Positions 1-64,000 of a stretch of DNA of 64,000 nucleotides are shown piece by piece. Position 1 is the stretch's first letter. Each line of letters begins with the position of its first letter. The notes under the pieces were generated by a model. That model was not told the origin of the DNA and made no database searches. It worked only from the letters and a program-made list of their open reading frames with translations. The stretch is from a virus: positions 103,541-167,540 of the IMG/VR virus record IMGVR_UViG_3300032242_000488. One strand, 5' to 3'. Position numbers and translations under genes: made by a program.

Positions 1-2
1 TC

Positions 3-155
3 ATATTCAGCTTACCAATAGTTTGGCTATTTGCGCCAAGGCATAAACAAGGCGAGATTATTCGGATTGACTGCACCTGGAGTGAGATTAGTCCAGACTT
101 TAGTATAGAAATAAAAGAAGCATGCCGCAAAGCTCGCATGGCAAATTCCAAATGA
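3..155 (+). CDS. C-terminal end of an unknown protein (partial, enters from the left edge)
   Basis: An open frame enters from the window edge and encodes about 50 residues before a TGA stop at 153-155. It begins with a hydrophobic stretch (IFSLPIVWLFAP) that could be the end of a membrane segment, followed by a charged tail (IDCTWSEISPDF, then KEACRKAR). The stop overlaps the next start in an ATGA arrangement, which supports it being a real gene of the same operon. The family is not recognised. Confidence 0.55.
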   Translation: MFSLPIVWLFAPRHKQGEIIRIDCTWSEISPDFSIEIKEACRKARMANSK

Positions 156-454
156 TAAAATTTAATCTTAGTTTTTTAAATCCGTTCAAACACGAAAACT
201 TTATTGGCTTATACAATTGGCACGGCGCAATTAGTAAAAATAAATCTTGGGAAGTAGAATTGTACTACTATGCTCGCGAATGGTTTATTTTTACTGTAGA
301 TCTATCTTGGACAGGGTGCAGTCATGCAGGACCACGCATCGAATTTGGTTTGTTTGGATACAATATAAGTGGCAACATTCATGACAACAGACACTGGGAT
401 TATGAAAATAAATGTTGGGAAACAGTTGACAACGACCTAAATAAAGTAGTATAA
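152..454 (+). CDS. Hypothetical protein, 100 aa
   Basis: The start is taken at ATG 152, which overlaps the upstream stop (ATGA). An ATG at 122 in the same frame would overlap the upstream gene by 34 nt and has no ribosome site. The product is rich in aromatic residues (about eight Trp, many Tyr and Phe) and looks like a small globular beta protein with no membrane segment. No family was recognised. A sigma70-like promoter lies across its 3' end and serves the next gene. Confidence 0.6.
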   Translation: MIKFNLSFLNPFKHENFIGLYNWHGAISKNKSWEVELYYYAREWFIFTVDLSWTGCSHAGPRIEFGLFGYNISGNIHDNRHWDYENKCWETVDNDLNKVV

Positions 455-455
455 T
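426..455 (+). promoter_or_regulatory. Sigma70-like promoter for folE
   Basis: TTGACA at 426-431 and TATAAT at 450-455 with an 18-bp spacer, both perfect consensus hexamers. They lie inside the end of the previous gene and point at folE, whose start is 40 bp downstream. Confidence 0.7.
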
Positions 456-494
456 AACACAAAGACATCCACGTCATTAACTCGGAGAATAAAA

Positions 495-1241
495 TTGACA
501 GATAAAAAAGAAACAGGTTTAGACGCCATGTACGGCGATAGCGGATATCAAGAAGGCACAGCACATAACTATTTAGGTTTTGTAATGAAACGTAATGGTA
601 AAAGATTTTGGGCCGGAGACAACATCAGTGAATACATTGATGACAAAATGAAAGAAGACTTAATCAACGAAACAACTCTAGCATTTGAAAAAGTGTTAGA
701 TTGTTTACTAATAGATCGAGAAAACGATCCCAATAGTAAAGGTACTGCTAGACGACTAGCTAAAATGTATTTTAACGAAGTAATGGCAGGACGTTATGAC
801 CCGGCACCAGATGCGACAGCTTTTCCAAATGATAGTGAAGATAGGTATGAGGGTATGTTGGTGGTTAGGAGTGAGCTTCGTAGCATGTGTAGCCATCATC
901 ACCAGCCTGTTTCTGGTGTTGCGTATATTGGGATCATCGCCGCCCAAAAACTCATTGGATTGTCCAAGTACACACGTATTGCCCAATGGTGTAGTCGTAG
1001 AGGAACCCTCCAGGAAGAATTGTGTAATGACATAGCACGAGAAATACAAAAAGCTACAGGATCAGAAAATGTAGCAGTCTATGTTCAAGCAGTTCACGGA
1101 TGTTGTGAAAATCGCGGTATTATGGCACATAGTTCATTAACACAGACTACAGTTTTAAAAGGGGCATTTAACACTGACCCGCATACAAAGAAAGAGTTTT
1201 TTGATAACATTAAACTTCAACAAGAATTTGCACCAAGATAA
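495..1241 (+). CDS. folE: GTP cyclohydrolase I (FolE)
   Basis: Converts GTP to 7,8-dihydroneopterin triphosphate, the first step of both folate and 7-deazaguanine (preQ0) synthesis. The zinc-site residues are visible: Cys132 and His135 in CSHHHQPV, and Cys203 in HGCCENRG (family pattern HxCxxxRG). The core SELRSMCSHH and SSLTQTTVLKGAF segments are typical of the family. The protein is 248 aa, slightly longer than the bacterial enzyme because of an N-terminal extension. The start is a TTG at 495, preceded by GGAG at 484-487 with 7-nt spacing; the next ATG (528) has no such site. A QueE gene 2.5 kb downstream suggests that the product feeds a 7-deazaguanine pathway, though DHFR and ThyA in the same window leave folate supply possible. 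Confidence 0.93.
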   Translation: MTDKKETGLDAMYGDSGYQEGTAHNYLGFVMKRNGKRFWAGDNISEYIDDKMKEDLINETTLAFEKVLDCLLIDRENDPNSKGTARRLAKMYFNEVMAGRYDPAPDATAFPNDSEDRYEGMLVVRSELRSMCSHHHQPVSGVAYIGIIAAQKLIGLSKYTRIAQWCSRRGTLQEELCNDIAREIQKATGSENVAVYVQAVHGCCENRGIMAHSSLTQTTVLKGAFNTDPHTKKEFFDNIKLQQEFAPR

Positions 1242-1251
1242 GGAGACCTAA

Positions 1252-1443
1252 ATGTCAAAACTAGCAAAACTAGCAAAAGTAAATGAAAATATTTCTATCA
1301 ATCGTTACGATAACGGTTGGATGGTAGAAATTGGTGGACGAGATAAAAAAGAAGATTGGAAAACTACCAAAACTCTTTGCAACTCCGAAGAAGAAGTCAT
1401 TGCTCTTATTAAAGAGTGGAACACATTACCCCTAGACGTTTAA
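1252..1443 (+). CDS. Hypothetical protein, 63 aa
   Basis: Small charged protein following folE by 10 bp with an AGGAG ribosome site (ATAAGGAGACCTAAATG). It contains NGWMVEIGGRDK and a likely C-terminal helix (EEEVIALIKEWN). The spacing and clear ribosome site support expression from the folE operon. The family is not recognised. Confidence 0.65.
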   Translation: MSKLAKLAKVNENISINRYDNGWMVEIGGRDKKEDWKTTKTLCNSEEEVIALIKEWNTLPLDV

Positions 1444-1453
1444 GGAGAAAAAC

Positions 1454-1957
1454 ATGGCAACATGGACCGTTAGCACACATTATAAAAAATCTTGCCAGGA
1501 AGTTGAACATTGGGTTCGACGTGAAGGCGAAGGCAAACTTACAGTCACTAACGGTTTCCGTTATGGCGAGTGGACTGTAGAAACTACAGACGACAATCCT
1601 CCAGAGTTTGAATTTACAAAAATTCCCGGCGGTGATGGTCGTAAAGACAGTATCAATATGCTAGATTGCGAAATTAACAATATTGAAAGTGTCGAGCTAG
1701 TTGAAATGTTTGATGGCGGTTGCTGGTTTGATACTGAGTTTGAAGATGTCACTGAAGAAGAACGAGCAGAGTTAGAAGACTTTATCGAAGAAAACAGCGT
1801 CTATGAATTAGAAGATCGCGAAGACGATAGTTGGTACAACGATGATACCGAATGGTGGATTTGGGGTCCTATCGAAATTAAGAACGAAGCCGGAGAAACT
1901 GTACGTATTATCTGTGCAGACGAAGACGGCAATGTTGTCGACTTTAAGGACGAATAA
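1454..1957 (+). CDS. Strongly acidic hypothetical protein, 167 aa
   Basis: Roughly a third of the residues are Asp or Glu, so the protein is strongly acidic. It starts 10 bp after the previous stop with an AAGGAG site. The C-terminal half (CWF..., DVTEEE, W, then CADEDGNVV) resembles the C-terminal half of the protein at 2099-2668 (ACWFEF, DITEEE, W, then CEEDGTVI), so the two look like diverged paralogs. The function is unknown. Acidic early phage proteins are sometimes DNA mimics, but nothing here proves that. Confidence 0.7.
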   Translation: MATWTVSTHYKKSCQEVEHWVRREGEGKLTVTNGFRYGEWTVETTDDNPPEFEFTKIPGGDGRKDSINMLDCEINNIESVELVEMFDGGCWFDTEFEDVTEEERAELEDFIEENSVYELEDREDDSWYNDDTEWWIWGPIEIKNEAGETVRIICADEDGNVVDFKDE

Positions 1958-2106
1958 TGGGAAGCGGTGATAAGTTCAGTATTGGAATTGTTAAAGGTTT
2001 TGGCCTAGCAATTTTTGTTGATAAATTTCCCCACGCTTTATCAATTACATTGATCGTCGGTTGGTTTCAAATTTATATGGGTTTTGGAAAGGGATATGAT
2101 GAGTAA
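1957..2106 (+). CDS. Small membrane protein, 49 aa
   Basis: ATG 1957 overlaps the previous stop (TAATG) and the frame ends at TAA 2104-2106. The product has a hydrophobic run around residues 15-44 (GFGLAIFVD, then ALSITLIVGWFQIYMGFG), consistent with one or two membrane-spanning helices. Its 3' end overlaps the next gene by 8 nt and carries that gene's GGAAAGGG ribosome site. Coupling on both sides supports a real gene despite its size. No family was recognised. Confidence 0.55.
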   Translation: MGSGDKFSIGIVKGFGLAIFVDKFPHALSITLIVGWFQIYMGFGKGYDE

Positions 2107-2668
2107 AGTATATCTAATCAAACCCTTACATAAAAAAAGCATTTGCTGGCACATTGAAATGTTCCGCGACAATGCGGACGGCAGTATCAGTTGGTTTAAC
2201 ATCGATGATCACTATCGCTGGGGGCAAGGCTTTGTAGAAGAAGATATGGATTGTAATCTGCCTCTAGAAGGTGATCTGCAAGCTCATGCTAAAATGGACT
2301 GCGGATGGGGTGCAGAACTAGACGACCAACACGCTTGCTGGTTTGAATTTAGTGATGACATTACTGAAGAAGAACAAGAACGTATCAAAAAATGTTACCT
2401 AGAAGGTGATGGCGATCTCGAGTGGGAACGTGCTGGTGCGGCATGGTTATACGAAGGCAATCACGAATGGCAGTTTGAAGATGACTATCTAGTTATCGAT
2501 GCTCCGTATCAAGTTAGTCTTTGCGAAGAAGATGGCACAGTCATCGAGGAAAACGTTAAACTACGCACTAGAGAAGAACTTGCAGAAGCCGCTAAAAAGT
2601 GGCAAGAATCTAATACTAACAAATGGCCTTTTGATGTTGTTGAAAGCGAAGGCGGGGAGACAGACTAA
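2099..2668 (+). CDS. Acidic hypothetical protein, 190 aa (paralog of 1454-1957)
   Basis: The start is taken at ATG 2099, 5 nt after GGAAAGGG (2086-2093); an in-frame TTG at 2084 and an ATG at 2096 are too close to that site. The protein is rich in Trp and acidic residues. The segment ACWFEFSDDITEEE, followed by a Trp-rich stretch and then CEEDGTVIEEN, parallels the acidic protein two genes upstream. The C-terminus looks helical (TREELAEAAKKWQES). The function is unknown. Confidence 0.65.
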   Translation: MSKVYLIKPLHKKSICWHIEMFRDNADGSISWFNIDDHYRWGQGFVEEDMDCNLPLEGDLQAHAKMDCGWGAELDDQHACWFEFSDDITEEEQERIKKCYLEGDGDLEWERAGAAWLYEGNHEWQFEDDYLVIDAPYQVSLCEEDGTVIEENVKLRTREELAEAAKKWQESNTNKWPFDVVESEGGETD

Positions 2669-2883
2669 TGAACTCAGTAGATATGGCAAATAATCTTATA
2701 CATCGGGCAAAGAACTTACAAGAGTTCGTTGTTGAAACCGATGTCCCGGACGATTTTCGATTTAATGGCGTAATACCATTTGACATGCAGATTAAAGATA
2801 GTATAATAACAGCTAAAGTAATAGCACTCGACTTCAATGAAGCTGTTACACAACTTGATAACTTTTTAGAAAGCTGTAAATGA
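2668..2883 (+). CDS. Hypothetical protein, 71 aa
   Basis: Begins at an ATG overlapping the upstream TAA (TAATG) and ends in an ATGA overlap with the next gene. It is a mixed alpha/beta small protein with a C-terminal helix (FNEAVTQLDNFLES). An internal consensus promoter (2780-2807) lies in its second half. No family was recognised. Confidence 0.6.
   Translation: MNSVDMANNLIHRAKNLQEFVVETDVPDDFRFNGVIPFDMQIKDSIITAKVIALDFNEAVTQLDNFLESCK
2780..2807 (+). promoter_or_regulatory. Sigma70-like promoter inside a gene
   Basis: TTGACA at 2780-2785 and TATAAT at 2802-2807 with a 16-bp spacer. Both hexamers are perfect, although the spacer is one base short of optimal. It would transcribe the genes from 2880 through QueE and beyond. 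Confidence 0.55.
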
Positions 2884-3053
2884 ATCCGCAACACCTATAC
2901 ACAATCCGATGGACACAACCCTATGCCACTTACCAAATGCGCCCATATCTTCGTCAACTTCGTGAAGATTACGAAGTTCAGATTGAAAATAAGTTGGCTA
3001 GTGATAAGTTTGATGATGCAAAAGCAGTCTTAGAAAGAATTATGAAATTATGA
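2880..3053 (+). CDS. Hypothetical protein, 57 aa
   Basis: ATG 2880 overlaps the upstream TGA (ATGA), and its own TGA overlaps the next ATG (3050) in the same way. The product (starting MNPQHLYTIRWTQPYATYQM) looks helical and charged, with DKFDDAKAVLERIM at the end. It is supported mainly by translational coupling on both sides. The family is not recognised. Confidence 0.55.
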   Translation: MNPQHLYTIRWTQPYATYQMRPYLRQLREDYEVQIENKLASDKFDDAKAVLERIMKL

Positions 3054-3340
3054 ACTGGTTAAAACTTAAATTTCGAGATTGGATAAACAGCGCACAAGAC
3101 ATATATGAAACGTCCAGTCGACAAAATCGACTAGTTAGTAGTGCTGAAGAAAAAACTATTAATGATGATCCTGTATTAAATTTTAAAGTTTATTCAGCAG
3201 TGGGTGGTAAGGTTGTAGAGTTTAGACGTTATGATCGCAAGAGTGATCGTAACGATAGTACTACATACATTATTACAAATGATCAAGACTTTGGTGAACG
3301 TATTGCAAAAATTGCTACAATGGAAAATTTAAAAGCATGA
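3050..3340 (+). CDS. Hypothetical protein, 96 aa
   Basis: Starts in an ATGA overlap and ends in another with the next gene. It has an amphipathic N-terminus (MNWLKLKFRDWI), a middle beta-rich part (FKVYSAVGGKVVEFRRYD), and a C-terminal helix. No membrane segment or catalytic motif is visible. The function is unknown. Confidence 0.6.
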   Translation: MNWLKLKFRDWINSAQDIYETSSRQNRLVSSAEEKTINDDPVLNFKVYSAVGGKVVEFRRYDRKSDRNDSTTYIITNDQDFGERIAKIATMENLKA

Positions 3341-3762
3341 AGATAGAAACACCTGCCGAAGGCATACTAAAAACACGTAGTTGGGGTGATGCAAAAGTAT
3401 ACAAAATTGTCTGCGAATGTGGGCAACCTGATCACGATCACGATGTGTGGATAGAAGCCGATGAAACAGGTGTCAATGTTCAAATATTTGTAACTACTAA
3501 AAGTGACTGCTGGTCTGAGGCTATAAAACCTAAATATGATATCGATAATATTTGGTTACAAGAGTTTGAGTGGTTTTGGAAAAGTCTCATAAACAGTCTT
3601 TGGAGAAAGTTAAAGTTAACTTGGACACTATGGACTAAAGGTTATATTAAAACTGAAACAACTATTAGTATGACTGAACAACAAAGTTTGAACTATGCAG
3701 AAGCATTAAAATCTGCTATAATAGATGTAAAGGAATTTAGGAAAAAAGATGAGCAAAATTAA
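3337..3762 (+). CDS. Hypothetical protein, 141 aa
   Basis: Contains a short metal-site-like cluster near residues 28-37 (CECGQPDHDHD, with two Cys and two His), then a Trp-rich segment (WLQEFEWFWKSLINSLWRKLKLTW) that may be an amphipathic or membrane-associated helix, and a C-terminal helix. It overlaps QueE by 14 nt, so it is probably translated with it. The family is not recognised. Confidence 0.6.
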   Translation: MKIETPAEGILKTRSWGDAKVYKIVCECGQPDHDHDVWIEADETGVNVQIFVTTKSDCWSEAIKPKYDIDNIWLQEFEWFWKSLINSLWRKLKLTWTLWTKGYIKTETTISMTEQQSLNYAEALKSAIIDVKEFRKKDEQN

Positions 3763-4606
3763 AATAGCAGAATTATTTTATAGCGTACAAGGTGAAGGAC
3801 GGTACATGGGTGTGCCGTCTGTTTTCTTGCGTACATTTGGTTGTAACTTTAAATGTGCAGGCTTTGGTATGCCACGTGGCGAATTAAGTACTGAAGTTGA
3901 ATCGATAGCAAATAAAATTTCAGAATTTAAAAATTACAAAGAACTTCCACTTGTTAGCACAGGTTGTGATAGTTATGCTAGTTGGGATCCTCGTTTTAAA
4001 GAACTTAGTGCAATGCTTTCAAGTGATGCTATTGCCGATGGTATTATGGACATGTTACCCTACGAGGGGTGGCGGGACGAGCATTTAGTTATTACAGGTG
4101 GAGAGCCACTGCTGGGGTGGCAACGTGCTTATCCAGACTTGCTAGAAAATCCTAAGATGACGGGTTTGAAAGAGATTACATTTGAAACAAATGGTACCCA
4201 AAAACTTACTTCAGAATTTAAAGAATATTTAAAATTTGGTTGGCTTAAAGCAGGGTATAGGCCGGACAGAGAAATTACATTTAGTGTGAGTGCTAAACTT
4301 CCATGTAGTGGTGAAAAGTGGGAAGAAGCTATTCTTCCGGAAGTAGTTTGCGAGTATGAAGAAGTTGGTACAGCCTACTTAAAGTTTGTTATTGCTACAG
4401 AACAAGATTTTGCAGATGCAGAATGTGCTATTGCGGCTTATCGTAAACAAGGATTCAAAGGACATGTATACTTAATGCCAGTGGGCGGTGTTGAAAGTGT
4501 CTACGCAATGAATAATAAGAATGTAGCAATACTAGCAATGAAAAACGGATTACGATATAGTGATAGACTACAAGTACCACTATTTAAAAATGAATGGGGA
4601 ACCTAA
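3749..4606 (+). CDS. queE: QueE-like radical SAM enzyme (7-carboxy-7-deazaguanine synthase family)
   Basis: QueE converts 6-carboxytetrahydropterin to 7-carboxy-7-deazaguanine using S-adenosylmethionine and a 4Fe-4S cluster. The N-terminus matches the family (IAELFYSVQGEGRYMGVPSVF, then RTFGCNFKC), and GGEPLL near residue 118 is the SAM-binding motif. The cluster cysteines are oddly spaced: Cys32 and Cys36 are followed by AGFGMP where a third Cys would be expected two residues on. The best candidate is Cys73 in TGCDSYASW, which resembles the usual C-D-T/S end of the motif. The insertion of about 35 residues is therefore inside the cluster loop. FolE upstream fits the same pathway; QueD and QueC were not found in this window. 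Confidence 0.85.
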   Translation: MSKIKIAELFYSVQGEGRYMGVPSVFLRTFGCNFKCAGFGMPRGELSTEVESIANKISEFKNYKELPLVSTGCDSYASWDPRFKELSAMLSSDAIADGIMDMLPYEGWRDEHLVITGGEPLLGWQRAYPDLLENPKMTGLKEITFETNGTQKLTSEFKEYLKFGWLKAGYRPDREITFSVSAKLPCSGEKWEEAILPEVVCEYEEVGTAYLKFVIATEQDFADAECAIAAYRKQGFKGHVYLMPVGGVESVYAMNNKNVAILAMKNGLRYSDRLQVPLFKNEWGT

Positions 4607-5058
4607 TGAATAAATGGATTGAAAAGTTGTTTGGCATTGATAAAATTAAAGCCAGAACAGAAGCCGCATTAAAACAAGCAGAAGAATCAATAGAGATGGC
4701 AAATAAAGCGGCAACTGCCGCAGAAGCCGCACAGAAAGCAGAAGAGCTTGCTAAAGCTACTCCAAAAGAACGTGCTACTGCCAAAGGTGAACCGTATGTG
4801 GCTGTATTAGATACCAAAGTAAATCCAGATAATGTGCGTAATGGATTTTTTGAGCTTGACTGGAACGACCTTTTTGTGTTACAATTGAAACAAGCTGGTT
4901 ACGGATTTGACGGAGATGCTGACGAAGAAATTGTAGATCGTTGGTTCAGAGGTCTCTGCAAAGATGTAGCCAATGAAGAAGGTGTTGATATGACTGACCG
5001 AGGTGCTGGTTATATTAATGTTCGTAAGTTAACCGAAGGTAAAAGCGAAGTTTCATGA
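4606..5058 (+). CDS. Conserved hypothetical protein with Ala-rich coiled coil, 150 aa
   Basis: The start is taken at ATG 4606 (TAATG overlap with queE, GGGGA at 4596-4600). An ATG four codons earlier sits on that ribosome site. Residues about 10-50 form an Ala/Glu/Lys-rich coiled coil. The C-terminal half (NVRNGFFELDWNDLFV, then GYGFDGDADEEIVDRWF) looks like a compact domain common in T4-like cyanophages, as far as I recall. The function is unknown. Confidence 0.65.
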   Translation: MNKWIEKLFGIDKIKARTEAALKQAEESIEMANKAATAAEAAQKAEELAKATPKERATAKGEPYVAVLDTKVNPDNVRNGFFELDWNDLFVLQLKQAGYGFDGDADEEIVDRWFRGLCKDVANEEGVDMTDRGAGYINVRKLTEGKSEVS

Positions 5059-6020
5059 CATATATTCTAGTAGATACTGCTAACACATTCTTCCGTGCCC
5101 GTCACGTCATCAAAGGTGACGCTGACACTAAGCTAGGCATGGCATTCCATATTACACTTAACAGTATCCGCAAGGCTTGGCAAGACTTTAATGGTAGTCA
5201 TGTGGTCTTCTGTCTCGAAGGTAGAAGCTGGCGTAAGGACTATTATAAGCCCTATAAAGCTCAACGTGCAGAAGCTAGAGCCGCTAAAACAGTAAAAGAA
5301 CAAGAAGAAGAAACCCTATTTTGGGAATCATTTGATCAGTTTAAAGAATTTGTTACTACTAAGACTAACTGCACAGTATTACAACATCAGCAATTAGAAG
5401 CAGATGATTTGATTGCCGGTTGGATACAAAGTCATCCAAATGACGATCATGTGATCATTTCGACAGATACAGATTTTGTGCAACTTATTGCTCCGAACGT
5501 AAAACAATACAACGGAGTAATGGAAACTACAATTACACACGAAGGCATCTTTGACAAAAAAGGCAAACGTGTAATTGACAATAAAACTAAAGCAGAAAAG
5601 GCTATTCCAGATCCGCAGTGGTTATTATTTGAAAAATGCATCCGCGGTGACACTAGCGATAACGTGTTTAGTGCATATCCTAAGGTTCGTAAGAATAAAT
5701 TAGAAGAAGCATTTAACGATAGAAATAACAAGGGGTTCGCGTGGAACAATCTCATGCTCCAACGTTGGGTCGACCATAACGGTGCAGAACATCGTGTACT
5801 AGAAGACTACGAACGTAATCGTCAACTTATTGATCTTACACAACAACCCGAAGATATTCGTAATATTATTAAAGAAACAATCTCTACTAATGCTGTTACT
5901 AAAGATGTAACACAAGTTGGTATTAGATTATTAAAATTTGCTCAACTATATGACCTACAGAAAATTTCTGATCAGGCAGATAGTTATGCTAAACCTCTAA
6001 ATGCAAGGTACATAAAATGA
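5055..6020 (+). CDS. rnh: RNase H / 5'-3' exonuclease (FEN-type, T4 rnh-like)
   Basis: Flap/5' nuclease that in T4 removes RNA primers during lagging-strand synthesis. Metal-binding acidic residues are visible in order: Asp7 (YILVDTANTFFRAR), the Glu115/Asp117/Asp118 cluster (QLEADDLIAG), Asp138/Asp140 (ISTDTDFVQL), and GDTSDNV, which starts the DNA-binding helix-hairpin region. The length of 321 aa is close to T4 RNase H (305). It overlaps both neighbours by 4 nt (ATGA). Confidence 0.9.
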   Translation: MTYILVDTANTFFRARHVIKGDADTKLGMAFHITLNSIRKAWQDFNGSHVVFCLEGRSWRKDYYKPYKAQRAEARAAKTVKEQEEETLFWESFDQFKEFVTTKTNCTVLQHQQLEADDLIAGWIQSHPNDDHVIISTDTDFVQLIAPNVKQYNGVMETTITHEGIFDKKGKRVIDNKTKAEKAIPDPQWLLFEKCIRGDTSDNVFSAYPKVRKNKLEEAFNDRNNKGFAWNNLMLQRWVDHNGAEHRVLEDYERNRQLIDLTQQPEDIRNIIKETISTNAVTKDVTQVGIRLLKFAQLYDLQKISDQADSYAKPLNARYIK

Positions 6021-6493
6021 CAGAGATACATGCAAAACCCGTAGTTGATGGAAAATTTTGGATTGTTGAACAAGACGAAAATAAAGTTGGTGTTCTAAAA
6101 CTTACTGAGCAAAAGAAATTTATTTTTAGTTCAAAAGATACTATTACAGTTTTTGATAATAAAAAGAAATTGTTTGAAACTTTTGGATCTAATTTCTTTG
6201 TAGCAAAAAAGAAATACGAAGAAATCGCAGACGTAGATAGAGAGGTGCACGGCTATCCGTCTAGTAGTGTTCCGTACAATCCCATGTACGATGTAAAGAA
6301 ACATTTACCCTTGTTTACAAAGAGTAACAAATCAAAATCAGTTTATTGTGCAGGTTATTATATTATTAAATTTGATAAAGGATGGGTAAAGAGTTTTTGT
6401 CCTAAACTTATCACAGTTGAGCGTTATCAATATGAAGGTCCATTTAAAACTGAAATGGAAATGAAGCATAGGTTAAACAATGCAAACAGATAA
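6017..6493 (+). CDS. Conserved hypothetical protein, 158 aa
   Basis: Directly coupled to the RNase H gene (ATGA overlap) and overlapping the next gene by 14 nt. It is Lys-rich and beta-strand rich (KFWIVEQDENKVGVLKL, then FIFSSKDTITVFDN) with a central HGYPSSSVPYNPMYDVK segment. I recall homologs next to the RNase H gene in other marine T4-like phages, which suggests a replication-linked role, but no function can be read from the sequence. Confidence 0.65.
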   Translation: MTEIHAKPVVDGKFWIVEQDENKVGVLKLTEQKKFIFSSKDTITVFDNKKKLFETFGSNFFVAKKKYEEIADVDREVHGYPSSSVPYNPMYDVKKHLPLFTKSNKSKSVYCAGYYIIKFDKGWVKSFCPKLITVERYQYEGPFKTEMEMKHRLNNANR

Positions 6494-6722
6494 AATCAAT
6501 ACTACAATATTGACACAATTTATGAATCAGGTCAAAGCGGCTGATACTGCTAATCAACGAGAAATTAGATTAGACATTGCCACTGCTAAAAATATACATC
6601 ATACACTTGCATTGGTAATGACTAGACTAGCCGGTAATTATGAAGGTCTTATGCAGTCACAAAGCAAAGAAGATCCAGTGGTTACTGTACAAATGGATGG
6701 CGGAGTTTGGCCGGAAAAGTGA
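6480..6722 (+). CDS. Hypothetical protein, 80 aa
   Basis: Overlaps the end of the previous gene. It is largely helical (TQFMNQVKAADTANQREIRL, then HHTLALVMTRLAGNY) with a short acidic C-terminal tail (DGGVWPEK). It ends just before a late-promoter-like element. The family is not recognised. Confidence 0.6.
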   Translation: MQTDKINTTILTQFMNQVKAADTANQREIRLDIATAKNIHHTLALVMTRLAGNYEGLMQSQSKEDPVVTVQMDGGVWPEK

Positions 6723-6732
6723 TGTAAATGCG

Positions 6733-6740
6733 ATAAATAT
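6733..6740 (+). promoter_or_regulatory. Late-promoter-like element (ATAAATAT)
   Basis: GATAAATATATACG matches the T4 late TATAAATA core at all but the first T. It lies 30 bp upstream of the ATG at 6770, in one of the few intergenic gaps of this region. Read in the light of ten similar elements in front of structural genes. Confidence 0.5.
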
Positions 6741-6769
6741 ATACGTAGTTATCTGGAGATACGTATATC

Positions 6770-7054
6770 ATGAGTCGACCTAAACCAAATGTAGTACTTG
6801 AAAGCGTTAATAAAAAAACGTATAAGAGTGATCAAATCCTAGAAGCGGAAGCTATTTGGGCAGTTTTCTATTTAGGAAAACCTTTTAACTTAAAAAGTCA
6901 AAACAGTCTAAGTGGTTATCCAGGTAGCAAGTATAAAAAAGTCAGTTTTTCAAATCCTGGCCATGCACATAATCTTGCTAAAAAATTAAACACTTTATTC
7001 AACAGCAAAGACTTTGCTGTCTATAAATTAACAACAGGCGAAGAAATAAAGTGA
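6770..7054 (+). CDS. Hypothetical basic protein, 94 aa
   Basis: Preceded by GGAG (6755-6758) and a late-promoter-like element. The product is Lys-rich and contains a W/F-rich core (AIWAVFYLGKPFNL). It is coupled to the next gene through a GTGA overlap. No family was recognised. Confidence 0.6.
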   Translation: MSRPKPNVVLESVNKKTYKSDQILEAEAIWAVFYLGKPFNLKSQNSLSGYPGSKYKKVSFSNPGHAHNLAKKLNTLFNSKDFAVYKLTTGEEIK

Positions 7055-7446
7055 ACAGAAAAACCTACACTAAGATATTCTTAAAGCAAGCCGATATGGC
7101 TCTGACTGAGGAAAATATTAGTGCTAGTATGCGTGTGTGGTGGCAAAACAACAGAACCAAAAGCGAAGGTGGTCTACGTCTAACTGAAAAAGGTTTGGAC
7201 TTTTTAAGGACTAAATTGGATTTGGCTGTTTACGAAGTTCCGTTTCCTACCGGCTTCGATTTAAAACCGCAAGTGATTATATTTTTGGATAGATTTATAG
7301 ACTGTCCATATTTCTTAACAGATCGCTCAATAACTGTACTTTCGGAAAGAAAGTGTTTTGAGTTATACTTATTCAACGGTGATGTCCAAAAGTACGGCGT
7401 AACCAAAGCAATGAGTCGCAAAAAAGCCACAGAAGAAAATAATTAA
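7051..7446 (+). CDS. Hypothetical protein, 131 aa
   Basis: Starts at GTG 7051, overlapping the upstream TGA. The N-terminal half looks like a helix-turn region (ISASMRVWWQNNRTKSEGG, then LTEKGLDFL), and the C-terminal half is beta-rich (VIIFLDRFIDCPYFLTDRS). It is the last gene before a strong promoter. The function is unknown. Confidence 0.6.
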   Translation: MNRKTYTKIFLKQADMALTEENISASMRVWWQNNRTKSEGGLRLTEKGLDFLRTKLDLAVYEVPFPTGFDLKPQVIIFLDRFIDCPYFLTDRSITVLSERKCFELYLFNGDVQKYGVTKAMSRKKATEENN

Positions 7447-7454
7447 AAAAGTTC

Positions 7455-7483
7455 TTGACTTTTCTAGTGTTCTGCGTTATAAT
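7455..7483 (+). promoter_or_regulatory. Sigma70-like promoter for the MoxR-type ATPase gene
   Basis: TTGACT at 7455-7460, 17-bp spacer, TATAAT at 7478-7483. The same TTGACT-17-TATAAT layout recurs before the VWA gene and gp55. Confidence 0.8.
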
Positions 7484-7535
7484 ACTAATACTGCGAAACA
7501 AAAGCAGTTCAATTTTTTAACAGACAGGAGCTAGT

Positions 7536-8630
7536 ATGGCAAAAGCAGAAGTTATCAATCGTCAAGTGAGCCCGAACGGTGCGAAGAACGCTATTCGTAA
7601 GGCATTTAAGAAACAGCGTCCTTTGTTCCTCTGGGGTCCTCCAGGCATTGGTAAGTCTGATGTCATTCATCAGTTAGGCGCAGAAATGGATGCTCACGTT
7701 ATTGACATTCGTTTGAGTCTTTGGGAACCTACCGATATTAAAGGTATTCCTTACTTTGACAGCAACTCAGGTACTATGGTTTGGGGTAGCCCTTCCGAAT
7801 TACCTACGCAAGAGTTTGCATCCAAATTCCCCCACGTTATTTTGTTCTTAGACGAAATGAACTCTGCGGCTCCTAGCGTACAGGCCGCGGCTTATCAGCT
7901 GATTTTGAATCGTCGTGTTGGACAATATAAACTGCCCGATAATGTTTTGATTGTTGCCGCTGGTAACAGAGAAGCAGACAAAGGCGTTACTTATCGTATG
8001 CCTGCTCCGTTGGCTAACCGTTTTGTTCACTTGGAAATGCGTGTGGACTTTGATGACTGGTCACAATGGGCTACCGATAATCGCGTTCACCAGGACGTTG
8101 TAGGCTATGTTACTTTTGCTAAGAAAGACTTGTACGACTTTGATCCAAAGTCTAGCTCACGTGCCTTTGCTACTCCACGTAGCTGGTCTTTTGTTAGCGA
8201 GTTGTTGGAAGATGACGACACTAGCAACGACACATTGACCGATTTGATTGCGGGTGCAGTTGGAGAAGGTTTGGCTATTAAGTTTATGGCTCATCGTAAG
8301 ATTAGCTCTAAATTGCCTAAGCCAGAAGACATCCTTGCAGGCAAGGTTAAGAAAATGGACACCAAAGAAATTAGTGCCATGTACTCTTTGACTGTGTCAT
8401 TGTGCTATGAGCTCAAAGACGCCGCTGACAAGAACGACAAGAAGTTTAACGACAAGGTTAACTACTTCTTCCAGTTCATGATGGATAATTTTGAAACAGA
8501 ATTGGTTGTTATGGGTACCAAACTTGCATTGACACAATATCAATTGCCGTTGGATCCAGATGAGATTGCATGTTTTGATGACTTCCATACTAAGTTTGGC
8601 AAGTACATTGCGGCTGCTCAAACCAAATAA
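7536..8630 (+). CDS. MoxR-family AAA+ ATPase
   Basis: AAA+ ATPase of the MoxR type, which usually remodels or activates protein targets together with a von Willebrand A partner. Walker A is GPPGIGKS (residues 34-41), Walker B is VILFLDEMN (101-109, Asp106/Glu107), sensor 1 is AAGNRE (Asn144), and the arginine finger is probably Arg162 in LANRF. The length of 364 aa is normal for the family. A good ribosome site (ACAGGAG) and its own promoter precede it, and a strong terminator follows. The next gene encodes the typical VWA partner, so the two probably act as a pair. Its substrate in phage infection is unknown. Confidence 0.9.
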   Translation: MAKAEVINRQVSPNGAKNAIRKAFKKQRPLFLWGPPGIGKSDVIHQLGAEMDAHVIDIRLSLWEPTDIKGIPYFDSNSGTMVWGSPSELPTQEFASKFPHVILFLDEMNSAAPSVQAAAYQLILNRRVGQYKLPDNVLIVAAGNREADKGVTYRMPAPLANRFVHLEMRVDFDDWSQWATDNRVHQDVVGYVTFAKKDLYDFDPKSSSRAFATPRSWSFVSELLEDDDTSNDTLTDLIAGAVGEGLAIKFMAHRKISSKLPKPEDILAGKVKKMDTKEISAMYSLTVSLCYELKDAADKNDKKFNDKVNYFFQFMMDNFETELVVMGTKLALTQYQLPLDPDEIACFDDFHTKFGKYIAAAQTK

Positions 8631-8637
8631 GCAGACA

Positions 8638-8665
8638 ATAAAAGGTGCAGAGATGCACCTTTTAT
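8638..8665 (+). terminator. Intrinsic terminator with GAGA tetraloop
   Basis: A perfect 12-bp stem (ATAAAAGGTGCA with TGCACCTTTTAT) closes on a GAGA loop, with A/T flanks on both sides that allow it to work in either direction. It lies between the MoxR ATPase stop and the promoter of the VWA gene. Confidence 0.8.
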
Positions 8666-8666
8666 C

Positions 8667-8695
8667 TTGACTTTTATACAGAATGACTGTATAAT
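8667..8695 (+). promoter_or_regulatory. Sigma70-like promoter for the VWA gene
   Basis: TTGACT at 8667-8672, 17-bp spacer, TATAAT at 8690-8695, starting directly after the terminator stem. Confidence 0.8.
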
Positions 8696-8727
8696 ACATA
8701 TATACAGTAAACATTTAGGAGCATAAA

Positions 8728-9906
8728 ATGGCATATAGTACTGATCCAGTTATTGACAAAATTGTAGTAGCCCGAGTAGGCTTGCTATTACGTCATCCGT
8801 TTTTTGGCAATATGGCAACTCGCATGAAACTTATAGATGCGTCCGATTGGTTGCCTACTGCCGCTACTGACTTCCGTAACTTCTATTTTAACAGAGAGTT
8901 CTTTGAGAAAATGACTCCACGTCAAGTTGAGTTTGTAGTAGCACACGAAATCTTGCATTGTGTATTTGATCACATGATGCGTAACGAAGGTAGAGAAAAA
9001 CAGATTTGGAATATTGCCGCTGACTATTGTGTTAACGGTATTTTAAAACGTGACCGTATCGGTGACGATCCTCCTGTTAAATTCTTCTATGATCGCAAGT
9101 ATGACAACTGGTCAGCTGAACAGGTCTACGACGAAATCTACAACAAGTATGATGAAGAACAACTTAACCAGTTGGGTCAAATGTTGGATCATCATATGGA
9201 CCCAGAAGGCGGTAAGGATGGACAGCCACAGTACTCTAAAGAAGAACTGAAAAAGATACGTGACGAGATCAAAGAAGCAATGATCCAAAGTGCCAATGCC
9301 GCAGGTGCAGGTAATGTGCCCGGTGAGATTGCACGTATGATCAAAGACATGACCGAGCCTAAAATGGATTGGCGTGAAATGTTGCGTATGAACATTCAAA
9401 GCCTTGTTAAAAATGACTTTAGTTTTAGTCGTCCTAACCGCAAAGGTCAAATGACAGGTGCTGTATTACCAGGCTGTAACTTTGACACTAGCATTGACGT
9501 TTGCGTGGCACTTGACATGTCAGGTTCTATCAGTGATGAAATGGGTGCGGATTTCTTAGGTGAAGTCAAAGGTATCATGCAAGAGTTCAAAGACTTTAAC
9601 ATTAAGATCTGGTGTTTTGACACTAAGGTTTATAATGAACAAGACTATGACAGCTATAACGGCGACGAAATCGACGAGTACGAGATCATGGGCGGTGGCG
9701 GTACCGAATTTGACTGTAACTGGGATTACATGAAAGAGCATGATATCCGTCCTAAGAAGTTTATTATGTTTACAGACGGTTATCCTTGGAGCTCTTGGGG
9801 TGACGAAGACTACTGTGATACCATCTTTGTTATCCACGGTAATGACACTATTGTTCCTCCGTTTGGTAGCTATGCCTACTACGATATGGAAACTTCAACA
9901 GCCTAA
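8728..9906 (+). CDS. Metallopeptidase-like plus von Willebrand factor A protein (DUF2201/VWA-like)
   Basis: A 392-aa protein with two parts. The N-terminal half has a zinc-protease signature HEILH (residues 73-77, in VVAHEILHCVFDHMM), typical of the putative metallopeptidase domain found fused to VWA-like domains. The C-terminal part is a VWA fold with an intact metal-ion-dependent adhesion site: DMSGS (Asp263, Ser265, Ser267), then GGGGTEFD and FTDGYP. Such proteins are usual partners of MoxR ATPases, one of which lies directly upstream. Whether it cleaves protein or only binds it cannot be read from the sequence. AGGAG precedes the ATG. Confidence 0.88.
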   Translation: MAYSTDPVIDKIVVARVGLLLRHPFFGNMATRMKLIDASDWLPTAATDFRNFYFNREFFEKMTPRQVEFVVAHEILHCVFDHMMRNEGREKQIWNIAADYCVNGILKRDRIGDDPPVKFFYDRKYDNWSAEQVYDEIYNKYDEEQLNQLGQMLDHHMDPEGGKDGQPQYSKEELKKIRDEIKEAMIQSANAAGAGNVPGEIARMIKDMTEPKMDWREMLRMNIQSLVKNDFSFSRPNRKGQMTGAVLPGCNFDTSIDVCVALDMSGSISDEMGADFLGEVKGIMQEFKDFNIKIWCFDTKVYNEQDYDSYNGDEIDEYEIMGGGGTEFDCNWDYMKEHDIRPKKFIMFTDGYPWSSWGDEDYCDTIFVIHGNDTIVPPFGSYAYYDMETSTA

Positions 9907-10190
9907 TGTTATCTTTAGATAAGATTAATCCCCTTAATGTATTAGGGTGCAGGGAGGTGAGTGATCCGCCTCCCCATTTCCATTATCTTCAATTAAACCT
10001 TAAATATAATATCGTAGAATCTGTTAGACAATGGATATACGAAAATCTGCGTAGCAGATTCTATCTAGGCGAGTGCCTACAACTTACTGATAATCAATTT
10101 ACAATACAGATTAAAATTGGATTTGAAGAGCCAAAAGAAGCCAGTTTCTTTTTGCTTGCTTGTCCACTTTTAAAGTATGTAAATCATTAA
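9906..10190 (+). CDS. Hypothetical protein, 94 aa
   Basis: Coupled to the VWA gene through TAATG, so it probably shares its promoter. It contains HFHYLQLNLKYNIVESVRQWIYENL and a C-terminal beta region. Two perfect hairpins lie inside it (10044-10060 and 10066-10079). The function is unknown. Confidence 0.6.
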   Translation: MLSLDKINPLNVLGCREVSDPPPHFHYLQLNLKYNIVESVRQWIYENLRSRFYLGECLQLTDNQFTIQIKIGFEEPKEASFFLLACPLLKYVNH

Positions 10191-10230
10191 AGTGATATAT
10201 AATAGTACTTACAACCAAAGGAGTAAAAAC

Positions 10231-10461
10231 ATGACTGAAACAACTACACAACCAGAAGCACAAACTACACCAGAAGCACCAGCATCTGTAGATTTAACTG
10301 TACAAGATCTAGCAGGTCTACGTTCAGTAATCGATGTAGCAAGTTCACGTGGCGCATTTAAAGCCGCTGAAATGGAAGCTGTTGGAAAAATCTTCAACAA
10401 GCTAAATGCATTCTTGGACCAAGTAGCTAAACAACAGCCTGCACCAGCAGAAGGACAATAA
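10231..10461 (+). CDS. Conserved small protein with Pro/Thr/Gln-rich N-terminus, 76 aa
   Basis: The start is set at ATG 10231, preceded by AAAGGAG (10217-10223). Frames that begin 39 nt upstream ignore that site. The first 25 residues are a low-complexity Thr/Pro/Gln/Glu tail, followed by a compact helical domain (DLTVQDLAGLRSVIDVASSRG, then AEMEAVGKIFNKLNAFLDQV). I recall similar proteins in marine T4-like phages, without a known role. Confidence 0.75.
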   Translation: MTETTTQPEAQTTPEAPASVDLTVQDLAGLRSVIDVASSRGAFKAAEMEAVGKIFNKLNAFLDQVAKQQPAPAEGQ

Positions 10462-10465
10462 TCTA

Positions 10466-11080
10466 ATGGCCGATATCAAACACATTGGAAGGTTCAAGTC
10501 AAACGGACGTAAATGTCTGATTGCCTATAGAACACTGCCCGGTGAAAGTGATTCTGCATTAGTTATTCAAACTGAAAATTTAACTGACGAAAACCATGAC
10601 TCTCTAATGAAATTAGTTGAGTCACAAGGTGCTCAATCCAGTTATGAATTTGCAGAAGTCCTAGCACGAACAAGATTCCAAGACGGTAGTATTATGCTAT
10701 CTAATTTGCATAGTAACAAAAAATTACTTAAGGTAAAAACTAGCGAGATTGAAGTAGTTCCAAACATGAAAGCTGTTATTAGTTTAGATCAACTAAACCA
10801 ATTAATTGCTGAACAGCGTGGAATTAGTGTCAATGACCTAGCGTTAGGTAATCAAACTTCTGTACAAGATGTTGCTAAAGTAAATGATCTAACAGTTCAA
10901 GAAGAAACTGTTCCACAAAAAGCATTTGAAACTAAACAATTAGATCAACCACTTACTGATACAGACCTTGCAAAGAAATATCGTTCCGATGCAGATCGCC
11001 TTAGCAAGGAAGCCGCTCAACTTCGTAGGATGGCCGAAGAGCTAGTTCCAACAAAGAAGAAAGCTGCCGTTGACGAGTGA
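10466..11080 (+). CDS. Conserved hypothetical protein, 204 aa
   Basis: Follows the previous gene by 4 bp. The N-terminal half is a mixed alpha/beta domain (IGRFKSNGRKCLIAYRTLPG), the middle is a linker, and the C-terminus is a coiled coil (YRSDADRLSKEAAQLRRMAEEL). It has no enzymatic motif. The gene probably forms one transcript with 10231-12696. The function is unknown. Confidence 0.65.
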   Translation: MADIKHIGRFKSNGRKCLIAYRTLPGESDSALVIQTENLTDENHDSLMKLVESQGAQSSYEFAEVLARTRFQDGSIMLSNLHSNKKLLKVKTSEIEVVPNMKAVISLDQLNQLIAEQRGISVNDLALGNQTSVQDVAKVNDLTVQEETVPQKAFETKQLDQPLTDTDLAKKYRSDADRLSKEAAQLRRMAEELVPTKKKAAVDE

Positions 11081-11397
11081 CAAAAAAGTCTTTGCCCAAA
11101 GACGTCGTTGAGTCGTGGCCAGAGATTTTTAGTGATATAGATGTTCGTGCAATACCGTTGGAGTATCTTGATTCTATACGAATCATTTTTGAAAACGGTA
11201 AAGTATGGGATATAGACATTGCCAAATATGCTAAACACTCCGGTGAGGATGACTTAGAAGGTCATCTTAAAGAACTTCTCAACAATTACGAAGAGTCTAT
11301 ACAACACATAGACTTTCGCTTGGATGTCGCTAAAGTTAAGAAAGATGTAATAAAACAAACTAAGAGTTTTCTTAAAAAACCGAAAAGAGAAAAATGA
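11077..11397 (+). CDS. Hypothetical protein, 106 aa
   Basis: Starts at GTG 11077 in a GTGA overlap and ends in an ATGA overlap with the DHFR gene. The middle (YLDSIRIIFENGKVWDIDIAKY) suggests a small beta sheet, and the C-terminus is very Lys-rich (KKDVIKQTKSFLKKPKREK), which may bind nucleic acid. No family was recognised. Confidence 0.65.
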   Translation: MTKKSLPKDVVESWPEIFSDIDVRAIPLEYLDSIRIIFENGKVWDIDIAKYAKHSGEDDLEGHLKELLNNYEESIQHIDFRLDVAKVKKDVIKQTKSFLKKPKREK

Positions 11398-11930
11398 TAG
11401 CAGGAATGTTTGCAGTAGATAGTGTTGGGGGAATGGGATGGAAAGGTTCTATGCCTTGGCCCAATAACCCTGACGATATGAAATGGTTTAAGGCCACTAC
11501 ACAAAATCAAATTGTTGTCATGGGTAAAAAAACTTGGGAAAGTCCCGATATGCCTAGTCCGCTGCCAGGAAGACACAACGTAGTTTTTACCAATAACTTT
11601 TTTGATCAAGACGACATAGAACAGATCAAGGGCGATGTATGTGAAGCACTGATCAGTTTAAAAAGTCACAATAAAAGAAAAAATATATTTGTTATAGGTG
11701 GTCCTAACTTGCTTATGCAAAGTAGACCAGTGCTAGAACGTGTTTATCTTACTCGCATATCAGGCGGTTATCTAAATGATACTAGCATCGATATAGTAGA
11801 TTTTTTAGACGGAATGGTATTACATCAAACTGTCAATCTCGGATCTTGTATAGTAGAAGAATATCACAATGAAGCAATATCATCAAGCGTTAAAGCATAT
11901 ACTAACAAACGGAAAAAACAAGACCGATAG
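11394..11930 (+). CDS. frd: Dihydrofolate reductase
   Basis: Reduces dihydrofolate to tetrahydrofolate with NADPH, regenerating the cofactor used by thymidylate synthase. Family features seen: MIAGMFAVDSVGGMGWKG (cofactor/substrate strand and loop), PWPNNPDDMKWFKATT, VVMGKKTWES (the MGxxT motif), and IFVIGGPNLL (the GG motif). The length of 178 aa is normal. Its last 62 nt overlap the start of thyA in another frame, encoding a basic tail beyond the last expected strand. Confidence 0.9.
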   Translation: MIAGMFAVDSVGGMGWKGSMPWPNNPDDMKWFKATTQNQIVVMGKKTWESPDMPSPLPGRHNVVFTNNFFDQDDIEQIKGDVCEALISLKSHNKRKNIFVIGGPNLLMQSRPVLERVYLTRISGGYLNDTSIDIVDFLDGMVLHQTVNLGSCIVEEYHNEAISSSVKAYTNKRKKQDR

Positions 11931-12696
11931 AACGGGGGTAGGAACCCGTAGCGTATTTGGTTATCAAATGCGTTTTAATCTGCAAGAAGGTTTTCCAGCT
12001 ACAACTACTAAGAAGCTCGCCTGGCGAGCGGTTGTAAGCGAACTCCTCTGGTTCTTAGAGGGTAGTAGCGATGAACGCCGGCTTGCGGAGATCCTACATG
12101 GTACTAGAGATCTTTCTAAGAATACCATCTGGACTGCTAATGCCCAAGCACCTTACTGGCAAGACCGAGCACAATTTCCAGGAGACTTAGGTCGAGTCTA
12201 CGGAGTCCAATGGCGAGACTTTGGTGGAGTTGATCAAATAACTAAACTTATTGCCGATTTAAAAACAAATCCAGATAGTCGTAGACATATTATCAGTGCT
12301 TGGAATCCTCCTGAACTAGATCAAATGGCATTGCCTCCGTGTCATGTTATGGCACAGTTTGATGTCACAGATGGTTATCTAAGCTGTCAGCTATATCAAC
12401 GTAGCTGTGATATGTTTCTAGGTGTACCTTTTAACATTGCCAGCTATAGTTTGCTTACTCATATACTAGCTCGCGAGTGCGGTTTTAAGGTAGGAGATTT
12501 TGTTTGGACTGGCGGTGATTGCCATATCTATAATAATCACTTTGATGCTGTAGAAGAACAGTTATCTAGAGAACCTAAGACATTGCCCACCCTCATGTTT
12601 ACAGAAGGCAAAAAAATCGCCGACTATACTGTCGACGATTTCATATTAGATAACTACAATCCGGATCCAGCTATTAAAGCTGAAATGGCTGTTTAA
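11869..12696 (+). CDS. thyA: Thymidylate synthase
   Basis: Makes dTMP from dUMP with methylene-tetrahydrofolate (T4 td equivalent). Seen: Arg21 in TDRTGVGT (phosphate binding), the catalytic Cys158 in ALPPCHVMAQF, SRRH at 137-140, and GGDCHIYNNH near 215-224. The length of 275 aa agrees with the family. No intron interrupts it, unlike T4 td. The start at 11869 overlaps frd by 62 nt; the conserved N-terminus (MKQYHQALKHIL) supports it. The stop shares TTAA with the convergent fibre gene. Confidence 0.95.
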   Translation: MKQYHQALKHILTNGKNKTDRTGVGTRSVFGYQMRFNLQEGFPATTTKKLAWRAVVSELLWFLEGSSDERRLAEILHGTRDLSKNTIWTANAQAPYWQDRAQFPGDLGRVYGVQWRDFGGVDQITKLIADLKTNPDSRRHIISAWNPPELDQMALPPCHVMAQFDVTDGYLSCQLYQRSCDMFLGVPFNIASYSLLTHILARECGFKVGDFVWTGGDCHIYNNHFDAVEEQLSREPKTLPTLMFTEGKKIADYTVDDFILDNYNPDPAIKAEMAV

Positions 12697-15600
12697 CGTA
12701 TAAATGCTTCGATTACTTTAACTCCAGTATCATCACTAGATTCTAAAGCAACAGCAAATACATCATTAGCATGTGGTACAGCGGCTACAGCACAACCATT
12801 ATTGGCAGCTACTAGTCGTTGACCTTTGCGTACAGACCCAATTACTTTAACCGGAACTCTTCCTTTTAGTGCAACAGCTACACCGCCTTCTAAGTCTTTA
12901 TTCATTAGATAAGCTGGCTTATCACTAACTACACCAATTGCTAGATCACCATAGCTACTAGCAGTAACTTCTTTTTCGCCACCAATAGTTAATACAGTTC
13001 CAATTTCGTAGTCTGCATCTGGTAGATATTTTTCTGCTAAGTCAGCAAAGTATGCTTCGTTAGCAATACCAATGAATCTGTCAGCGGTAATTTGATTTGC
13101 GCTAAAGTTACCATCATTATCTCTAGCTACAATACTAGCTCCAGTATTACTAGAACTAGCATTAACACCAATTTTAACATTGTCACCGGCACCCGGAACA
13201 TAAGGAAGAACACCTTCATTTAATGTTATAAAATTACCAGCAGTTAATTGACTTACATAATTTAAACTAGATAATGTGCTACCACTTAATTGGAAATCAT
13301 CTGCAAATGAGGCATTAATTGTAATAGCACCAGTACCGTCAAAATTAGCTGTACCTTTTAAAATACCGCCTAATCCTATAGCTCTAGCCTGTTGTAGTTT
13401 ATCAGCAGATGCTGCCTTACCTGTAAAGTAAGCACTAGTTCCACTACCTGTTCCTTGACTTAGTACTACAGTACCGTTTGGAGATAATACATCGCCATTT
13501 AGTCGAGCAATTACAGTACCATATCCGTTAGTACCGTCACCAAGTGTAAGTTTGTTTTGATTAGTATCGTATGAAAATGTTGTTTGGTCTGCATAGATAC
13601 TTCTTGGTTGGCTACCAGTTCCTGGTAATCCTCCAGATACAAATACTGGATAGAATGTGCCAATGTCTGTTGGTTTATCAGCTACTAGAATTTGATTTGC
13701 ACTACCTACACTAACTTCTGATACATTTTTCCATGCTGGAATTGTACCTGTACTAGAAAGTACATACCCAGCCGCACCAATTGATAGATAACTAGTAGTA
13801 TCTGGGGCTGTTTGATATGGCATATCACCAATTATGCCAGCTGATAAATTTTTAGCTTTAGTTGCAGTTGCGGCATTACCACCTAATCCGTCCCCTGGAT
13901 CAGTTGCTGTAATAGTTATAGGGGCCGCACCAGAAACAGATTGACTTGAGAAATTAATTGTTAATGTTGTTTGACCTAATGCAGGTACATCGGCAGCAAC
14001 ATTAGTAATTCTTACAGTGCCTGTAATAGCTGTACCTGTTACAGTAGCATTTGATCTCCAAGTATCTCCAAGTCCGGCAAAACTCCAAGGTTGTAAATCA
14101 GCGCCAGACCCAGTGAACGTGTCAACTAATACAGTAATTGTTAATGCAATGTTATCGATAGCAGTGATTTTTCCTGCCATAGATATTGTTGGATTATTAA
14201 TTGAAGTTACTTTAATTCTAGTGTTTAATTGATAACCTGTTACTTTATTAATTGTCCAAGTTTTGCTACCTGTACCAACTGTAGTTGCAGTCACTGAGCT
14301 AATATCAGTATAACCTGCTCCAGAAGGAATATTACTTCCTGTAGTTAATGAATTTTGTACAACAATCGTAGTCGATGTTGCCGCGCCACTTGTTCCTACT
14401 AGGCTAGCACCACTTGATGTAACTGTAATTGGAGCCGCTGTAGGCGCAATATTAATATTCCAAGTTGAGTTAGTTGTTGCTCCAACACCGTCTGTTCTTG
14501 GAACTTTAAGGTTAGCTCTTGCTTGTGTATCTGTACTAGCATTTGTACCGCCTGCGGAAATTCCTAAAATGCCGCCTACGCCAAACTTGCTGTCTACATA
14601 GACTTTTGTTGCGGCATGCAAATCGCTTGTAGGTGCGCCGCTTAGTGTTAAGAATCCAGTTAGTGTTCCGCCTATAAGTGGTAATTTTGAATCATCAACA
14701 ACAGAAATATTTGCGCTACCATCAAACGGTATACCATTAATATTACGAGGAGTTTTTAAAACTATTGCATTGTCAGCAGTACCGTTAAATGTAGTTGCTG
14801 AAATTGTACTTGTGCCGTCATTATTTCTTTTACGAGCAACTAGTGTATCTCCGCTATTTGTTGCATTGAAACTTGCTTGTAGATATGAAGTGCCAACTTT
14901 TAATGCATTTGCTTGAGCCGCAGTACCGTCAAATGTTGTAGCATATACGGTGGCCCACTTTGCACTTGTACTACCTAGATTAAATCCAGAGCCTGTTGCA
15001 TCTGGTCGTACACCGTATTGATCAATGACTAACGGAAATACGGGAGTTGTATTTTGTTTAACTGAGAATGTAATACGTTGCCCGCCTAGTCTGGCAGCAA
15101 TCAATGGCTGATTAGCTACAACTGTTAACGATAGGTCATCATTTGCGCCCAATGTTACACCTTCATCAACGCTGACTTTTACCTGATATGGCAATGTTAA
15201 TAAATTGTTTACTGGACTTAGGTATTCAGAAGGTAGTTTACCACCAAATCTTAATGCATTTGATGCTGTTCCCCAAACTCTATAAGTACCACCGCCATTT
15301 GTTCCGCTAATACCAACAGCATCAACATTAGGAAAAGTAATACCACGTTTAATTTGTTTAGAAGAAGGATCTGTAAAACCTGTAATAGTACTATCTGGGT
15401 CTGCAATGTTCAGTACAAATTCATCTTCAGATATGATAAAGTTGACTGCTCCGTTAACAGTTGCGGCAATAATTCCATGAGGTGTGCCGTTTGCATCAAC
15501 AACGTTACGGCTAACCATCTGTGTAATACCAGTACCTGCATTTTGTGGACCAACAGTTAGCCAATCTTCTGTTACGCCGCCAATTCTAACTTTTAACTGA

Positions 15601-15950
15601 TCTTTAACAGAGTCAAACCATAAATCTCCTGGTGTTGGAAATGGTGGCTCTGTTGCGCTGTATTCTGCGCCAGTTAGTGTTTTCCAAACTTTTGCACTGG
15701 TATATGTATCACCGGTGTGTACTTTTAATTTTTTGTTAGTTGTATCGTACCAGATTTGTCCAGAAATTGCATTCGGGGGTGAAATTTCTCTTGCAAAATT
15801 TTCAAGCAAATGCACAAATGTTTCGTTTTGAATCTCTCCGTAGCCGGCATAATTTTTACCAACTAGCTGAATATCTAGCGTTTGGTCTACAGTACCGTCT
15901 TGTACTGTAGCTTGTACCGCCCCATTCCATCTGTTTATTGTATATGACAT
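12693..15950 (-). CDS. Tail fibre-like protein, 1085 aa
   Basis: The N-terminal ~130 residues share a module with the next two genes: LDIQLVGKNYAGYG, then ENFVHLLENFA-like, GQIWYDTTNKKLKV, and PGDLWFDS. The long centre is Thr/Ser/Gly-rich and repetitive with beta-shaft character (TFNGTAD-type repeats, and LSGAPTSDLHAATKVYVD, a pattern common in phage fibres). The C-terminal ~130 residues (AEKYLPDADYEIGTVLTIGG, then VVSDKPAYLMN) form a tip domain that I recall in marine phage fibres. It probably contacts the host surface. It has its own late promoter upstream at 15979-15986. Confidence 0.8.
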   Translation of the reverse strand: MSYTINRWNGAVQATVQDGTVDQTLDIQLVGKNYAGYGEIQNETFVHLLENFAREISPPNAISGQIWYDTTNKKLKVHTGDTYTSAKVWKTLTGAEYSATEPPFPTPGDLWFDSVKDQLKVRIGGVTEDWLTVGPQNAGTGITQMVSRNVVDANGTPHGIIAATVNGAVNFIISEDEFVLNIADPDSTITGFTDPSSKQIKRGITFPNVDAVGISGTNGGGTYRVWGTASNALRFGGKLPSEYLSPVNNLLTLPYQVKVSVDEGVTLGANDDLSLTVVANQPLIAARLGGQRITFSVKQNTTPVFPLVIDQYGVRPDATGSGFNLGSTSAKWATVYATTFDGTAAQANALKVGTSYLQASFNATNSGDTLVARKRNNDGTSTISATTFNGTADNAIVLKTPRNINGIPFDGSANISVVDDSKLPLIGGTLTGFLTLSGAPTSDLHAATKVYVDSKFGVGGILGISAGGTNASTDTQARANLKVPRTDGVGATTNSTWNINIAPTAAPITVTSSGASLVGTSGAATSTTIVVQNSLTTGSNIPSGAGYTDISSVTATTVGTGSKTWTINKVTGYQLNTRIKVTSINNPTISMAGKITAIDNIALTITVLVDTFTGSGADLQPWSFAGLGDTWRSNATVTGTAITGTVRITNVAADVPALGQTTLTINFSSQSVSGAAPITITATDPGDGLGGNAATATKAKNLSAGIIGDMPYQTAPDTTSYLSIGAAGYVLSSTGTIPAWKNVSEVSVGSANQILVADKPTDIGTFYPVFVSGGLPGTGSQPRSIYADQTTFSYDTNQNKLTLGDGTNGYGTVIARLNGDVLSPNGTVVLSQGTGSGTSAYFTGKAASADKLQQARAIGLGGILKGTANFDGTGAITINASFADDFQLSGSTLSSLNYVSQLTAGNFITLNEGVLPYVPGAGDNVKIGVNASSSNTGASIVARDNDGNFSANQITADRFIGIANEAYFADLAEKYLPDADYEIGTVLTIGGEKEVTASSYGDLAIGVVSDKPAYLMNKDLEGGVAVALKGRVPVKVIGSVRKGQRLVAANNGCAVAAVPHANDVFAVALESSDDTGVKVIEAFIR

Positions 15951-15978
15951 CTAGTAGCCCCTAAAACTAACGTTATTA

Positions 15979-15986
15979 TTATTTAT
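15979..15986 (-). promoter_or_regulatory. Late promoter element (ATAAATAA) for the 1085-aa fibre gene
   Basis: Read on the minus strand as GCGATAAATAATAATAACG, it lies 29 bp upstream of the ATG, in the 50-bp gap between two fibre genes. It differs from the other late elements in the last base (A rather than C). Confidence 0.55.
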
Positions 15987-16000
15987 CGCTCTTTGTGCTT

Positions 16001-18085
16001 TTAAATTAATGCAAAAAGTTTCCAATTTGTACTGTTGCCCGAAGGATTTGTTTGTCCTGCGGCTACACTTGCAATGCAGATCCATTCTTTGTAGTCAAAT
16101 ATTACAAGATCATTAGTTGAATACGCTGTAGCATTGTCCCAATTGCCCATTGGAACATAGTCAGTAACATATTTCCATACTAGACTATTATCTGGTTGTT
16201 CTGTAACTACAAAACGCTTGTAAAATCTAGTGGTTACAATACTAGCACCAGGTGATGGAATTACTTGTGTTTCTATAATATCTTCTACTACTGAGAAGTT
16301 TTCATAGCTGCCTTCGCCTTTGTTCACTGTATTTTTACTAAATGCAATAGTTTCAGTACCAGTTAATTGTGTGCCTGTTTGTACTGGTTTGTACTGTATC
16401 GGGTTTACTACTATTGCTGAGTGTGTAGCATGGATTTTAGCAATAGTACCCTTAATTGCAATACCTTGTGGATTATTAACACCGTTGTATATTGATGCAG
16501 TATATGATAAAATTTCAATTATTTTTGCATTTGCCGCTTCGATCCCAGGTTGGGTTGTTATATCAAAGTCGCTAATGTCTAGTGTTAAGGCAATTGGTCG
16601 AACACTAACACGCTCGTCAACATATTTCTTGTTAGGTATTGCTGACGAGCTGCCAGTAATATAATCTAAATCTGCTGAATTAACAAATGTCTTACCACTA
16701 ATATCAATATTACTAGTAGCAGAAGATAAAATTAAATCGGTTGTTCTACTGGTAATAGTATTACCTGTAATATTTAAACCGCTAGTCATGTTTAATGTAG
16801 TTAAATTTCCTAGAGTTTGTAGATTAGAATTAACTACGGTGGATCCTAAAACAGTTGAAGATAGCACCGGATTAAAATTGATTCTGTATGTTTTGCCAGT
16901 TGCTAGGTTAAAATTTTCAGAGCTAGACCAACTTGCATAAGGTTGAGAATAGTTTAAAGTCTTGTCAGTAGTCCCGTGTAGAGTAATACCGCCGCCGTCT
17001 GCATCTGCATCGGTTACTATGCCAACTGGAACTTTGTTTAATTCAATATTTTTATCTTCTACTTGTAAAGTAGTTGTGTTAATTTTAAAACTATCACCCT
17101 GGATAATTAAACTTCCCGAAACTTTTAAGTCGCCGGTAATATCAACTGCGGTAGTTGGAGCCCTATTAAAAAATCCAATTCTTTGATTTATAGAATCAAT
17201 ATACATAGCAGTTTTTACACCGCCAACTGGTTGTTTAGTTTTTATTTCAATCGCTCTGCTTGACTCGTTATTTTCAATAACAAAATTACCGCCTTCTAAT
17301 TTTAAATAGGTGTCGCCCTGCGCGGCAGTTATAGTTCCAGGGTCGCCACCAAGTAATCTAACGCCATTTGTTGATTGAACAGTTAACGATCCAATGATTG
17401 TGCCATCTTGGTTGTTATACAGTATGTCGTCTGCTACTTTAGTTTCACCTAGTGCAGTAACTAATCCTTCTGCACGAGAAACTGTAACATTAAATTTACT
17501 ACCAATTAGGGTACCTACAGAAAATCCAACTCCAATATCTCCAGAAAATCCTTCAATTGATAAAGCTGGTGTAAATGCTGTATTACTGAATATGCCTAAC
17601 AAAACTCCGTTGACAAATAATTTGACAATTACTTTAAGTCTATTATTAGTATCAATAATATTGTCAACTACAAATCCTGAAGTCTTTTGCTGTGCTGTAA
17701 ATATTGGGCCTGCTAGTGTTAGGTCGACTCCATCATAAAACCATAATTGATTAGTTTCATTATTAATCCATAAATCGCCAGGAACTAGATTAAGTGGCCT
17801 AACCGAACTTACCAATGGTCCGCCGCTGGCTCTAAATGTATTACCGTCATAGACATTTAATCTACCTGTGCTAGTATTATACCATAGTTGACCTTTAATG
17901 GGATGCTCAGGTGCTGTACTGCTAGAAAAATTTTCTAGTAGCTTAATTAAATTCTCATTAAACACTTGACCAAAGTTGGTAACGTTTTTTCCTATTAGTG
18001 TAAGACTACTACTAGCGGTATCAAATTGACCGTCAGGAATATCTGCTAATAAATTACCGTCAGTTTTATTAATTTTATATGTCAT
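16001..18085 (-). CDS. Tail fibre-like protein, 694 aa
   Basis: The start is taken at 18085, where ATG overlaps the stop of the upstream fibre gene (TAATG) and gives MTYKINKTDG, matching the other two fibres; an upstream in-frame start would overlap by 43 nt. The N-terminal module is LTLIGKNVTNFGQ, LIKLLENFSS, KGQLWYNTSTGRLNVYDG and PGDLWINNETNQLWFYDG. The middle shows shaft-like pieces (VDITGDLKVSGSLIIQGD, and DADGGGITLHGTTDK). The C-terminus (WKYVTDYVPMGNWDNATAYSTND) resembles a carbohydrate-binding-type strand pattern. It is probably a fibre subunit or receptor-binding protein. Confidence 0.8.
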   Translation of the reverse strand: MTYKINKTDGNLLADIPDGQFDTASSSLTLIGKNVTNFGQVFNENLIKLLENFSSSTAPEHPIKGQLWYNTSTGRLNVYDGNTFRASGGPLVSSVRPLNLVPGDLWINNETNQLWFYDGVDLTLAGPIFTAQQKTSGFVVDNIIDTNNRLKVIVKLFVNGVLLGIFSNTAFTPALSIEGFSGDIGVGFSVGTLIGSKFNVTVSRAEGLVTALGETKVADDILYNNQDGTIIGSLTVQSTNGVRLLGGDPGTITAAQGDTYLKLEGGNFVIENNESSRAIEIKTKQPVGGVKTAMYIDSINQRIGFFNRAPTTAVDITGDLKVSGSLIIQGDSFKINTTTLQVEDKNIELNKVPVGIVTDADADGGGITLHGTTDKTLNYSQPYASWSSSENFNLATGKTYRINFNPVLSSTVLGSTVVNSNLQTLGNLTTLNMTSGLNITGNTITSRTTDLILSSATSNIDISGKTFVNSADLDYITGSSSAIPNKKYVDERVSVRPIALTLDISDFDITTQPGIEAANAKIIEILSYTASIYNGVNNPQGIAIKGTIAKIHATHSAIVVNPIQYKPVQTGTQLTGTETIAFSKNTVNKGEGSYENFSVVEDIIETQVIPSPGASIVTTRFYKRFVVTEQPDNSLVWKYVTDYVPMGNWDNATAYSTNDLVIFDYKEWICIASVAAGQTNPSGNSTNWKLFALI

Positions 18086-20532
18086 TATTTGTAGTCCGAA
18101 TCGTAATCTGTTAATTTTCCTGTCCAAATAATCATATTTAAAGCAAGGAATGGGTTCATAATACTAAATGGTTGAGCAAATGGGCCGCCTGCAGGATCTG
18201 TTTTTACGCCGCCACTTGTTCTTAGAAGTCTACCAGTGCCATCGACGCCGCCTAATCCTTTAACTGGAATTGCGTCTGTATCGGCTAACTCCGTAGGACT
18301 GTATGCACCAAACTGTCCGTTTTTATTTCCCATCAAATCGTGTTCGTGATCTGGAAGATTATTAACGGTCAACTGCATCTGCTCGTCGCCTGCACCAATT
18401 CTAACTTCTGTAGGATCTTTATAATTTATAACTGCATTGGGATCAGTAACTCTACCAGCAGGACTTGTAATAGTATCAATCTTTGAAGATATGCTGTTTC
18501 TGTCTGGGACCTGTTTACCATTAAACATATTGTCTGCACCAAGAGGGAATCGACCTCTTAGGTCAGGAAGTTTAAATGTGTCGAATCCTTTTGTACCTAA
18601 TGGATTAGTAGTAGCATCATAAGCATTAGCATTACCGTATAATCCAGCGATTACATTAAATAGTGCTTCATATCGTATTCTAGAAACTTCTGAACCATCA
18701 CATAGTAACCAACCCATCGGTGGTGTAAGCCCGGCATAAGGAACAACTGTACCAACTGGTAGTTGCGGTATTGCTGAAAATAATGTATTCTTCTTAATCT
18801 TATGAAGTCCAGCAGTTCCTTGACTTATTAGGAAGTCATCGCCTTCACCTAGATCTGCTACTGCTGTAACTTCTGGTTTCCCGGAAATAAATGTTTCACT
18901 AAGATTAGTAACAAACTGTTTTCTATTACCTAGTACACCTGCTGGACTAATAGTTCCTGCAATCGCTTGTGGGCCTGTGGCTGTTGCGCTAAATGTAATA
19001 TAAGTTTTTGTTCCTTCTATAACATTATACGTTCCTCGATATGCAACTGGAGTAATATTAGATACAACAACTAGTGTACCTGCAGGAAATGGAACTACTG
19101 TTTGTGCATCAAACTCAAGTTTGACCGTAGTACCGTTACCTGATGCAACAGTAGTGGTTACTGGATTAGTACCCGTTTTGCCGTCAAATTCAATTTCATT
19201 ACTGGTTACATCGCCGGTCATCTCAAATATTGTTGAGCTAGCTAGATTGGTAGCAGAACCGTCTACTGACCCCTTAACTGTTCCAACTAATTTTCCGTTA
19301 AACTCAGTAGCGGCAAATACTTTATTAGCATAGATGTTACTAAACTGTTTTCCGCCTTCAACTGTAGGGTCAGAACCAATTGACGATCCATTATTCGATG
19401 TAGGTAGTATGTCGGTGCCTACTGTAATTTTACCATCTAAGGTAATGTTGCCACCGACAAATAAACTTTTTTCTATACCTGCGCCACCTGCTAACTGAAA
19501 TGCTCCAGTAACAATACTTGTAGAGTCAGTAGTACCTTTGATGAATAACTGTCCTGAAGAATCAGGATTCTCTGTTGTTAGACCAAGGCGTATGTTTCCG
19601 CTAATATCCAATGCTTCTTGTGGAGCAATATTATTAATACCGACACGTTCTTGACTGTCTACTCGAATAACAACACGTTCATTTCCGTTGTTATTAACAC
19701 GAATGTCTAAACTTGAGCCCGACGTCTTTTGATAAATGTATCCAACACCGTTGTCAACAGCAAGTTCCATTTGTCCGTCAGCACCAATTTGTATACCGGT
19801 ATTGCTTTTAACATTAAGACCTTTATAGTTATTGGTAATTACATCGGCACGTAAAAAATTGTCTGCTTCTAAACCCGTTGTTAAGTAACCTGATACAATC
19901 AACTTGCTGGCTTTTTCTGCTGTTCCAAAGTATCCGTTATATAAACTGCTAAGTGTTACTCCTGGATAGATATAAGGAAAACCAGGTAGTGTTGTTTTAG
20001 GTTGAAATTTATCAGTACTGAATATTGCTACTCTAAATCCGCCAACGTAGTTAGTAATAACAGTACGTTCAATATTATCAGTGTCTCTAAAACTTTCTGG
20101 TTCAGCTCCGGTTCTAGCTCCTGCACTAAATCTTGGACCAACTAAAATCCAACCTGAACCAGAGAATAAAAATAACTGTTGTGTATCAGTATTAACCCAT
20201 AAGTCTCCAGGTAAGCTGTTGCCTGCATCGGGCTGGTTACCGCTTGACTTTTTAAGGCCGCCTGCGGCAACCCACTGTGTTCCGTCATAGACATTTAATT
20301 GTTTTGTACTAGCATTAGTATCGTACCATAATTGTCCCTTAACAGGATTAACTGGCTCATTAGTATTGGCAAAATTTTCTAATAGGTGTAGGAAGTTTTC
20401 GCCAATTGCTTGTCCATAACCTGTGGTATTTCTTCCTGGAAAGTTTAGACTGGTAACCGAATTCGTAGTATTATCATCTACGGTCAGCGGAGTGTTGTTA
20501 ATTTGATCGGTAAAACGAATTTGGTATGCCAT
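18085..20532 (-). CDS. Tail fibre protein with gp12-like collar domain, 815 aa
   Basis: The N-terminal module is shared with the two downstream fibres (NFPGRNTTGYGQ, FLHLLENFAN, KGQLWYDT, PGDLWVNTDTQQL). The C-terminal ~220 residues are a phage tail-collar domain: PVGTVVPYAGLTPPMGWLLC near residue 590, LPDLRGRFPLG near 662, and a HEH pair near 729. The HEH pair corresponds to the HxH metal-binding motif of the T4 short tail fibre gp12. This makes it the best short tail fibre/receptor-binding candidate. It starts 3 bp after the 204-aa gene, so it is translated from the same message. Confidence 0.85.
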   Translation of the reverse strand: MAYQIRFTDQINNTPLTVDDNTTNSVTSLNFPGRNTTGYGQAIGENFLHLLENFANTNEPVNPVKGQLWYDTNASTKQLNVYDGTQWVAAGGLKKSSGNQPDAGNSLPGDLWVNTDTQQLFLFSGSGWILVGPRFSAGARTGAEPESFRDTDNIERTVITNYVGGFRVAIFSTDKFQPKTTLPGFPYIYPGVTLSSLYNGYFGTAEKASKLIVSGYLTTGLEADNFLRADVITNNYKGLNVKSNTGIQIGADGQMELAVDNGVGYIYQKTSGSSLDIRVNNNGNERVVIRVDSQERVGINNIAPQEALDISGNIRLGLTTENPDSSGQLFIKGTTDSTSIVTGAFQLAGGAGIEKSLFVGGNITLDGKITVGTDILPTSNNGSSIGSDPTVEGGKQFSNIYANKVFAATEFNGKLVGTVKGSVDGSATNLASSTIFEMTGDVTSNEIEFDGKTGTNPVTTTVASGNGTTVKLEFDAQTVVPFPAGTLVVVSNITPVAYRGTYNVIEGTKTYITFSATATGPQAIAGTISPAGVLGNRKQFVTNLSETFISGKPEVTAVADLGEGDDFLISQGTAGLHKIKKNTLFSAIPQLPVGTVVPYAGLTPPMGWLLCDGSEVSRIRYEALFNVIAGLYGNANAYDATTNPLGTKGFDTFKLPDLRGRFPLGADNMFNGKQVPDRNSISSKIDTITSPAGRVTDPNAVINYKDPTEVRIGAGDEQMQLTVNNLPDHEHDLMGNKNGQFGAYSPTELADTDAIPVKGLGGVDGTGRLLRTSGGVKTDPAGGPFAQPFSIMNPFLALNMIIWTGKLTDYDSDYK

Positions 20533-20534
20533 GT

Positions 20535-21149
20535 TTACGCTCCGTTAAAACCTGTTAGACTTTGTACTCTAACTGTATAATCAATTTGGATTAAACGGTT
20601 TAATGATTTTTGTACAGGATGAAAAATAACGTGGGTTAACAGTTTTCCTGTTCCAGCAGAGTCGTAAGCTCTAAGACCTAGCTCATCAAAAACGTATTCT
20701 CCGTTTAGATATGTTGTATTATCAAATGCTTCTTGATTGTTAGGCTCACCGTAGTCTAATAAGCAAGTGACTAAAATGTCTGTATAATTTGTTCCAGTAA
20801 CATGACGAACTTCTATCTTGTTTCTTGTAGGATCAACGTTGTTTGTACTACGGTCATTGACTACTTTTGTATAAGTTTCATTATATAAACTGCTGTTAGA
20901 TCCTGTAGTATTTGGAGTCAAATATGTGATAATTCCTGTTGGATCTACTGCTGTTCCGCCGTTGCCAAAGCTCATTTGATATATTGTTCCAATACCTTCA
21001 TTTGCAAGACTCTGTGCTAGAGCAATACTCATATTCTCATAATGAATAGCATTGCGTTTGTTCACGATTATTTCTTCGGAGACGGGATCCCAAATTTTAA
21101 TATGTCCTTGGAGTAATATTCCCGAATTTTCGTCTGGTTTTGTTGTCAT
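20535..21149 (-). CDS. Structural/baseplate-associated protein, 204 aa
   Basis: A beta-rich protein (LLQGHIKIWDPVSEEIIVNKR, and LTHVIFHPVQKSLNRLIQIDYTVRV) between the giant protein and the fibres, with its own late promoter at 21170-21177. I recall conserved proteins of this size and place in T4-like marine phages. A fibre connector or outer baseplate piece is likely but not shown by the sequence. Confidence 0.65.
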   Translation of the reverse strand: MTTKPDENSGILLQGHIKIWDPVSEEIIVNKRNAIHYENMSIALAQSLANEGIGTIYQMSFGNGGTAVDPTGIITYLTPNTTGSNSSLYNETYTKVVNDRSTNNVDPTRNKIEVRHVTGTNYTDILVTCLLDYGEPNNQEAFDNTTYLNGEYVFDELGLRAYDSAGTGKLLTHVIFHPVQKSLNRLIQIDYTVRVQSLTGFNGA

Positions 21150-21169
21150 GTTGTTTTCACCTATACATT

Positions 21170-21177
21170 GTATTTAT
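21170..21177 (-). promoter_or_regulatory. Late promoter element (ATAAATAC) for the 204-aa gene and fibres
   Basis: Minus strand reads AAAATAAATACAATGTATAGG, 21 bp upstream of the ATG at 21149. It would drive 21149 down to at least 16001. Confidence 0.7.
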
Positions 21178-21190
21178 TTTAATAGTTTTC

Positions 21191-24100
21191 TTATACTTTA
21201 TTCTTGTCCGGCAACAAAGCGTAAGTTGATCTGATAAACTTAGCTGGATCAGATCCAGAATCAGCCAATCCTACACCTTCAGTAGTCCATGCTTTGCCCA
21301 CACGCTTCTGCACTACAATATACTGCCCTGCTTCCGGTACTTCCGTTAAGCGAATTTGCATTGGCTGTTGATTATTTGCAGAGCTTACTGAAAATTCGGC
21401 TTCATATGCTACATCACCGCTAGGACTGTCAGGTCCCTGGTTGGGATTCCAAATGGTATATGCTGTTTTACGCAGTCTGCGGCCTGCAACAAATACCTCA
21501 ACATCATTACACTGATTGTAAGATGACGGGATAGTTTTTCTATACCAGGCGTTGTCTACTGTTGGTACTGCTAGTTTAAAGTCTAAGGATATTTTCAAGT
21601 ACTTGATACCCCTAGCAACCACGCGACTAGTTGGCGTTTGATTGTTGATGTTAAACACCAATGCTCCTGCTGTGTTTGCGCTGGTCGCAGTTACAGTAAA
21701 TGTTGTCAAACTATCAATCGATGTAATGATAGCCAATGTGCCAAATGCGCCATTGCCTGATACCTTACTAACGATTTGGCCAACTTGTAAGCCGCTAGTA
21801 ACATTAGGAATTGTTATTCCGTTCTTGGTATATGATCCGGTTAGTGTAACGGTTGATGCTAGTCCTGCTGTGCTAACTGTGCCTGCAAGAGTTACAGTTT
21901 TTACATCTTCTGTTCCTGTAATAACTATAGATCCGTATGCGTTTGCAGTAGTTGATTTGATAGTAATTTGTGTATCACTATTAATCTCAGTAATTATTGC
22001 ATTACTACCAATTGATCCGCTACCGCTAACTTTAGATATTATCATTCCTGTTCGTAATGTATTACGAACATTAGTTAATCCAGTTATTGTAGTTGTCAAT
22101 GCTGTAGCAGTCACAGTGCCAGTTAACTGAATAGTAGTTACCTTTGTCGGCGATACAATTGGAGGATTGTATATGATTAAGTCGTATGCTCCAACAGATT
22201 TTGCAGGTGTTACAAATGTCAGTGTAGTATCACTTATTCTGTTAACTACGCAATCAACATCTCCGACAAACACTTTGACATTAACTTTGAATCCTTTACC
22301 AGTAACTGTTACTGTTTGACTGCCTGTTAAATCAGCTGTTTGATCTTCACCTGGGAACACTATAGACGATACTGTTAGTTCAGCAGAATTAGTATAAATG
22401 CTACTGCCATTAGTATACCCATCTGACACCGCCACTGATGTAATAAATTCATCCTTGTATGGCACTGTTTGAATAATACTTTGATCCCGTACTAGTGTTC
22501 CTTCGTTATGCGCTGCCTTAATACCAGTTCCTAACGTACCACGTTTTAATTGGCGAATAACATTGTTATCTTTCTTTAGATATTCTATACGCTCACCGTC
22601 AATAAAAATTACACCAGGTTTGTTTAGCCTAGGACTTGGGTCAGGTAATACAGATCCGTCAACTAGTTCTATCATAGTGTCATAATAATTTAAAGTTTTA
22701 GCCAATGTGGTTGAAGAAGCATCATCAATTCTTGAGTAAGAATTTTTGTTTAGCATGTCTTTAAATATTTTGTATCCAAAGCTGTTGCGTGTTACTTTGT
22801 TACTAAATGCAATTATATCAATAATATCAGTTTCTGCAAATACTCGAGTTGGACTAAAACTAATATAATTCATGTTGCTCTCTAGAGCATAATCAACTTC
22901 AGGAGTTAATAGTTTTCTGTTTAGCGTTATCCAAACATACTGAGATCCAACAGCTGGTCTGCGTAATTTAATACGGCCGCCTGCTAACTGATTATATCTG
23001 TAGTATTCCTGTGCTCCTGCAACTAGTGTTGAAGCTGACGATGTCTTGTCATGTTCACGTTCAATTTCAAGTATATCATGATTACTGAAAGTAATAACTG
23101 TAATTACTGTACCAGCACTATATTCACCAAATAGCTCAATGGATAAAGTAGGATCTGTAATAATGATATTATAATCGGAATTCGCAACTATAGATAATGC
23201 AATCTTATCTCCAGTTTTTGCAACACCTTTCTTAACCTTAAGTTGATTGTTAACTGGAATCCAGAAATAATCAATACCTTGTACAATTGATTGTCCATTA
23301 ACTGTTACAGTTACCGTTCTAGTGTCAACGGTGTTAAACGCATATCTTGAACTGTCAACCGTATAGGTTCTTGAAGTGCCTGCTACTACAAAGTAGAAAG
23401 TATCAGTTGGTCGTAAAATGCTTCCGTTGGTTACTACTAACACATTGTCTGCAAATGGCTTGGCAAATTCTGGACTGCGAGTTAATTCATATACTGAGTC
23501 AACACCATTATGTATAATTGTTTGCTTTTGTACTTTACTAATAGAATCAACTGCTGATCCTAAAATTGTATAGTTAATAGTTGCTCCTGCTGGAGGAGCA
23601 GTATCAAAACGTATACCAATAGTCCCAACTAGTGTATAGTGACTATCTGTTTTAAAAGTTGTTACTGCTGTAGCTTCTCCGTTAACTGTAACAAACGCTG
23701 TGGTTTCAGAAGCCCATCTTGCTACAGATACAAACTCGGTAGTAGTACCATCGCCAATAAAATAATCTAAGTCTAGAATATTTAAACCATTCTGACTGAT
23801 ACTTGTTATAACAATCTCTAATCCTGGTTGATAATTAGTAATTAATTCTATTTGTTGGCTAGCAAAATTAACAGAATAGTTTACGTCTTGTTTAATAACA
23901 TTTCCGTCAACTTTTACAATAACAGAAGTTGATGTACCTGGACGTTGTCCGATATCAAATATATTATCGTCTGCTGTTAAATATCTCACTGTGCTAATAA
24001 TCGGAGATCCATCTCCAATTTTGTGATATACTGTAATATCAACTGTATCAACTACCTGGCCAGTAACAATTTCTTCAGGTGCATAGCTTGATGTCGGAGT

Positions 24101-27100
24101 AACAAATCCATCACCGTCAACATTAATGTCTTCTGCCGCTAAGCCGGTAGCACTTACATAGGCAAAATCTCCGCCAAATATTTGAGTATCGTACTGAATA
24201 TCACTAGGTTTAAAACTACCGTCGCTAGTGTTCTTTCTTAGAATGATACTGTCACCTGCTTGTATATCTGCACCAAATGCTGTTGTAAATGTTGCATGAT
24301 TAGGAATTACAATTGGTCCAGTGCTTACGCCGTCACCGATGAAAGAATTCATAATAGCTTCTTGATTTACAATACTAGGGAAATTTAAAATTTCAGCTTG
24401 CACTGTATTGATTTTTCCGTTAAGTCGAACAGTTGCACCAGGAGTAATTACTCCGGCAGTTGTTACAACATCAAATCTATCATTGCCAGATAATAATGCC
24501 TTAGCATATGTGCTGGTCAATCTTACACTAGTATTGTTGATAACTTCGCCAATGTAATAGGTTTTTCCGGACACATAACCTTGAATAGTACCGTGACTCA
24601 ACGTTCCAGTTATTGTAATACTTTGGCCAACTTGACGTAAAGCACTTGGTAATATTAGTCTTCCAAAAATATCAAATATTTGCACAGAGGCAATAGTACT
24701 AGTACCTTCATATGCGGCTAGTTGGCCTGCACCAGTAGCTATAAGAGCTATTGCATTATCTCTAGCATATCCAGCACTAACAGCATCTTGTTCGGCAGTA
24801 ACATATTCAGTATTTAAATTATCGTAGATTGCCTGTTTAGCATCTTTTTTCTGCTGTGCTTCAAATATTATCTGAGTATCTCCTAATAATATTGCGGCGT
24901 CTAATACTTCTATTGCATGATTTAATACAACTTCTGCGGCTGCTCTAGCATCAAATAATATGCCAAGCTGTCGAGTTAATTCTGCATATAAAGTAATATT
25001 AAAGTCTTTATCTTCTTGTGCTGTAGACAGTGCCGCCTTGATACTAGCTTTTTCATTCTTAAGAGCCACCAGTGTATCGAGTAATGGTTTAACTGTTATA
25101 TAATTTGGATCGTCTAATCGTCGATTAAATGTATCCGTTGTTCTAAAAGTATAAGTCCCAGAAGCATCTTGTACTAGTGCCTTAGTTAATGTTATTTTTG
25201 CGCCAACAATATCAGAAACAGTAGTGTTTGATTGTATTCCAATGCCTGTTACAGAATGTCCCTTCTTAATACCGTTGGCATTAGTAACAAACAAAGAAGA
25301 ACTATTAACGGTACCAGTACCTGTTGGAGTTGCAGTAACATAACTTCTGTTGCCAGTCCAATAGACGTTGATATATTCTACTTCGGTTGGAGAATAGTTT
25401 AAGTTAAAGGATCTAGCAATACCATCACTCTTAATTAAGAAATCAGTAAAGTCAGGATCAAATTGATCGTAACCAGTGGTAAACCAAGGTAATGCATCAT
25501 ATCCTGATCCAACATCAAATCCAATACCTGTAATTTCTACACCGCCGTAGTCAACGCCCTGCATCAACTGTCCTAAATCACTGCCTAGTTGGCCTGACTC
25601 GGGATTATAAAAATGACTAATTCTGTCGGCTGCATCTAGTAAATTGATATTTTTGTGATACTCAATTATAATTTTAGACAAGTTTGCTGGTGCTGAATTA
25701 AACTGTAGTATTCCTTTGTAACGTGTGTAAGAATAACTAGAATCAATTTCGTTGAATACAATGTAATCAGCTCCTAATATCTCTCCATTGTTATCGGAAA
25801 CTGTAGTACGTGTTTTAATAACATCAATTGGCCATGCTAATTCAAATCTTGTTTTAGATCCGCTGCCAAGGAATGTTTCTTTAGCAACAATCGATGCAAA
25901 AGTATAAGTTGGAGATATTCTATCAAATTTGATACCAACCTTAGTTGATCGTACTAGGCTGTTGGCTAATATAGCCACTGCTCTAGCAGGAGTTCCGCCA
26001 TCTGTAACCGATCCTTCTAATCTAATAACAGGAGTTGTTAAGAAATTTTCACCAAACGGATCATTAATTACAATCGTTGAAACACGGCCTGAAGATAGAT
26101 ATGCTTTAGCACTGATTGAAGTCGATGCTGGCTCAATTATTACTATCGGTGCAGTAACATAACCTGAACCGCCGTCAACAATTCGTATTTCTGTTAGATT
26201 AAATCCAACACTATATAACCAATCGCTATAGGGATATGTTTTAATGTCATCGCTGTTATATGTCAGAATGCCATTTGAGATAGTTGTTTCAAATGGTATT
26301 ACTGTATTGGTAGTTTGATCGTACCTTGGAGGTAGGTCAAAGTCAGATATTTGACTGCCTGTAGGTTCAAATACTTCATAGGTACTGACAAATTCTCGAA
26401 CCTTACTTCTATAAGGTTTAGCTTCGTTGATGTATTCTTGATAACTTGGCAAATTATCATTTTGATATGTTGGCTTTTGCTCAAGTGGTCCAAGGTTATG
26501 TTTTGATCTAACAAAACTAGTTTTAAATGCCCAGTCAATAAACTTTTGTTCACTAAACGCATAACGTATACTTGCAAAGAATAATTCTTTATAGGCTACT
26601 GCTAGCTCATTAATAAAAATATTATTCTTAACTGTATCAAGGATAATTTTTAATTCTGTCTTTGGTTGATCATCAAACACATATGAATCAAATGTTGGAC
26701 CATCAAACCCTTCTGCATTAGCCGCAAAGCGATAGAGATTGTCGGTAAATTTAATTGTACCGTTTTGACGTCCTACAGTTTTATAGTTAACCGTGGTTTC
26801 AAGCACTGCTTGATTATCAATTTTTTCTAATAGAACCCAGCCGCCTATACCTTGATTATTAACTTTGATAATTTCACCAATTTCAATATTGGCGCTCGGT
26901 AATTGATATGCAAAATCAAGTATATGATCTAACTTGGTAAATTCGCTGTAGCCTGCGGAATACCAGTCTATATATTTCCAATAACGTGTAGTATCATAAG
27001 TTTGACTACGCTCTCTAAACCAAGTTTTCTTAATAGAATTCCATGTGTATAATGCCCATCGATTATTTGCTGTCTCATCAGAAGTAACTAGCACTGACAA

Positions 27101-30100
27101 GGTGCGTACAGATAGTGTAGTTGAGTCAAGATAGCCGGCACCTGATTTATCTACAGTTGCTGAGATGATTTGCCCTTTAGTACCTAGGATAGTAGTAATT
27201 TTTGCTCCGCTACCAATACCGTTAATGATTACTTCGGGAGGATTAACATATCCTTTTCCCGAAGTCACTATGTTGACTCTGATAATTTTTCCGTTTTCAA
27301 TTACTGGTGCTAGTGCGGCCCTAACAATATCGTTTGTTCCCACAAATCTAATTTGACTGTATGAACTAATTTCATAGTCATACTTTCCTGACCCTAGACT
27401 AGGTACAGCGTCTTTAGAATTTAACGGAGTAAGATCAACTTCGTCTATAATAGACTGTGTTGCTAGAACTGAATTAACACGCTCAATAAATTCTTTAAGC
27501 GCCTCAATTCTGTTGACAAACATACTTTGTCTTGGTCGACTTTGTATACCGTACTTTAATTTTGGGGGCAATTTAGAATCAGGAACTTCGTTGCCTAACA
27601 AATCAAAACCTGACAAGCTGTCAATCCATTTTTGTTCAATGTATTTGTTAATTGGTTTGTCAATATCACTTGTAGATAATAGTTGATAATGACTATGAAT
27701 ATTAGACTGCTCAAAATTATCAATGATCCAGTAACGAACATTTAACGCTACTTTTCTTCCGGCAATTAGGTCTTTGCAGTTAACTAATGAGAATTGATTT
27801 GCACCGTGGAACGATATGTAGCTAACTCCCATGTTTTTAGGATTACTAATATAGTTTGCAACATCTTTAGCAGACACTGCTCTACCTATTACATCCGGTA
27901 CAGTAACTTTATTCTTAACCCAGAAATAATATATCTTTTTAAATGTTTTACTAACGTTGTCAAATGTTTCACTAACGCTGTAAGCAGTACCTTTGTATTT
28001 GCTAGTTCCACTAATGCCAAGCGTTAATCCTGCTTCAGTATCAGCTAGTTTATCCCATTCAGTTGGTGTGTACTCGCTTTCAACCCACTCATATACACTT
28101 ACCATTTGATTTTCAAAAACTGTGTTCCAAGAATTTGCCTTGTACAGTATTGGTCCTTGATTAGGATCAATAAACTTAGCACTACTTAGATCCCACCATA
28201 GATGTCCAATATTTTTTTCTTTCCAATTCATCAATGTGTCAACTACTACAGTGTCGTCCCCAATTGAGTATGTTGCTGGATCGTAATAGGTTTTAAAGTT
28301 TAACTCGTCTTCGGCAATACCTAATATTTTTCCTTGTAATGGATCTACAATATCAAGATAGGTAATTATACTGCTGTTTTCAATATCGTATAGGAAAACA
28401 GATTTAATTTTATTGATGTTAACTAGTGCGCTAGGTGTTCTATATTTGTACCAAGATTTATTTTCTGAATAAAATTCGTGAACTGCGCCGTTAGTTATAT
28501 TATAGTCGCTGACATAAATTCTATCGGACATTGCTACAGTAGATCCATATTTAGATCCAACTGCGACTCCTACATCTAGACTGTCAGAGAAAATAAATTT
28601 ATTTTCATAATGGTCGTATAACATTACGCTGCCTGAACCAAATTCAGTTTCTAAGAAATGTGTAGCGTCTAAATCAAACGTAGTTTTATTAGCGTCAAAT
28701 CTTGTATGTGCTAGTTGTCTACCGCCAGCACTTGAAATTGCCAACTGATCTCCAACTGTATTGAATCTAACTGTTGATCCAAAATATTCACTACCCCTGT
28801 TATAAGGATTACTTAATTGTTCTCTAAGTACATATTCTCCAGGAGTATATGCTTCTTTAACATTGACTATTATGGTAGCAGTAGCATCATCATAAGATGT
28901 TACAACACCGACCATATAATTAGATAGGTCGCGTGTGATAGTAATGCGCTGTAACTCTAAAATGTCTAGTGGTTTTGGTATAGTTGCGTTGAGCGGGTTA
29001 GAGTTATAATTTGTACCTCTAGTTAGCAATACGCCTGCAACAACTGCACCAGTTGTTGGATTTACCTGTGTAACTTTATATGTTGCTTTGCCGTCACCGC
29101 CGGCAATGTAGACTGTGTCGTCTACTGCATAATTAGTACCGGCATTGACAATAGCTGGATTTGATTTTAAAGTTCCAAATGTTGTTACTACATTTAGTAC
29201 TAAGCCCTTACCACTCTTTCTTACAGTGATTGTTTTTGTTCCGGGCTCGATTGTTATTTCGCTAAGGCTAGTTGTTATCAGTCCGTCAACGGTCACAGTC
29301 CAAGATGAAAACGTAGAAGGAATATTATAATATACTGTCACCGCTCCTTCATTTAGATGAGCGTTAGAATATGTAGGAGCACCTATTGCTAATTTTAGAC
29401 CATCTTTAGATACAGCAATAGTAGAACCAAAACTTGATTTTGCAGGTAGTGGCGACTCAATAGTCTGTACTAATTTGTTAAATTCGTAGTTGTTAGAATA
29501 ATTCCAAATTTTAATAGTATCATTTCCGTTAATGGTATTATTACTAAATGAAAGGACAACGTTTCCGTTAGCGGCTACTGACATGTCAAGTAATTCATGT
29601 CCTGGCGTAAACACTACTGGATCTAATACCATTGCTGTACTAGGAACAAATGTTGAATCAAGTGCGCCAGCTATTAATTTTGATATGTAGTATACAGTCA
29701 ATGATGGTGGCACCGATGCAGATCCTTTTGAACCTACAAATAGTTTGTCGCCAACTACTGCTACTTTATGACCAAAAAACTGATTGGTTGTTTTTGTGGG
29801 AGCAGTTATTAAGTTTGAAAATACATAGTATCCATTAGCATTGCGTGTGTATAAAACAACGTATCCGTGGTTAGCATATACTGGCATTGCTCCATTGCGA
29901 CTTTCTAATACAAATACATCGCCGCCTAGTGTTGTAGATATTCTGAATTGTGTTGAATTGATAATTTCTGAAACATAATAAGTTGTATCAGCACGAACTC
30001 CACCAAGTGTTGTATTTGCAAAAGCAATAGGACCATTTACATATAGATTAGCAGTGGTACCTGATGTTAAAATTAGTCTGTTTCCGTTAGCCGATGTTGA

Positions 30101-33100
30101 ACCAACAACTAAAGGTGTTGCATTTGCTGACGGGGCACCGGCTGCTAGATAAGCACCATCTCCTCTAACCGAGATAGAAGATGCAAATGAATTTTGTGTT
30201 AATAATATTGTTGGATTAGGATTATTTGCATCTTGTGTAGTAACCGGACTTAGTTCTTCTCTATAAGCCCATGTTGACTTGGCCGTTGGCCTAGTATAGT
30301 ACAATATGCTGTTTTCTATGCCAACAATCATTACAGTATTATTTTCATTCACTGCAACCTTAATACCAAAATGTCTTTTAGCATTTGCAACAGTTGTTAA
30401 ATTATAATGATTTTGATATTTCCAAACGGCCCATTGATTGTCTTTGCCGTCAACCCATACCATGTCATCATTTTTCTTATTGGCTATTCCTAAATTATTA
30501 ATACCTTCAATTGACGGCAAACGTACCGATACAAATTTATATAGGTTTAAAGTCAAACTTGTAGAGTCTGCTAGGTTAAGTAATTTTGGTTTATCAAACT
30601 CAAAATAGTCAGAACCTACTGCTGTTACTTTATAAAATCCTTCTAATGTAGCAATGCTATTGTTAATTCCAATATATGTGCCCACTTTAATATCAGTGTC
30701 AACTACTCGATTCAAAGTGATTCTAAGAGTGGTATTTGTTATTAAAAGTTTTTTAATTAAATTTTCAAATAAGGTAAATCGATATACATTCCATGTATTT
30801 TTGTCACTGGCTATCCAGAAGTAATAACCGTCATTAAGTTTGTTAATGTCAACAGATGATAGTTCTTCTATAGTGTTTAATTTATATTCAACATCTTCAG
30901 GATTAACATAACCAGCAGTAGAAACATAATAGTGAGACAAATTGTGTGTTTCAAACGGTGAATGAGAATATGTTTTACTTTTTAGATAAACTTGATCAGG
31001 TAACACTCTATAAACAAAATCTAGTAGCGTATTATCAATAGAGTTTACTAGCTCTACCGGTTGAGGATTAATTAAAAATTTAACTTCGTCTAATCTAAAT
31101 TCAACTTCGTCAAACCCGGCATTAGCTCCATACTGTCCTACACGAATTGCCCATTCTTCATAGAATTCTAAACTTTCTTTAGTGCTAGTACTTAGGGCAT
31201 CAAATAGCTTGGCAAAACTATTTTCAGTGCCTTTTTCAGTAATAAATCCTTGATAAAATTTATACTGACTTACATCGTCGTTGATGATATTTTCAAGGTA
31301 CTGGCGCTTTTGATATCCGATCAAATGCTGTGCAAATTTTTGTTGGTCAAGATCAAAACTGTCAGTATCTAAGTCATAAAAATCAGGGAACTGATTAGCA
31401 CGATAGTCCCAGTTAGGAATTAATTTAGGTTCTGGTCTAGCTTCTAATTTATTCCAACTTGTGTAATCAAAAGACTCACTTCCAGGAACATTAGTTTTTG
31501 CACTATAGTAAAATTCTTTATACTTAACAGTATCGCCTAGACTATAATCGGTCCACTGATTCCAAAATTTAACAACGGCACGGTCGTAAATAAATCCAGG
31601 AATATTAAAATCGCCATTCCAGTTGGTTGTTCTGTAGCCAACTACCTTAATACGATCTTGTCTATATCCTTGTATTTGATCATAGATAACATCGTTGAAT
31701 ATAGTGGTGTTGTCTAAGATTAAAACATGTTCTTTTTGTACTAAATTTAAAGTAGCATGATAGATACCATCGGCGGTATTCTTAGGAGATAGTGTAAACA
31801 AGTTTCCTTCTCTAGTATTACCTGTATACAAAGCAGATAGTGCGGCACCGTCTTGCTTTAATATTGAATACTCATAAAAATTATCATAAATGTTATCAAC
31901 TACAGAATACTGTTGAGTAAATTTAACTTCTTCTGCACATGGGCTTACACTAATGACTGCGCCTTCGGACCAATTTTGTGTGGTCCAAAAAGCAAACTCT
32001 TTTGCGCTAGTTTGAAAATCAGTTATAGTTCTAATTGTTGTATTAAAATTTTCAAATAGTATACCGATAGATTTTAAATAGGCTCCGTAACCTAATAAGA
32101 AATCAACTACATCTTGGATACTTTTTAATTCTGCACCATAATGCAAGGTAGAAACGGTATCATCAAATTTTGTTCTAATAACAATTTGTCTACCGCCAGT
32201 TAATGGCAGAGAAGGTAATTTAACAAAATATTTTATTTCAAATACTGTAGATGCTCGATGAGATACAGATGTTCGATAATATTGATTATTAAAAAATACA
32301 ATACTATCCTTAGTATAATATTGATTAGCTAGCCAATCAGAAAAACTAGCAGAAACACCGCCTACATTAATTCCTGCATCGTTATTAAGAACTAACGATT
32401 TGAAATATTTAAACGCTGGTAAAAATTTGTTATAGCCTCTAATAATAAAACCAGTAGCTGCCTTTTCAATAATGACTGCACTATAATCAATAGATGCCAC
32501 AGGGCTACTAGTATTAAGAATTATATTATAGTTTTCATCAGGTATGAAAACGTTACCAGTGTTTAACGGATTACGACTATCTAAAATTAATTTAAATTTT
32601 TCTTTAGTGGTAAATCCGCCAAGTTTTGTTGATAGACGTGTTACTAAATTTGTTAATTCATTTTTATAAACAGGAATTTCTGAAAGAGATTGTCTGCTAA
32701 TGATATAGTCAGAAACATAATTAACTAGTCCTGCTGTATGCACCCTAGACGCACTGTCTGCTGTACTAGGAACAACTAAATTAGAAACATTAAATCTTAA
32801 ATTGCCGTTGGTAACTTTATAAACTAATTGCCCAGTGTCATCTCTATATTGACGCACACGATCAAAACAACTGGCAAATACTTGTGCTGGTCTTAAAATA
32901 GTCAACGCTGTTATTAAAGAGAATGGGTATTCTGCACTACGTCTCCATGCTGATTCAATTGGTGCTTGATCGCCGAATCTAAACTCGCCTTCTATTAAAG
33001 AACTAGTATATCCATCAATGATACCAATATCACTAGGTGCTAATAATTCACCATTTTCGTTTACTGGTAACATTGACAGTAGATACGGTCTTAAAAATTT

Positions 33101-36100
33101 GACATTCTTAATAATGTTTTTTCCGGGCTCTTTAATTAAGCCGCCTGCTAGATCGTTCCATAAAATTAAATTATCACTAGTATAGGGTGCCGGGCCATAT
33201 GCAGTTTCCCACCAAGTAGGTTTAACACTAAATCCTAACATTTCCCAAGGGTTAGTGTGAGGACGATCAGTGTCGTAGACTAATTTAAATATGCCTCTCC
33301 AGAAGCCGGGCAATTCAGTGCCTGTAGAAGATCTAAATTCTTTGTAGTTGTAGGTCTTTGGATTGCCACGCACAAAGAATGAATGTTTGGTATAATCATC
33401 TGCAATTAAATTTGACCAATGCAAAAAATCTCCTGCCATGATGCTGTTAAGATTATCAAAAGAGACGTCTGTAGTTCTGTTATATCCTGGAACAAAATCA
33501 TAGATATCAAATAGGCTGATATTATAGGCAACTTTAATATTGTTGTAAATTCTACGCTCAAATTCTAATAGCAAGTCGTCTCTAAAATCATTAAATGCAA
33601 CTGTTATGCTACCGTCGTGTCCTTGTATAACTTTAGTAGGAGTTTGATATGTTGTGTCAACAAAAACTTGTGGTTCAAATTTAGGATATAAACCATATTT
33701 TGTAGGGGTTGGTGGTAAGAAACAGCCGTCTGTTTTTTCGTACTGTACAATTTTTAAATTGTCACCGGATGTAATTGTTGCTAGGATATTGACAAAATTT
33801 GTATTAACAAATTCATAATCTCGACCGTATACCAATAATTCATCATTTACATATACTAATACAGCTTTTTCGCTGACTGTGTTTAAATTAAAATCAAATG
33901 TTAAAGGATATTCTGTAATCGAATTGTCAATTATATCTTGATCAAATATAAAACTAGGACCAGCAGGGACCATGTCGCTTAGATAATAAGGACTAGCTTT
34001 TGTAAAATCTTTAACTACTTCTTTTAAAATTAAATCTAAATGGATTCTTGTAACACCGTCATAGCCGTAGTCAGTTGCTTTGCGTAATAAATTTCTTTTG
34101 AATTTTGCATAGTCAAGTCTAGCTGTTTTTAATGCGTTAATCAAATTATAATTTTTATTAGTAATATGATAGGCTATTGGTAATAGAGGTGCAGAGTGTT
34201 GTACTATTTTTGTTCCAAGAGGCGTAATATTTCCTAGATCTCTAAGACTAGCAGTTCCGGGAACTGTGCCTTTAAACTTGCTAATATTATCTGCAATTGA
34301 ACTAACATGATTATTAATCTCTCCTAATGTAAATGTGTTTAAATTTAAATTTTGAGGATTATGTTCTAAATTGGATGGAAACTCGTAATAGCCGTTGATC
34401 TTAGGGGCCGCCGACATTGTTTTAACTATTAGCACATCATTAACTGATAAGTCTTTGAAAAATTCAACATAGGCTTTTTTATTGATAACTGTAATTGTGT
34501 AATCAGTGTCGTATTTTTTATGCCCGTTTAAATATATCTTAACTGTTAAATCAGTTAGCAGTCCGCTATCTGCATATGCATCAATCAAAAACATGTTGCG
34601 AACTTGGTCAACTACATACTGTCTAATGACATATTGTTGTGTTTTAGTAGTGGCTGTAATCCAGCCGTTTGCATGTTCGTGTGAAGTTAATGTATTATTA
34701 ATTCTTAAATAACCTAGCTCAATATCAATTGCTGATATTGAATTAGTACTGCTTTGGTAGGTGTGCTTGTCAGTATGTAGATTAAAATTAAAAACAATGT
34801 CGCCAAAATTTCCAATATTTCTATATGTAATATCAAATCCCAATTCAGTGTCGTAGGTAGTACCAGGCTGATAACTGAATAATTTTGTTCCTCTAAATGT
34901 AGTTCCTGGATACTTGGTTGTGTCTCCGTAACTTACACCGGTTGGGTCGACTACTTCAAACAACGGACTTTGATTTACAGTAGTCTTGTCTTGACTCTGC
35001 ATCCACACCCCGTCCATGTAATGAAACATGGCTCCTCTATACTCAGCACCATCTGTTACTAGAATAGTTTCTCCGTCTTGCGGATCAGTATCATCTGTTG
35101 GCAACAAAGTAATTCTTCGTTGGCCAAGATGTGTTATAAATTTTACTACAAATATTCTACCGGACACTCTGATGTCTGTGTCTGCGGTAAACAACACACG
35201 CATACCTTCAACTAGATCAACTTTGTCAACGTTATAGCCGTAGCTGCCTTCAACTGTAGAAAACACATCTTTAGTAAATGTATCAACTAGGGTTACGTTT
35301 TGCTTGGCAATTCGGCCAAAGTTCCATAATTGTATATTTGAGTTAAACTCGATGATTGGACGTTTAGCTCTAGCAGTTTGATCTAAAACTACCGGTTGAT
35401 TATTGGCATTAGCTGATGCTTCAATCAAATTCCTATGGAACCATCGATTATGGCGGCTCCACGGATTTCTATCTTTGCTTCCTCTATTAATAACAATATA
35501 ATCCTTACTTGCAGGAAAATTATTGTTTACATCAAATCCTTGTGTATCAAAATTTTCATTGTCAAATTCAACTTCTAAGTTGGCAGTATATGCAGAAGGA
35601 GTTTCAAGATTTTTTTCTGCTATTAATCTAATTGCTAGACCAACACCTTCAACATACCAATTACCTGTAGCGTAAATTGACGGGGTCACTTGTCCTTGAA
35701 ACGACAGTTTCATACCGTTAGATAATACTACTCCAGAACTAGTTGTATAATATTTTTTACCAACAATTTCGTTATCAATGTCAATGTGTGTTGAGTCATT
35801 GATATCATATACTGTAAAATAACCAGATGTGTTTATATCTGTTTCACTAACATAGTATAAAACATTAGGAGCATCCATTGGAACTTTAAATTCTATTGAA
35901 CCCCTACCAATGTGTTGTGCCGATGATACGACTATATTTTTATCATTTTTTATTGTGATTCCGTCAGTATATAAATCTGCATTGCCGATTGTTCTAACTG
36001 TTTTAAATGCAAATGGACGATCTTCACAGTTTATTTCAAAAGTATATGTTTGACCTCTGTATAATTTAAATTTAGGATTAGCTGTTAATCCGTCTGGGGT

Positions 36101-36658
36101 AAACAAATAAGCAAGATTATCAACTTCATTAACTAGTTTGACTGTGTAGGTACTAACGATGTCTGTAGACTGTCCTAGTACTGTTATTGGTTGTGGGCCG
36201 CTTGGTAGCCAGTAGTATTCTCTATAGTTAACAAACTTGTCCCAATCAATGTGGGGATTCCATGCATAGTATTCTTCACCATTAACTTTACTATGATCTA
36301 AAGTTGTTCCGGCAAAGAAATTTAACTGATTAACATAGTCATTGTAATCTTTAAAAAAGGTAACGTTGTCTAAAGAATCTTTAGAAACAATTGCAGGCTC
36401 AAGTTGGTATGCCGCTCTGTCTGTACTGACTTCTTCTAGATATCTATCCGATGAAGTGAACGCAGGAGTATTTTTACGACCAATAAATGCATTTACTTTG
36501 CCAACAGTTCCTTCATTGATCATCTGATCAATAGTAGCACTTAAGAACTTTTGGTTGGCCGGAGTTCTATAATATTTAGGAAGAAAATCTAACGACGTTC
36601 TTTTATTATTATCTCCAATAGGTAACGCTGATTCTTGTTGGTTGTTATCGAATGCCAT
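21191..36658 (-). CDS. Giant virion/baseplate protein, 5155 aa
   Basis: One uninterrupted frame of 15.5 kb, nearly a quarter of the window. It directly follows gp6, where T4 has gp7, so a peripheral baseplate wedge role is plausible. Seen in order: an N-terminal domain (SLDFLPKYYRTPANQKFL); a conserved region near 1250 (AEYPFSLITALTILRPAQVF); FG-GAP-like repeats at about 2090-2720 (for example FGSTIAVSKDGLKLAIGAP, FGHKVAVVGDKLFVGS), suggesting a beta-propeller; a helical coiled coil at about 3860-3970; an IPT/TIG-like Ig domain near 4760 (TVTVTGKGFKVNVKVFVGD); and two tandem repeats with VSKVSGNGAFG-type cores. GAAGGAATATTACATG is a good ribosome site. I recall similar giant proteins in cyanophage virions. 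Confidence 0.85.
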   Translation of the reverse strand: MAFDNNQQESALPIGDNNKRTSLDFLPKYYRTPANQKFLSATIDQMINEGTVGKVNAFIGRKNTPAFTSSDRYLEEVSTDRAAYQLEPAIVSKDSLDNVTFFKDYNDYVNQLNFFAGTTLDHSKVNGEEYYAWNPHIDWDKFVNYREYYWLPSGPQPITVLGQSTDIVSTYTVKLVNEVDNLAYLFTPDGLTANPKFKLYRGQTYTFEINCEDRPFAFKTVRTIGNADLYTDGITIKNDKNIVVSSAQHIGRGSIEFKVPMDAPNVLYYVSETDINTSGYFTVYDINDSTHIDIDNEIVGKKYYTTSSGVVLSNGMKLSFQGQVTPSIYATGNWYVEGVGLAIRLIAEKNLETPSAYTANLEVEFDNENFDTQGFDVNNNFPASKDYIVINRGSKDRNPWSRHNRWFHRNLIEASANANNQPVVLDQTARAKRPIIEFNSNIQLWNFGRIAKQNVTLVDTFTKDVFSTVEGSYGYNVDKVDLVEGMRVLFTADTDIRVSGRIFVVKFITHLGQRRITLLPTDDTDPQDGETILVTDGAEYRGAMFHYMDGVWMQSQDKTTVNQSPLFEVVDPTGVSYGDTTKYPGTTFRGTKLFSYQPGTTYDTELGFDITYRNIGNFGDIVFNFNLHTDKHTYQSSTNSISAIDIELGYLRINNTLTSHEHANGWITATTKTQQYVIRQYVVDQVRNMFLIDAYADSGLLTDLTVKIYLNGHKKYDTDYTITVINKKAYVEFFKDLSVNDVLIVKTMSAAPKINGYYEFPSNLEHNPQNLNLNTFTLGEINNHVSSIADNISKFKGTVPGTASLRDLGNITPLGTKIVQHSAPLLPIAYHITNKNYNLINALKTARLDYAKFKRNLLRKATDYGYDGVTRIHLDLILKEVVKDFTKASPYYLSDMVPAGPSFIFDQDIIDNSITEYPLTFDFNLNTVSEKAVLVYVNDELLVYGRDYEFVNTNFVNILATITSGDNLKIVQYEKTDGCFLPPTPTKYGLYPKFEPQVFVDTTYQTPTKVIQGHDGSITVAFNDFRDDLLLEFERRIYNNIKVAYNISLFDIYDFVPGYNRTTDVSFDNLNSIMAGDFLHWSNLIADDYTKHSFFVRGNPKTYNYKEFRSSTGTELPGFWRGIFKLVYDTDRPHTNPWEMLGFSVKPTWWETAYGPAPYTSDNLILWNDLAGGLIKEPGKNIIKNVKFLRPYLLSMLPVNENGELLAPSDIGIIDGYTSSLIEGEFRFGDQAPIESAWRRSAEYPFSLITALTILRPAQVFASCFDRVRQYRDDTGQLVYKVTNGNLRFNVSNLVVPSTADSASRVHTAGLVNYVSDYIISRQSLSEIPVYKNELTNLVTRLSTKLGGFTTKEKFKLILDSRNPLNTGNVFIPDENYNIILNTSSPVASIDYSAVIIEKAATGFIIRGYNKFLPAFKYFKSLVLNNDAGINVGGVSASFSDWLANQYYTKDSIVFFNNQYYRTSVSHRASTVFEIKYFVKLPSLPLTGGRQIVIRTKFDDTVSTLHYGAELKSIQDVVDFLLGYGAYLKSIGILFENFNTTIRTITDFQTSAKEFAFWTTQNWSEGAVISVSPCAEEVKFTQQYSVVDNIYDNFYEYSILKQDGAALSALYTGNTREGNLFTLSPKNTADGIYHATLNLVQKEHVLILDNTTIFNDVIYDQIQGYRQDRIKVVGYRTTNWNGDFNIPGFIYDRAVVKFWNQWTDYSLGDTVKYKEFYYSAKTNVPGSESFDYTSWNKLEARPEPKLIPNWDYRANQFPDFYDLDTDSFDLDQQKFAQHLIGYQKRQYLENIINDDVSQYKFYQGFITEKGTENSFAKLFDALSTSTKESLEFYEEWAIRVGQYGANAGFDEVEFRLDEVKFLINPQPVELVNSIDNTLLDFVYRVLPDQVYLKSKTYSHSPFETHNLSHYYVSTAGYVNPEDVEYKLNTIEELSSVDINKLNDGYYFWIASDKNTWNVYRFTLFENLIKKLLITNTTLRITLNRVVDTDIKVGTYIGINNSIATLEGFYKVTAVGSDYFEFDKPKLLNLADSTSLTLNLYKFVSVRLPSIEGINNLGIANKKNDDMVWVDGKDNQWAVWKYQNHYNLTTVANAKRHFGIKVAVNENNTVMIVGIENSILYYTRPTAKSTWAYREELSPVTTQDANNPNPTILLTQNSFASSISVRGDGAYLAAGAPSANATPLVVGSTSANGNRLILTSGTTANLYVNGPIAFANTTLGGVRADTTYYVSEIINSTQFRISTTLGGDVFVLESRNGAMPVYANHGYVVLYTRNANGYYVFSNLITAPTKTTNQFFGHKVAVVGDKLFVGSKGSASVPPSLTVYYISKLIAGALDSTFVPSTAMVLDPVVFTPGHELLDMSVAANGNVVLSFSNNTINGNDTIKIWNYSNNYEFNKLVQTIESPLPAKSSFGSTIAVSKDGLKLAIGAPTYSNAHLNEGAVTVYYNIPSTFSSWTVTVDGLITTSLSEITIEPGTKTITVRKSGKGLVLNVVTTFGTLKSNPAIVNAGTNYAVDDTVYIAGGDGKATYKVTQVNPTTGAVVAGVLLTRGTNYNSNPLNATIPKPLDILELQRITITRDLSNYMVGVVTSYDDATATIIVNVKEAYTPGEYVLREQLSNPYNRGSEYFGSTVRFNTVGDQLAISSAGGRQLAHTRFDANKTTFDLDATHFLETEFGSGSVMLYDHYENKFIFSDSLDVGVAVGSKYGSTVAMSDRIYVSDYNITNGAVHEFYSENKSWYKYRTPSALVNINKIKSVFLYDIENSSIITYLDIVDPLQGKILGIAEDELNFKTYYDPATYSIGDDTVVVDTLMNWKEKNIGHLWWDLSSAKFIDPNQGPILYKANSWNTVFENQMVSVYEWVESEYTPTEWDKLADTEAGLTLGISGTSKYKGTAYSVSETFDNVSKTFKKIYYFWVKNKVTVPDVIGRAVSAKDVANYISNPKNMGVSYISFHGANQFSLVNCKDLIAGRKVALNVRYWIIDNFEQSNIHSHYQLLSTSDIDKPINKYIEQKWIDSLSGFDLLGNEVPDSKLPPKLKYGIQSRPRQSMFVNRIEALKEFIERVNSVLATQSIIDEVDLTPLNSKDAVPSLGSGKYDYEISSYSQIRFVGTNDIVRAALAPVIENGKIIRVNIVTSGKGYVNPPEVIINGIGSGAKITTILGTKGQIISATVDKSGAGYLDSTTLSVRTLSVLVTSDETANNRWALYTWNSIKKTWFRERSQTYDTTRYWKYIDWYSAGYSEFTKLDHILDFAYQLPSANIEIGEIIKVNNQGIGGWVLLEKIDNQAVLETTVNYKTVGRQNGTIKFTDNLYRFAANAEGFDGPTFDSYVFDDQPKTELKIILDTVKNNIFINELAVAYKELFFASIRYAFSEQKFIDWAFKTSFVRSKHNLGPLEQKPTYQNDNLPSYQEYINEAKPYRSKVREFVSTYEVFEPTGSQISDFDLPPRYDQTTNTVIPFETTISNGILTYNSDDIKTYPYSDWLYSVGFNLTEIRIVDGGSGYVTAPIVIIEPASTSISAKAYLSSGRVSTIVINDPFGENFLTTPVIRLEGSVTDGGTPARAVAILANSLVRSTKVGIKFDRISPTYTFASIVAKETFLGSGSKTRFELAWPIDVIKTRTTVSDNNGEILGADYIVFNEIDSSYSYTRYKGILQFNSAPANLSKIIIEYHKNINLLDAADRISHFYNPESGQLGSDLGQLMQGVDYGGVEITGIGFDVGSGYDALPWFTTGYDQFDPDFTDFLIKSDGIARSFNLNYSPTEVEYINVYWTGNRSYVTATPTGTGTVNSSSLFVTNANGIKKGHSVTGIGIQSNTTVSDIVGAKITLTKALVQDASGTYTFRTTDTFNRRLDDPNYITVKPLLDTLVALKNEKASIKAALSTAQEDKDFNITLYAELTRQLGILFDARAAAEVVLNHAIEVLDAAILLGDTQIIFEAQQKKDAKQAIYDNLNTEYVTAEQDAVSAGYARDNAIALIATGAGQLAAYEGTSTIASVQIFDIFGRLILPSALRQVGQSITITGTLSHGTIQGYVSGKTYYIGEVINNTSVRLTSTYAKALLSGNDRFDVVTTAGVITPGATVRLNGKINTVQAEILNFPSIVNQEAIMNSFIGDGVSTGPIVIPNHATFTTAFGADIQAGDSIILRKNTSDGSFKPSDIQYDTQIFGGDFAYVSATGLAAEDINVDGDGFVTPTSSYAPEEIVTGQVVDTVDITVYHKIGDGSPIISTVRYLTADDNIFDIGQRPGTSTSVIVKVDGNVIKQDVNYSVNFASQQIELITNYQPGLEIVITSISQNGLNILDLDYFIGDGTTTEFVSVARWASETTAFVTVNGEATAVTTFKTDSHYTLVGTIGIRFDTAPPAGATINYTILGSAVDSISKVQKQTIIHNGVDSVYELTRSPEFAKPFADNVLVVTNGSILRPTDTFYFVVAGTSRTYTVDSSRYAFNTVDTRTVTVTVNGQSIVQGIDYFWIPVNNQLKVKKGVAKTGDKIALSIVANSDYNIIITDPTLSIELFGEYSAGTVITVITFSNHDILEIEREHDKTSSASTLVAGAQEYYRYNQLAGGRIKLRRPAVGSQYVWITLNRKLLTPEVDYALESNMNYISFSPTRVFAETDIIDIIAFSNKVTRNSFGYKIFKDMLNKNSYSRIDDASSTTLAKTLNYYDTMIELVDGSVLPDPSPRLNKPGVIFIDGERIEYLKKDNNVIRQLKRGTLGTGIKAAHNEGTLVRDQSIIQTVPYKDEFITSVAVSDGYTNGSSIYTNSAELTVSSIVFPGEDQTADLTGSQTVTVTGKGFKVNVKVFVGDVDCVVNRISDTTLTFVTPAKSVGAYDLIIYNPPIVSPTKVTTIQLTGTVTATALTTTITGLTNVRNTLRTGMIISKVSGSGSIGSNAIITEINSDTQITIKSTTANAYGSIVITGTEDVKTVTLAGTVSTAGLASTVTLTGSYTKNGITIPNVTSGLQVGQIVSKVSGNGAFGTLAIITSIDSLTTFTVTATSANTAGALVFNINNQTPTSRVVARGIKYLKISLDFKLAVPTVDNAWYRKTIPSSYNQCNDVEVFVAGRRLRKTAYTIWNPNQGPDSPSGDVAYEAEFSVSSANNQQPMQIRLTEVPEAGQYIVVQKRVGKAWTTEGVGLADSGSDPAKFIRSTYALLPDKNKV

Positions 36659-36672
36659 GTAATATTCCTTCT

Positions 36673-39600
36673 TTACGCACTTGTAATGTCATTGTTGTTT
36701 AACGGGATTGATGTTAGTACTGTTCCGTTGGCATTAATTCTTGCCGCAGTAATTTCTGAAATAATTTCAATGTCATCAACTGTAGCTGAACTAATTAATA
36801 GCTCGTCTGCATTTGATGTTATTTCAAATAAACTACCAAAGGCTAAATTTTGTTGTTTTGGTACTATTACTATGTTTACTAGATTAGGGCTTAGTTGACG
36901 AATGATATATGCGGATAGTTCTCCGAAATAAAATGTATCGCCAAATTCCCAATTTTCTAAAGCAAAAAATTCATTAATAGCAGTTATAACTCCAGATTTA
37001 ATGTCATTGTCACTGATAACTACATTAGAATTTTTTACTACTTTAAATGTACCTTGCAAACTTGCGGCGGCATTCTTACCAAATAATGGTTTATATTTTG
37101 CAGGATGATAAACAATCTCATCGCTGATTGATTTTACCTTGTTTATATCTGTACTAAAATTTGTATACAATGCATCGCTACTAGGAGGTAACGGTCTAAC
37201 AGTTACATTTCCTGCTAGCCAACGACGATAGGCAACATCATATGTCTTAGTCAATATAAAAATATCTATTATATTAGTTGCGGCAGGATCTAATCTTGAA
37301 GAATTATCTGCGGCATGGATGTATTGATATTTTAAACTATCACGGCCAAGGAACCCTCGATACTCATTTGTAATTGTAAAACTAGTAGACGATTTATTAA
37401 ACTTTTTAACTAGATTTTCTTTAATAATATACACCAACTGACCGTCATCTAATGTCAAGGGAACTGCATCTTGGCTTAGATAAACTTTGATTAGATTGTT
37501 AAGATTTTCTACATAGTAGAAATCAGTAGATCCGTCTAGAGAAATTTGACGTTGTTGGAATATAAATTTACTTGTAAGATTTACTGACGGAGCAACAATA
37601 TTTTTAAACAATTCTGGATCGTCAACAATACCATCTTCATTACTGTCAAAGAAGCTGATAGAAATCTTTTTAGTGTCAATGTATCCGTCACTGCCTAGAT
37701 ACTCGTCAATAATTTCCCAATCAAAATTTTGATTAAACGCAGTTAATACGTCTGGTTGTGTATTAATACTCATCACAGAAATCTTATCTCGAATTATTTT
37801 TCCGTTTGTCGGGTCATATACTTTAGAAGTACTGTCAAAGAAAAATCTCATTTCTTTGGCGCTTTCAAACACATATCGCAAGCCTCTATAGGTTGCAAGA
37901 TACGCCTCGCCGTCAGTTTCAAATAGCACAATCCAACTTGCATCTAATTGTTGATTACTACTATCACCTGTTTTACCTAGACCAAATGCAGATTTTTTAT
38001 CAATGTTAGAGTCAGTGATAATTTTCCAAACAGTATCAGAACTGTCATATCGTAAAGCAAAATTTTTGTTGGCTGCAATTAGATCAATAATTTTATTTTT
38101 AACACTGGCTTCAAGCGCGGTAACAAATTTAGGCACTGCGGTATCGCATACTGCACCAGTTGGGACAATTTCGTTTAATGTTACCGGTCCTAATCCTGTT
38201 GCTAATATACCGGTATTTTTTGCTGTTCCGTCGCCGACTACTTGTATGACTTTTGTCCAAATGCTGGTCTTAGCACTAACTGGTGCATCCATTGCATCAA
38301 TTAATTTGTTATCTGCCGAAAATAGTTTGCCTGGTGGAGGAACAAATTTTATCATTGATCCTGGAATAATATAGCGTAAATTTGAAAACGTTGATGCTCC
38401 TAGTTTCTTAATGACGTTTGTTTGTACATTATCATTAATATATCCTGTTGATATATTAGTAGCGGAAGTCACTTGCGTAAAAGAAGAAAACGCAACACCA
38501 AGAGAAATAAATGCATAGCTGTCAAGATAAAAATCTTTAACTGTGCGGCTAGCAAGTATTGGCTCAATTTGATTTAGAACTGCATTTTCAATATCAGTTC
38601 TTGTGTTGTAAGAAAATTTAAAACTACCGATAATTGGTTCTTTGTATAATATTCCATCAGTGCCAAACAGGTTAGTATTACTGTACTTGCCGGTGGTATC
38701 TTTTAAGTCAAAATAACGACTGATACCAGAACTAACTCTGTTAACTGATTTAACTTTAATAATTTCTTGATTAACGCTCAACGGGAATACATTATAGTCT
38801 TCTCCGGTAATCATACGATTTTGTGTATAGTATGTAGACGGTGCGTTAGTTTTGATGCTGTTACTTGTTTCACTAGCTGAAGCATTTTGTACAGTATAGT
38901 TTAGACCCACTGCCACTGTTAATGTTTCTTGTTTGCCGGATCTATTACTGATATAAGGAATATCAAAAGTTACATTTTTAATATTAGAAGGACTAATTGC
39001 ATATTCAAAGCCGTTGCTAACTCTGTAGTAGACTCTAAAATTACCTTGCGGTAAGTCGCCGAATGTTCCGTCAGCAAAATTTAAACGAACACGATCTCCA
39101 GTTCTTGTAATTACTGAAAATATTTTTCTAACATTTTTAGATAACGAATTGTATATAATGTTGTTGCCTTCGACAGCATCAACTTTTGTCCATTCTTGAG
39201 ATAATAGTCCCGCACTATCTAAACTATACAACCAGATATCTGAATTGTTAATATTAGAACTGTCTAGGTCAACAGTTTCATTAGTGCTCGGTCGTTGAAT
39301 AGAAAATGTTCCTTGATTTAAACTACCCTGACGGAAGTGTACAAAGAAACCTGTGTTAGTACTTGGACTGCCACCGCCATCATCGCGATATAAAAATGCC
39401 AAGTTAGTTCCAGGCATCGGCGGTTCTTCGTAGATGTTTAAGGCATTTTTAATTGCACAAGATACAATTTCAAAATCCATATTTCTACCATCAATGTTCT
39501 TGGTAAATCCATAAATTGGATTATCAGTATTGGTTGCGTTAAATCGATATTGTTGTGTTCTAATGCCTGCTATTGTTCCAGAATCTTGTGGCTTACCAAA

Positions 39601-40107
39601 CTGCCCGGTTGACGGTAACGCGGCATTTAAAACTTTAATAAACTGCTCATGCCAGTTGGTGTTTGCACTATCGTTCCATACAATAGTTTGATTGGCCAGG
39701 CTGCGGCCATTGCTGTCGATAATAGTTTCAGTGGTACGAACTGAACTAAATTTTAATAGACCGTTAGCGGCTTGATTTCTTTTTGGGTTGTAGCTGAGTA
39801 AACGTGCTAGGCGCAGTACACTTTCACGACGATCTGCAAGCTCTAAGAAATTTTCACGAGCATTTAAGTCGAAACGGAAAGCAAGGTTTTGTCCAAGAAA
39901 GGCAATTAAATCAATTAGGGCTAGGTATTCACTAGATTCAATATAGTCGTTGAAATCTTCTGGGTAATTTTCACGGAGATACGTGATCATTGTCCGACGT
40001 AGATTGTCGAAATCATAGCTCTTGAAGTCGGCGTTTTTAAAGCTCTGATATACCTTTTTCCAGTCTTCTGCCGCAATTAATTTGTTTTGTCTATCTATAC
40101 TTGACAT
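36673..40107 (-). CDS. 6: Baseplate wedge protein gp6-like, 1144 aa
   Basis: T4 gp6 forms the inner ring of the baseplate wedges. The N-terminus (WKKVYQSFKNADFKSYDF, FNDYIESSEYLALIDLIAFLGQNLAFRFDLNARENFLE split by short gaps) matches the gp6 family of marine T4-like phages, and the C-terminal end (FYFGELSAYIIRQLSPNLVNI) fits a baseplate J-like protein. At 1144 aa it is much longer than T4 gp6 (660). Its place between gp25 and the giant protein fits the T4 order. A late promoter precedes it. Confidence 0.88.
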   Translation of the reverse strand: MSSIDRQNKLIAAEDWKKVYQSFKNADFKSYDFDNLRRTMITYLRENYPEDFNDYIESSEYLALIDLIAFLGQNLAFRFDLNARENFLELADRRESVLRLARLLSYNPKRNQAANGLLKFSSVRTTETIIDSNGRSLANQTIVWNDSANTNWHEQFIKVLNAALPSTGQFGKPQDSGTIAGIRTQQYRFNATNTDNPIYGFTKNIDGRNMDFEIVSCAIKNALNIYEEPPMPGTNLAFLYRDDGGGSPSTNTGFFVHFRQGSLNQGTFSIQRPSTNETVDLDSSNINNSDIWLYSLDSAGLLSQEWTKVDAVEGNNIIYNSLSKNVRKIFSVITRTGDRVRLNFADGTFGDLPQGNFRVYYRVSNGFEYAISPSNIKNVTFDIPYISNRSGKQETLTVAVGLNYTVQNASASETSNSIKTNAPSTYYTQNRMITGEDYNVFPLSVNQEIIKVKSVNRVSSGISRYFDLKDTTGKYSNTNLFGTDGILYKEPIIGSFKFSYNTRTDIENAVLNQIEPILASRTVKDFYLDSYAFISLGVAFSSFTQVTSATNISTGYINDNVQTNVIKKLGASTFSNLRYIIPGSMIKFVPPPGKLFSADNKLIDAMDAPVSAKTSIWTKVIQVVGDGTAKNTGILATGLGPVTLNEIVPTGAVCDTAVPKFVTALEASVKNKIIDLIAANKNFALRYDSSDTVWKIITDSNIDKKSAFGLGKTGDSSNQQLDASWIVLFETDGEAYLATYRGLRYVFESAKEMRFFFDSTSKVYDPTNGKIIRDKISVMSINTQPDVLTAFNQNFDWEIIDEYLGSDGYIDTKKISISFFDSNEDGIVDDPELFKNIVAPSVNLTSKFIFQQRQISLDGSTDFYYVENLNNLIKVYLSQDAVPLTLDDGQLVYIIKENLVKKFNKSSTSFTITNEYRGFLGRDSLKYQYIHAADNSSRLDPAATNIIDIFILTKTYDVAYRRWLAGNVTVRPLPPSSDALYTNFSTDINKVKSISDEIVYHPAKYKPLFGKNAAASLQGTFKVVKNSNVVISDNDIKSGVITAINEFFALENWEFGDTFYFGELSAYIIRQLSPNLVNIVIVPKQQNLAFGSLFEITSNADELLISSATVDDIEIISEITAARINANGTVLTSIPLNNNDITSA

Positions 40108-40124
40108 ACTCAGCCCTCGATATT

Positions 40125-40132
40125 GTATTTAT
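40125..40132 (-). promoter_or_regulatory. Late promoter element (ATAAATAC) for gp6 and the giant gene
   Basis: Minus strand reads ACGATAAATACAATATCG, 18 bp upstream of the gp6 ATG, in the 49-bp gap after gp25. Confidence 0.75.
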
Positions 40133-40156
40133 CGTATAGATAAAGTGGGCAGTTTA

Positions 40157-40600
40157 TTAACCGAGTAGACTATTGTCTTTGTCAAACTGGAATCTTAGAT
40201 TTTCTGATATATTGTATATCAAATAAGTTAGCTCACACTCTATTTGAATGCCGCTTTCGTATTCGCTTACAATGACATTTTGCACTCTAACACGAGGATC
40301 ATAATTAATAATGGTAGTTACATTTTGCACTATAAGATTTTTAATTTCAGTAGTCAACGGCTCAAACAACATATCCCATATAATAGTTCCAAAGTTTGGA
40401 TTTTCAAGGCGTTCGCCGTATCGAATATGAAAGTGATTGACAATATCTTGTTTGATTAGAGCTAGATCGTAAAGAGCAAAACTGCCTGTTGGGTTTCCTA
40501 CTGTGCTGATTCCTCTGTAGGTTTTACTCAAAGGAGGGGCAGTAGTTTTCCTAACTTCCGGGACAACTGTTCTAGTATAAAGTGATTTTTCTATGCTCAT
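40157..40600 (-). CDS. 25: Baseplate wedge protein gp25-like
   Basis: A gp25/lysozyme-like baseplate wedge component, 147 aa (T4 gp25: 132). Seen: DLALIKQDIVNHFHIRYGER, NPNFGTIIWDMLFEP and NYDPRVRVQNVIV, the standard conserved blocks of the family. The late promoter core ends 4 nt before the ATG, so the transcript should begin at or very near the start codon. No Shine-Dalgarno site is present between them. Confidence 0.92.
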   Translation of the reverse strand: MSIEKSLYTRTVVPEVRKTTAPPLSKTYRGISTVGNPTGSFALYDLALIKQDIVNHFHIRYGERLENPNFGTIIWDMLFEPLTTEIKNLIVQNVTTIINYDPRVRVQNVIVSEYESGIQIECELTYLIYNISENLRFQFDKDNSLLG

Positions 40601-40604
40601 AATA

Positions 40605-40612
40605 GTATTTAT
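40605..40612 (-). promoter_or_regulatory. Late promoter element (ATAAATAC) touching the gp25 start codon
   Basis: Minus strand reads AATAAATACTATTATGA, with the gp25 ATG inside the string. It matches the full T4 late consensus TATAAATACTATT except at the first base. It overlaps the stop codon of the gp5-like gene. Confidence 0.8.
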
Positions 40613-42186
40613 TTGCTAATTTTTCTAAATGTATCTGTTGAAGTAGTATACTTTGTTGGGTCTTGTCCGTGTAGATTCTCGTGTCCATCCCACGGTTCGT
40701 GCATGGGTGTTCTTGCTACCACAATTGCCAATGCGTCTGGTTGTACTGCGTCTGTAATACTAGCGGCTGTGGCAGCTTCGGCTAATGGGCCGTTTAAATT
40801 AATCTTGGCGCCGCTGGTAAGGTTAATATTTGCTCCGCCGTTAATTGATGTAGTTTTCCCTGATGTAAATTTATTTCCGCCTGCAGATAACAATGCAATG
40901 TCTGCACCTGAAGTAATTTTTACATTTGATCCAGTTTGTAGATTAAATGCTCCGCCGATGCCTTCACTGCTAATTCCAGTAACACTGGTATTTCTATTGG
41001 CTCCTATACTTTCATGCTTTGTGCCTACTACAGATATTTTTTGATCTGTGCCAACTATTAAACTATGTGCAGATCCAACTTCAACATTGTGTTTTGCGCC
41101 TGATCGAATGTTAACATTTCTGCCTGCATCCATATTAATATCTTGATCGGCTTTGATGTTTATGTCTTTTTCTGTATGGATACTAACGCTGTCTTGTGCA
41201 TAGATATCTATTTTGCCCATGCTGGTTAATTCTATCCATGTAGTGCCTGCGGCATTGCCAATATAGATTAAATCTTCACTGTTGTGTAATAAGATTTGAT
41301 GCCCTGTACGAGTACGAATACGCACAAGTTCGTTATGTGGAATATCAGGTTGGCCTCCTGACTCTCCGTTTTCTACGCTAACGTAATCAGGTGGCCCTTC
41401 GCTTGCAGGAGTTTTACGTATAAAACTTTCGTCACCGTCGTCCATAACAAATGTTGTACCGCCAAGACGGCTAACAAATGCACTTTGAATTCTACTTTCT
41501 TTCTTACCTATTGATCCTGTTGGAGCATTGGGTTTCCTGTCAACTGGTCCAGGAGTGCTAATACCAAATACTGTGCTTGGTAACTCTCGTCTAGCACTGC
41601 TTGACGTTATTCCCCTAGTATCATCTTTGTTTAGACCCTGTGTTGTTAGTATTTTATGAAACGGATGTACTGGTTTTGGTAACTGTGTAATATCAGATTG
41701 TGCTAATGCTTTGTTGGCTTTTTTGTTATATTCTGCTACAACTTTTCTTTCGTCACTGCCTGCTTCAGTAGTAGTAGAAGTTGCTGCCATTCCGGGAACC
41801 ATGAAGTTTACATATTCGTCAGGAGCACAGCCTATCCAATAGCCTTTTGCCGCATTTCCGTAGGCAAACATGACCATTACGATAGTGCCTACATCAGGGG
41901 GCACCATCCACATGCCATAGGCTTTTTGTGTGTTATTGTAATCGTTAGGTGTATCATTTGTAAAAGCAATACTGGTCTGTCCAGCGAAAGGGCTTAGATA
42001 CCTAACAGTAACCACAGAGCCGCTAATTCCGGGCTCGTCCCTACCAACGTCATTAATCAATTCAACCTGTAACGACCCCATATATTTTGCATCCATGTGG
42101 CTGATCACACGAGCCATGTAAGGGCCCGGATAATCAAAGTACCGTTCTTCTGATCGCGAATCTTCTGGGAGTGTATCGTTTATCAT
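40609..42186 (-). CDS. 5: Baseplate central spike protein gp5-like (VgrG fold, no lysozyme domain)
   Basis: Central tail spike that pierces the outer membrane. An N-terminal OB-fold (MARVISHMDAKYMGSLQVEL, MVPPDVGTIVMVMFAYGNAAKGYWIG) lies within residues 20-120, and a C-terminal needle-like beta-helix (about 320-460) shows short repeats (IDIYAQDSVSIHTEKDINIK, DQDINMDAGRNVNIRSG). The lysozyme domain that T4 gp5 carries between these is not seen. A muralytic-looking domain is instead found at the N-terminus of the adjacent hub protein. It starts 3 bp downstream of that gene. Confidence 0.88.
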   Translation of the reverse strand: MINDTLPEDSRSEERYFDYPGPYMARVISHMDAKYMGSLQVELINDVGRDEPGISGSVVTVRYLSPFAGQTSIAFTNDTPNDYNNTQKAYGMWMVPPDVGTIVMVMFAYGNAAKGYWIGCAPDEYVNFMVPGMAATSTTTEAGSDERKVVAEYNKKANKALAQSDITQLPKPVHPFHKILTTQGLNKDDTRGITSSSARRELPSTVFGISTPGPVDRKPNAPTGSIGKKESRIQSAFVSRLGGTTFVMDDGDESFIRKTPASEGPPDYVSVENGESGGQPDIPHNELVRIRTRTGHQILLHNSEDLIYIGNAAGTTWIELTSMGKIDIYAQDSVSIHTEKDINIKADQDINMDAGRNVNIRSGAKHNVEVGSAHSLIVGTDQKISVVGTKHESIGANRNTSVTGISSEGIGGAFNLQTGSNVKITSGADIALLSAGGNKFTSGKTTSINGGANINLTSGAKINLNGPLAEAATAASITDAVQPDALAIVVARTPMHEPWDGHENLHGQDPTKYTTSTDTFRKISK

Positions 42187-42189
42187 ATA

Positions 42190-45147
42190 TTATGCCGTCT
42201 TTGTTGAATATCCGTCTACGCTAGTATCATTGATCTCTAAATCTTGGCCATCACCTGCTAGCACAGTGTCAACTACTGCGGCTCTTTGCTCTTGATTAGG
42301 ATTCGTCTGTGCGCCACGATCACGTTCTGCTTGGGCGGCGTTGGCTCGCATTGCCGCTCCTAGATCTGCATCTTCTTGATCTGCTGCCGTTAATGATTCA
42401 AGCCCAGGCGGATTTTGATTTGCCCTACGTGCTAGATTTAATACTTGTGTAAATTTGCCTTTTTCAAATTTACTCTTTACAGTAATTACCTTGTATAATC
42501 CGCTAAATGGTATTTCTAATTCAGTTTTAATATCTTTTGGAAAAGTTAAACTGCCGTTAGAGTTTAAATCAACAGGTGTAAAAAAGTTAATTAATATATC
42601 TACTTCACTTGATTGATAATCCATTGCTCCAGTAGCAGTAAGGTTTACTCTACTAGTTGAATTGGTATTGGTGAAATTTCCTATTCCGCTATCTGCTAGA
42701 TAATAGGGATCACCTATAATAGTCATATCTGCTTGAACTTTTTCAGTACCTAAATTTAATACTCGCGCCTGAAATTGTTTTGCTACAAGTGTCTTGTATG
42801 TATCAGCATCGCCGCCGCCATCACTGCTTTTCCATCTGTCAACTTTGGTCAATCCTAACGCTGTTCCAGTTGCTATGTCTCCGCCAGATTTAGCGTTGCC
42901 ATTAATTGACGGTACGTATGGCAAAAGACTGTCAGAAGGTGCGGCTCCTGATTGTCCCAATCGAGACATTAGTGCTTCGCCTGCGGCTGCTCCTAGACCT
43001 TGTGCCAATAACGGAACACCAAAGTTGTTGTTTAATGTTAATTTAAAATCTAATATGTCAACGTTTTTTCCAGTGTAAATGTAATTATATTCTTTAACTG
43101 CTTCGTCAACTAGCTGTTGATATCCTTTGGTTGTAAGATTAGGTGGCGCAAACAACGATTGATGAATTTTATATGGTACTACTCTAAATACCAATAGTTT
43201 AGGATTAACACCAACATTTTCATTTTGTTTAGTTGCAGTTGTTATATAGGCCTGCGTTTCAATTCTAAACCAATCATAAAATCCGTTTTTGGGAGTTTTA
43301 GTTACCGCACCTGTACAGTACTCGCTCATTAACATTACTTCTGTAATTGCATTAACAATACTTGTGCCTTTTCTAAATACAAATTCTTTTTTATTTGTAT
43401 CTACTTGATAAGCGTTGCGTGGAAATTTTTTATTTGGTAATGCGGCTACTGTTATATCTCCTGTAGAATTAGGATCATCGGGTTTTTTAGCATCAAGGCC
43501 ACCTTGAGCCAGCGAGAAATTCATGCTAGCTTTACCTAACACACTAACTTCATTTTCTGCTTGTACTAAGATTTTAGTTTTATCGCTTCGGGTCAATTTA
43601 ACTCGAGATAATACATTGCCACCGCCGGCGGTGCCTTCTTTTATATTAGTTGTTGCGCCTTGATCATTTATTTCTGGCGGTTTAACTTCAGATACTACAT
43701 CGGGAAAGACAATAGCAATTTCGTCTGGCAGGTAGGGTTTCTTTTCATCTGTGTTTGCGGTTTCTAATAGTCTACTGGTCAATAGACGTTCTAGACTACT
43801 TGGGCCACTTTGTAGCATTTCAACTACTGTGGCTCCAGATATTGCAAAATCAGCTTTTAAAAAGTTATAGTTATCGCTTAGTGCTAGTTCATTCCATGCT
43901 TGAGATTTTACTTGATACTTACATCCAGAAGAAGTAATAGTCATATTAATACTATACATTCTAATTGGAAAATATCTAACTGCTACAGTGGATGCCTGAT
44001 TAGTGCCGTCTGTCCCTACAAATTCTAAACTTAATAGATAAGGAGCTTGAGTATAATCTGTGTGACCATTTGCTACTGCGGCTATTTGACAACTTTGTAA
44101 AAACTGACCCATACTGTAAGGTTCAGTTACTTCAAAGTCTAAAGTAACCACATTTGTTCCTTTTGTCGATGACGAAGGAGTAATTTGACTGTACATGTCT
44201 ACATTGTCAATAAAATAGTCAAATTTACCTGCAGGATTGTCGCGTGTTTGATATGCTGTTGATACTCTAGATTCTGAGAAACGTCCGCCACTACTTAAAA
44301 TGATTCTACCAACTAATCCTTTTCTATAACTCTCGTCAGGAAAATTTACAGCATCAGCAGTTAAACTACTTAAGGTAAACAAGTAATTACTTGAAACAAA
44401 TTTTTCTAAAGGATTGGTTATTGGTAGTTTAATTGTTTCTTGAGTGTTAACATTATTTGATGTAAGATCAACTGTAGTTGGCAAATTTGCTACGCTAGTG
44501 GCAGAGATATCTGTTCCTCTATCAATTGCGGCGGCGGCATTTGCGTTGGCTAATCTTTGTGTTTCGGCTGCACTTTGATCTGCCGGAACATTGCCTCCTG
44601 AGGCCGCTGTTGTTGTCGGAACGCCAGTTGCTCCGCTTACTGCCTTCTGTGCGGCAATAAAAGGAGTCTTAGGAGATGTGCCAAAGGCATCAGGTGCGGC
44701 ATCTAATCCGTTTTTAGCCACAGCGCCGGCACCTGATAGGGATGAAGCGGCAAGCCAACCTGCACGTTGTTCTTGGGGAGTGTCGGCTGTAAGCCTGTAT
44801 GTACCTTCTGGAGTTTTTACAGTTTCTAATGTTCTAGCATTGACCGCTGTATATTTTTCATATGCTTTATCTTGTGCGGCAGAGTTATATAAAAATTCTT
44901 GTAGGCTTTTAGGTTGTCCTCCTGCACCAACCCAATTGTTAGGATCATTTAGCGCGGCATTGCCTAATTTACTTGCACCAGGTTTTAATAGTCCCACAGT
45001 TTCTAATGCCTGTGCGCCCATCTGGTATCCGCCAGCGTACCCGTATTGATTTACAACAGTATAATTACCTCTGCTTTCATCGTACAGGCGTTGAGCTCTA
45101 TACTTCTCGTAATTTTCGGGAGTTAGTCCTGCAATCGTTGCGGCCAT
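42190..45147 (-). CDS. Baseplate hub protein with N-terminal transglycosylase/lysozyme-like domain, 985 aa
   Basis: The N-terminus (residues 13-130) resembles a phage muralytic domain: RLYDESRGNYTVVNQYGYAG, then GYQMGAQALE and LNDPNNW. Glu24 in DESRGNY is the likely catalytic acid. The rest looks like a hub or tail-tube-related protein: FSSNYLFTLSSLTADAVN-type opening near 245, VVTLDFEVTEPYSMGQFLQ, and a C-terminal segment (FSGLYKVITVKSKFEKGKFT) typical of hub proteins in the VgrG/gp27 class. Its position upstream of gp5 fits a gp27-like partner. The gp27 assignment is inference. Confidence 0.65.
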   Translation of the reverse strand: MAATIAGLTPENYEKYRAQRLYDESRGNYTVVNQYGYAGGYQMGAQALETVGLLKPGASKLGNAALNDPNNWVGAGGQPKSLQEFLYNSAAQDKAYEKYTAVNARTLETVKTPEGTYRLTADTPQEQRAGWLAASSLSGAGAVAKNGLDAAPDAFGTSPKTPFIAAQKAVSGATGVPTTTAASGGNVPADQSAAETQRLANANAAAAIDRGTDISATSVANLPTTVDLTSNNVNTQETIKLPITNPLEKFVSSNYLFTLSSLTADAVNFPDESYRKGLVGRIILSSGGRFSESRVSTAYQTRDNPAGKFDYFIDNVDMYSQITPSSSTKGTNVVTLDFEVTEPYSMGQFLQSCQIAAVANGHTDYTQAPYLLSLEFVGTDGTNQASTVAVRYFPIRMYSINMTITSSGCKYQVKSQAWNELALSDNYNFLKADFAISGATVVEMLQSGPSSLERLLTSRLLETANTDEKKPYLPDEIAIVFPDVVSEVKPPEINDQGATTNIKEGTAGGGNVLSRVKLTRSDKTKILVQAENEVSVLGKASMNFSLAQGGLDAKKPDDPNSTGDITVAALPNKKFPRNAYQVDTNKKEFVFRKGTSIVNAITEVMLMSEYCTGAVTKTPKNGFYDWFRIETQAYITTATKQNENVGVNPKLLVFRVVPYKIHQSLFAPPNLTTKGYQQLVDEAVKEYNYIYTGKNVDILDFKLTLNNNFGVPLLAQGLGAAAGEALMSRLGQSGAAPSDSLLPYVPSINGNAKSGGDIATGTALGLTKVDRWKSSDGGGDADTYKTLVAKQFQARVLNLGTEKVQADMTIIGDPYYLADSGIGNFTNTNSTSRVNLTATGAMDYQSSEVDILINFFTPVDLNSNGSLTFPKDIKTELEIPFSGLYKVITVKSKFEKGKFTQVLNLARRANQNPPGLESLTAADQEDADLGAAMRANAAQAERDRGAQTNPNQEQRAAVVDTVLAGDGQDLEINDTSVDGYSTKTA

Positions 45148-45148
45148 G

Positions 45149-45445
45149 TTATATTCCTAATACTTTAAACAAACTGGTCTTTTTAGGAATATAGATTAGT
45201 GTACCTACTTTAAAATCAAAAACTGGATCTCTTATAACATTCATGTTGCGTTGTGCAAACACCCACCACAATTTAGGAGTGCCATATAGATCAAATGACA
45301 ATAGATCTGGTCTATAATTATAATGAGGGTCAATAGTATAAGGAATATCGTCTGGTTCTGCACTGACGGGTCTTATATTAAAGTGTCCAAGATATCCGCG
45401 TGATACCGTTGTATCGTGCCAGGGGCTAGTAGTAGTATAGGCCAT
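45149..45445 (-). CDS. 53: Baseplate wedge protein gp53-like (LysM-like fold)
   Basis: A 98-aa protein with the pattern LLSFDLYGTPKLWWVFAQRN, then DPVFDFKVGTLIYIP, which matches gp53 and LysM-type baseplate proteins (lY...WW.f...N...DP..d...G..i.iP). T4 gp53 is longer (196), so this is a short version. It overlaps the upstream gene by 1 nt (TAATG) and is followed directly by the hub gene. Confidence 0.8.
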   Translation of the reverse strand: MAYTTTSPWHDTTVSRGYLGHFNIRPVSAEPDDIPYTIDPHYNYRPDLLSFDLYGTPKLWWVFAQRNMNVIRDPVFDFKVGTLIYIPKKTSLFKVLGI

Positions 45446-46254
45446 TAAATAAATCCTGTTGTTCCGTAACCAAGATACGTGCCATTAACAAATGCATCAA
45501 GAGAAAAATTGCGCTGTTGCTCTCTACTATATATTGGCATTAATTGTATCGTCATTGTACTTTTTACTGGGGCATAACTAGCATTTGTGCCGCCTACTTC
45601 ACAACTGATATAATCAACATCTTTAGGCAAATCCATAGTAAATGATTTAACTACTACTGGCACATTATTAAACACATACGATCCGTATCCGCTTAGTTGT
45701 ACGACCGGAGGAGGTTGGCCCGCATCTGTTGAATCACCGAATGACATTTTAGTAATCGATCGTAGGTAGTGAGTGGCAGCAATCCAGTATGCGGCGTCTA
45801 CACTATTTTCACAATAAAAATCAGCAGTGATAGTGATTTGTTCAACTCTGCTGTGTTCGTAGGCCATAAAAGCATAATTATTATGTGTAGTATCTAGAGA
45901 ATTATATGTTGCCGAATGGGTCACATTAATTTGCGGAGTAAAAGGAAAAACCAAACTGTATCCACTTCTCATCAATGGTAATAGTAATGGACTACTAGTG
46001 TATGCCGGATTGTTTGTTGGTAAAGTTAATTTTACTCGCCAATCTGTTTCATTGCTGGCAAAAGATACTTCTCCAGGAATATGTCCTAAAGGAGCTTCAC
46101 TGGCTCCAAACATCGGGCCTCTAAATGCGTTAACTAGTGCGGCGCCAACTGCAACTGCCCCGGCTGCTGTTGCTAGACCTTTATTGCCTGTTGCGGCGGC
46201 AATGCCTGCAATGCCGGTTGCCGCTGTTGCAAAACTGTTTAAATTATCGGCCAT
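45445..46254 (-). CDS. Baseplate/tail-tube-end protein, 269 aa (gp48- or gp54-like candidate)
   Basis: First gene of the minus-strand tail block. The N-terminus is Ala/Gly-rich and hydrophobic (ATGIAGIAAATGNKGLATAA). The core is typical of a family I recall in marine T4-like phages (SLVFPFTPQINVTHSATYN, AYWIAATHYLRSITKMSFG, PPPVVQLSGYGSYVFNNVPV). Its place before gp53 and its beta-rich character suggest a tail tube cap or baseplate-tube joint protein such as gp48 or gp54, but this is inferred from position. Confidence 0.55.
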   Translation of the reverse strand: MADNLNSFATAATGIAGIAAATGNKGLATAAGAVAVGAALVNAFRGPMFGASEAPLGHIPGEVSFASNETDWRVKLTLPTNNPAYTSSPLLLPLMRSGYSLVFPFTPQINVTHSATYNSLDTTHNNYAFMAYEHSRVEQITITADFYCENSVDAAYWIAATHYLRSITKMSFGDSTDAGQPPPVVQLSGYGSYVFNNVPVVVKSFTMDLPKDVDYISCEVGGTNASYAPVKSTMTIQLMPIYSREQQRNFSLDAFVNGTYLGYGTTGFI

Positions 46255-46275
46255 ATTTGGTAATCTCCATCAGTA

Positions 46276-46283
46276 GTATTTAT
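46276..46283 (-). promoter_or_regulatory. Late promoter element (ATAAATAC) for the minus-strand tail block
   Basis: Minus strand reads CAATAAATACTACTGATGG, 22 bp upstream of the ATG at 46254. It shares one base with the -35 hexamer of the plus-strand gp55 promoter. Confidence 0.75.
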
Positions 46284-46311
46284 TGACTTTATTAACTGCT
46301 GATATTATAAT
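46283..46311 (+). promoter_or_regulatory. Sigma70-like promoter for gp55
   Basis: TTGACT at 46283-46288, 17-bp spacer, TATAAT at 46306-46311. GAGGAG (46318-46323) and ATG 46335 follow. It is divergent from, and touching, the late promoter on the other strand. Confidence 0.8.
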
Positions 46312-46334
46312 GTACATGAGGAGTCATAAGAATA

Positions 46335-47198
46335 ATGAAAAAAGTAAACTACCTAAATAACAAGGATTTGTTATTAGAAATACATAGAAGTAAAAACAGT
46401 TACTCCAGTTACACTAAACTCGAATATCATCAATATGATGTTATTCTACCTAGTATAGAAAAGATTAACATTCGAACAATAGCAGAAGCCAAACGTGTTC
46501 GAGCAAAAAGACTAGGGCAACAGGCATTTGAAGCCGCTAGAGCAATTAATCCTAAATGCAAAGCCGCTGAGTTCGAAGTTGACTATAAAACTATTGAAAA
46601 ACCAGATGTAGTTTTTCGTATTATGACTTATGATCATATTCCGTTAGAACCAGGACGTAAGCGTACACCAAAAACTCTAGCTGATCATAGAGAAAAAGTT
46701 AACTTTCCTGCTTTCCAGCATTGGAAATTTGACGAAAACGATGAGCTGATCTGTGTGGGCAAGAGTCACTGGAAAGGCCCAATGAAGACTGGTAAGTTTT
46801 CAAAAGATCACGGTCAAATTACAAATACCCTAGCACGTATGTTTATCAAGTTATGTGAAAGATATGCTACTCGTGGCAACGTTCGTGGTTATACCTATAA
46901 TGACGAAATGAAGGGACAGGCTATTCTACAGCTAACACAGATTGGACTACAGTTTGATGAGTCAAAATCTGATAACCCGTTTGCCTATTTTACTGCGGCA
47001 GTGACTAATAGTTTTGTTCGAGTAATCAATATTGAAAAGAAAATGCAAAATATTCGAGACGATATTTTAGAAATGAACGGAATGAATCCAAGTTATACTA
47101 GAATGATCAATGCAGAGTACGCTAGTGCGGCCAAACGTGATGCAGATGCTAATACTGTTATCCCGGTTGGCGACGTTGAAGTTGACCCTGCAGAGTAA
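46335..47198 (+). CDS. 55: Late transcription sigma factor gp55-like, 287 aa
   Basis: T4 gp55 directs host RNA polymerase to late promoters. The N-terminal YLNNKDLL matches T4 YVNNKELL, and the sigma region 2-like part is clear at about 165-250: MFIKLCERYATRGNVRGYTY, DEMKGQAILQLTQIGLQFDE, NPFAYFTAAVTNSFVRVIN, KKMQNIRDD. T4 gp55 is 185 aa; here about 100 extra residues (roughly 40-160, including PGRKRTPKTLADHR and FPAFQHWKFDENDELI) separate the two conserved parts. The late-promoter elements found across the window fit with this factor. It is driven by an early-type promoter. Confidence 0.85.
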   Translation: MKKVNYLNNKDLLLEIHRSKNSYSSYTKLEYHQYDVILPSIEKINIRTIAEAKRVRAKRLGQQAFEAARAINPKCKAAEFEVDYKTIEKPDVVFRIMTYDHIPLEPGRKRTPKTLADHREKVNFPAFQHWKFDENDELICVGKSHWKGPMKTGKFSKDHGQITNTLARMFIKLCERYATRGNVRGYTYNDEMKGQAILQLTQIGLQFDESKSDNPFAYFTAAVTNSFVRVINIEKKMQNIRDDILEMNGMNPSYTRMINAEYASAAKRDADANTVIPVGDVEVDPAE

Positions 47199-47211
47199 TT
47201 TCTGTTATAAT
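47182..47211 (+). promoter_or_regulatory. Sigma70-like promoter for gp47/gp46
   Basis: TTGACC at 47182-47187, 18-bp spacer, TATAAT at 47206-47211, located over the end of gp55 and 16 bp before the gp47 start. The short leader includes AAAAAGGATTAGA as ribosome site. Confidence 0.6.
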
Positions 47212-47227
47212 AGAAAAAAGGATTAGA

Positions 47228-48232
47228 ATGTTTAAAAAAGTTGCTTGTTTTACTGACATACACTTTGGATTAAAATCAAATAGCGCCACTCACAATCAAG
47301 ACTGCGAAGATTTTGTAGACTGGTTTATTGCGGAAGCCAAAGCGGCTGGCTGTGAAACTGGTATATTTCTAGGTGACTGGCATCATAATCGTAATAGTTT
47401 GAACATCACTACTATGGATTATACTCTGCGTAGTCTAGAAAAGCTGGGCAAAGCATTTGATAACTTCTATTTCTTTCCAGGCAATCACGACTTGTACTAT
47501 AAAGACAAGCGTGATATTCATTCTGTTGAGTTTGGCAAGTATGTTCCGGGTATTACTGTAGTCAACGAGATTACAACAATAGGCGATACTACTCTAGTGC
47601 CGTGGCTAGTAGGTGACGAATGGAAAAAGATGGAGAAACTAAAGAGTCGTTATGTCTTTGGTCACTTTGAACTTCCTTTATTTTATATGAATGCCATGAT
47701 ACAGATGCCTGATCACGGTGAACTACAGGGAACACATTTTAAAAATCCTGAATATGTATTCTCGGGGCACTTTCACAAACGACAAGCTAAAGAAAATATT
47801 GTCTATATTGGCAATGCATTTCCGCACAACTATGCAGATGCATGGGATGACGATCGCGGTATGATGATTCTTGAACACGGTAATAAGCCAGAATATCGTA
47901 TATGGCCCGATGCTCCCAAGTTTAAAACAGTTAAACTAAGTCAACTTATTGATGATGCTGAAACACTAATCAAATCTAAGAGTTATTTCCGTGTAGGTAT
48001 CGATATTCCTATCAGTTACGAGGAAGCAAGTTTTATTAAAGAAACATTCCTGGCTCAATATGACATTAGAGAGCTTACACTTATTCCAGAAAAGAAAGAT
48101 GTTGAGATCAATAACGATTTAGATGTTGAGCATTTTGAATCAGTTGATCAAATTGTCAGCAGTCAGCTGGCTACTATTCAGAGCGACAGCTTTGATCCCA
48201 AAGTATTGCTAGCGATCTATAATAACCTATGA
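47228..48232 (+). CDS. 47: Recombination nuclease subunit gp47-like (SbcD/Mre11 family)
   Basis: Calcineurin-like phosphoesterase that works with gp46 in double-strand end processing. All metal-site motifs are visible in order: CFTDIHFGL (Asp/His), LGDWHHNRN, FPGNHDLYYK, VFGHFELP, and FSGHFHKRQ. The length of 334 aa matches T4 gp47 (339). It overlaps gp46 by 4 nt (ATGA), so the two subunits are co-translated. Confidence 0.95.
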   Translation: MFKKVACFTDIHFGLKSNSATHNQDCEDFVDWFIAEAKAAGCETGIFLGDWHHNRNSLNITTMDYTLRSLEKLGKAFDNFYFFPGNHDLYYKDKRDIHSVEFGKYVPGITVVNEITTIGDTTLVPWLVGDEWKKMEKLKSRYVFGHFELPLFYMNAMIQMPDHGELQGTHFKNPEYVFSGHFHKRQAKENIVYIGNAFPHNYADAWDDDRGMMILEHGNKPEYRIWPDAPKFKTVKLSQLIDDAETLIKSKSYFRVGIDIPISYEEASFIKETFLAQYDIRELTLIPEKKDVEINNDLDVEHFESVDQIVSSQLATIQSDSFDPKVLLAIYNNL

Positions 48233-50001
48233 TAAAAATAAAAGACCTAACAGTTAAAAACTTTATGAGCGTAGGTAATGCTACGCAGGCAGTGAACTTT
48301 CAGAAAGGACATCTTACGCTTGTCTTAGGTGAGAACCTAGATCAAGGTGGAGATGATAGCGGAAGTCGTAATGGTACAGGTAAAACTACCATTGTTAACG
48401 CACTTAGCTATGCTATATTTGGCAATGCGCTGACTAACATTAAGAAAGATAACTTGATCAACAAGATCAATAGCAAGAACATGCTAGTTACTGTTGAGTT
48501 TGAAAAAGACGGCATATTATACAAGATTGAACGCGGTCGTAAGCCCAACATTCTTAAGTTTTATATTGACAATCAAGAACAAGAAGCCGCAGATGACGGG
48601 CAGGGCGATAGTCGCGAAACGCAAAAAGACATTGATACACTACTAGGTATGAGTCACGATATGTTCAAGCATATTGTAGCCTTAAACACCTATACAGAGC
48701 CTTTCTTATCTATGAAAGCCAACGACCAACGTGCTATTATTGAGCAGTTGTTGGGTATTACTATTCTTAGCGAAAAGGCAGAAGCACTTAAAGAACAGAT
48801 CCGTATTAGTAAAGATGAAGTAGTTCAGGAAGGTGCTCGCATTGAAGCTATCAAACGTTCTAACGAGCGTATCCAAGAAAGCATTAACAGCCTTAAACTT
48901 AAACAAAGCATGTGGCAAAAGAATCGTGATAGCGATGTCAAGAAAATTGAATCTGCTATTGCAGAGCTTGCACAAGTTGATATTGACGCAGAAATTGTTC
49001 AACATGAAAAATTAAAAGTCTATGATGAGCAAGCGGCACTGATTAAAAGCCTTAATAAAGAACGTGCCACCCTTGAAACTGCTTTAATGCAAGCAGACAA
49101 GGCTGTTAAGAAGTATCAAAAAGAAATTGCACAGCTAGAAGCCAATAAATGTCCAAGTTGTGACCAAGAACTACATGATCACAAACATGATGAAATGAAA
49201 AAGCTAGCAGAGAAAAACCTTGCTGATTCAGATACATACATGTCCAAGGTAGCAGAAGACTTAGAAGTGTTAGTTACAGAATTAGAAGCAATTGGAGACA
49301 TTAATGGTCGACCAAAAACATTCTACGACACACTAAGTGAAGCATTTAATCACAGAACAAATTTAGAAAGTCTTGGTATCCAGTTGAAAAACAGACAAGA
49401 AGAAGTGGACACATACCAAGAACAAATTACAGAGCTAGAACAAACAGCTCTACAAGAGATCAACTGGGACACAGTCAACAGTTTAAATCTAATGAAAGAA
49501 CATCAGGAGTTTCTATTGAAGCTTCTAACAAGTAAAGACTCGTTTATTCGTAAGAAGATCATTGATCAGAATCTTGCTTACTTGAATAATCGACTAACCT
49601 ATTACCTTGATAAGGTGGGTCTACCTCACACCGTTGTATTCCAAAATGACCTAACGGTAGAAATAACCCAACTCGGGCAAGATCTCGACTTTGATAACTT
49701 GTCACGAGGAGAAAGGAATCGCTTGATCTTAGGATTGTCATGGGCGTTCCGTGATGTTTGGGAGTCGTTATATCAGAACATCAATCTCTTATTCATAGAT
49801 GAACTTATTGATTCCGGCATGGATGCTAACGGAGTTGAAAACTCTATTGGTATTCTTAAAAAGATGGCTCGGGAACGTAATAAGAACATTTATCTAATCT
49901 CTCATAGGGACGAATTAGTGGGTCGAGTGAACAACGTGCTCAAGGTAATCAAAGAAAATGGCTTTACGTCTTATGCAAATGACGTTGAGATCTATGAGTG
50001 A
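48229..50001 (+). CDS. 46: Recombination ATPase subunit gp46-like (SbcC/Rad50 family)
   Basis: ABC-type ATPase partner of gp47. Walker A is GSRNGTGKTT at about 45-54, with the zinc hook CPSC at 308-311 in the middle of the coiled coil. The signature motif LSRGERNRL lies near 491, followed by Walker B LLFIDELIDSGMD and the ISHRDEL switch region. The length of 590 aa is near T4 gp46 (560). The domain order (ATPase half, coil, hook, coil, ATPase half) is complete. Confidence 0.95.
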   Translation: MIKIKDLTVKNFMSVGNATQAVNFQKGHLTLVLGENLDQGGDDSGSRNGTGKTTIVNALSYAIFGNALTNIKKDNLINKINSKNMLVTVEFEKDGILYKIERGRKPNILKFYIDNQEQEAADDGQGDSRETQKDIDTLLGMSHDMFKHIVALNTYTEPFLSMKANDQRAIIEQLLGITILSEKAEALKEQIRISKDEVVQEGARIEAIKRSNERIQESINSLKLKQSMWQKNRDSDVKKIESAIAELAQVDIDAEIVQHEKLKVYDEQAALIKSLNKERATLETALMQADKAVKKYQKEIAQLEANKCPSCDQELHDHKHDEMKKLAEKNLADSDTYMSKVAEDLEVLVTELEAIGDINGRPKTFYDTLSEAFNHRTNLESLGIQLKNRQEEVDTYQEQITELEQTALQEINWDTVNSLNLMKEHQEFLLKLLTSKDSFIRKKIIDQNLAYLNNRLTYYLDKVGLPHTVVFQNDLTVEITQLGQDLDFDNLSRGERNRLILGLSWAFRDVWESLYQNINLLFIDELIDSGMDANGVENSIGILKKMARERNKNIYLISHRDELVGRVNNVLKVIKENGFTSYANDVEIYE

Positions 50002-50224
50002 TATTGATACACACGAGCTACTGATTAGAGAATTCATGGAGTACGCCAAGTGGAGTACTCGATTTGAGATACATGGATATAAAGAAAGTGCTGTTAAGGC
50101 ACGAGTAGCTCTAGGCGAAATAAGAAGGCTAATAATGATTAGGCGAGCAGAAATACAGGCAAAGAAAAATCTAATACACGGAATCCAAAAAGACGACCCA
50201 GAAGAGGCTAGTGACGATAACTAG
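49994..50224 (+). CDS. Hypothetical basic helical protein, 76 aa
   Basis: The start is set at ATG 49994, overlapping the gp46 stop by 8 nt; an in-frame start 36 nt earlier lies deeper inside gp46. The protein is mainly helical, with a basic central stretch (KARVALGEIRRLIMIRRAEI) and an acidic tail (DPEEASDDN). Placement at the end of the gp47-gp46 operon suggests a linked role in DNA processing. The family is not recognised. Confidence 0.6.
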   Translation: MSDIDTHELLIREFMEYAKWSTRFEIHGYKESAVKARVALGEIRRLIMIRRAEIQAKKNLIHGIQKDDPEEASDDN

Positions 50225-50227
50225 TTG

Positions 50228-50656
50228 ATGCAATGGACTTATCAGAATACTATAGTTGAAGAACTACCCGAAACCTGCGTGGGTTTTGTGTATCTGATAA
50301 CAAATAACATCACTGGAAGAAAATACATAGGCAAGAAACTTGCAAAGTTTGCGAAAACCACCTACAAAATGGTTAAACTCAAAAACGGAAACAAGAAAAA
50401 GAAAAAGATTAGAAGCAAGATCGATTCGGACTGGCGTGACTATTACGGATCAAGCGATGCACTAACCAAAGACATAGACACACTAGGCAAAGAAAACTTC
50501 TCCAGAGAAATACTATACTATTGCACATCAAAAGCAGAATGCTCATACATCGAGGCCCGAGAACAATTTACACATAAAGTTCTAGAATCAGCAGATTATT
50601 ATAACGGACACATTGCTGTTCGTGTACACGGCTCACATATCTTCAAAAAATCTTAG
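50228..50656 (+). CDS. GIY-YIG endonuclease (homing-type candidate), 142 aa
   Basis: GIY-YIG fold: VYLITN stands in for the GIY strand, RKYIGKK holds the YIG strand, and YIEAREQF in the last helix carries the expected catalytic Glu. A Lys-rich insertion (LKNGNKKKKKIRSK) lies between, and WRDYYGSSDAL is typical of phage versions. ATG 50228 is chosen over a TTG one codon earlier. The gene is followed by a hairpin-rich non-coding region with no interrupted host gene around it. It could be a free-standing homing endonuclease or a phage nuclease. Confidence 0.8.
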   Translation: MQWTYQNTIVEELPETCVGFVYLITNNITGRKYIGKKLAKFAKTTYKMVKLKNGNKKKKKIRSKIDSDWRDYYGSSDALTKDIDTLGKENFSREILYYCTSKAECSYIEAREQFTHKVLESADYYNGHIAVRVHGSHIFKKS

Positions 50657-51125
50657 GCAGTATCAGCGGAAATAGCAAGCGTCAGCTAACATCAGACGCC
50701 CGGACACCTGGATCTCGGATCGCAGGGAGGGAAACATCTCTAGCCGCAGGAGTACTCAGCAACTATCCTTAACAGGACGATGATCGCAAATGCCGCGGTT
50801 TTGCTGTTATAAAAATTAAAGGCAAGAAGGAAGGGAGAAATACCCTACGTTTAAGCATATGTTAGCGTATATACTTAAACCGCCGTTGTGATAAAGACTC
50901 TGCTCGTGGTACCGGACAACCGCCACTGTAACGCAGTAACGCTAGTGTGACATGTTCAACTCAGATAATGTCGTTAGAATCTTTGCCCTGCCTGGGCAAA
51001 GTGTGACTGAACAATCTAGATAATATCTTAAGTGCTTCGCACTAAATCATAAGTACACAATAAGAAAGAAGAAGAATAGTGTGAGCGAAAGCGAAACACA
51101 GATGAACGTAGTTCATCTACATGCA
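50657..51125 (+). ncRNA. Structured non-coding RNA candidate (hairpin-rich gap)
   Basis: The only stretch over 300 bases without a plausible gene. Hairpins on the plus strand: 50679-50699 (GCGTC/GACGC); 50832-50846 (AGGG/CCCT); 50849-50880, a 12-bp stem with one mismatch and an 8-nt loop; 50885-50889 with 50916-50920; 50981-51001 (CTTTGCCC/GGGCAAAG, perfect), nested in a longer pairing of 50953-50963 with 51004-51013; 51031-51043 (AGTGC, loop TTC, GCACT); a GAAA-capped stem near 51085-51092; and 51100-51118 (perfect 8 bp, loop GTA). An extended -10-like TGTTATAAA at 50805-50813 could start transcription. It fits neither tRNA, tmRNA nor a complete group I or II intron. The strand is inferred from neighbours. 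Confidence 0.45.
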
Positions 51126-51131
51126 TCCCGA

Positions 51132-51140
51132 TATAAATAC
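51132..51140 (+). promoter_or_regulatory. Late promoter (TATAAATAC, full T4 core)
   Basis: Perfect TATAAATAC, 24 bp upstream of the ATG at 51165 and directly after the non-coding region. Confidence 0.8.
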
Positions 51141-51164
51141 ACATAACTGTTTAGGAATACGAAT

Positions 51165-52250
51165 ATGAAACTATACGAAGTTCTATTAGAAGATAAGAAA
51201 CAAGTGCAAGAAGCACCTATGGGTATGCTGAATACTCTAGGTAATAAAGCTATGTCTAAATTAGGTAATGCTCGAGCTACGGGTAGACTTAGTACAGGTG
51301 CATTAGCTAATCAACTTCACAAAGAGTTTCAAACATATTTAGGTAAAACTGGGCGTGAAGCTACTAAAGATGCTGTTATGGGTTTCTTATCTAGTAAGGG
51401 ATATCCTACACAAGGTGCCGCTACTATTATTAATACTGCACTAAAAGGTGCGGCAAATGCACCTGCTGGCCCATTAGCTAATATGAAAAACACTGCTCGA
51501 GGACTTGCTGGTAAAGCTAAAGATGCAATGGTCAAACAAGCGGGCAACATAGCAGACAAACTAAAACCTGGACTTAAAGCTACCCCTATTGGTCCAGATA
51601 ATGGTGAAGAGCCAACATTGAAACCTGACACCCCAACAACTACTACCTCTGCTGATACTACGGCACCTGCCAAAACAAGCGGCAGTTATAATAATCAATT
51701 AGGCGGAACTCGTACCTATAGCCAGTCTGTAGGTAATGGTGGTGCAGATTATAACTATCAAAATCTAAGTAAGAAACTGCCAAACAAAGATGTAGATACA
51801 GTTCCAAATACTACTAATCCTACAACAACTAAAAAACCTGAAGAAGAACTACCTGGATATCTACAAAGTAAACTCCAAGGTCGCAAGACTGTTAGTGCTG
51901 GAAAAGTCAATCGTGGCAACGCATTAAAAGAAGCAGGTCCTGGTGTTTTACCACAAAATATTATTGACAAAGCTATACTCAAGGCTGCTCAAGAAGCAGA
52001 GATCTTAAACAATAAACAAGGCAAACAGTCTACACAGCAAACTAAATCGGCTAATTTATCTGGTGGTGCTCCTACTGATACAGATGGTGACGGTGATATT
52101 GATGCTACAGATACTGCTAAATCTTCATCAGGTGGTGGATTTGGTGCTGGGCTTAAGAAAGGTTTTGCTGGTAAAGCTAAAACAAGTCCGGATCTTGCAG
52201 AATTAGAACAGCGTATTGCGGCAATTGAAAAGAAAGTTGGACTAGCTTAA
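51165..52250 (+). CDS. Late protein of unknown function, 361 aa, with Ca-binding-like loop
   Basis: Expressed from a perfect late promoter, so probably a virion or assembly protein. The N-terminus (MKLYEVLLED) is a type seen on other phage structural proteins. The N-terminal third looks helical (LANQLHKEFQTYLGKTGREA). The centre is low-complexity Thr/Pro/Ala/Asn. Residues ~303-316 (DTDGDGDIDATD) match the calcium-binding loop of EF-hand/dockerin type. The C-terminus is a short coiled coil (LAELEQRIAAIEKKVGLA), suggesting oligomerisation. Its stop shares TTAA with the convergent gene. The function is unknown. Confidence 0.7.
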   Translation: MKLYEVLLEDKKQVQEAPMGMLNTLGNKAMSKLGNARATGRLSTGALANQLHKEFQTYLGKTGREATKDAVMGFLSSKGYPTQGAATIINTALKGAANAPAGPLANMKNTARGLAGKAKDAMVKQAGNIADKLKPGLKATPIGPDNGEEPTLKPDTPTTTTSADTTAPAKTSGSYNNQLGGTRTYSQSVGNGGADYNYQNLSKKLPNKDVDTVPNTTNPTTTKKPEEELPGYLQSKLQGRKTVSAGKVNRGNALKEAGPGVLPQNIIDKAILKAAQEAEILNNKQGKQSTQQTKSANLSGGAPTDTDGDGDIDATDTAKSSSGGGFGAGLKKGFAGKAKTSPDLAELEQRIAAIEKKVGLA

Positions 52251-52435
52251 AAGAAAGGTAGTCCGCTTTTCTTAGTAGTTTCAAGATTGTCTTCAACAAT
52301 CTTTCCAATAATTTCTCTATCTTCAAACGTGAGATAAAATGCGTCTTCCATAGTGATCGCACCTCTCATGTACCACGCTAACTTAAATAGTTCTAATTTG
52401 AAATTTTTGGCTTCATTATCTATATGATCCACCAT
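52247..52435 (-). CDS. gp51-like/tail chaperone C-terminal frame, expressed by -1 frameshift from gp26
   Basis: As an independent ORF it encodes 62 aa from ATG 52435 (contains LFKLAWYMRGAITMEDAFYL and a helical end). The same frame is open further upstream to the slippery site at 52477-52483, adding 14 residues (RVRLFTIPLEDALR). It is in the -1 frame relative to gp26, whose stop lies just after the slip site. The fusion would be gp26 plus about 76 residues. The layout is that of tail assembly chaperones (G/GT type). No ribosome site is visible at the internal ATG. Assignment to T4 gp51 is by position and unproven. Confidence 0.75.
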   Translation of the reverse strand: MVDHIDNEAKNFKLELFKLAWYMRGAITMEDAFYLTFEDREIIGKIVEDNLETTKKSGLPFF

Positions 52436-52470
52436 CCGGAGAGCATCTTCAAGTGGTATAGTAAAGAGCC

Positions 52471-53328
52471 TTACGCGAAAAAACTTGCGGCGTCTAGTGT
52501 AATTGGAATCTCAACTATCTTAGGTGCGCCAGCGGCTTGATCTTCTTCGGTAGTTGCTATCTTTTGTACTGGGATTGCAAATTTATTTTTTTGTATTTCT
52601 AAATGATCCATAATAGCTTTGAAGAAATCTTTGTCAGCATTATCAATAAATTCTTTAATAAATTCAGGATCACTAGTTTCGCCGTCAGGCGTTACAATCT
52701 TAACCACGCTGTTAGTAACCATATCAACATTGATGTCGGTTAACTTTTTAAATGCGGCGTTAAACAACTCCATCTTTTTAGTATCTTCCATCTTGTCATC
52801 GTTGACAATGCTAAAAATACGTTGTTCTTCAAGAGTTTTGATGGCAGTTTGCGTAAACTCTTTATAGGTCAACGGTCTTACATAGGCTTTAAGATTATCA
52901 CCAATTTGAATTTCGTTGTCATACGCGGCATTTAATAATGAGTCAAGCACTAGACGTAGGTCTAATTCAAATGATCTTGAATCTTCAATAACTGGAATAG
53001 TTACAGTAATATCTAGTTTTTCACCATAAGTAGCTAGACGAATAGCAATTAAAATTGCATCCATATCTACACTTGGGATAGACCAAGCGTTCTTAATACT
53101 AGGGAAACAACTATGAATAACATCCACAGTTGCTTGTCCGTTCATTAAAGCATCAGGAGTTTTCATTACTAACTCATCCTTTGCTGTCATTGCGTAAACG
53201 GGATATTCTCCGTTTTCAGATTTCTCTAGGGTGCCTGGAGGATAAAAATTGCCACTACTGGGCAACCTAATATAAATCTTGGGCTGTCTAAAGTACTTCT
53301 TTAACGGGTTTAATGTTTGATTTTCCAC
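52471..53328 (-). CDS. 26: gp26-like baseplate hub / tail assembly protein
   Basis: Matches the T4 gp26 family (T4 baseplate protein): PKIYIRLPSSGNFYPPGTLE, KDELVMKTPDALMNG, and VDVIHSCFPSIKNAWSIPSVDMDAIL are characteristic blocks. The start is set at GTG 53328, 9 nt after GGAG; a TTG at 53343 in the same frame would overlap that ribosome site. The last codons contain T TTT TTC followed by GCG TAA, giving a -1 slip option into the adjoining frame. It is divergent from the tape-measure candidate, with a late promoter 42 bp upstream. Confidence 0.85.
   Translation of the reverse strand: MENQTLNPLKKYFRQPKIYIRLPSSGNFYPPGTLEKSENGEYPVYAMTAKDELVMKTPDALMNGQATVDVIHSCFPSIKNAWSIPSVDMDAILIAIRLATYGEKLDITVTIPVIEDSRSFELDLRLVLDSLLNAAYDNEIQIGDNLKAYVRPLTYKEFTQTAIKTLEEQRIFSIVNDDKMEDTKKMELFNAAFKKLTDINVDMVTNSVVKIVTPDGETSDPEFIKEFIDNADKDFFKAIMDHLEIQKNKFAIPVQKIATTEEDQAAGAPKIVEIPITLDAASFFA
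52477..52483 (-). other. -1 ribosomal frameshift slippery heptamer (T TTT TTC)
   Basis: On the minus strand the end of gp26 reads A AGT TTT TTC GCG TAA. T-TTT-TTC fits X-XXY-YYZ exactly in the gp26 frame, and both tRNAs can re-pair after slipping one base back. The new frame stays open for 76 codons. Only a weak short stem (GTAA with TTAC) follows within 20 nt. Confidence 0.8.
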
Positions 53329-53369
53329 AGGGTTTAACTCCAACTAAATAAAGGATATGATATCATATT

Positions 53370-53378
53370 GTATTTATA
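53370..53378 (-). promoter_or_regulatory. Late promoter (TATAAATAC) for gp26
   Basis: Minus strand reads TATATAAATACAATATG, a full T4-type core, in the divergent gap between gp26 and the tape-measure candidate. For the plus strand only a weaker CTAAATAA (53344-53351) is visible. Confidence 0.75.
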
Positions 53379-53404
53379 TACGCAGATTTAGGTGAAAAAA
53401 ATAA

Positions 53405-56400
53405 ATGGCAGATACCACAGTAACCGGTAAAATTGGTGATCAAGAAGTACAGCTGATCAATGCGGCCAGCGAAGCTACGCTTCAAAAACTACTTGAAGCC
53501 TTTAATAAAATGAACGGTACCAGCTCTGGAGGAGGAAGTGGCGGCAGCTCTGGAGGTGGCGCCGCAGGCGGCACAGTTGGCAAAGCTGCCACTGGTACTG
53601 CTACTGCTCTTAACAAAGCAGGAGAAGCAGTTGGTAAATTTGCAGGAGCAGTTGCAGATGCCACAGGTAAACTGTTAGGATTTGCAGGAAACATAATTGG
53701 CGGCACTGCTAAAGTTATGATAGACTTGGGTAAAGAATTACTAACAGGTGGAGAAAGAGTTAGTGACTTTACTAAACATTTAGAAAATTTACCTAGTATA
53801 TTTGGTGTACTTGGAGGACTAGTACATTCTCTTTCTCAATTTATAGACAAGAATATTGATACATTCCGCCAACTTTCTCAAGTAGGTGCTAATTTTGGAA
53901 ATAGCATAGACGGCATGAGACAGGCAGCTGCCGAATCAGGCATGGGCTTTGATCGTTATACTGCATTAGTAAAAAATAATGCAGAAACAATGGCATTATT
54001 TGGCGGCACGGTATCGCAAGGAGCAATAGCATTTGGTAAGTTTAGTAAAGATTTCCGCCAAGGCGATACAGGTAAAAAATTATTAGCAATGGGATTCAGC
54101 ATAGACGAAATCAACGACAGTCTAATTGCATATTCCAATATTAATAGTCGTGCAGGACGTGATCGTATACTTGACACTAGAGAACTAGGTGAAGCATCTG
54201 GAAGATTTGCTATAGAATTAAACAAAGCCGCAGCCGCAACAGGACTTAGCAGAGGAGAACTTGCCAAAAAAGCAGATGCATTAAACAAGCAAATAGACAT
54301 TGCCGCTTTGGCCAGTAGATTCCAAGGTAAGGACCGAGAAAAATTTATAGCTGGTATGGCTCAAATTACCAGCTCTTTTGGTGTTGGATCCGAAGCACTA
54401 TTAGAAGGTGCTCGAGGATTTATTAATTCGTCAGATGGTATTGCATTAAATGCTCTTGCTCCTGAGCTAATGTCAACTATGCAAGACTTTGCTACTAACG
54501 GCGGCGATGTTAATGAAAAAATGAATAAGATGATCCGTGCCGCACAAGAAAAAATAGCATTTTATCAAAAGCCTGAAAATGCCGCAATGCTAAAAGCACA
54601 AATGGATACTATTCCCGGATTTAAAACAGCTTATGCGGCCATAGCAGAAATTGCTAGCAGAACAGTTAAGAGTGCAAAAGACATACAAATAGAAGCTGAC
54701 AAGGCTGCACAAAATGACACATTAACAGGGTTTTATCAACAGTTTTCAGAAACTATTAATAATTTTAGAGGATCTCTAGAATCAACATTTATAAAAAGTG
54801 ATTTCTTTAAAAACATTAAAAAAATGATGGATGATTTTTCTAAAGGTGGTAGTACTAGTTTAGGTGATATCCTTAATCGTATCACAGCTGGGTTTAAAAC
54901 TTTTCTAACAGCACTTGACGATTTTTTAACTGATGTTCAGAATCCTACACTTGGTTGGAGCGGAGCAATAAAGAAACTCTACGAAAACATGATAACAAAT
55001 TTGTTTAACATAAAACCTGAAGATTTAATTGACAAAAATGGTCAAGCATTAACAGTTACACAGGCTGCTATGGGTATTATAGGTAAAGCAATAGGCGAAG
55101 CATTTACTGCTATGTGGCCTGGAATTAAAGAAGTTATTGTATCAGGCTTTAAGACTCTATGGGAAGACAAAGACATTAGAGAAGCAGGGATCAAAGGCAT
55201 CCTAGCTCTTTTTGCAGTATGGGCCGCATTTAAAGTTGGCGGTGGATTACTAAGTGGTATTGGTGGTCGCATGGCTGGAGGTGCTACTACTGGCGGAACA
55301 GTGGCAGCTGGCGCAGAGTCGGGCGGATTCTTAGCAGGTCTTGGACAGCAATTTACACAAGCCGCTGGTTGGTTAATGAAGGGGGTTGCCATTGGTGCAA
55401 GTATGGTAGCCATTGGTTATGGACTTGGCAAACTAGCTGAAGGTATGGCACCATTTAGTGAGATTGAATGGGAAACAATGGGCAAAGCAGGAGTAACATT
55501 AGGAGTGCTAACAGGTGCAATAATGTTATTAGGACAAGTTATGGAAGGTCCTCAAATTGCCGCATTTGCTATTGGCACCGCCGCAATCGCCGCGCTTGGC
55601 TTTGCATTAAGAGCGTTCCCTGCAGATGTATTAGATAGTTTATCAACTATGATGGCTACGGCATTTGAAGGTGTAGGTAAAACTATTGAGCGTGTGTTTA
55701 ATGGTATTAGTGGCATTATTGGTAAGATCACTGAGATGCGTACTGCAATGGTTAAAGCAACCACTGATCAAATTAAAGAACTTGCCGCTATCCCTGCAAC
55801 AAATATGTTGGCCGCCGCCGCAGGTATTGATGCAATAAAGAAAGCATTAGACGGATTTAGTCCAGGATTCTTAGGCGGTCTAAGCGAAGGTCTTGGTAGT
55901 TTGTTTGGCAAAGACAAGATAGGCCCACTGCAACAAATGGCAGTTTTAGGACCACAATTACAGAATGCCGCCGCTGGGTTTACTGCGTTTAAGACAGCAA
56001 TAGATGGTATGAAACTAGCCAATTTGTCTATGACTAGTGATCAAACTAGTAGTTTTGAAACATTAACCAAACGTCTGCCAGAGTTTACTACAACAATGAC
56101 AGCATTAGGTACACAAGCCGCTAATATAAATGCTACCGCAGAAGCAATTAATGCGTTTAAAGCCGCAACTACAGGATTTAACCTTAAAGACTTTTCATTC
56201 TCTAAAGAACAGCTAACCAGTCTAGCAGACGGAACTACCAAGCTAAGACAGTTATCTGAACAACTAAGAGCCAGCAAAGATGGTTTCCAAAAGTTAGATG
56301 AACAAGGACTCAAAAACATCAAAGAAGGTGTTGAAGGACTAAGCAAAGCGTTCAAAGACTTTAACGAAAGTTTCCTTACTAAATTCTTACCAAAGTTTGA

Positions 56401-56557
56401 TGAACTTAAGAGTAAAACACAAGAAGGACTCATGACTGACATAGGAACCAAGTTAGATACGTTAAATAGTAATGTAGCTTCTCTAATTGCAATTGAAGAC
56501 ACTTCCAAGAAATATTTGGATACTATTGTCACTAAGAAAGCTGGCAAGATTTATTAA
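53405..56557 (+). CDS. Tail tape-measure protein candidate, 1050 aa
   Basis: A long, Ala/Gly/Lys-rich, largely helical protein with hydrophobic segments at about 600-620 (GILALFAVWAAFKVGGGLL), 655-680 (LMKGVAIGASMVAIGYGLG), and 690-730 (VTLGVLTGAIMLLGQV, IAAFAIGTAAIAALGFAL), as in tape-measure proteins. A Gly/Ser linker lies at residues 38-60. Its position beside gp26/tail chaperone and before the portal supports the role. T4 gp29 is the corresponding protein at 590 aa; a longer one would predict a longer tail. A GGTGA-type site precedes ATG 53405. Confidence 0.7.
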   Translation: MADTTVTGKIGDQEVQLINAASEATLQKLLEAFNKMNGTSSGGGSGGSSGGGAAGGTVGKAATGTATALNKAGEAVGKFAGAVADATGKLLGFAGNIIGGTAKVMIDLGKELLTGGERVSDFTKHLENLPSIFGVLGGLVHSLSQFIDKNIDTFRQLSQVGANFGNSIDGMRQAAAESGMGFDRYTALVKNNAETMALFGGTVSQGAIAFGKFSKDFRQGDTGKKLLAMGFSIDEINDSLIAYSNINSRAGRDRILDTRELGEASGRFAIELNKAAAATGLSRGELAKKADALNKQIDIAALASRFQGKDREKFIAGMAQITSSFGVGSEALLEGARGFINSSDGIALNALAPELMSTMQDFATNGGDVNEKMNKMIRAAQEKIAFYQKPENAAMLKAQMDTIPGFKTAYAAIAEIASRTVKSAKDIQIEADKAAQNDTLTGFYQQFSETINNFRGSLESTFIKSDFFKNIKKMMDDFSKGGSTSLGDILNRITAGFKTFLTALDDFLTDVQNPTLGWSGAIKKLYENMITNLFNIKPEDLIDKNGQALTVTQAAMGIIGKAIGEAFTAMWPGIKEVIVSGFKTLWEDKDIREAGIKGILALFAVWAAFKVGGGLLSGIGGRMAGGATTGGTVAAGAESGGFLAGLGQQFTQAAGWLMKGVAIGASMVAIGYGLGKLAEGMAPFSEIEWETMGKAGVTLGVLTGAIMLLGQVMEGPQIAAFAIGTAAIAALGFALRAFPADVLDSLSTMMATAFEGVGKTIERVFNGISGIIGKITEMRTAMVKATTDQIKELAAIPATNMLAAAAGIDAIKKALDGFSPGFLGGLSEGLGSLFGKDKIGPLQQMAVLGPQLQNAAAGFTAFKTAIDGMKLANLSMTSDQTSSFETLTKRLPEFTTTMTALGTQAANINATAEAINAFKAATTGFNLKDFSFSKEQLTSLADGTTKLRQLSEQLRASKDGFQKLDEQGLKNIKEGVEGLSKAFKDFNESFLTKFLPKFDELKSKTQEGLMTDIGTKLDTLNSNVASLIAIEDTSKKYLDTIVTKKAGKIY

Positions 56558-56569
56558 TAGGATAACACA

Positions 56570-58273
56570 ATGAGTTGGAAAAAGTATTTTTCACCCGTAG
56601 CTAGTAACCAGTCGGGAACAGTTAGCCCAATCTACGGCAGTGGTGGAAAGCCAGGTCCAGCCCGCACAAATTATTCTAGTTATCTACCGGATGTCTATTC
56701 AGGAAGTCCAAATCGTATTGAACGTTATATGCAATATGACACAATGGATTGGGACAGTGAAGTTAATGCCGCATTAGACATTCTAGCAGAATTTACCACA
56801 CAAAAGAACAAAGAAAACAACACACCATTTACACTACAATTCCGTGGTAGCCCAACAACTAGTGAAGTAGGCATCTTAAAAGAATACCTACAGCAATGGT
56901 CTAAGATGCAGAAGTTAGACACACGCATGTTCCGTATTGCACGTAACTTGTTCAAGTATGGTGACGGATTTTTCCTACGTGATCCAGAAACACAAAAATG
57001 GTTCTATGTAGATCCAAGCAAGATTACAAAAATTATTGTCAACGAAAGCGAAGGTAAACAGCCTGAGCAGTATGTTATCCGTGATATTAACATCAATTTT
57101 CAACACCTAGTTGTTACACAGATCAATCCTAATACACAGAATCAAGCACCTGGAGCCGCACCATATACACAAGGTGGTGGTGGTGGACGTGGCATGGTTG
57201 GAACTACAACTCCTATTCCTGGAAGTAGATTTAGTCTTGCACAAAACGAACACGCTATTGAAGCAAAACACGTAGTACATCTAAGTCTAAGTGAAGGACT
57301 TGACAATAACTTTCCTTTTGGAAATAGTCTTTTAGAAAGTGTTTTTAAAGTCTACAAGCAAAAAGAACTGTTAGAAGATGCTATCATTATCTATCGTGTG
57401 CAACGTGCGCCAGAGCGCAGAGTATTCTATATTGACGTAGGTAACATGCCTAGTCATTTGGCCATGGGCTTTGTTGAACGTGTAAAAAATGAAATACATC
57501 AAAGACGTATTCCAAGTGCTACAGGCGGTGGAAGCGCAATTGACAGTACATATAATCCTTTAAGTATTAACGAAGACTACTTCTTTCCACAGACAGCAGA
57601 AGGTCGCGGATCAAAAGTTGAAACACTTCCAGGCGGCACTAATCTAGGCGAAATTGACGATTTACGTTACTTTACCAACAAGTTAATGCGAGCATTACGA
57701 ATTCCAAGTAGCTATCTGCCAACAGGTGCAGATGATAGCCAAGCACAGTATAACGATGGTCGCGTTGGCACAGCATATATTCAAGAACTACGCTTTAACA
57801 AGTATTGTGAACGCCTACAAAATCTAATGGTCACTACATTTGACACTGAGTTTAAGTTATTTTTACATAACAAAGGTGTTAACATTGACTTTAGTTTGTT
57901 TGAAATCAAGTTCCAAAGTCCACAAAACTTTGCCGCTTATCGTCAAGCAGAGCTGGATAATCAGCGTATTGCAACATTTGCACAGATGGTTGCACTACCA
58001 TTTGTCAGCAAGCGTTTTGCACTAAAACGCTTCTTAGGTATGACAGACGAAGACCTGAAAGAAAACGAAAAAATGTGGCAAGAAGAAAGCGGAGAAGGCA
58101 AGGCACCTGGACAAGATGCCGCTGGACAACTACGTGGTGCAGGTGTAAGCCCAACAGGAATGGAAGCAGATACAGCCGCATTAGACGGTAGTGAAGAAGC
58201 TCCTGCTGACATGGAAGTTCCAGATGAAGGCGCAGAAATGGCTGGTCAAGAAGCCGGATCAATGCCCGCTTAA
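56570..58273 (+). CDS. 20: Portal vertex protein gp20-like
   Basis: Forms the dodecameric DNA entry channel of the head. Typical gp20 segments: NRIERYMQYDTMDWDSEVNA, ALDILAEFTTQKN, RIARNLFKYGDGFF, YRVQRAPERRVFYIDVGNMP, DDLRYFTNKLMRALRIPSSYL. The length of 567 aa is near T4 gp20 (524). The C-terminus is acidic and Gly/Ala-rich. It starts 12 bp after the tape-measure candidate with AGGATAACACA in front, so it shares that transcript. Confidence 0.95.
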   Translation: MSWKKYFSPVASNQSGTVSPIYGSGGKPGPARTNYSSYLPDVYSGSPNRIERYMQYDTMDWDSEVNAALDILAEFTTQKNKENNTPFTLQFRGSPTTSEVGILKEYLQQWSKMQKLDTRMFRIARNLFKYGDGFFLRDPETQKWFYVDPSKITKIIVNESEGKQPEQYVIRDININFQHLVVTQINPNTQNQAPGAAPYTQGGGGGRGMVGTTTPIPGSRFSLAQNEHAIEAKHVVHLSLSEGLDNNFPFGNSLLESVFKVYKQKELLEDAIIIYRVQRAPERRVFYIDVGNMPSHLAMGFVERVKNEIHQRRIPSATGGGSAIDSTYNPLSINEDYFFPQTAEGRGSKVETLPGGTNLGEIDDLRYFTNKLMRALRIPSSYLPTGADDSQAQYNDGRVGTAYIQELRFNKYCERLQNLMVTTFDTEFKLFLHNKGVNIDFSLFEIKFQSPQNFAAYRQAELDNQRIATFAQMVALPFVSKRFALKRFLGMTDEDLKENEKMWQEESGEGKAPGQDAAGQLRGAGVSPTGMEADTAALDGSEEAPADMEVPDEGAEMAGQEAGSMPA

Positions 58274-58280
58274 TAAATAC
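58273..58280 (+). promoter_or_regulatory. Late promoter element (ATAAATAC) touching a start codon
   Basis: AATAAATACTATTATGA spans the portal stop codon and the next ATG (58285). The same 17 bases occur at gp25 on the other strand. Confidence 0.75.
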
Positions 58281-58284
58281 TATT

Positions 58285-58521
58285 ATGATTTTAAGAGAAC
58301 TTTTTTACTTTAACAGAGATACTGCCAAGTCTGAACAAGACGATCAGTACATGGCTAAAGCTGACACAGGTGTTATCAAAGACGATGACACTCGTAAAAC
58401 AAGATTGACCTTAAAACAAATCAATGAACTACGCAGAGCTAGCGACCTACACATTAAAGAACACGAAGCAGAGATGGAGTTTATTTCTAGGATGTATGCC
58501 ACTCCAGTGGCAGCAGAATAA
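58285..58521 (+). CDS. Small prohead-region protein, 78 aa (gp67-like by position)
   Basis: Lies between portal and prohead core genes, where T4 has gp67. It is highly charged and helical (LTLKQINELRRASDLHIKEHEAEMEFISRMY). The start codon sits 4 nt after a late promoter core, so its message is predicted to be leaderless. A terminator follows. The family is not certain. Confidence 0.65.
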   Translation: MILRELFYFNRDTAKSEQDDQYMAKADTGVIKDDDTRKTRLTLKQINELRRASDLHIKEHEAEMEFISRMYATPVAAE

Positions 58522-58526
58522 GTAAC

Positions 58527-58544
58527 TTTGTCAAAACTGACAAA
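58527..58544 (+). repeat. Hairpin (TTTGTCA/TGACAAA) between two late genes
   Basis: Perfect 7-bp inverted repeat with an AAAC loop, directly before a second terminator-like hairpin. It may add to termination. Confidence 0.45.
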
Positions 58545-58550
58545 AAATAG

Positions 58551-58571
58551 CCGGTATTGACCGGTTTTTTT
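58551..58571 (+). terminator. Intrinsic terminator
   Basis: CCGGT, loop ATTG, ACCGG, followed by seven T. The stem is short but G/C-rich, and a new late promoter follows 10 bp downstream. Confidence 0.7.
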
Positions 58572-58580
58572 ACAGTAGTA

Positions 58581-58588
58581 TTAAATAC
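58581..58588 (+). promoter_or_regulatory. Late promoter element (TTAAATAC) for the prohead core/capsid operon
   Basis: GTATTAAATACATCG lies just after the terminator and 52 bp before ATG 58640. It differs from the others in one base and should drive the scaffold, protease and capsid genes up to the terminator at 62421. Confidence 0.65.
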
Positions 58589-58639
58589 ATCGACAGCCTT
58601 GCGGGCGTAACTGCCTCATAACTATACAGGAGACATAAC

Positions 58640-59473
58640 ATGACTGATCGCGCAAAGTTCGAGCAGATGCTTGAATATCTTATTAACGAAGACAAATCAA
58701 AAGCCGAGGAACTATTCCACGAACTAGTGGTAGCAAAATCTCGCGAAATTTACGAAAATCTACTAGATGATGACATCCAAGTAGAAGCATCACACGATGA
58801 TGACGAAGACGAAGACGAAGATATGGAAGAAAACTTCGACATGGGTATGCAAGAAGTCGGTGCTGATCCAGCAGACGACATGATGGGCGACCTAGAAGCC
58901 GGCGACGAAGAAGGCGGCGACGAAATGGGTGACGAAGAAGGTGGATCTGAAGCCGCTACTAAAGATGACGTAATGGACATCAAAGACGCTTTAGAAGACC
59001 TAAAAGCAGAATTTGAAGCTATGCTAGCTGGCGAAGCCGGTGAAGAGCACGGCGAAGAGCACGGCGAAGAAGAAATGGGTGACGAAGAAGGTGATGAAGA
59101 AGAAATGGAACAACACCAGTTCGAAGCATCCAATGATGATGACGAAGATGAAGACGAAGACATGGACGAAGGTATGGTCCGTGAATACGTTGAGAAAGTT
59201 GCACCTGCAAAGATGGGTGACAACGGTCAAAATACTCGTTCAACAGTAGCTGGTAAGAATGATATGGGCGGTACAACTGCTAATATCGCTAAAGGTGGAA
59301 CAAGCACAACAGGCGGTACTAAAGGTGGTTTACTAAACCCAAGCACAAAAGATTTGAACTCTGGTAACGTAAATGTTCCAGGTGGCAAAGCTGGTGTTAA
59401 ACATCTTAAAGGTGTTAGCAAGCCAGCAGGTGGCGACAACGGCCAAAATACAAAGAGTACTTTAGGTCGTTAA
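58640..59473 (+). CDS. Very acidic prohead core protein candidate, 277 aa
   Basis: About residues 1-45 are helical; 45-180 are dominated by Asp/Glu; 195-277 are Gly/Thr/Lys-rich and flexible. Two motif pairs repeat: EASHDDDEDEDEDMEE (49-64) with EASNDDDEDEDEDMDE (162-177), and GDNGQNTRST (193-202) with GDNGQNTKST (265-274). The charge and place directly before gp21 fit an internal scaffold protein such as T4 gp67/gp68, though no sequence match is claimed. AGGAG precedes the ATG. Confidence 0.7.
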   Translation: MTDRAKFEQMLEYLINEDKSKAEELFHELVVAKSREIYENLLDDDIQVEASHDDDEDEDEDMEENFDMGMQEVGADPADDMMGDLEAGDEEGGDEMGDEEGGSEAATKDDVMDIKDALEDLKAEFEAMLAGEAGEEHGEEHGEEEMGDEEGDEEEMEQHQFEASNDDDEDEDEDMDEGMVREYVEKVAPAKMGDNGQNTRSTVAGKNDMGGTTANIAKGGTSTTGGTKGGLLNPSTKDLNSGNVNVPGGKAGVKHLKGVSKPAGGDNGQNTKSTLGR

Positions 59474-59477
59474 TCAG

Positions 59478-60107
59478 ATGAGTCTTTACTTACGTGAAAA
59501 CTTGACTTTCGACCAAGCTCGCATGGTTGTTGAGTCGGATGGCCAAGATGGAAAGAACCTTTATATGAAAGGTATCTGCATCCAAGGCGGCATCCGAAAC
59601 GCAAATCAGCGTGTGTATCCTGTTAATGAAATTGGCAGGGCTGTCAAGACACTAAACGACCAGGTAACTGGCGGATATTCAGTTTTAGGCGAAGTAGACC
59701 ATCCAGATGATTTAAAAATTAACCTAGACCGTGTAAGCCATATGATCACAGAAATGTGGATGGATGGCCCTAACGGTTACGGTAAAATGAAAATCCTTCC
59801 TACACCAATGGGTAACCTAGTGCGTACTATGCTAGAATCCGGTGTTAAGTTAGGTGTTAGCTCACGCGGATCCGGGAACGTCAAGGAAGACGGTTCCGGT
59901 GAAGTTACAGATTTCGAGATTATCACAGTGGATGTGGTAGCTCAACCATCAGCCCCAGGTGCGTATCCAACGCCCATTTATGAGCATATCATGAATACTC
60001 GTGGAGGCTATAAGGCATTTTTAACAGCACAAGAAGTATCAGGCGACGCAAAGGCACAGAAATACCTGAAAGAAAGTCTATTGAAGATAATAGGCGGACT
60101 CCAATAA
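59478..60107 (+). CDS. 21: Prohead core protease gp21-like
   Basis: Serine protease that matures the prohead by cleaving scaffold and capsid proteins after (L/I)xE. Seen: GEVDHPDD with the catalytic His75, LGVSSRGSG with Ser128/Ser129 (one being the nucleophile), and the DVVAQPSAPGAYPTPI block. The length of 209 aa is near T4 gp21 (212). It starts 4 bp after the acidic protein. Confidence 0.95.
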   Translation: MSLYLRENLTFDQARMVVESDGQDGKNLYMKGICIQGGIRNANQRVYPVNEIGRAVKTLNDQVTGGYSVLGEVDHPDDLKINLDRVSHMITEMWMDGPNGYGKMKILPTPMGNLVRTMLESGVKLGVSSRGSGNVKEDGSGEVTDFEIITVDVVAQPSAPGAYPTPIYEHIMNTRGGYKAFLTAQEVSGDAKAQKYLKESLLKIIGGLQ

Positions 60108-60123
60108 CAAGGGAGAATCACAT

Positions 60124-61215
60124 ATGTTGGACGCACTTAAACAATTATTCGAGAACAATGTGATTTCTGAAGAGATCAGAGCTGATATCACGGCTGCTTG
60201 GGACCGTAAGATCCAAGAAAACCGTGAACAAGCTACTCAACAACTACGCGAAGAATTCGCACAAAAATACGAACATGACAAGCAAACAATGATCGAAGCT
60301 ATCGACAAGATGGTTACTGATCGTTTAACTGCTGAAATCCAAGAATTCACAGAAGATCGCGCACAGCTAGCCGAAGCGAAAGCCAAGTATGCTGTTGCAA
60401 TCCGTGAGCATTCTACTAAACTAAATGGATTTGTTCTTAACAGCCTAGCTAAAGAAATCACTGAATTACATAGTGACCAAAAAGTTATGGCTGAAAATTT
60501 TGCCAAGTTGGAAGGTTTCATTGTAGAAGCTCTAGCTAAAGAAATCGCTGATTTCTATGAAGATAAGAAAGATTTAGCTGAGACTAAGGTACGTCTCATT
60601 AAAGAAGCTAAAGAACAATTTGGTCTATTAAAGACCAAGTTTGTTAAACAAAGTGCTGAGCTTGTTGAATCAGTTGTCACAAAAGGTCTCTCAAAAGAGA
60701 TCGGACAACTTAAAGAAGACATTGATCAAGCACGTAAGAACGACTTTGGACGTAAGATTTTTGAAGCATATGCTACTGAATTCCAGCACAGTTTGTTAAA
60801 TGAGAAATCTGAGACAAGCAAGCTATTGCAAGTAGTTGCAGAAAAAGATAAACAACTCGCTGAAGCAAAGGCCGCTATTTCCGAAAAGCAAGCATTAGTA
60901 GAAAGTACACAGCAACAAGTTGCTCGTGCTCAAGCTACTGCGGCTCGTAAAGAAGTAATGGGTGAGCTTCTAAGTCCTTTGAACAAGGATCAGAAAGAGA
61001 TTATGAGTGAGTTACTAGAAAGTGTGCAAACTGCCAAGCTAAGAACTAGTTTTGACAAATATCTACCTGCTGTACTCAGCGGTAGCACACCGGAGAAGAA
61101 GAAGGCTCTTGTAGAGGCAAAAGAAATCACAGGCAATAAAGAAAATCATAGCATTAGTAGTGCTAATAGCCAGGGCGAAGTAATAGACATTCGTCGCCTA
61201 GCTGGATTAAAATAA
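60124..61215 (+). CDS. 22: Prohead scaffold protein gp22-like, 363 aa
   Basis: Long alpha-helical, Glu/Lys/Gln-rich protein (REQATQQLREEFAQKYEHDK and similar heptads throughout), as expected for the main head scaffold. The end (LNKDQKEIMSELLESVQTAK) resembles the conserved C-terminal part of gp22 proteins. It holds LxE-type sites (such as LLESVQ) for gp21. At 363 aa it is longer than T4 gp22 (269). AAGGGAG precedes it; gp23 follows after 10 bp. Confidence 0.88.
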   Translation: MLDALKQLFENNVISEEIRADITAAWDRKIQENREQATQQLREEFAQKYEHDKQTMIEAIDKMVTDRLTAEIQEFTEDRAQLAEAKAKYAVAIREHSTKLNGFVLNSLAKEITELHSDQKVMAENFAKLEGFIVEALAKEIADFYEDKKDLAETKVRLIKEAKEQFGLLKTKFVKQSAELVESVVTKGLSKEIGQLKEDIDQARKNDFGRKIFEAYATEFQHSLLNEKSETSKLLQVVAEKDKQLAEAKAAISEKQALVESTQQQVARAQATAARKEVMGELLSPLNKDQKEIMSELLESVQTAKLRTSFDKYLPAVLSGSTPEKKKALVEAKEITGNKENHSISSANSQGEVIDIRRLAGLK

Positions 61216-61225
61216 GGAGAAATTT

Positions 61226-62398
61226 ATGTCAGAACTACTAGAAAGCCGCTGGCAAGAAACTAAAGAGGCACTATTAGAAGGCCTTCAAGGAACCAAAAAG
61301 AGCGTAATGGCTACTACTTTAGAGAATACTCGTAAGTACTTGTCAGAATCTGCTACAGCTGGTGCCACTTCTGCCGGTAACGTTGCAACCCTAAATCGTG
61401 TGATCCTTCCAGTGATCAGACGTGTAATGCCAACAGTCATTGCTAATGAACTAGTTGGTGTACAACCAATGACTGGACCAGTTGGACAAATCCACACATT
61501 ACGTGTTCGCTACAGCGATACATACAATGCAGGAACATCTGGTGCAGTAGCTGGTGAAGAAGCTCTATCACCATTCAAGATTGCTGAAAGCTACTCTGGT
61601 GCTACTTCAGGACGTGCTGCCTCAACAGCCGCTCTAGAAGGCGTAGCAGGTAACAAACTAAGCATTCAAATCTTGAAGCAAACAGTTGAAGCCAAAACTC
61701 GTAAGTTGTCTGCTCGTTGGACATTCGAGGCTGCTCAAGATGCACAAGCCCAACAAGGCATTGACATCGAAGCAGAAATCATGGCTGCACTAGCACAAGA
61801 AATCACAGCTGAAATCGATCAAGAGATCCTAGCATCTCTAGCATCATTAGCTGGTACACAAAACTACGAAACGTATGATCAGAGCAACGTATCTGGTACA
61901 GCTACATTCGTTGGTGACGAACACGCCGCATTGGCAGTTCAAATCAACCGTGTTGCTAACCGTATCGCTCAGCGTACACGTCGTGGTGCTGGTAACTGGG
62001 CAGTTGTTAGCCCAACAATGTTGACTGTTCTACAGTCTGCAACTACTAGCGCATTTGCTCGTACAACAGAAGGTACATTCGAAGCTCCAACTAACACAAA
62101 GATGGTTGGTACATTGAATAGTGCTATGAAGATCTATGTTAATACCTATGCAGGTACAGACGACATTCTAATCGGTTACAAAGGTTCTAGCGAATCTGAC
62201 GCAGCCGCTTTCTATTGCCCATACATTCCATTGATGAGCAGTGGTGTTGTTTTAGATCCGTCAACATTCGAACCAGTCGTATCATTCATGACACGTTATG
62301 GTTACGTTGAATTGACAAACACAGCGTCATCTCTAGGTAACGCTGCCGACTATCTAGGTACTGTTCAAGTAACTAGCGGTGAACTAAAGTTCAGTTAA
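61226..62398 (+). CDS. 23: Major capsid protein gp23-like, 390 aa
   Basis: Seen: LNRVILPVIRRVMPTVIANE, GVQPMTGPVGQIHTLRVRY, and GNWAVVSPTMLTVLQSA, the classic gp23 blocks, plus the C-terminal FMTRYGYVELT. A likely maturation site for gp21 is LSE (39-41) before Ser42. At 390 aa it is shorter than T4 gp23 (521), largely lacking the inserted domain. AAGGAG lies 7 nt before the ATG. A strong terminator follows. Confidence 0.96.
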   Translation: MSELLESRWQETKEALLEGLQGTKKSVMATTLENTRKYLSESATAGATSAGNVATLNRVILPVIRRVMPTVIANELVGVQPMTGPVGQIHTLRVRYSDTYNAGTSGAVAGEEALSPFKIAESYSGATSGRAASTAALEGVAGNKLSIQILKQTVEAKTRKLSARWTFEAAQDAQAQQGIDIEAEIMAALAQEITAEIDQEILASLASLAGTQNYETYDQSNVSGTATFVGDEHAALAVQINRVANRIAQRTRRGAGNWAVVSPTMLTVLQSATTSAFARTTEGTFEAPTNTKMVGTLNSAMKIYVNTYAGTDDILIGYKGSSESDAAAFYCPYIPLMSSGVVLDPSTFEPVVSFMTRYGYVELTNTASSLGNAADYLGTVQVTSGELKFS

Positions 62399-62420
62399 TC
62401 ACTGATTTAGTAATAAAGTC

Positions 62421-62444
62421 AAAGCCCACTTCGGTGGGCTTTTT
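62421..62444 (+). terminator. Intrinsic terminator after gp23
   Basis: 9-bp perfect stem AAAGCCCAC/GTGGGCTTT with a TTCG tetraloop, continuing into a T run. It ends the head operon. Confidence 0.92.
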
Positions 62445-62450
62445 CTTGAC

Positions 62451-62458
62451 TTAAATAT
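62451..62458 (+). promoter_or_regulatory. Possible late promoter element (TTAAATAT)
   Basis: GACTTAAATATCTGATG lies between the gp23 terminator and the next ATG at 62462, leaving only 3 nt. It is a weaker match than the others. Confidence 0.4.
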
Positions 62459-62461
62459 CTG

Positions 62462-62917
62462 ATGATAGATCAATATACTGTTACTGTCCCCAATGTTATA
62501 GACAACATATATCTGCTGAAATCTAAATATCCTTCGGATAATAGAAGCAATGTATCAGGTTGGCAGTCAAAACAATATGGACACTTTAAAGACCTAGACT
62601 GGGCAGAACCTCTAGTAACAGCTTGCCTACAAGCAATGAATACCGATAAACAAGTGCATAAATTTTGGTTTAATGTTAATCCTACGGGTGCATATCATTC
62701 ATGGCACTGCCACGGAACAGCCGTAACTGTTGGGGTACTCTACTTGCAAACTCCCAAGAACAGTGGTAACATAGAGTTTAGAGTTGATAAGACTGAGTCT
62801 TTTATTGTTCCTTATCCGGGACTCTTATTAATATTTCCTGCTGAGTTATATCATAGAGTAGCTGTCAATGAATCAGCAGAAAACAGGATAAGCCTAGCCT
62901 TTAACTTGAAGGACTAG
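62462..62917 (+). CDS. 2OG-Fe(II) oxygenase-like protein, 151 aa
   Basis: Pattern of the putative 2OG-Fe(II) oxygenase family common in aquatic phages: HSWHCHGTA, then VGVLYLQTPKNSGNIEFR, GLLLIFPAELYHRV, and RISLAFN. His in HSWHCH and His in YHRV are the expected iron ligands, and Arg in RISLAFN the 2-oxoglutarate ligand. The usual HxD pair reads H-C-H here, so activity is uncertain. It has no clear ribosome site and starts right after a late-promoter-like element. The substrate is unknown. Confidence 0.72.
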   Translation: MIDQYTVTVPNVIDNIYLLKSKYPSDNRSNVSGWQSKQYGHFKDLDWAEPLVTACLQAMNTDKQVHKFWFNVNPTGAYHSWHCHGTAVTVGVLYLQTPKNSGNIEFRVDKTESFIVPYPGLLLIFPAELYHRVAVNESAENRISLAFNLKD

Positions 62918-62925
62918 ATAAATAC
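62918..62925 (+). promoter_or_regulatory. Late promoter element (ATAAATAC)
   Basis: AGATAAATACTTTG directly follows the oxygenase stop codon (the TAG at 62915-62917) and precedes ATG 63009 by 83 bp. Confidence 0.75.
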
Positions 62926-63008
62926 TTTGTATGATTCGCATGTCGCGAGTTTTATGCGGTAACCCACCGCGTATGGCATAGAACGCCACTTTTCAAGGAG
63001 AAAATAAA

Positions 63009-64000
63009 ATGGGACGTCCTTTAAATAAGAAATTTTTTGGTAACCGCAACATAGGTGTTGGCGGTCAAGCCGTTAATCCACTACATAACTCACAAAACGC
63101 AAGCGATGATCGTATCGGCGGCGAAGGTTTTGCAGGAGTTACATTTGGTGCATCAGTAGCTGATACATCATACGGTAGCGGTGCATACAAGTTAAGAATT
63201 CCAGCAATCTCAATAGCACCACCTACTATTCCAGGTGGCGTATCAGCTGTTGCTACTGTAAGTCATGTTAAAGCAGTTCACGCTGTACCTAATAATAAAG
63301 GTACAGGATATCAGATCGACGATATCATTGAAGGTACTACAGGCACAGGAACAAAAGCAAGATTTAAAGTTACAAAATTACGTGTATTATCAGTAACGCT
63401 TGGCAGCTTGCCAGCAAGCGGTAACTTTGACGGTGGTGAAAATCTAGTATGGGATCAATTTGTAAACAATCACTGGACAGAACCTACAATCATTACTAAC
63501 GTGGCTAGTACTGGTACTCCTAACTATGACTTAGCTGGTACATACGGGTCTTTTACAGGTGGTGTATGGGACGGTACTGATGGTAGTCATGCTCCTATAA
63601 CAGCATTGCCAATTACTGGTGGTAATATGACACCTAACCCAACTAACCCAAGCTACAACACTCGTGGTACAGGCGACTTACGTGGTAAAGTTGGCGGCGG
63701 TTCAGTTGACAACAACGGCGCTGGCGGTACAGCAACATTCACATATGGTATTGAAGAAGTAGTCCTTGTAGCAGACTATCAAGGTGATTACACAGCAGTT
63801 GACGCTGCCGCACAAGCAGTTACTAATGTTACAGTTGGTGCTACTGGTGCTAATGCAACTCTTGACATCTACTACGGTGTTAAAACAATTACAGTATCTG
63901 AAAAAGGTTCTGGTTACACTGGTGTAGAACCAGTTACATTTGCATCTACAATTGGTGGCGCATTTGAAACTCGTGCAACTGGTACTATTGTTCTAACAAC
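63009..64000 (+). CDS. Virion-type protein, N-terminal 330 aa (runs off the right edge)
   Basis: No stop codon occurs up to the window end, so the gene is partial. AAGGAG (62995-63000) is followed by 8 nt and ATG. The start MGRPLNKKFFGNRNIGVGG is basic. The remainder is Gly/Thr/Val-rich and repetitive, with a recurring pattern VSHVKAVHAVPNNKGTGYQI and VSEKGSGYTGVEPVTFAST that looks like short beta-repeats (GTGYQIDD / GSGYTGVE). A late promoter and the location after gp23 suggest a head decoration or other structural protein. The exact role is unknown. Confidence 0.75.
   Translation, partial: MGRPLNKKFFGNRNIGVGGQAVNPLHNSQNASDDRIGGEGFAGVTFGASVADTSYGSGAYKLRIPAISIAPPTIPGGVSAVATVSHVKAVHAVPNNKGTGYQIDDIIEGTTGTGTKARFKVTKLRVLSVTLGSLPASGNFDGGENLVWDQFVNNHWTEPTIITNVASTGTPNYDLAGTYGSFTGGVWDGTDGSHAPITALPITGGNMTPNPTNPSYNTRGTGDLRGKVGGGSVDNNGAGGTATFTYGIEEVVLVADYQGDYTAVDAAAQAVTNVTVGATGANATLDIYYGVKTITVSEKGSGYTGVEPVTFASTIGGAFETRATGTIVLT

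Follow-up and report, generated by a model that had tools for sequence, protein, structure and literature searches.

In phage lambda, gpGT, the long minor form of gpG, reportedly arises from a -1 slip late in the first gene, a mechanism credited to Levin (1993) and to Xu, Hendrix and Duda (2004). For the T4-like phages, an account of the tail assembly chaperones (gp26 and gp51 in T4) is said to have been given by Vladimirov, Gautam and Davidson (2022, Virology 566:9-15). As conveyed by the papers that cite this account, frameshifting in T4-like phages in general is already described: poly-T slippery sites are known in their TAC-N genes (PMC12846349, citing Vladimirov et al. 2022), and some T4-like phages do without frameshifting, having one short gene and a second, longer gene that is a fusion (PMC10885494, citing the same work). 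The first-pass annotation of the present locus was not aware of an established account for T4-like gp26; going by these two citing papers, there is one for T4-like phages. We found no naming of the lineage studied here in the literature on T4-like chaperones, where Vladimirov et al. 2022 is represented through its citing papers. Both gp26 and gp51 of T4 are given as chaperones of hub assembly in PMC3004832. Sullivan 2010 (PMC3037559) treats gp51 as a shortened gene, lists it as missing in Aeh1, and does not mention frameshifting. A conserved -1 frameshift at a poly-T site has also been described for the TAC locus of phage Adele and the Vandenendeviridae/Andersonviridae (PMC12846349).

Here, we are discussing the gp26 locus of a viral DNA stretch of 64,000 nucleotides ("the window"), at which, judging from sequence comparison, a programmed -1 ribosomal frameshift very probably gives rise to a short (gp26) and a long (gp26 plus gp51-like) tail assembly chaperone. 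This extends a known mechanism of tail assembly to a branch of environmental and jumbo T4-like phages about which little is known, and corrects many annotations in which the second half is shown as a separate gene or missed (RaK2, PA5oct, Aeh1).

The gp26 Junction and the Proposed Frameshift

By direct reading, gp26 ends with GCC GCA AGT TTT TTC GCG TAA on the minus strand (Table 1). The first T of TTTTTTC is the third position of its codon, resulting in correct X XXY YYZ phasing. The in-phase heptamer, the -1 frame open for 76 codons and on to 52247, and the short ORF devoid of a ribosome site had been pointed out in the first-pass annotation, and all three are confirmed. The -1 frame is open from CGC at 52477 through the stop ending at 52247. 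No Shine-Dalgarno-like sequence is found among the 5–10 nt preceding the ATG at 52435 in the window, and this codon is probably not a real start. At the other end of the gene, the mechanical start of the ORF is TTG 53343, with GTG 53328, preceded by GGAG at 53341-53338, being the more likely one. The long isoform is predicted to comprise about 360–365 amino acids.

Table 1. Features of the gp26 junction (positions in the window)
Feature	Position	Strand	Remarks
gp26-like ORF, short isoform (TAC-N)	52471..53343	minus	PF12322 and phrog_150 matches
Slippery heptamer T TTT TTC	52483-52477	minus	in gp26 phase, two codons ahead of the stop
Zero-frame TAA stop of gp26	52471..52473	minus	3 nt past the heptamer
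-1 frame extension, gp51-like C-terminal domain	52247..52477	minus	76 codons, RVRLFTIPLEDALR...SGLPFF, then stop
Internal ATG of the short ORF	52433..52435	minus	no Shine-Dalgarno sequence ahead; ATG not kept by relatives
Downstream region, site of the relatives' hairpin	52414..52472	minus	weak pairing in the window, z = 0.35

On the basis of this arrangement, ribosomes translating gp26 would slip one base back at U UUU UUC. Most of them would terminate at the nearby zero-frame stop and release the short TAC-N product, and a minority would continue in the -1 frame, yielding the long fusion TAC-NC. If the pair works as lambda G/GT does, the tape measure protein would be coated by the gp26 part, tail tube subunits would be brought in by the extension, and both proteins would be absent from the finished virion.

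Conservation of the Slippery Site

Relatives were picked from IMG/VR by gp26 protein similarity and not by the presence of the heptamer. The junction is reached in 79 of 80 loci (L070 ends before it), which together with the window represent 50 distinct junctions. TTTTTTC is present in all 79 loci and in 50/50 distinct junctions, so that relatives lacking the heptamer, which the first-pass annotation had named as counter-evidence, were not encountered. The aligned junctions combine the conserved in-phase heptamer with an uninterrupted -1 frame that, on every contig of sufficient length, stays open for 75 codons beyond the stop (72 in junctions of the L073/L074 type, where the stop lies 9 nt later) and that leads into a conserved domain in those relatives whose contigs extend to its end. 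The spacing to the domain is fixed, and the frame relation is always -1.

Among 13,860 other gp26 codon positions, slippery heptamers of whatever kind occur in frame only 65 times, once as TTTTTTC; given its occurrence in 50/50 junctions, the junction heptamer is, therefore, far beyond chance. Judged by codon choice, its conservation also exceeds what conservation of the protein explains. The two Phe residues are kept at the junction, and the preceding residue varies (N, S, T, A) with its third base always being T; elsewhere in these genes, 79% of the Phe codons are TTT, and Phe-Phe pairs are encoded by TTT TTC in 2/20 cases. For the given residues, and if the 39 clusters (<85% alike) were independent, xxT TTT TTC would be found in all of them with a probability of about 10^-38, a figure that is only indicative because the clusters share ancestry.

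Lack of an Independent Start

Alternatively, the downstream domain could be a gene in its own right, with a start of its own or with termination at the gp26 stop followed by reinitiation. It is annotated as its own gene in P-SSM2, HTVC008M, KVP40, BF and PBECO4, and in P-SSM2 types an ATG follows the gp26 stop at a distance of 2 nt; the internal start used by T4 gene 26 is, moreover, non-standard. However, no conserved start codon or ribosome site for the domain was found in the 50 junctions. Its first in-frame ATG ranges from codon 1 to codon 36, a start with a 4-nt Shine-Dalgarno sequence occurs within the first 40 codons in only 11/50 junctions, and 27/50 have no ATG, GTG or TTG within the first 18 codons of the -1 frame. 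Still, coding constraint is seen there: just past the stop, ahead of most possible starts, pN/pS is 0.44 in the -1 frame (0.41 in the startless sequences alone) compared with 0.96 and 1.44 in the other frames. The extension is under purifying selection in the -1 frame. The second domain, thus, lacks its own initiation site, as is typical of a frameshifting chaperone. Further points against a separate gene are the constant -1 relation with its fixed spacing, the invariant heptamer, and the fact that the P-SSM2-type ATG sits inside the 5' arm of the hairpin described below. Taken together, a separate gene is very unlikely. The frameshift proposed in the first-pass annotation is supported by the heptamer kept in relatives, by the fixed spacing and by the lack of a conserved start or ribosome site downstream; a strong ribosome site of the short gene or a variable distance to gp26, also considered there, is not what the relatives show.

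Downstream Hairpin and Upstream Element

In the window group, the minimum of the folding energy among 81 offsets falls precisely at 5 nt past the heptamer (-13.2; mean over offsets -6.3, SD 1.8). Stems with 6 or more pairs that begin at +5 are present in 29/50 window-group junctions and, at the same +5, in 38/61 distinct junctions of P-SSM2-, HTVC008M- and KVP40-like loci, versus about 4% in the respective controls. The P-SSM2-type stem differs greatly in sequence from that of the window group, with its position being the same. For the near-arm helix, 70% of cells are paired, compared with 35–51% when the arm is slid, and its covariation is above that of shuffles, although related sequences inflate the excess. 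The window's own hairpin is weak, and its nearest relatives likewise have only a weak stem. RNAalifold consensus folding over the whole junction alignment gave no common structure, because the position of the 3' arm differs between subclades; the stem was detected by single-sequence folds and position controls instead. In most P-SSM2-type cyanophage junctions, a GAGGG element is found 9–10 nt ahead of the heptamer, where the Glu codon is GAG in 54/57 cases versus 25% elsewhere. Both the +5 hairpin of most relatives and the GAGGG element of these cyanophages would probably raise the slip rate.

These elements also bear on transcriptional slippage, in which mRNAs of altered T number, made on the T run, would encode the long form. 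In its favour, the conserved T run extends to 7 in Cr30, phiM12, HTVC008M and XacN1. Runs of 6, on the other hand, are usually too short for it, most lineages keep exactly six Ts followed by C in ribosomal phase, and the +5 stem and the cyanophage GAGGG act on ribosomes, making transcriptional slippage a most improbable source of the long form.

Distant T4-Like and Jumbo Phages

The slippery site reaches well beyond the window group. An in-frame site lies at the same point in 10 divergent jumbo records with about 26–38% gp26 identity, reading TTTTTTC in nine (Atu_ph07, Phosso, BF, RaK2, PA5oct, PBECO4, CBB, Vibrio 2.275 and SCTP-2) and TTTTTTT in XacN1; the zero-frame stop drifts between +3 and +33 nt from the heptamer across these records. 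The gp26 junctions of P-SSM2, S-PM2, phiW-14, KVP40 and Aeh1 contain TTTTTTC, and those of Cr30, phiM12 and HTVC008M contain TTTTTTT. Every intact junction of P-SSM2-, HTVC008M- and KVP40-like loci has the site, with seven Ts in the HTVC008M type; in one HTVC008M-like contig (L200), a premature stop, probably a sequence error, interrupts the gp26 frame well before the junction. The organisation is that of a frameshifting chaperone, in which the first ORF has a slippery site in phase close to its end and the second ORF is open in the shifted frame.

In Aeh1 (L213, reverse strand), TTTTTTC is followed by a 57-codon -1 extension and, going by this reading frame, the gp51 reported as missing is present in that form. 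In RaK2 (L086, 3325-3543) and PA5oct (L087, 3331-3555), the gp51-like extension has no annotated gene and exists only as a -1 frame.

A chance heptamer followed by a decayed remnant frame without a product would leave neither coding constraint nor a confidently predicted fold of the extension (see below), and it is refuted by the conservation across distant lineages; no point in its favour was found, and its probability is next to nil.

Identity of the Two Domains and Their Neighbourhood

Window gp26 matches Pfam PF12322 (T4_baseplate, E = 3.5e-12, 46.9 bits versus a curated cut-off of 24.5) and phrog_150 (baseplate hub, E = 8.9e-16). Its AF2 model (pLDDT 82) has a fold matching viral gp26/hub models, with no PDB match among solved structures at E ≤ 0.001. 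Further fold matches (E about 1e-7 to 4e-3) are uncharacterised proteins of 500–690 amino acids from jumbo phages such as RSF1, phiEaH2 and RP12, which, going by the models, are possibly unrecognised chaperones. The extension, which carries a conserved WYMRG core, is modelled as a helical hairpin (pLDDT 89) and matches the Moogle tape measure chaperone only weakly (E = 2.4).

PF12322 matches both T4 gp26 and T4 gp51, in keeping with the gp26 and gp51-like names given in the first-pass annotation. The short "gp51" of cyanophages and KVP40 matches only the C-terminus of T4 gp51; hence, the short product of the window would correspond to T4 gp26 and the long one to T4 gp51. A direct profile comparison of the window-group extension with T4 gp51 aligned to the wrong part and was discarded. 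Stepwise profile links lead from the window group to the RaK2 group (P = 2e-10), from there to the cyanophages (P = 6e-4), and on to the T4 gp51 C-terminus (P = 1e-5). The description of the neighbouring frame as gp51-like, thus, stands as far as its resemblance to the C-terminus is concerned; gp51 of T4 is no downstream frame but a paralogue of full length, lying on the opposite strand.

The T4-like nature of the window is evident from portal gp20, protease gp21 and major capsid gp23 at 56570-62398. In HTVC008M, the gene order is tube, gp26, gp51, tape measure, the same place as that of lambda G/GT, and the KVP40 order is consistent with a chaperone between tail tube and tape measure. From these T4 and lambda parallels, we infer a chaperone function of the gp26/extension pair. 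Adjacent to gp26 and divergent from it is a gene of tape measure size (53405-56557, plus strand, 1050 amino acids) without a match in Pfam, PHROG or phage records; its candidacy as the tape measure could not be confirmed by any family match. A single ORF of 5155 amino acids (21191-36658, minus strand) is located among the tail and baseplate genes.

Proposed Frameshifting versus Gene Duplication

The slippery site is present in all related junctions except where a lineage carries PF12322 twice. This applies to T4 and RB43, which lack the heptamer, and to Campylobacter phage NCTC12673, which likewise lacks it and has a second copy. This latter copy (L116:2483-3795), which has a gp51-like end, is split by a TAA into gp022 and gp023; this may reflect a broken copy of the long form, an error in the sequence or a further case of recoding. 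The window record (167.5 kb, possibly incomplete) has one PF12322 copy and one copy of the extension, and does not show the T4-type duplication, in which there are two copies of PF12322 and the C-terminal domain is in frame with one of them.

We consider it rather likely that a single cassette, consisting of U UUU UUC, a 5-nt spacer and a hairpin whose sequence changes freely, was already present in the ancestor of the T4-like superfamily, many jumbo phages included; that T4, RB43 and the Campylobacter phages each swapped it for duplicated short and long copies; and that frameshift extensions so far overlooked account for the "missing" or shortened gp51 of cyanophages, KVP40 and Aeh1. The locus offers a natural comparison of two routes to one protein pair, frameshifting and gene duplication.

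Comparison with Known Systems

The gp26-gp51 pair of cyanophages and KVP40 shares arrangement, heptamer and frame relation with the window. T4 gp26/gp51 likewise belong to the PF12322 family and comprise a short form and a long form with the C-terminal domain, but are encoded by two genes, whereas the window has one gene and a probable -1 frameshift. The Adele TAC locus is similar in being a myovirus chaperone with a poly-T -1 site and a C-terminal piece misannotated as its own gene; it differs in its phage families and in its GTTTTT motif. With lambda gpG/gpGT, the window shares the proposed -1 slip close to the end of the first gene, a likeness in workings that is not drawn from sequence similarity. 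In contrast to lambda, where the slippery site is GGGAAAG, the window has T TTT TTC, its zero-frame stop lies only 3 nt past the site, and the adjoining large gene is divergent in its lineage.
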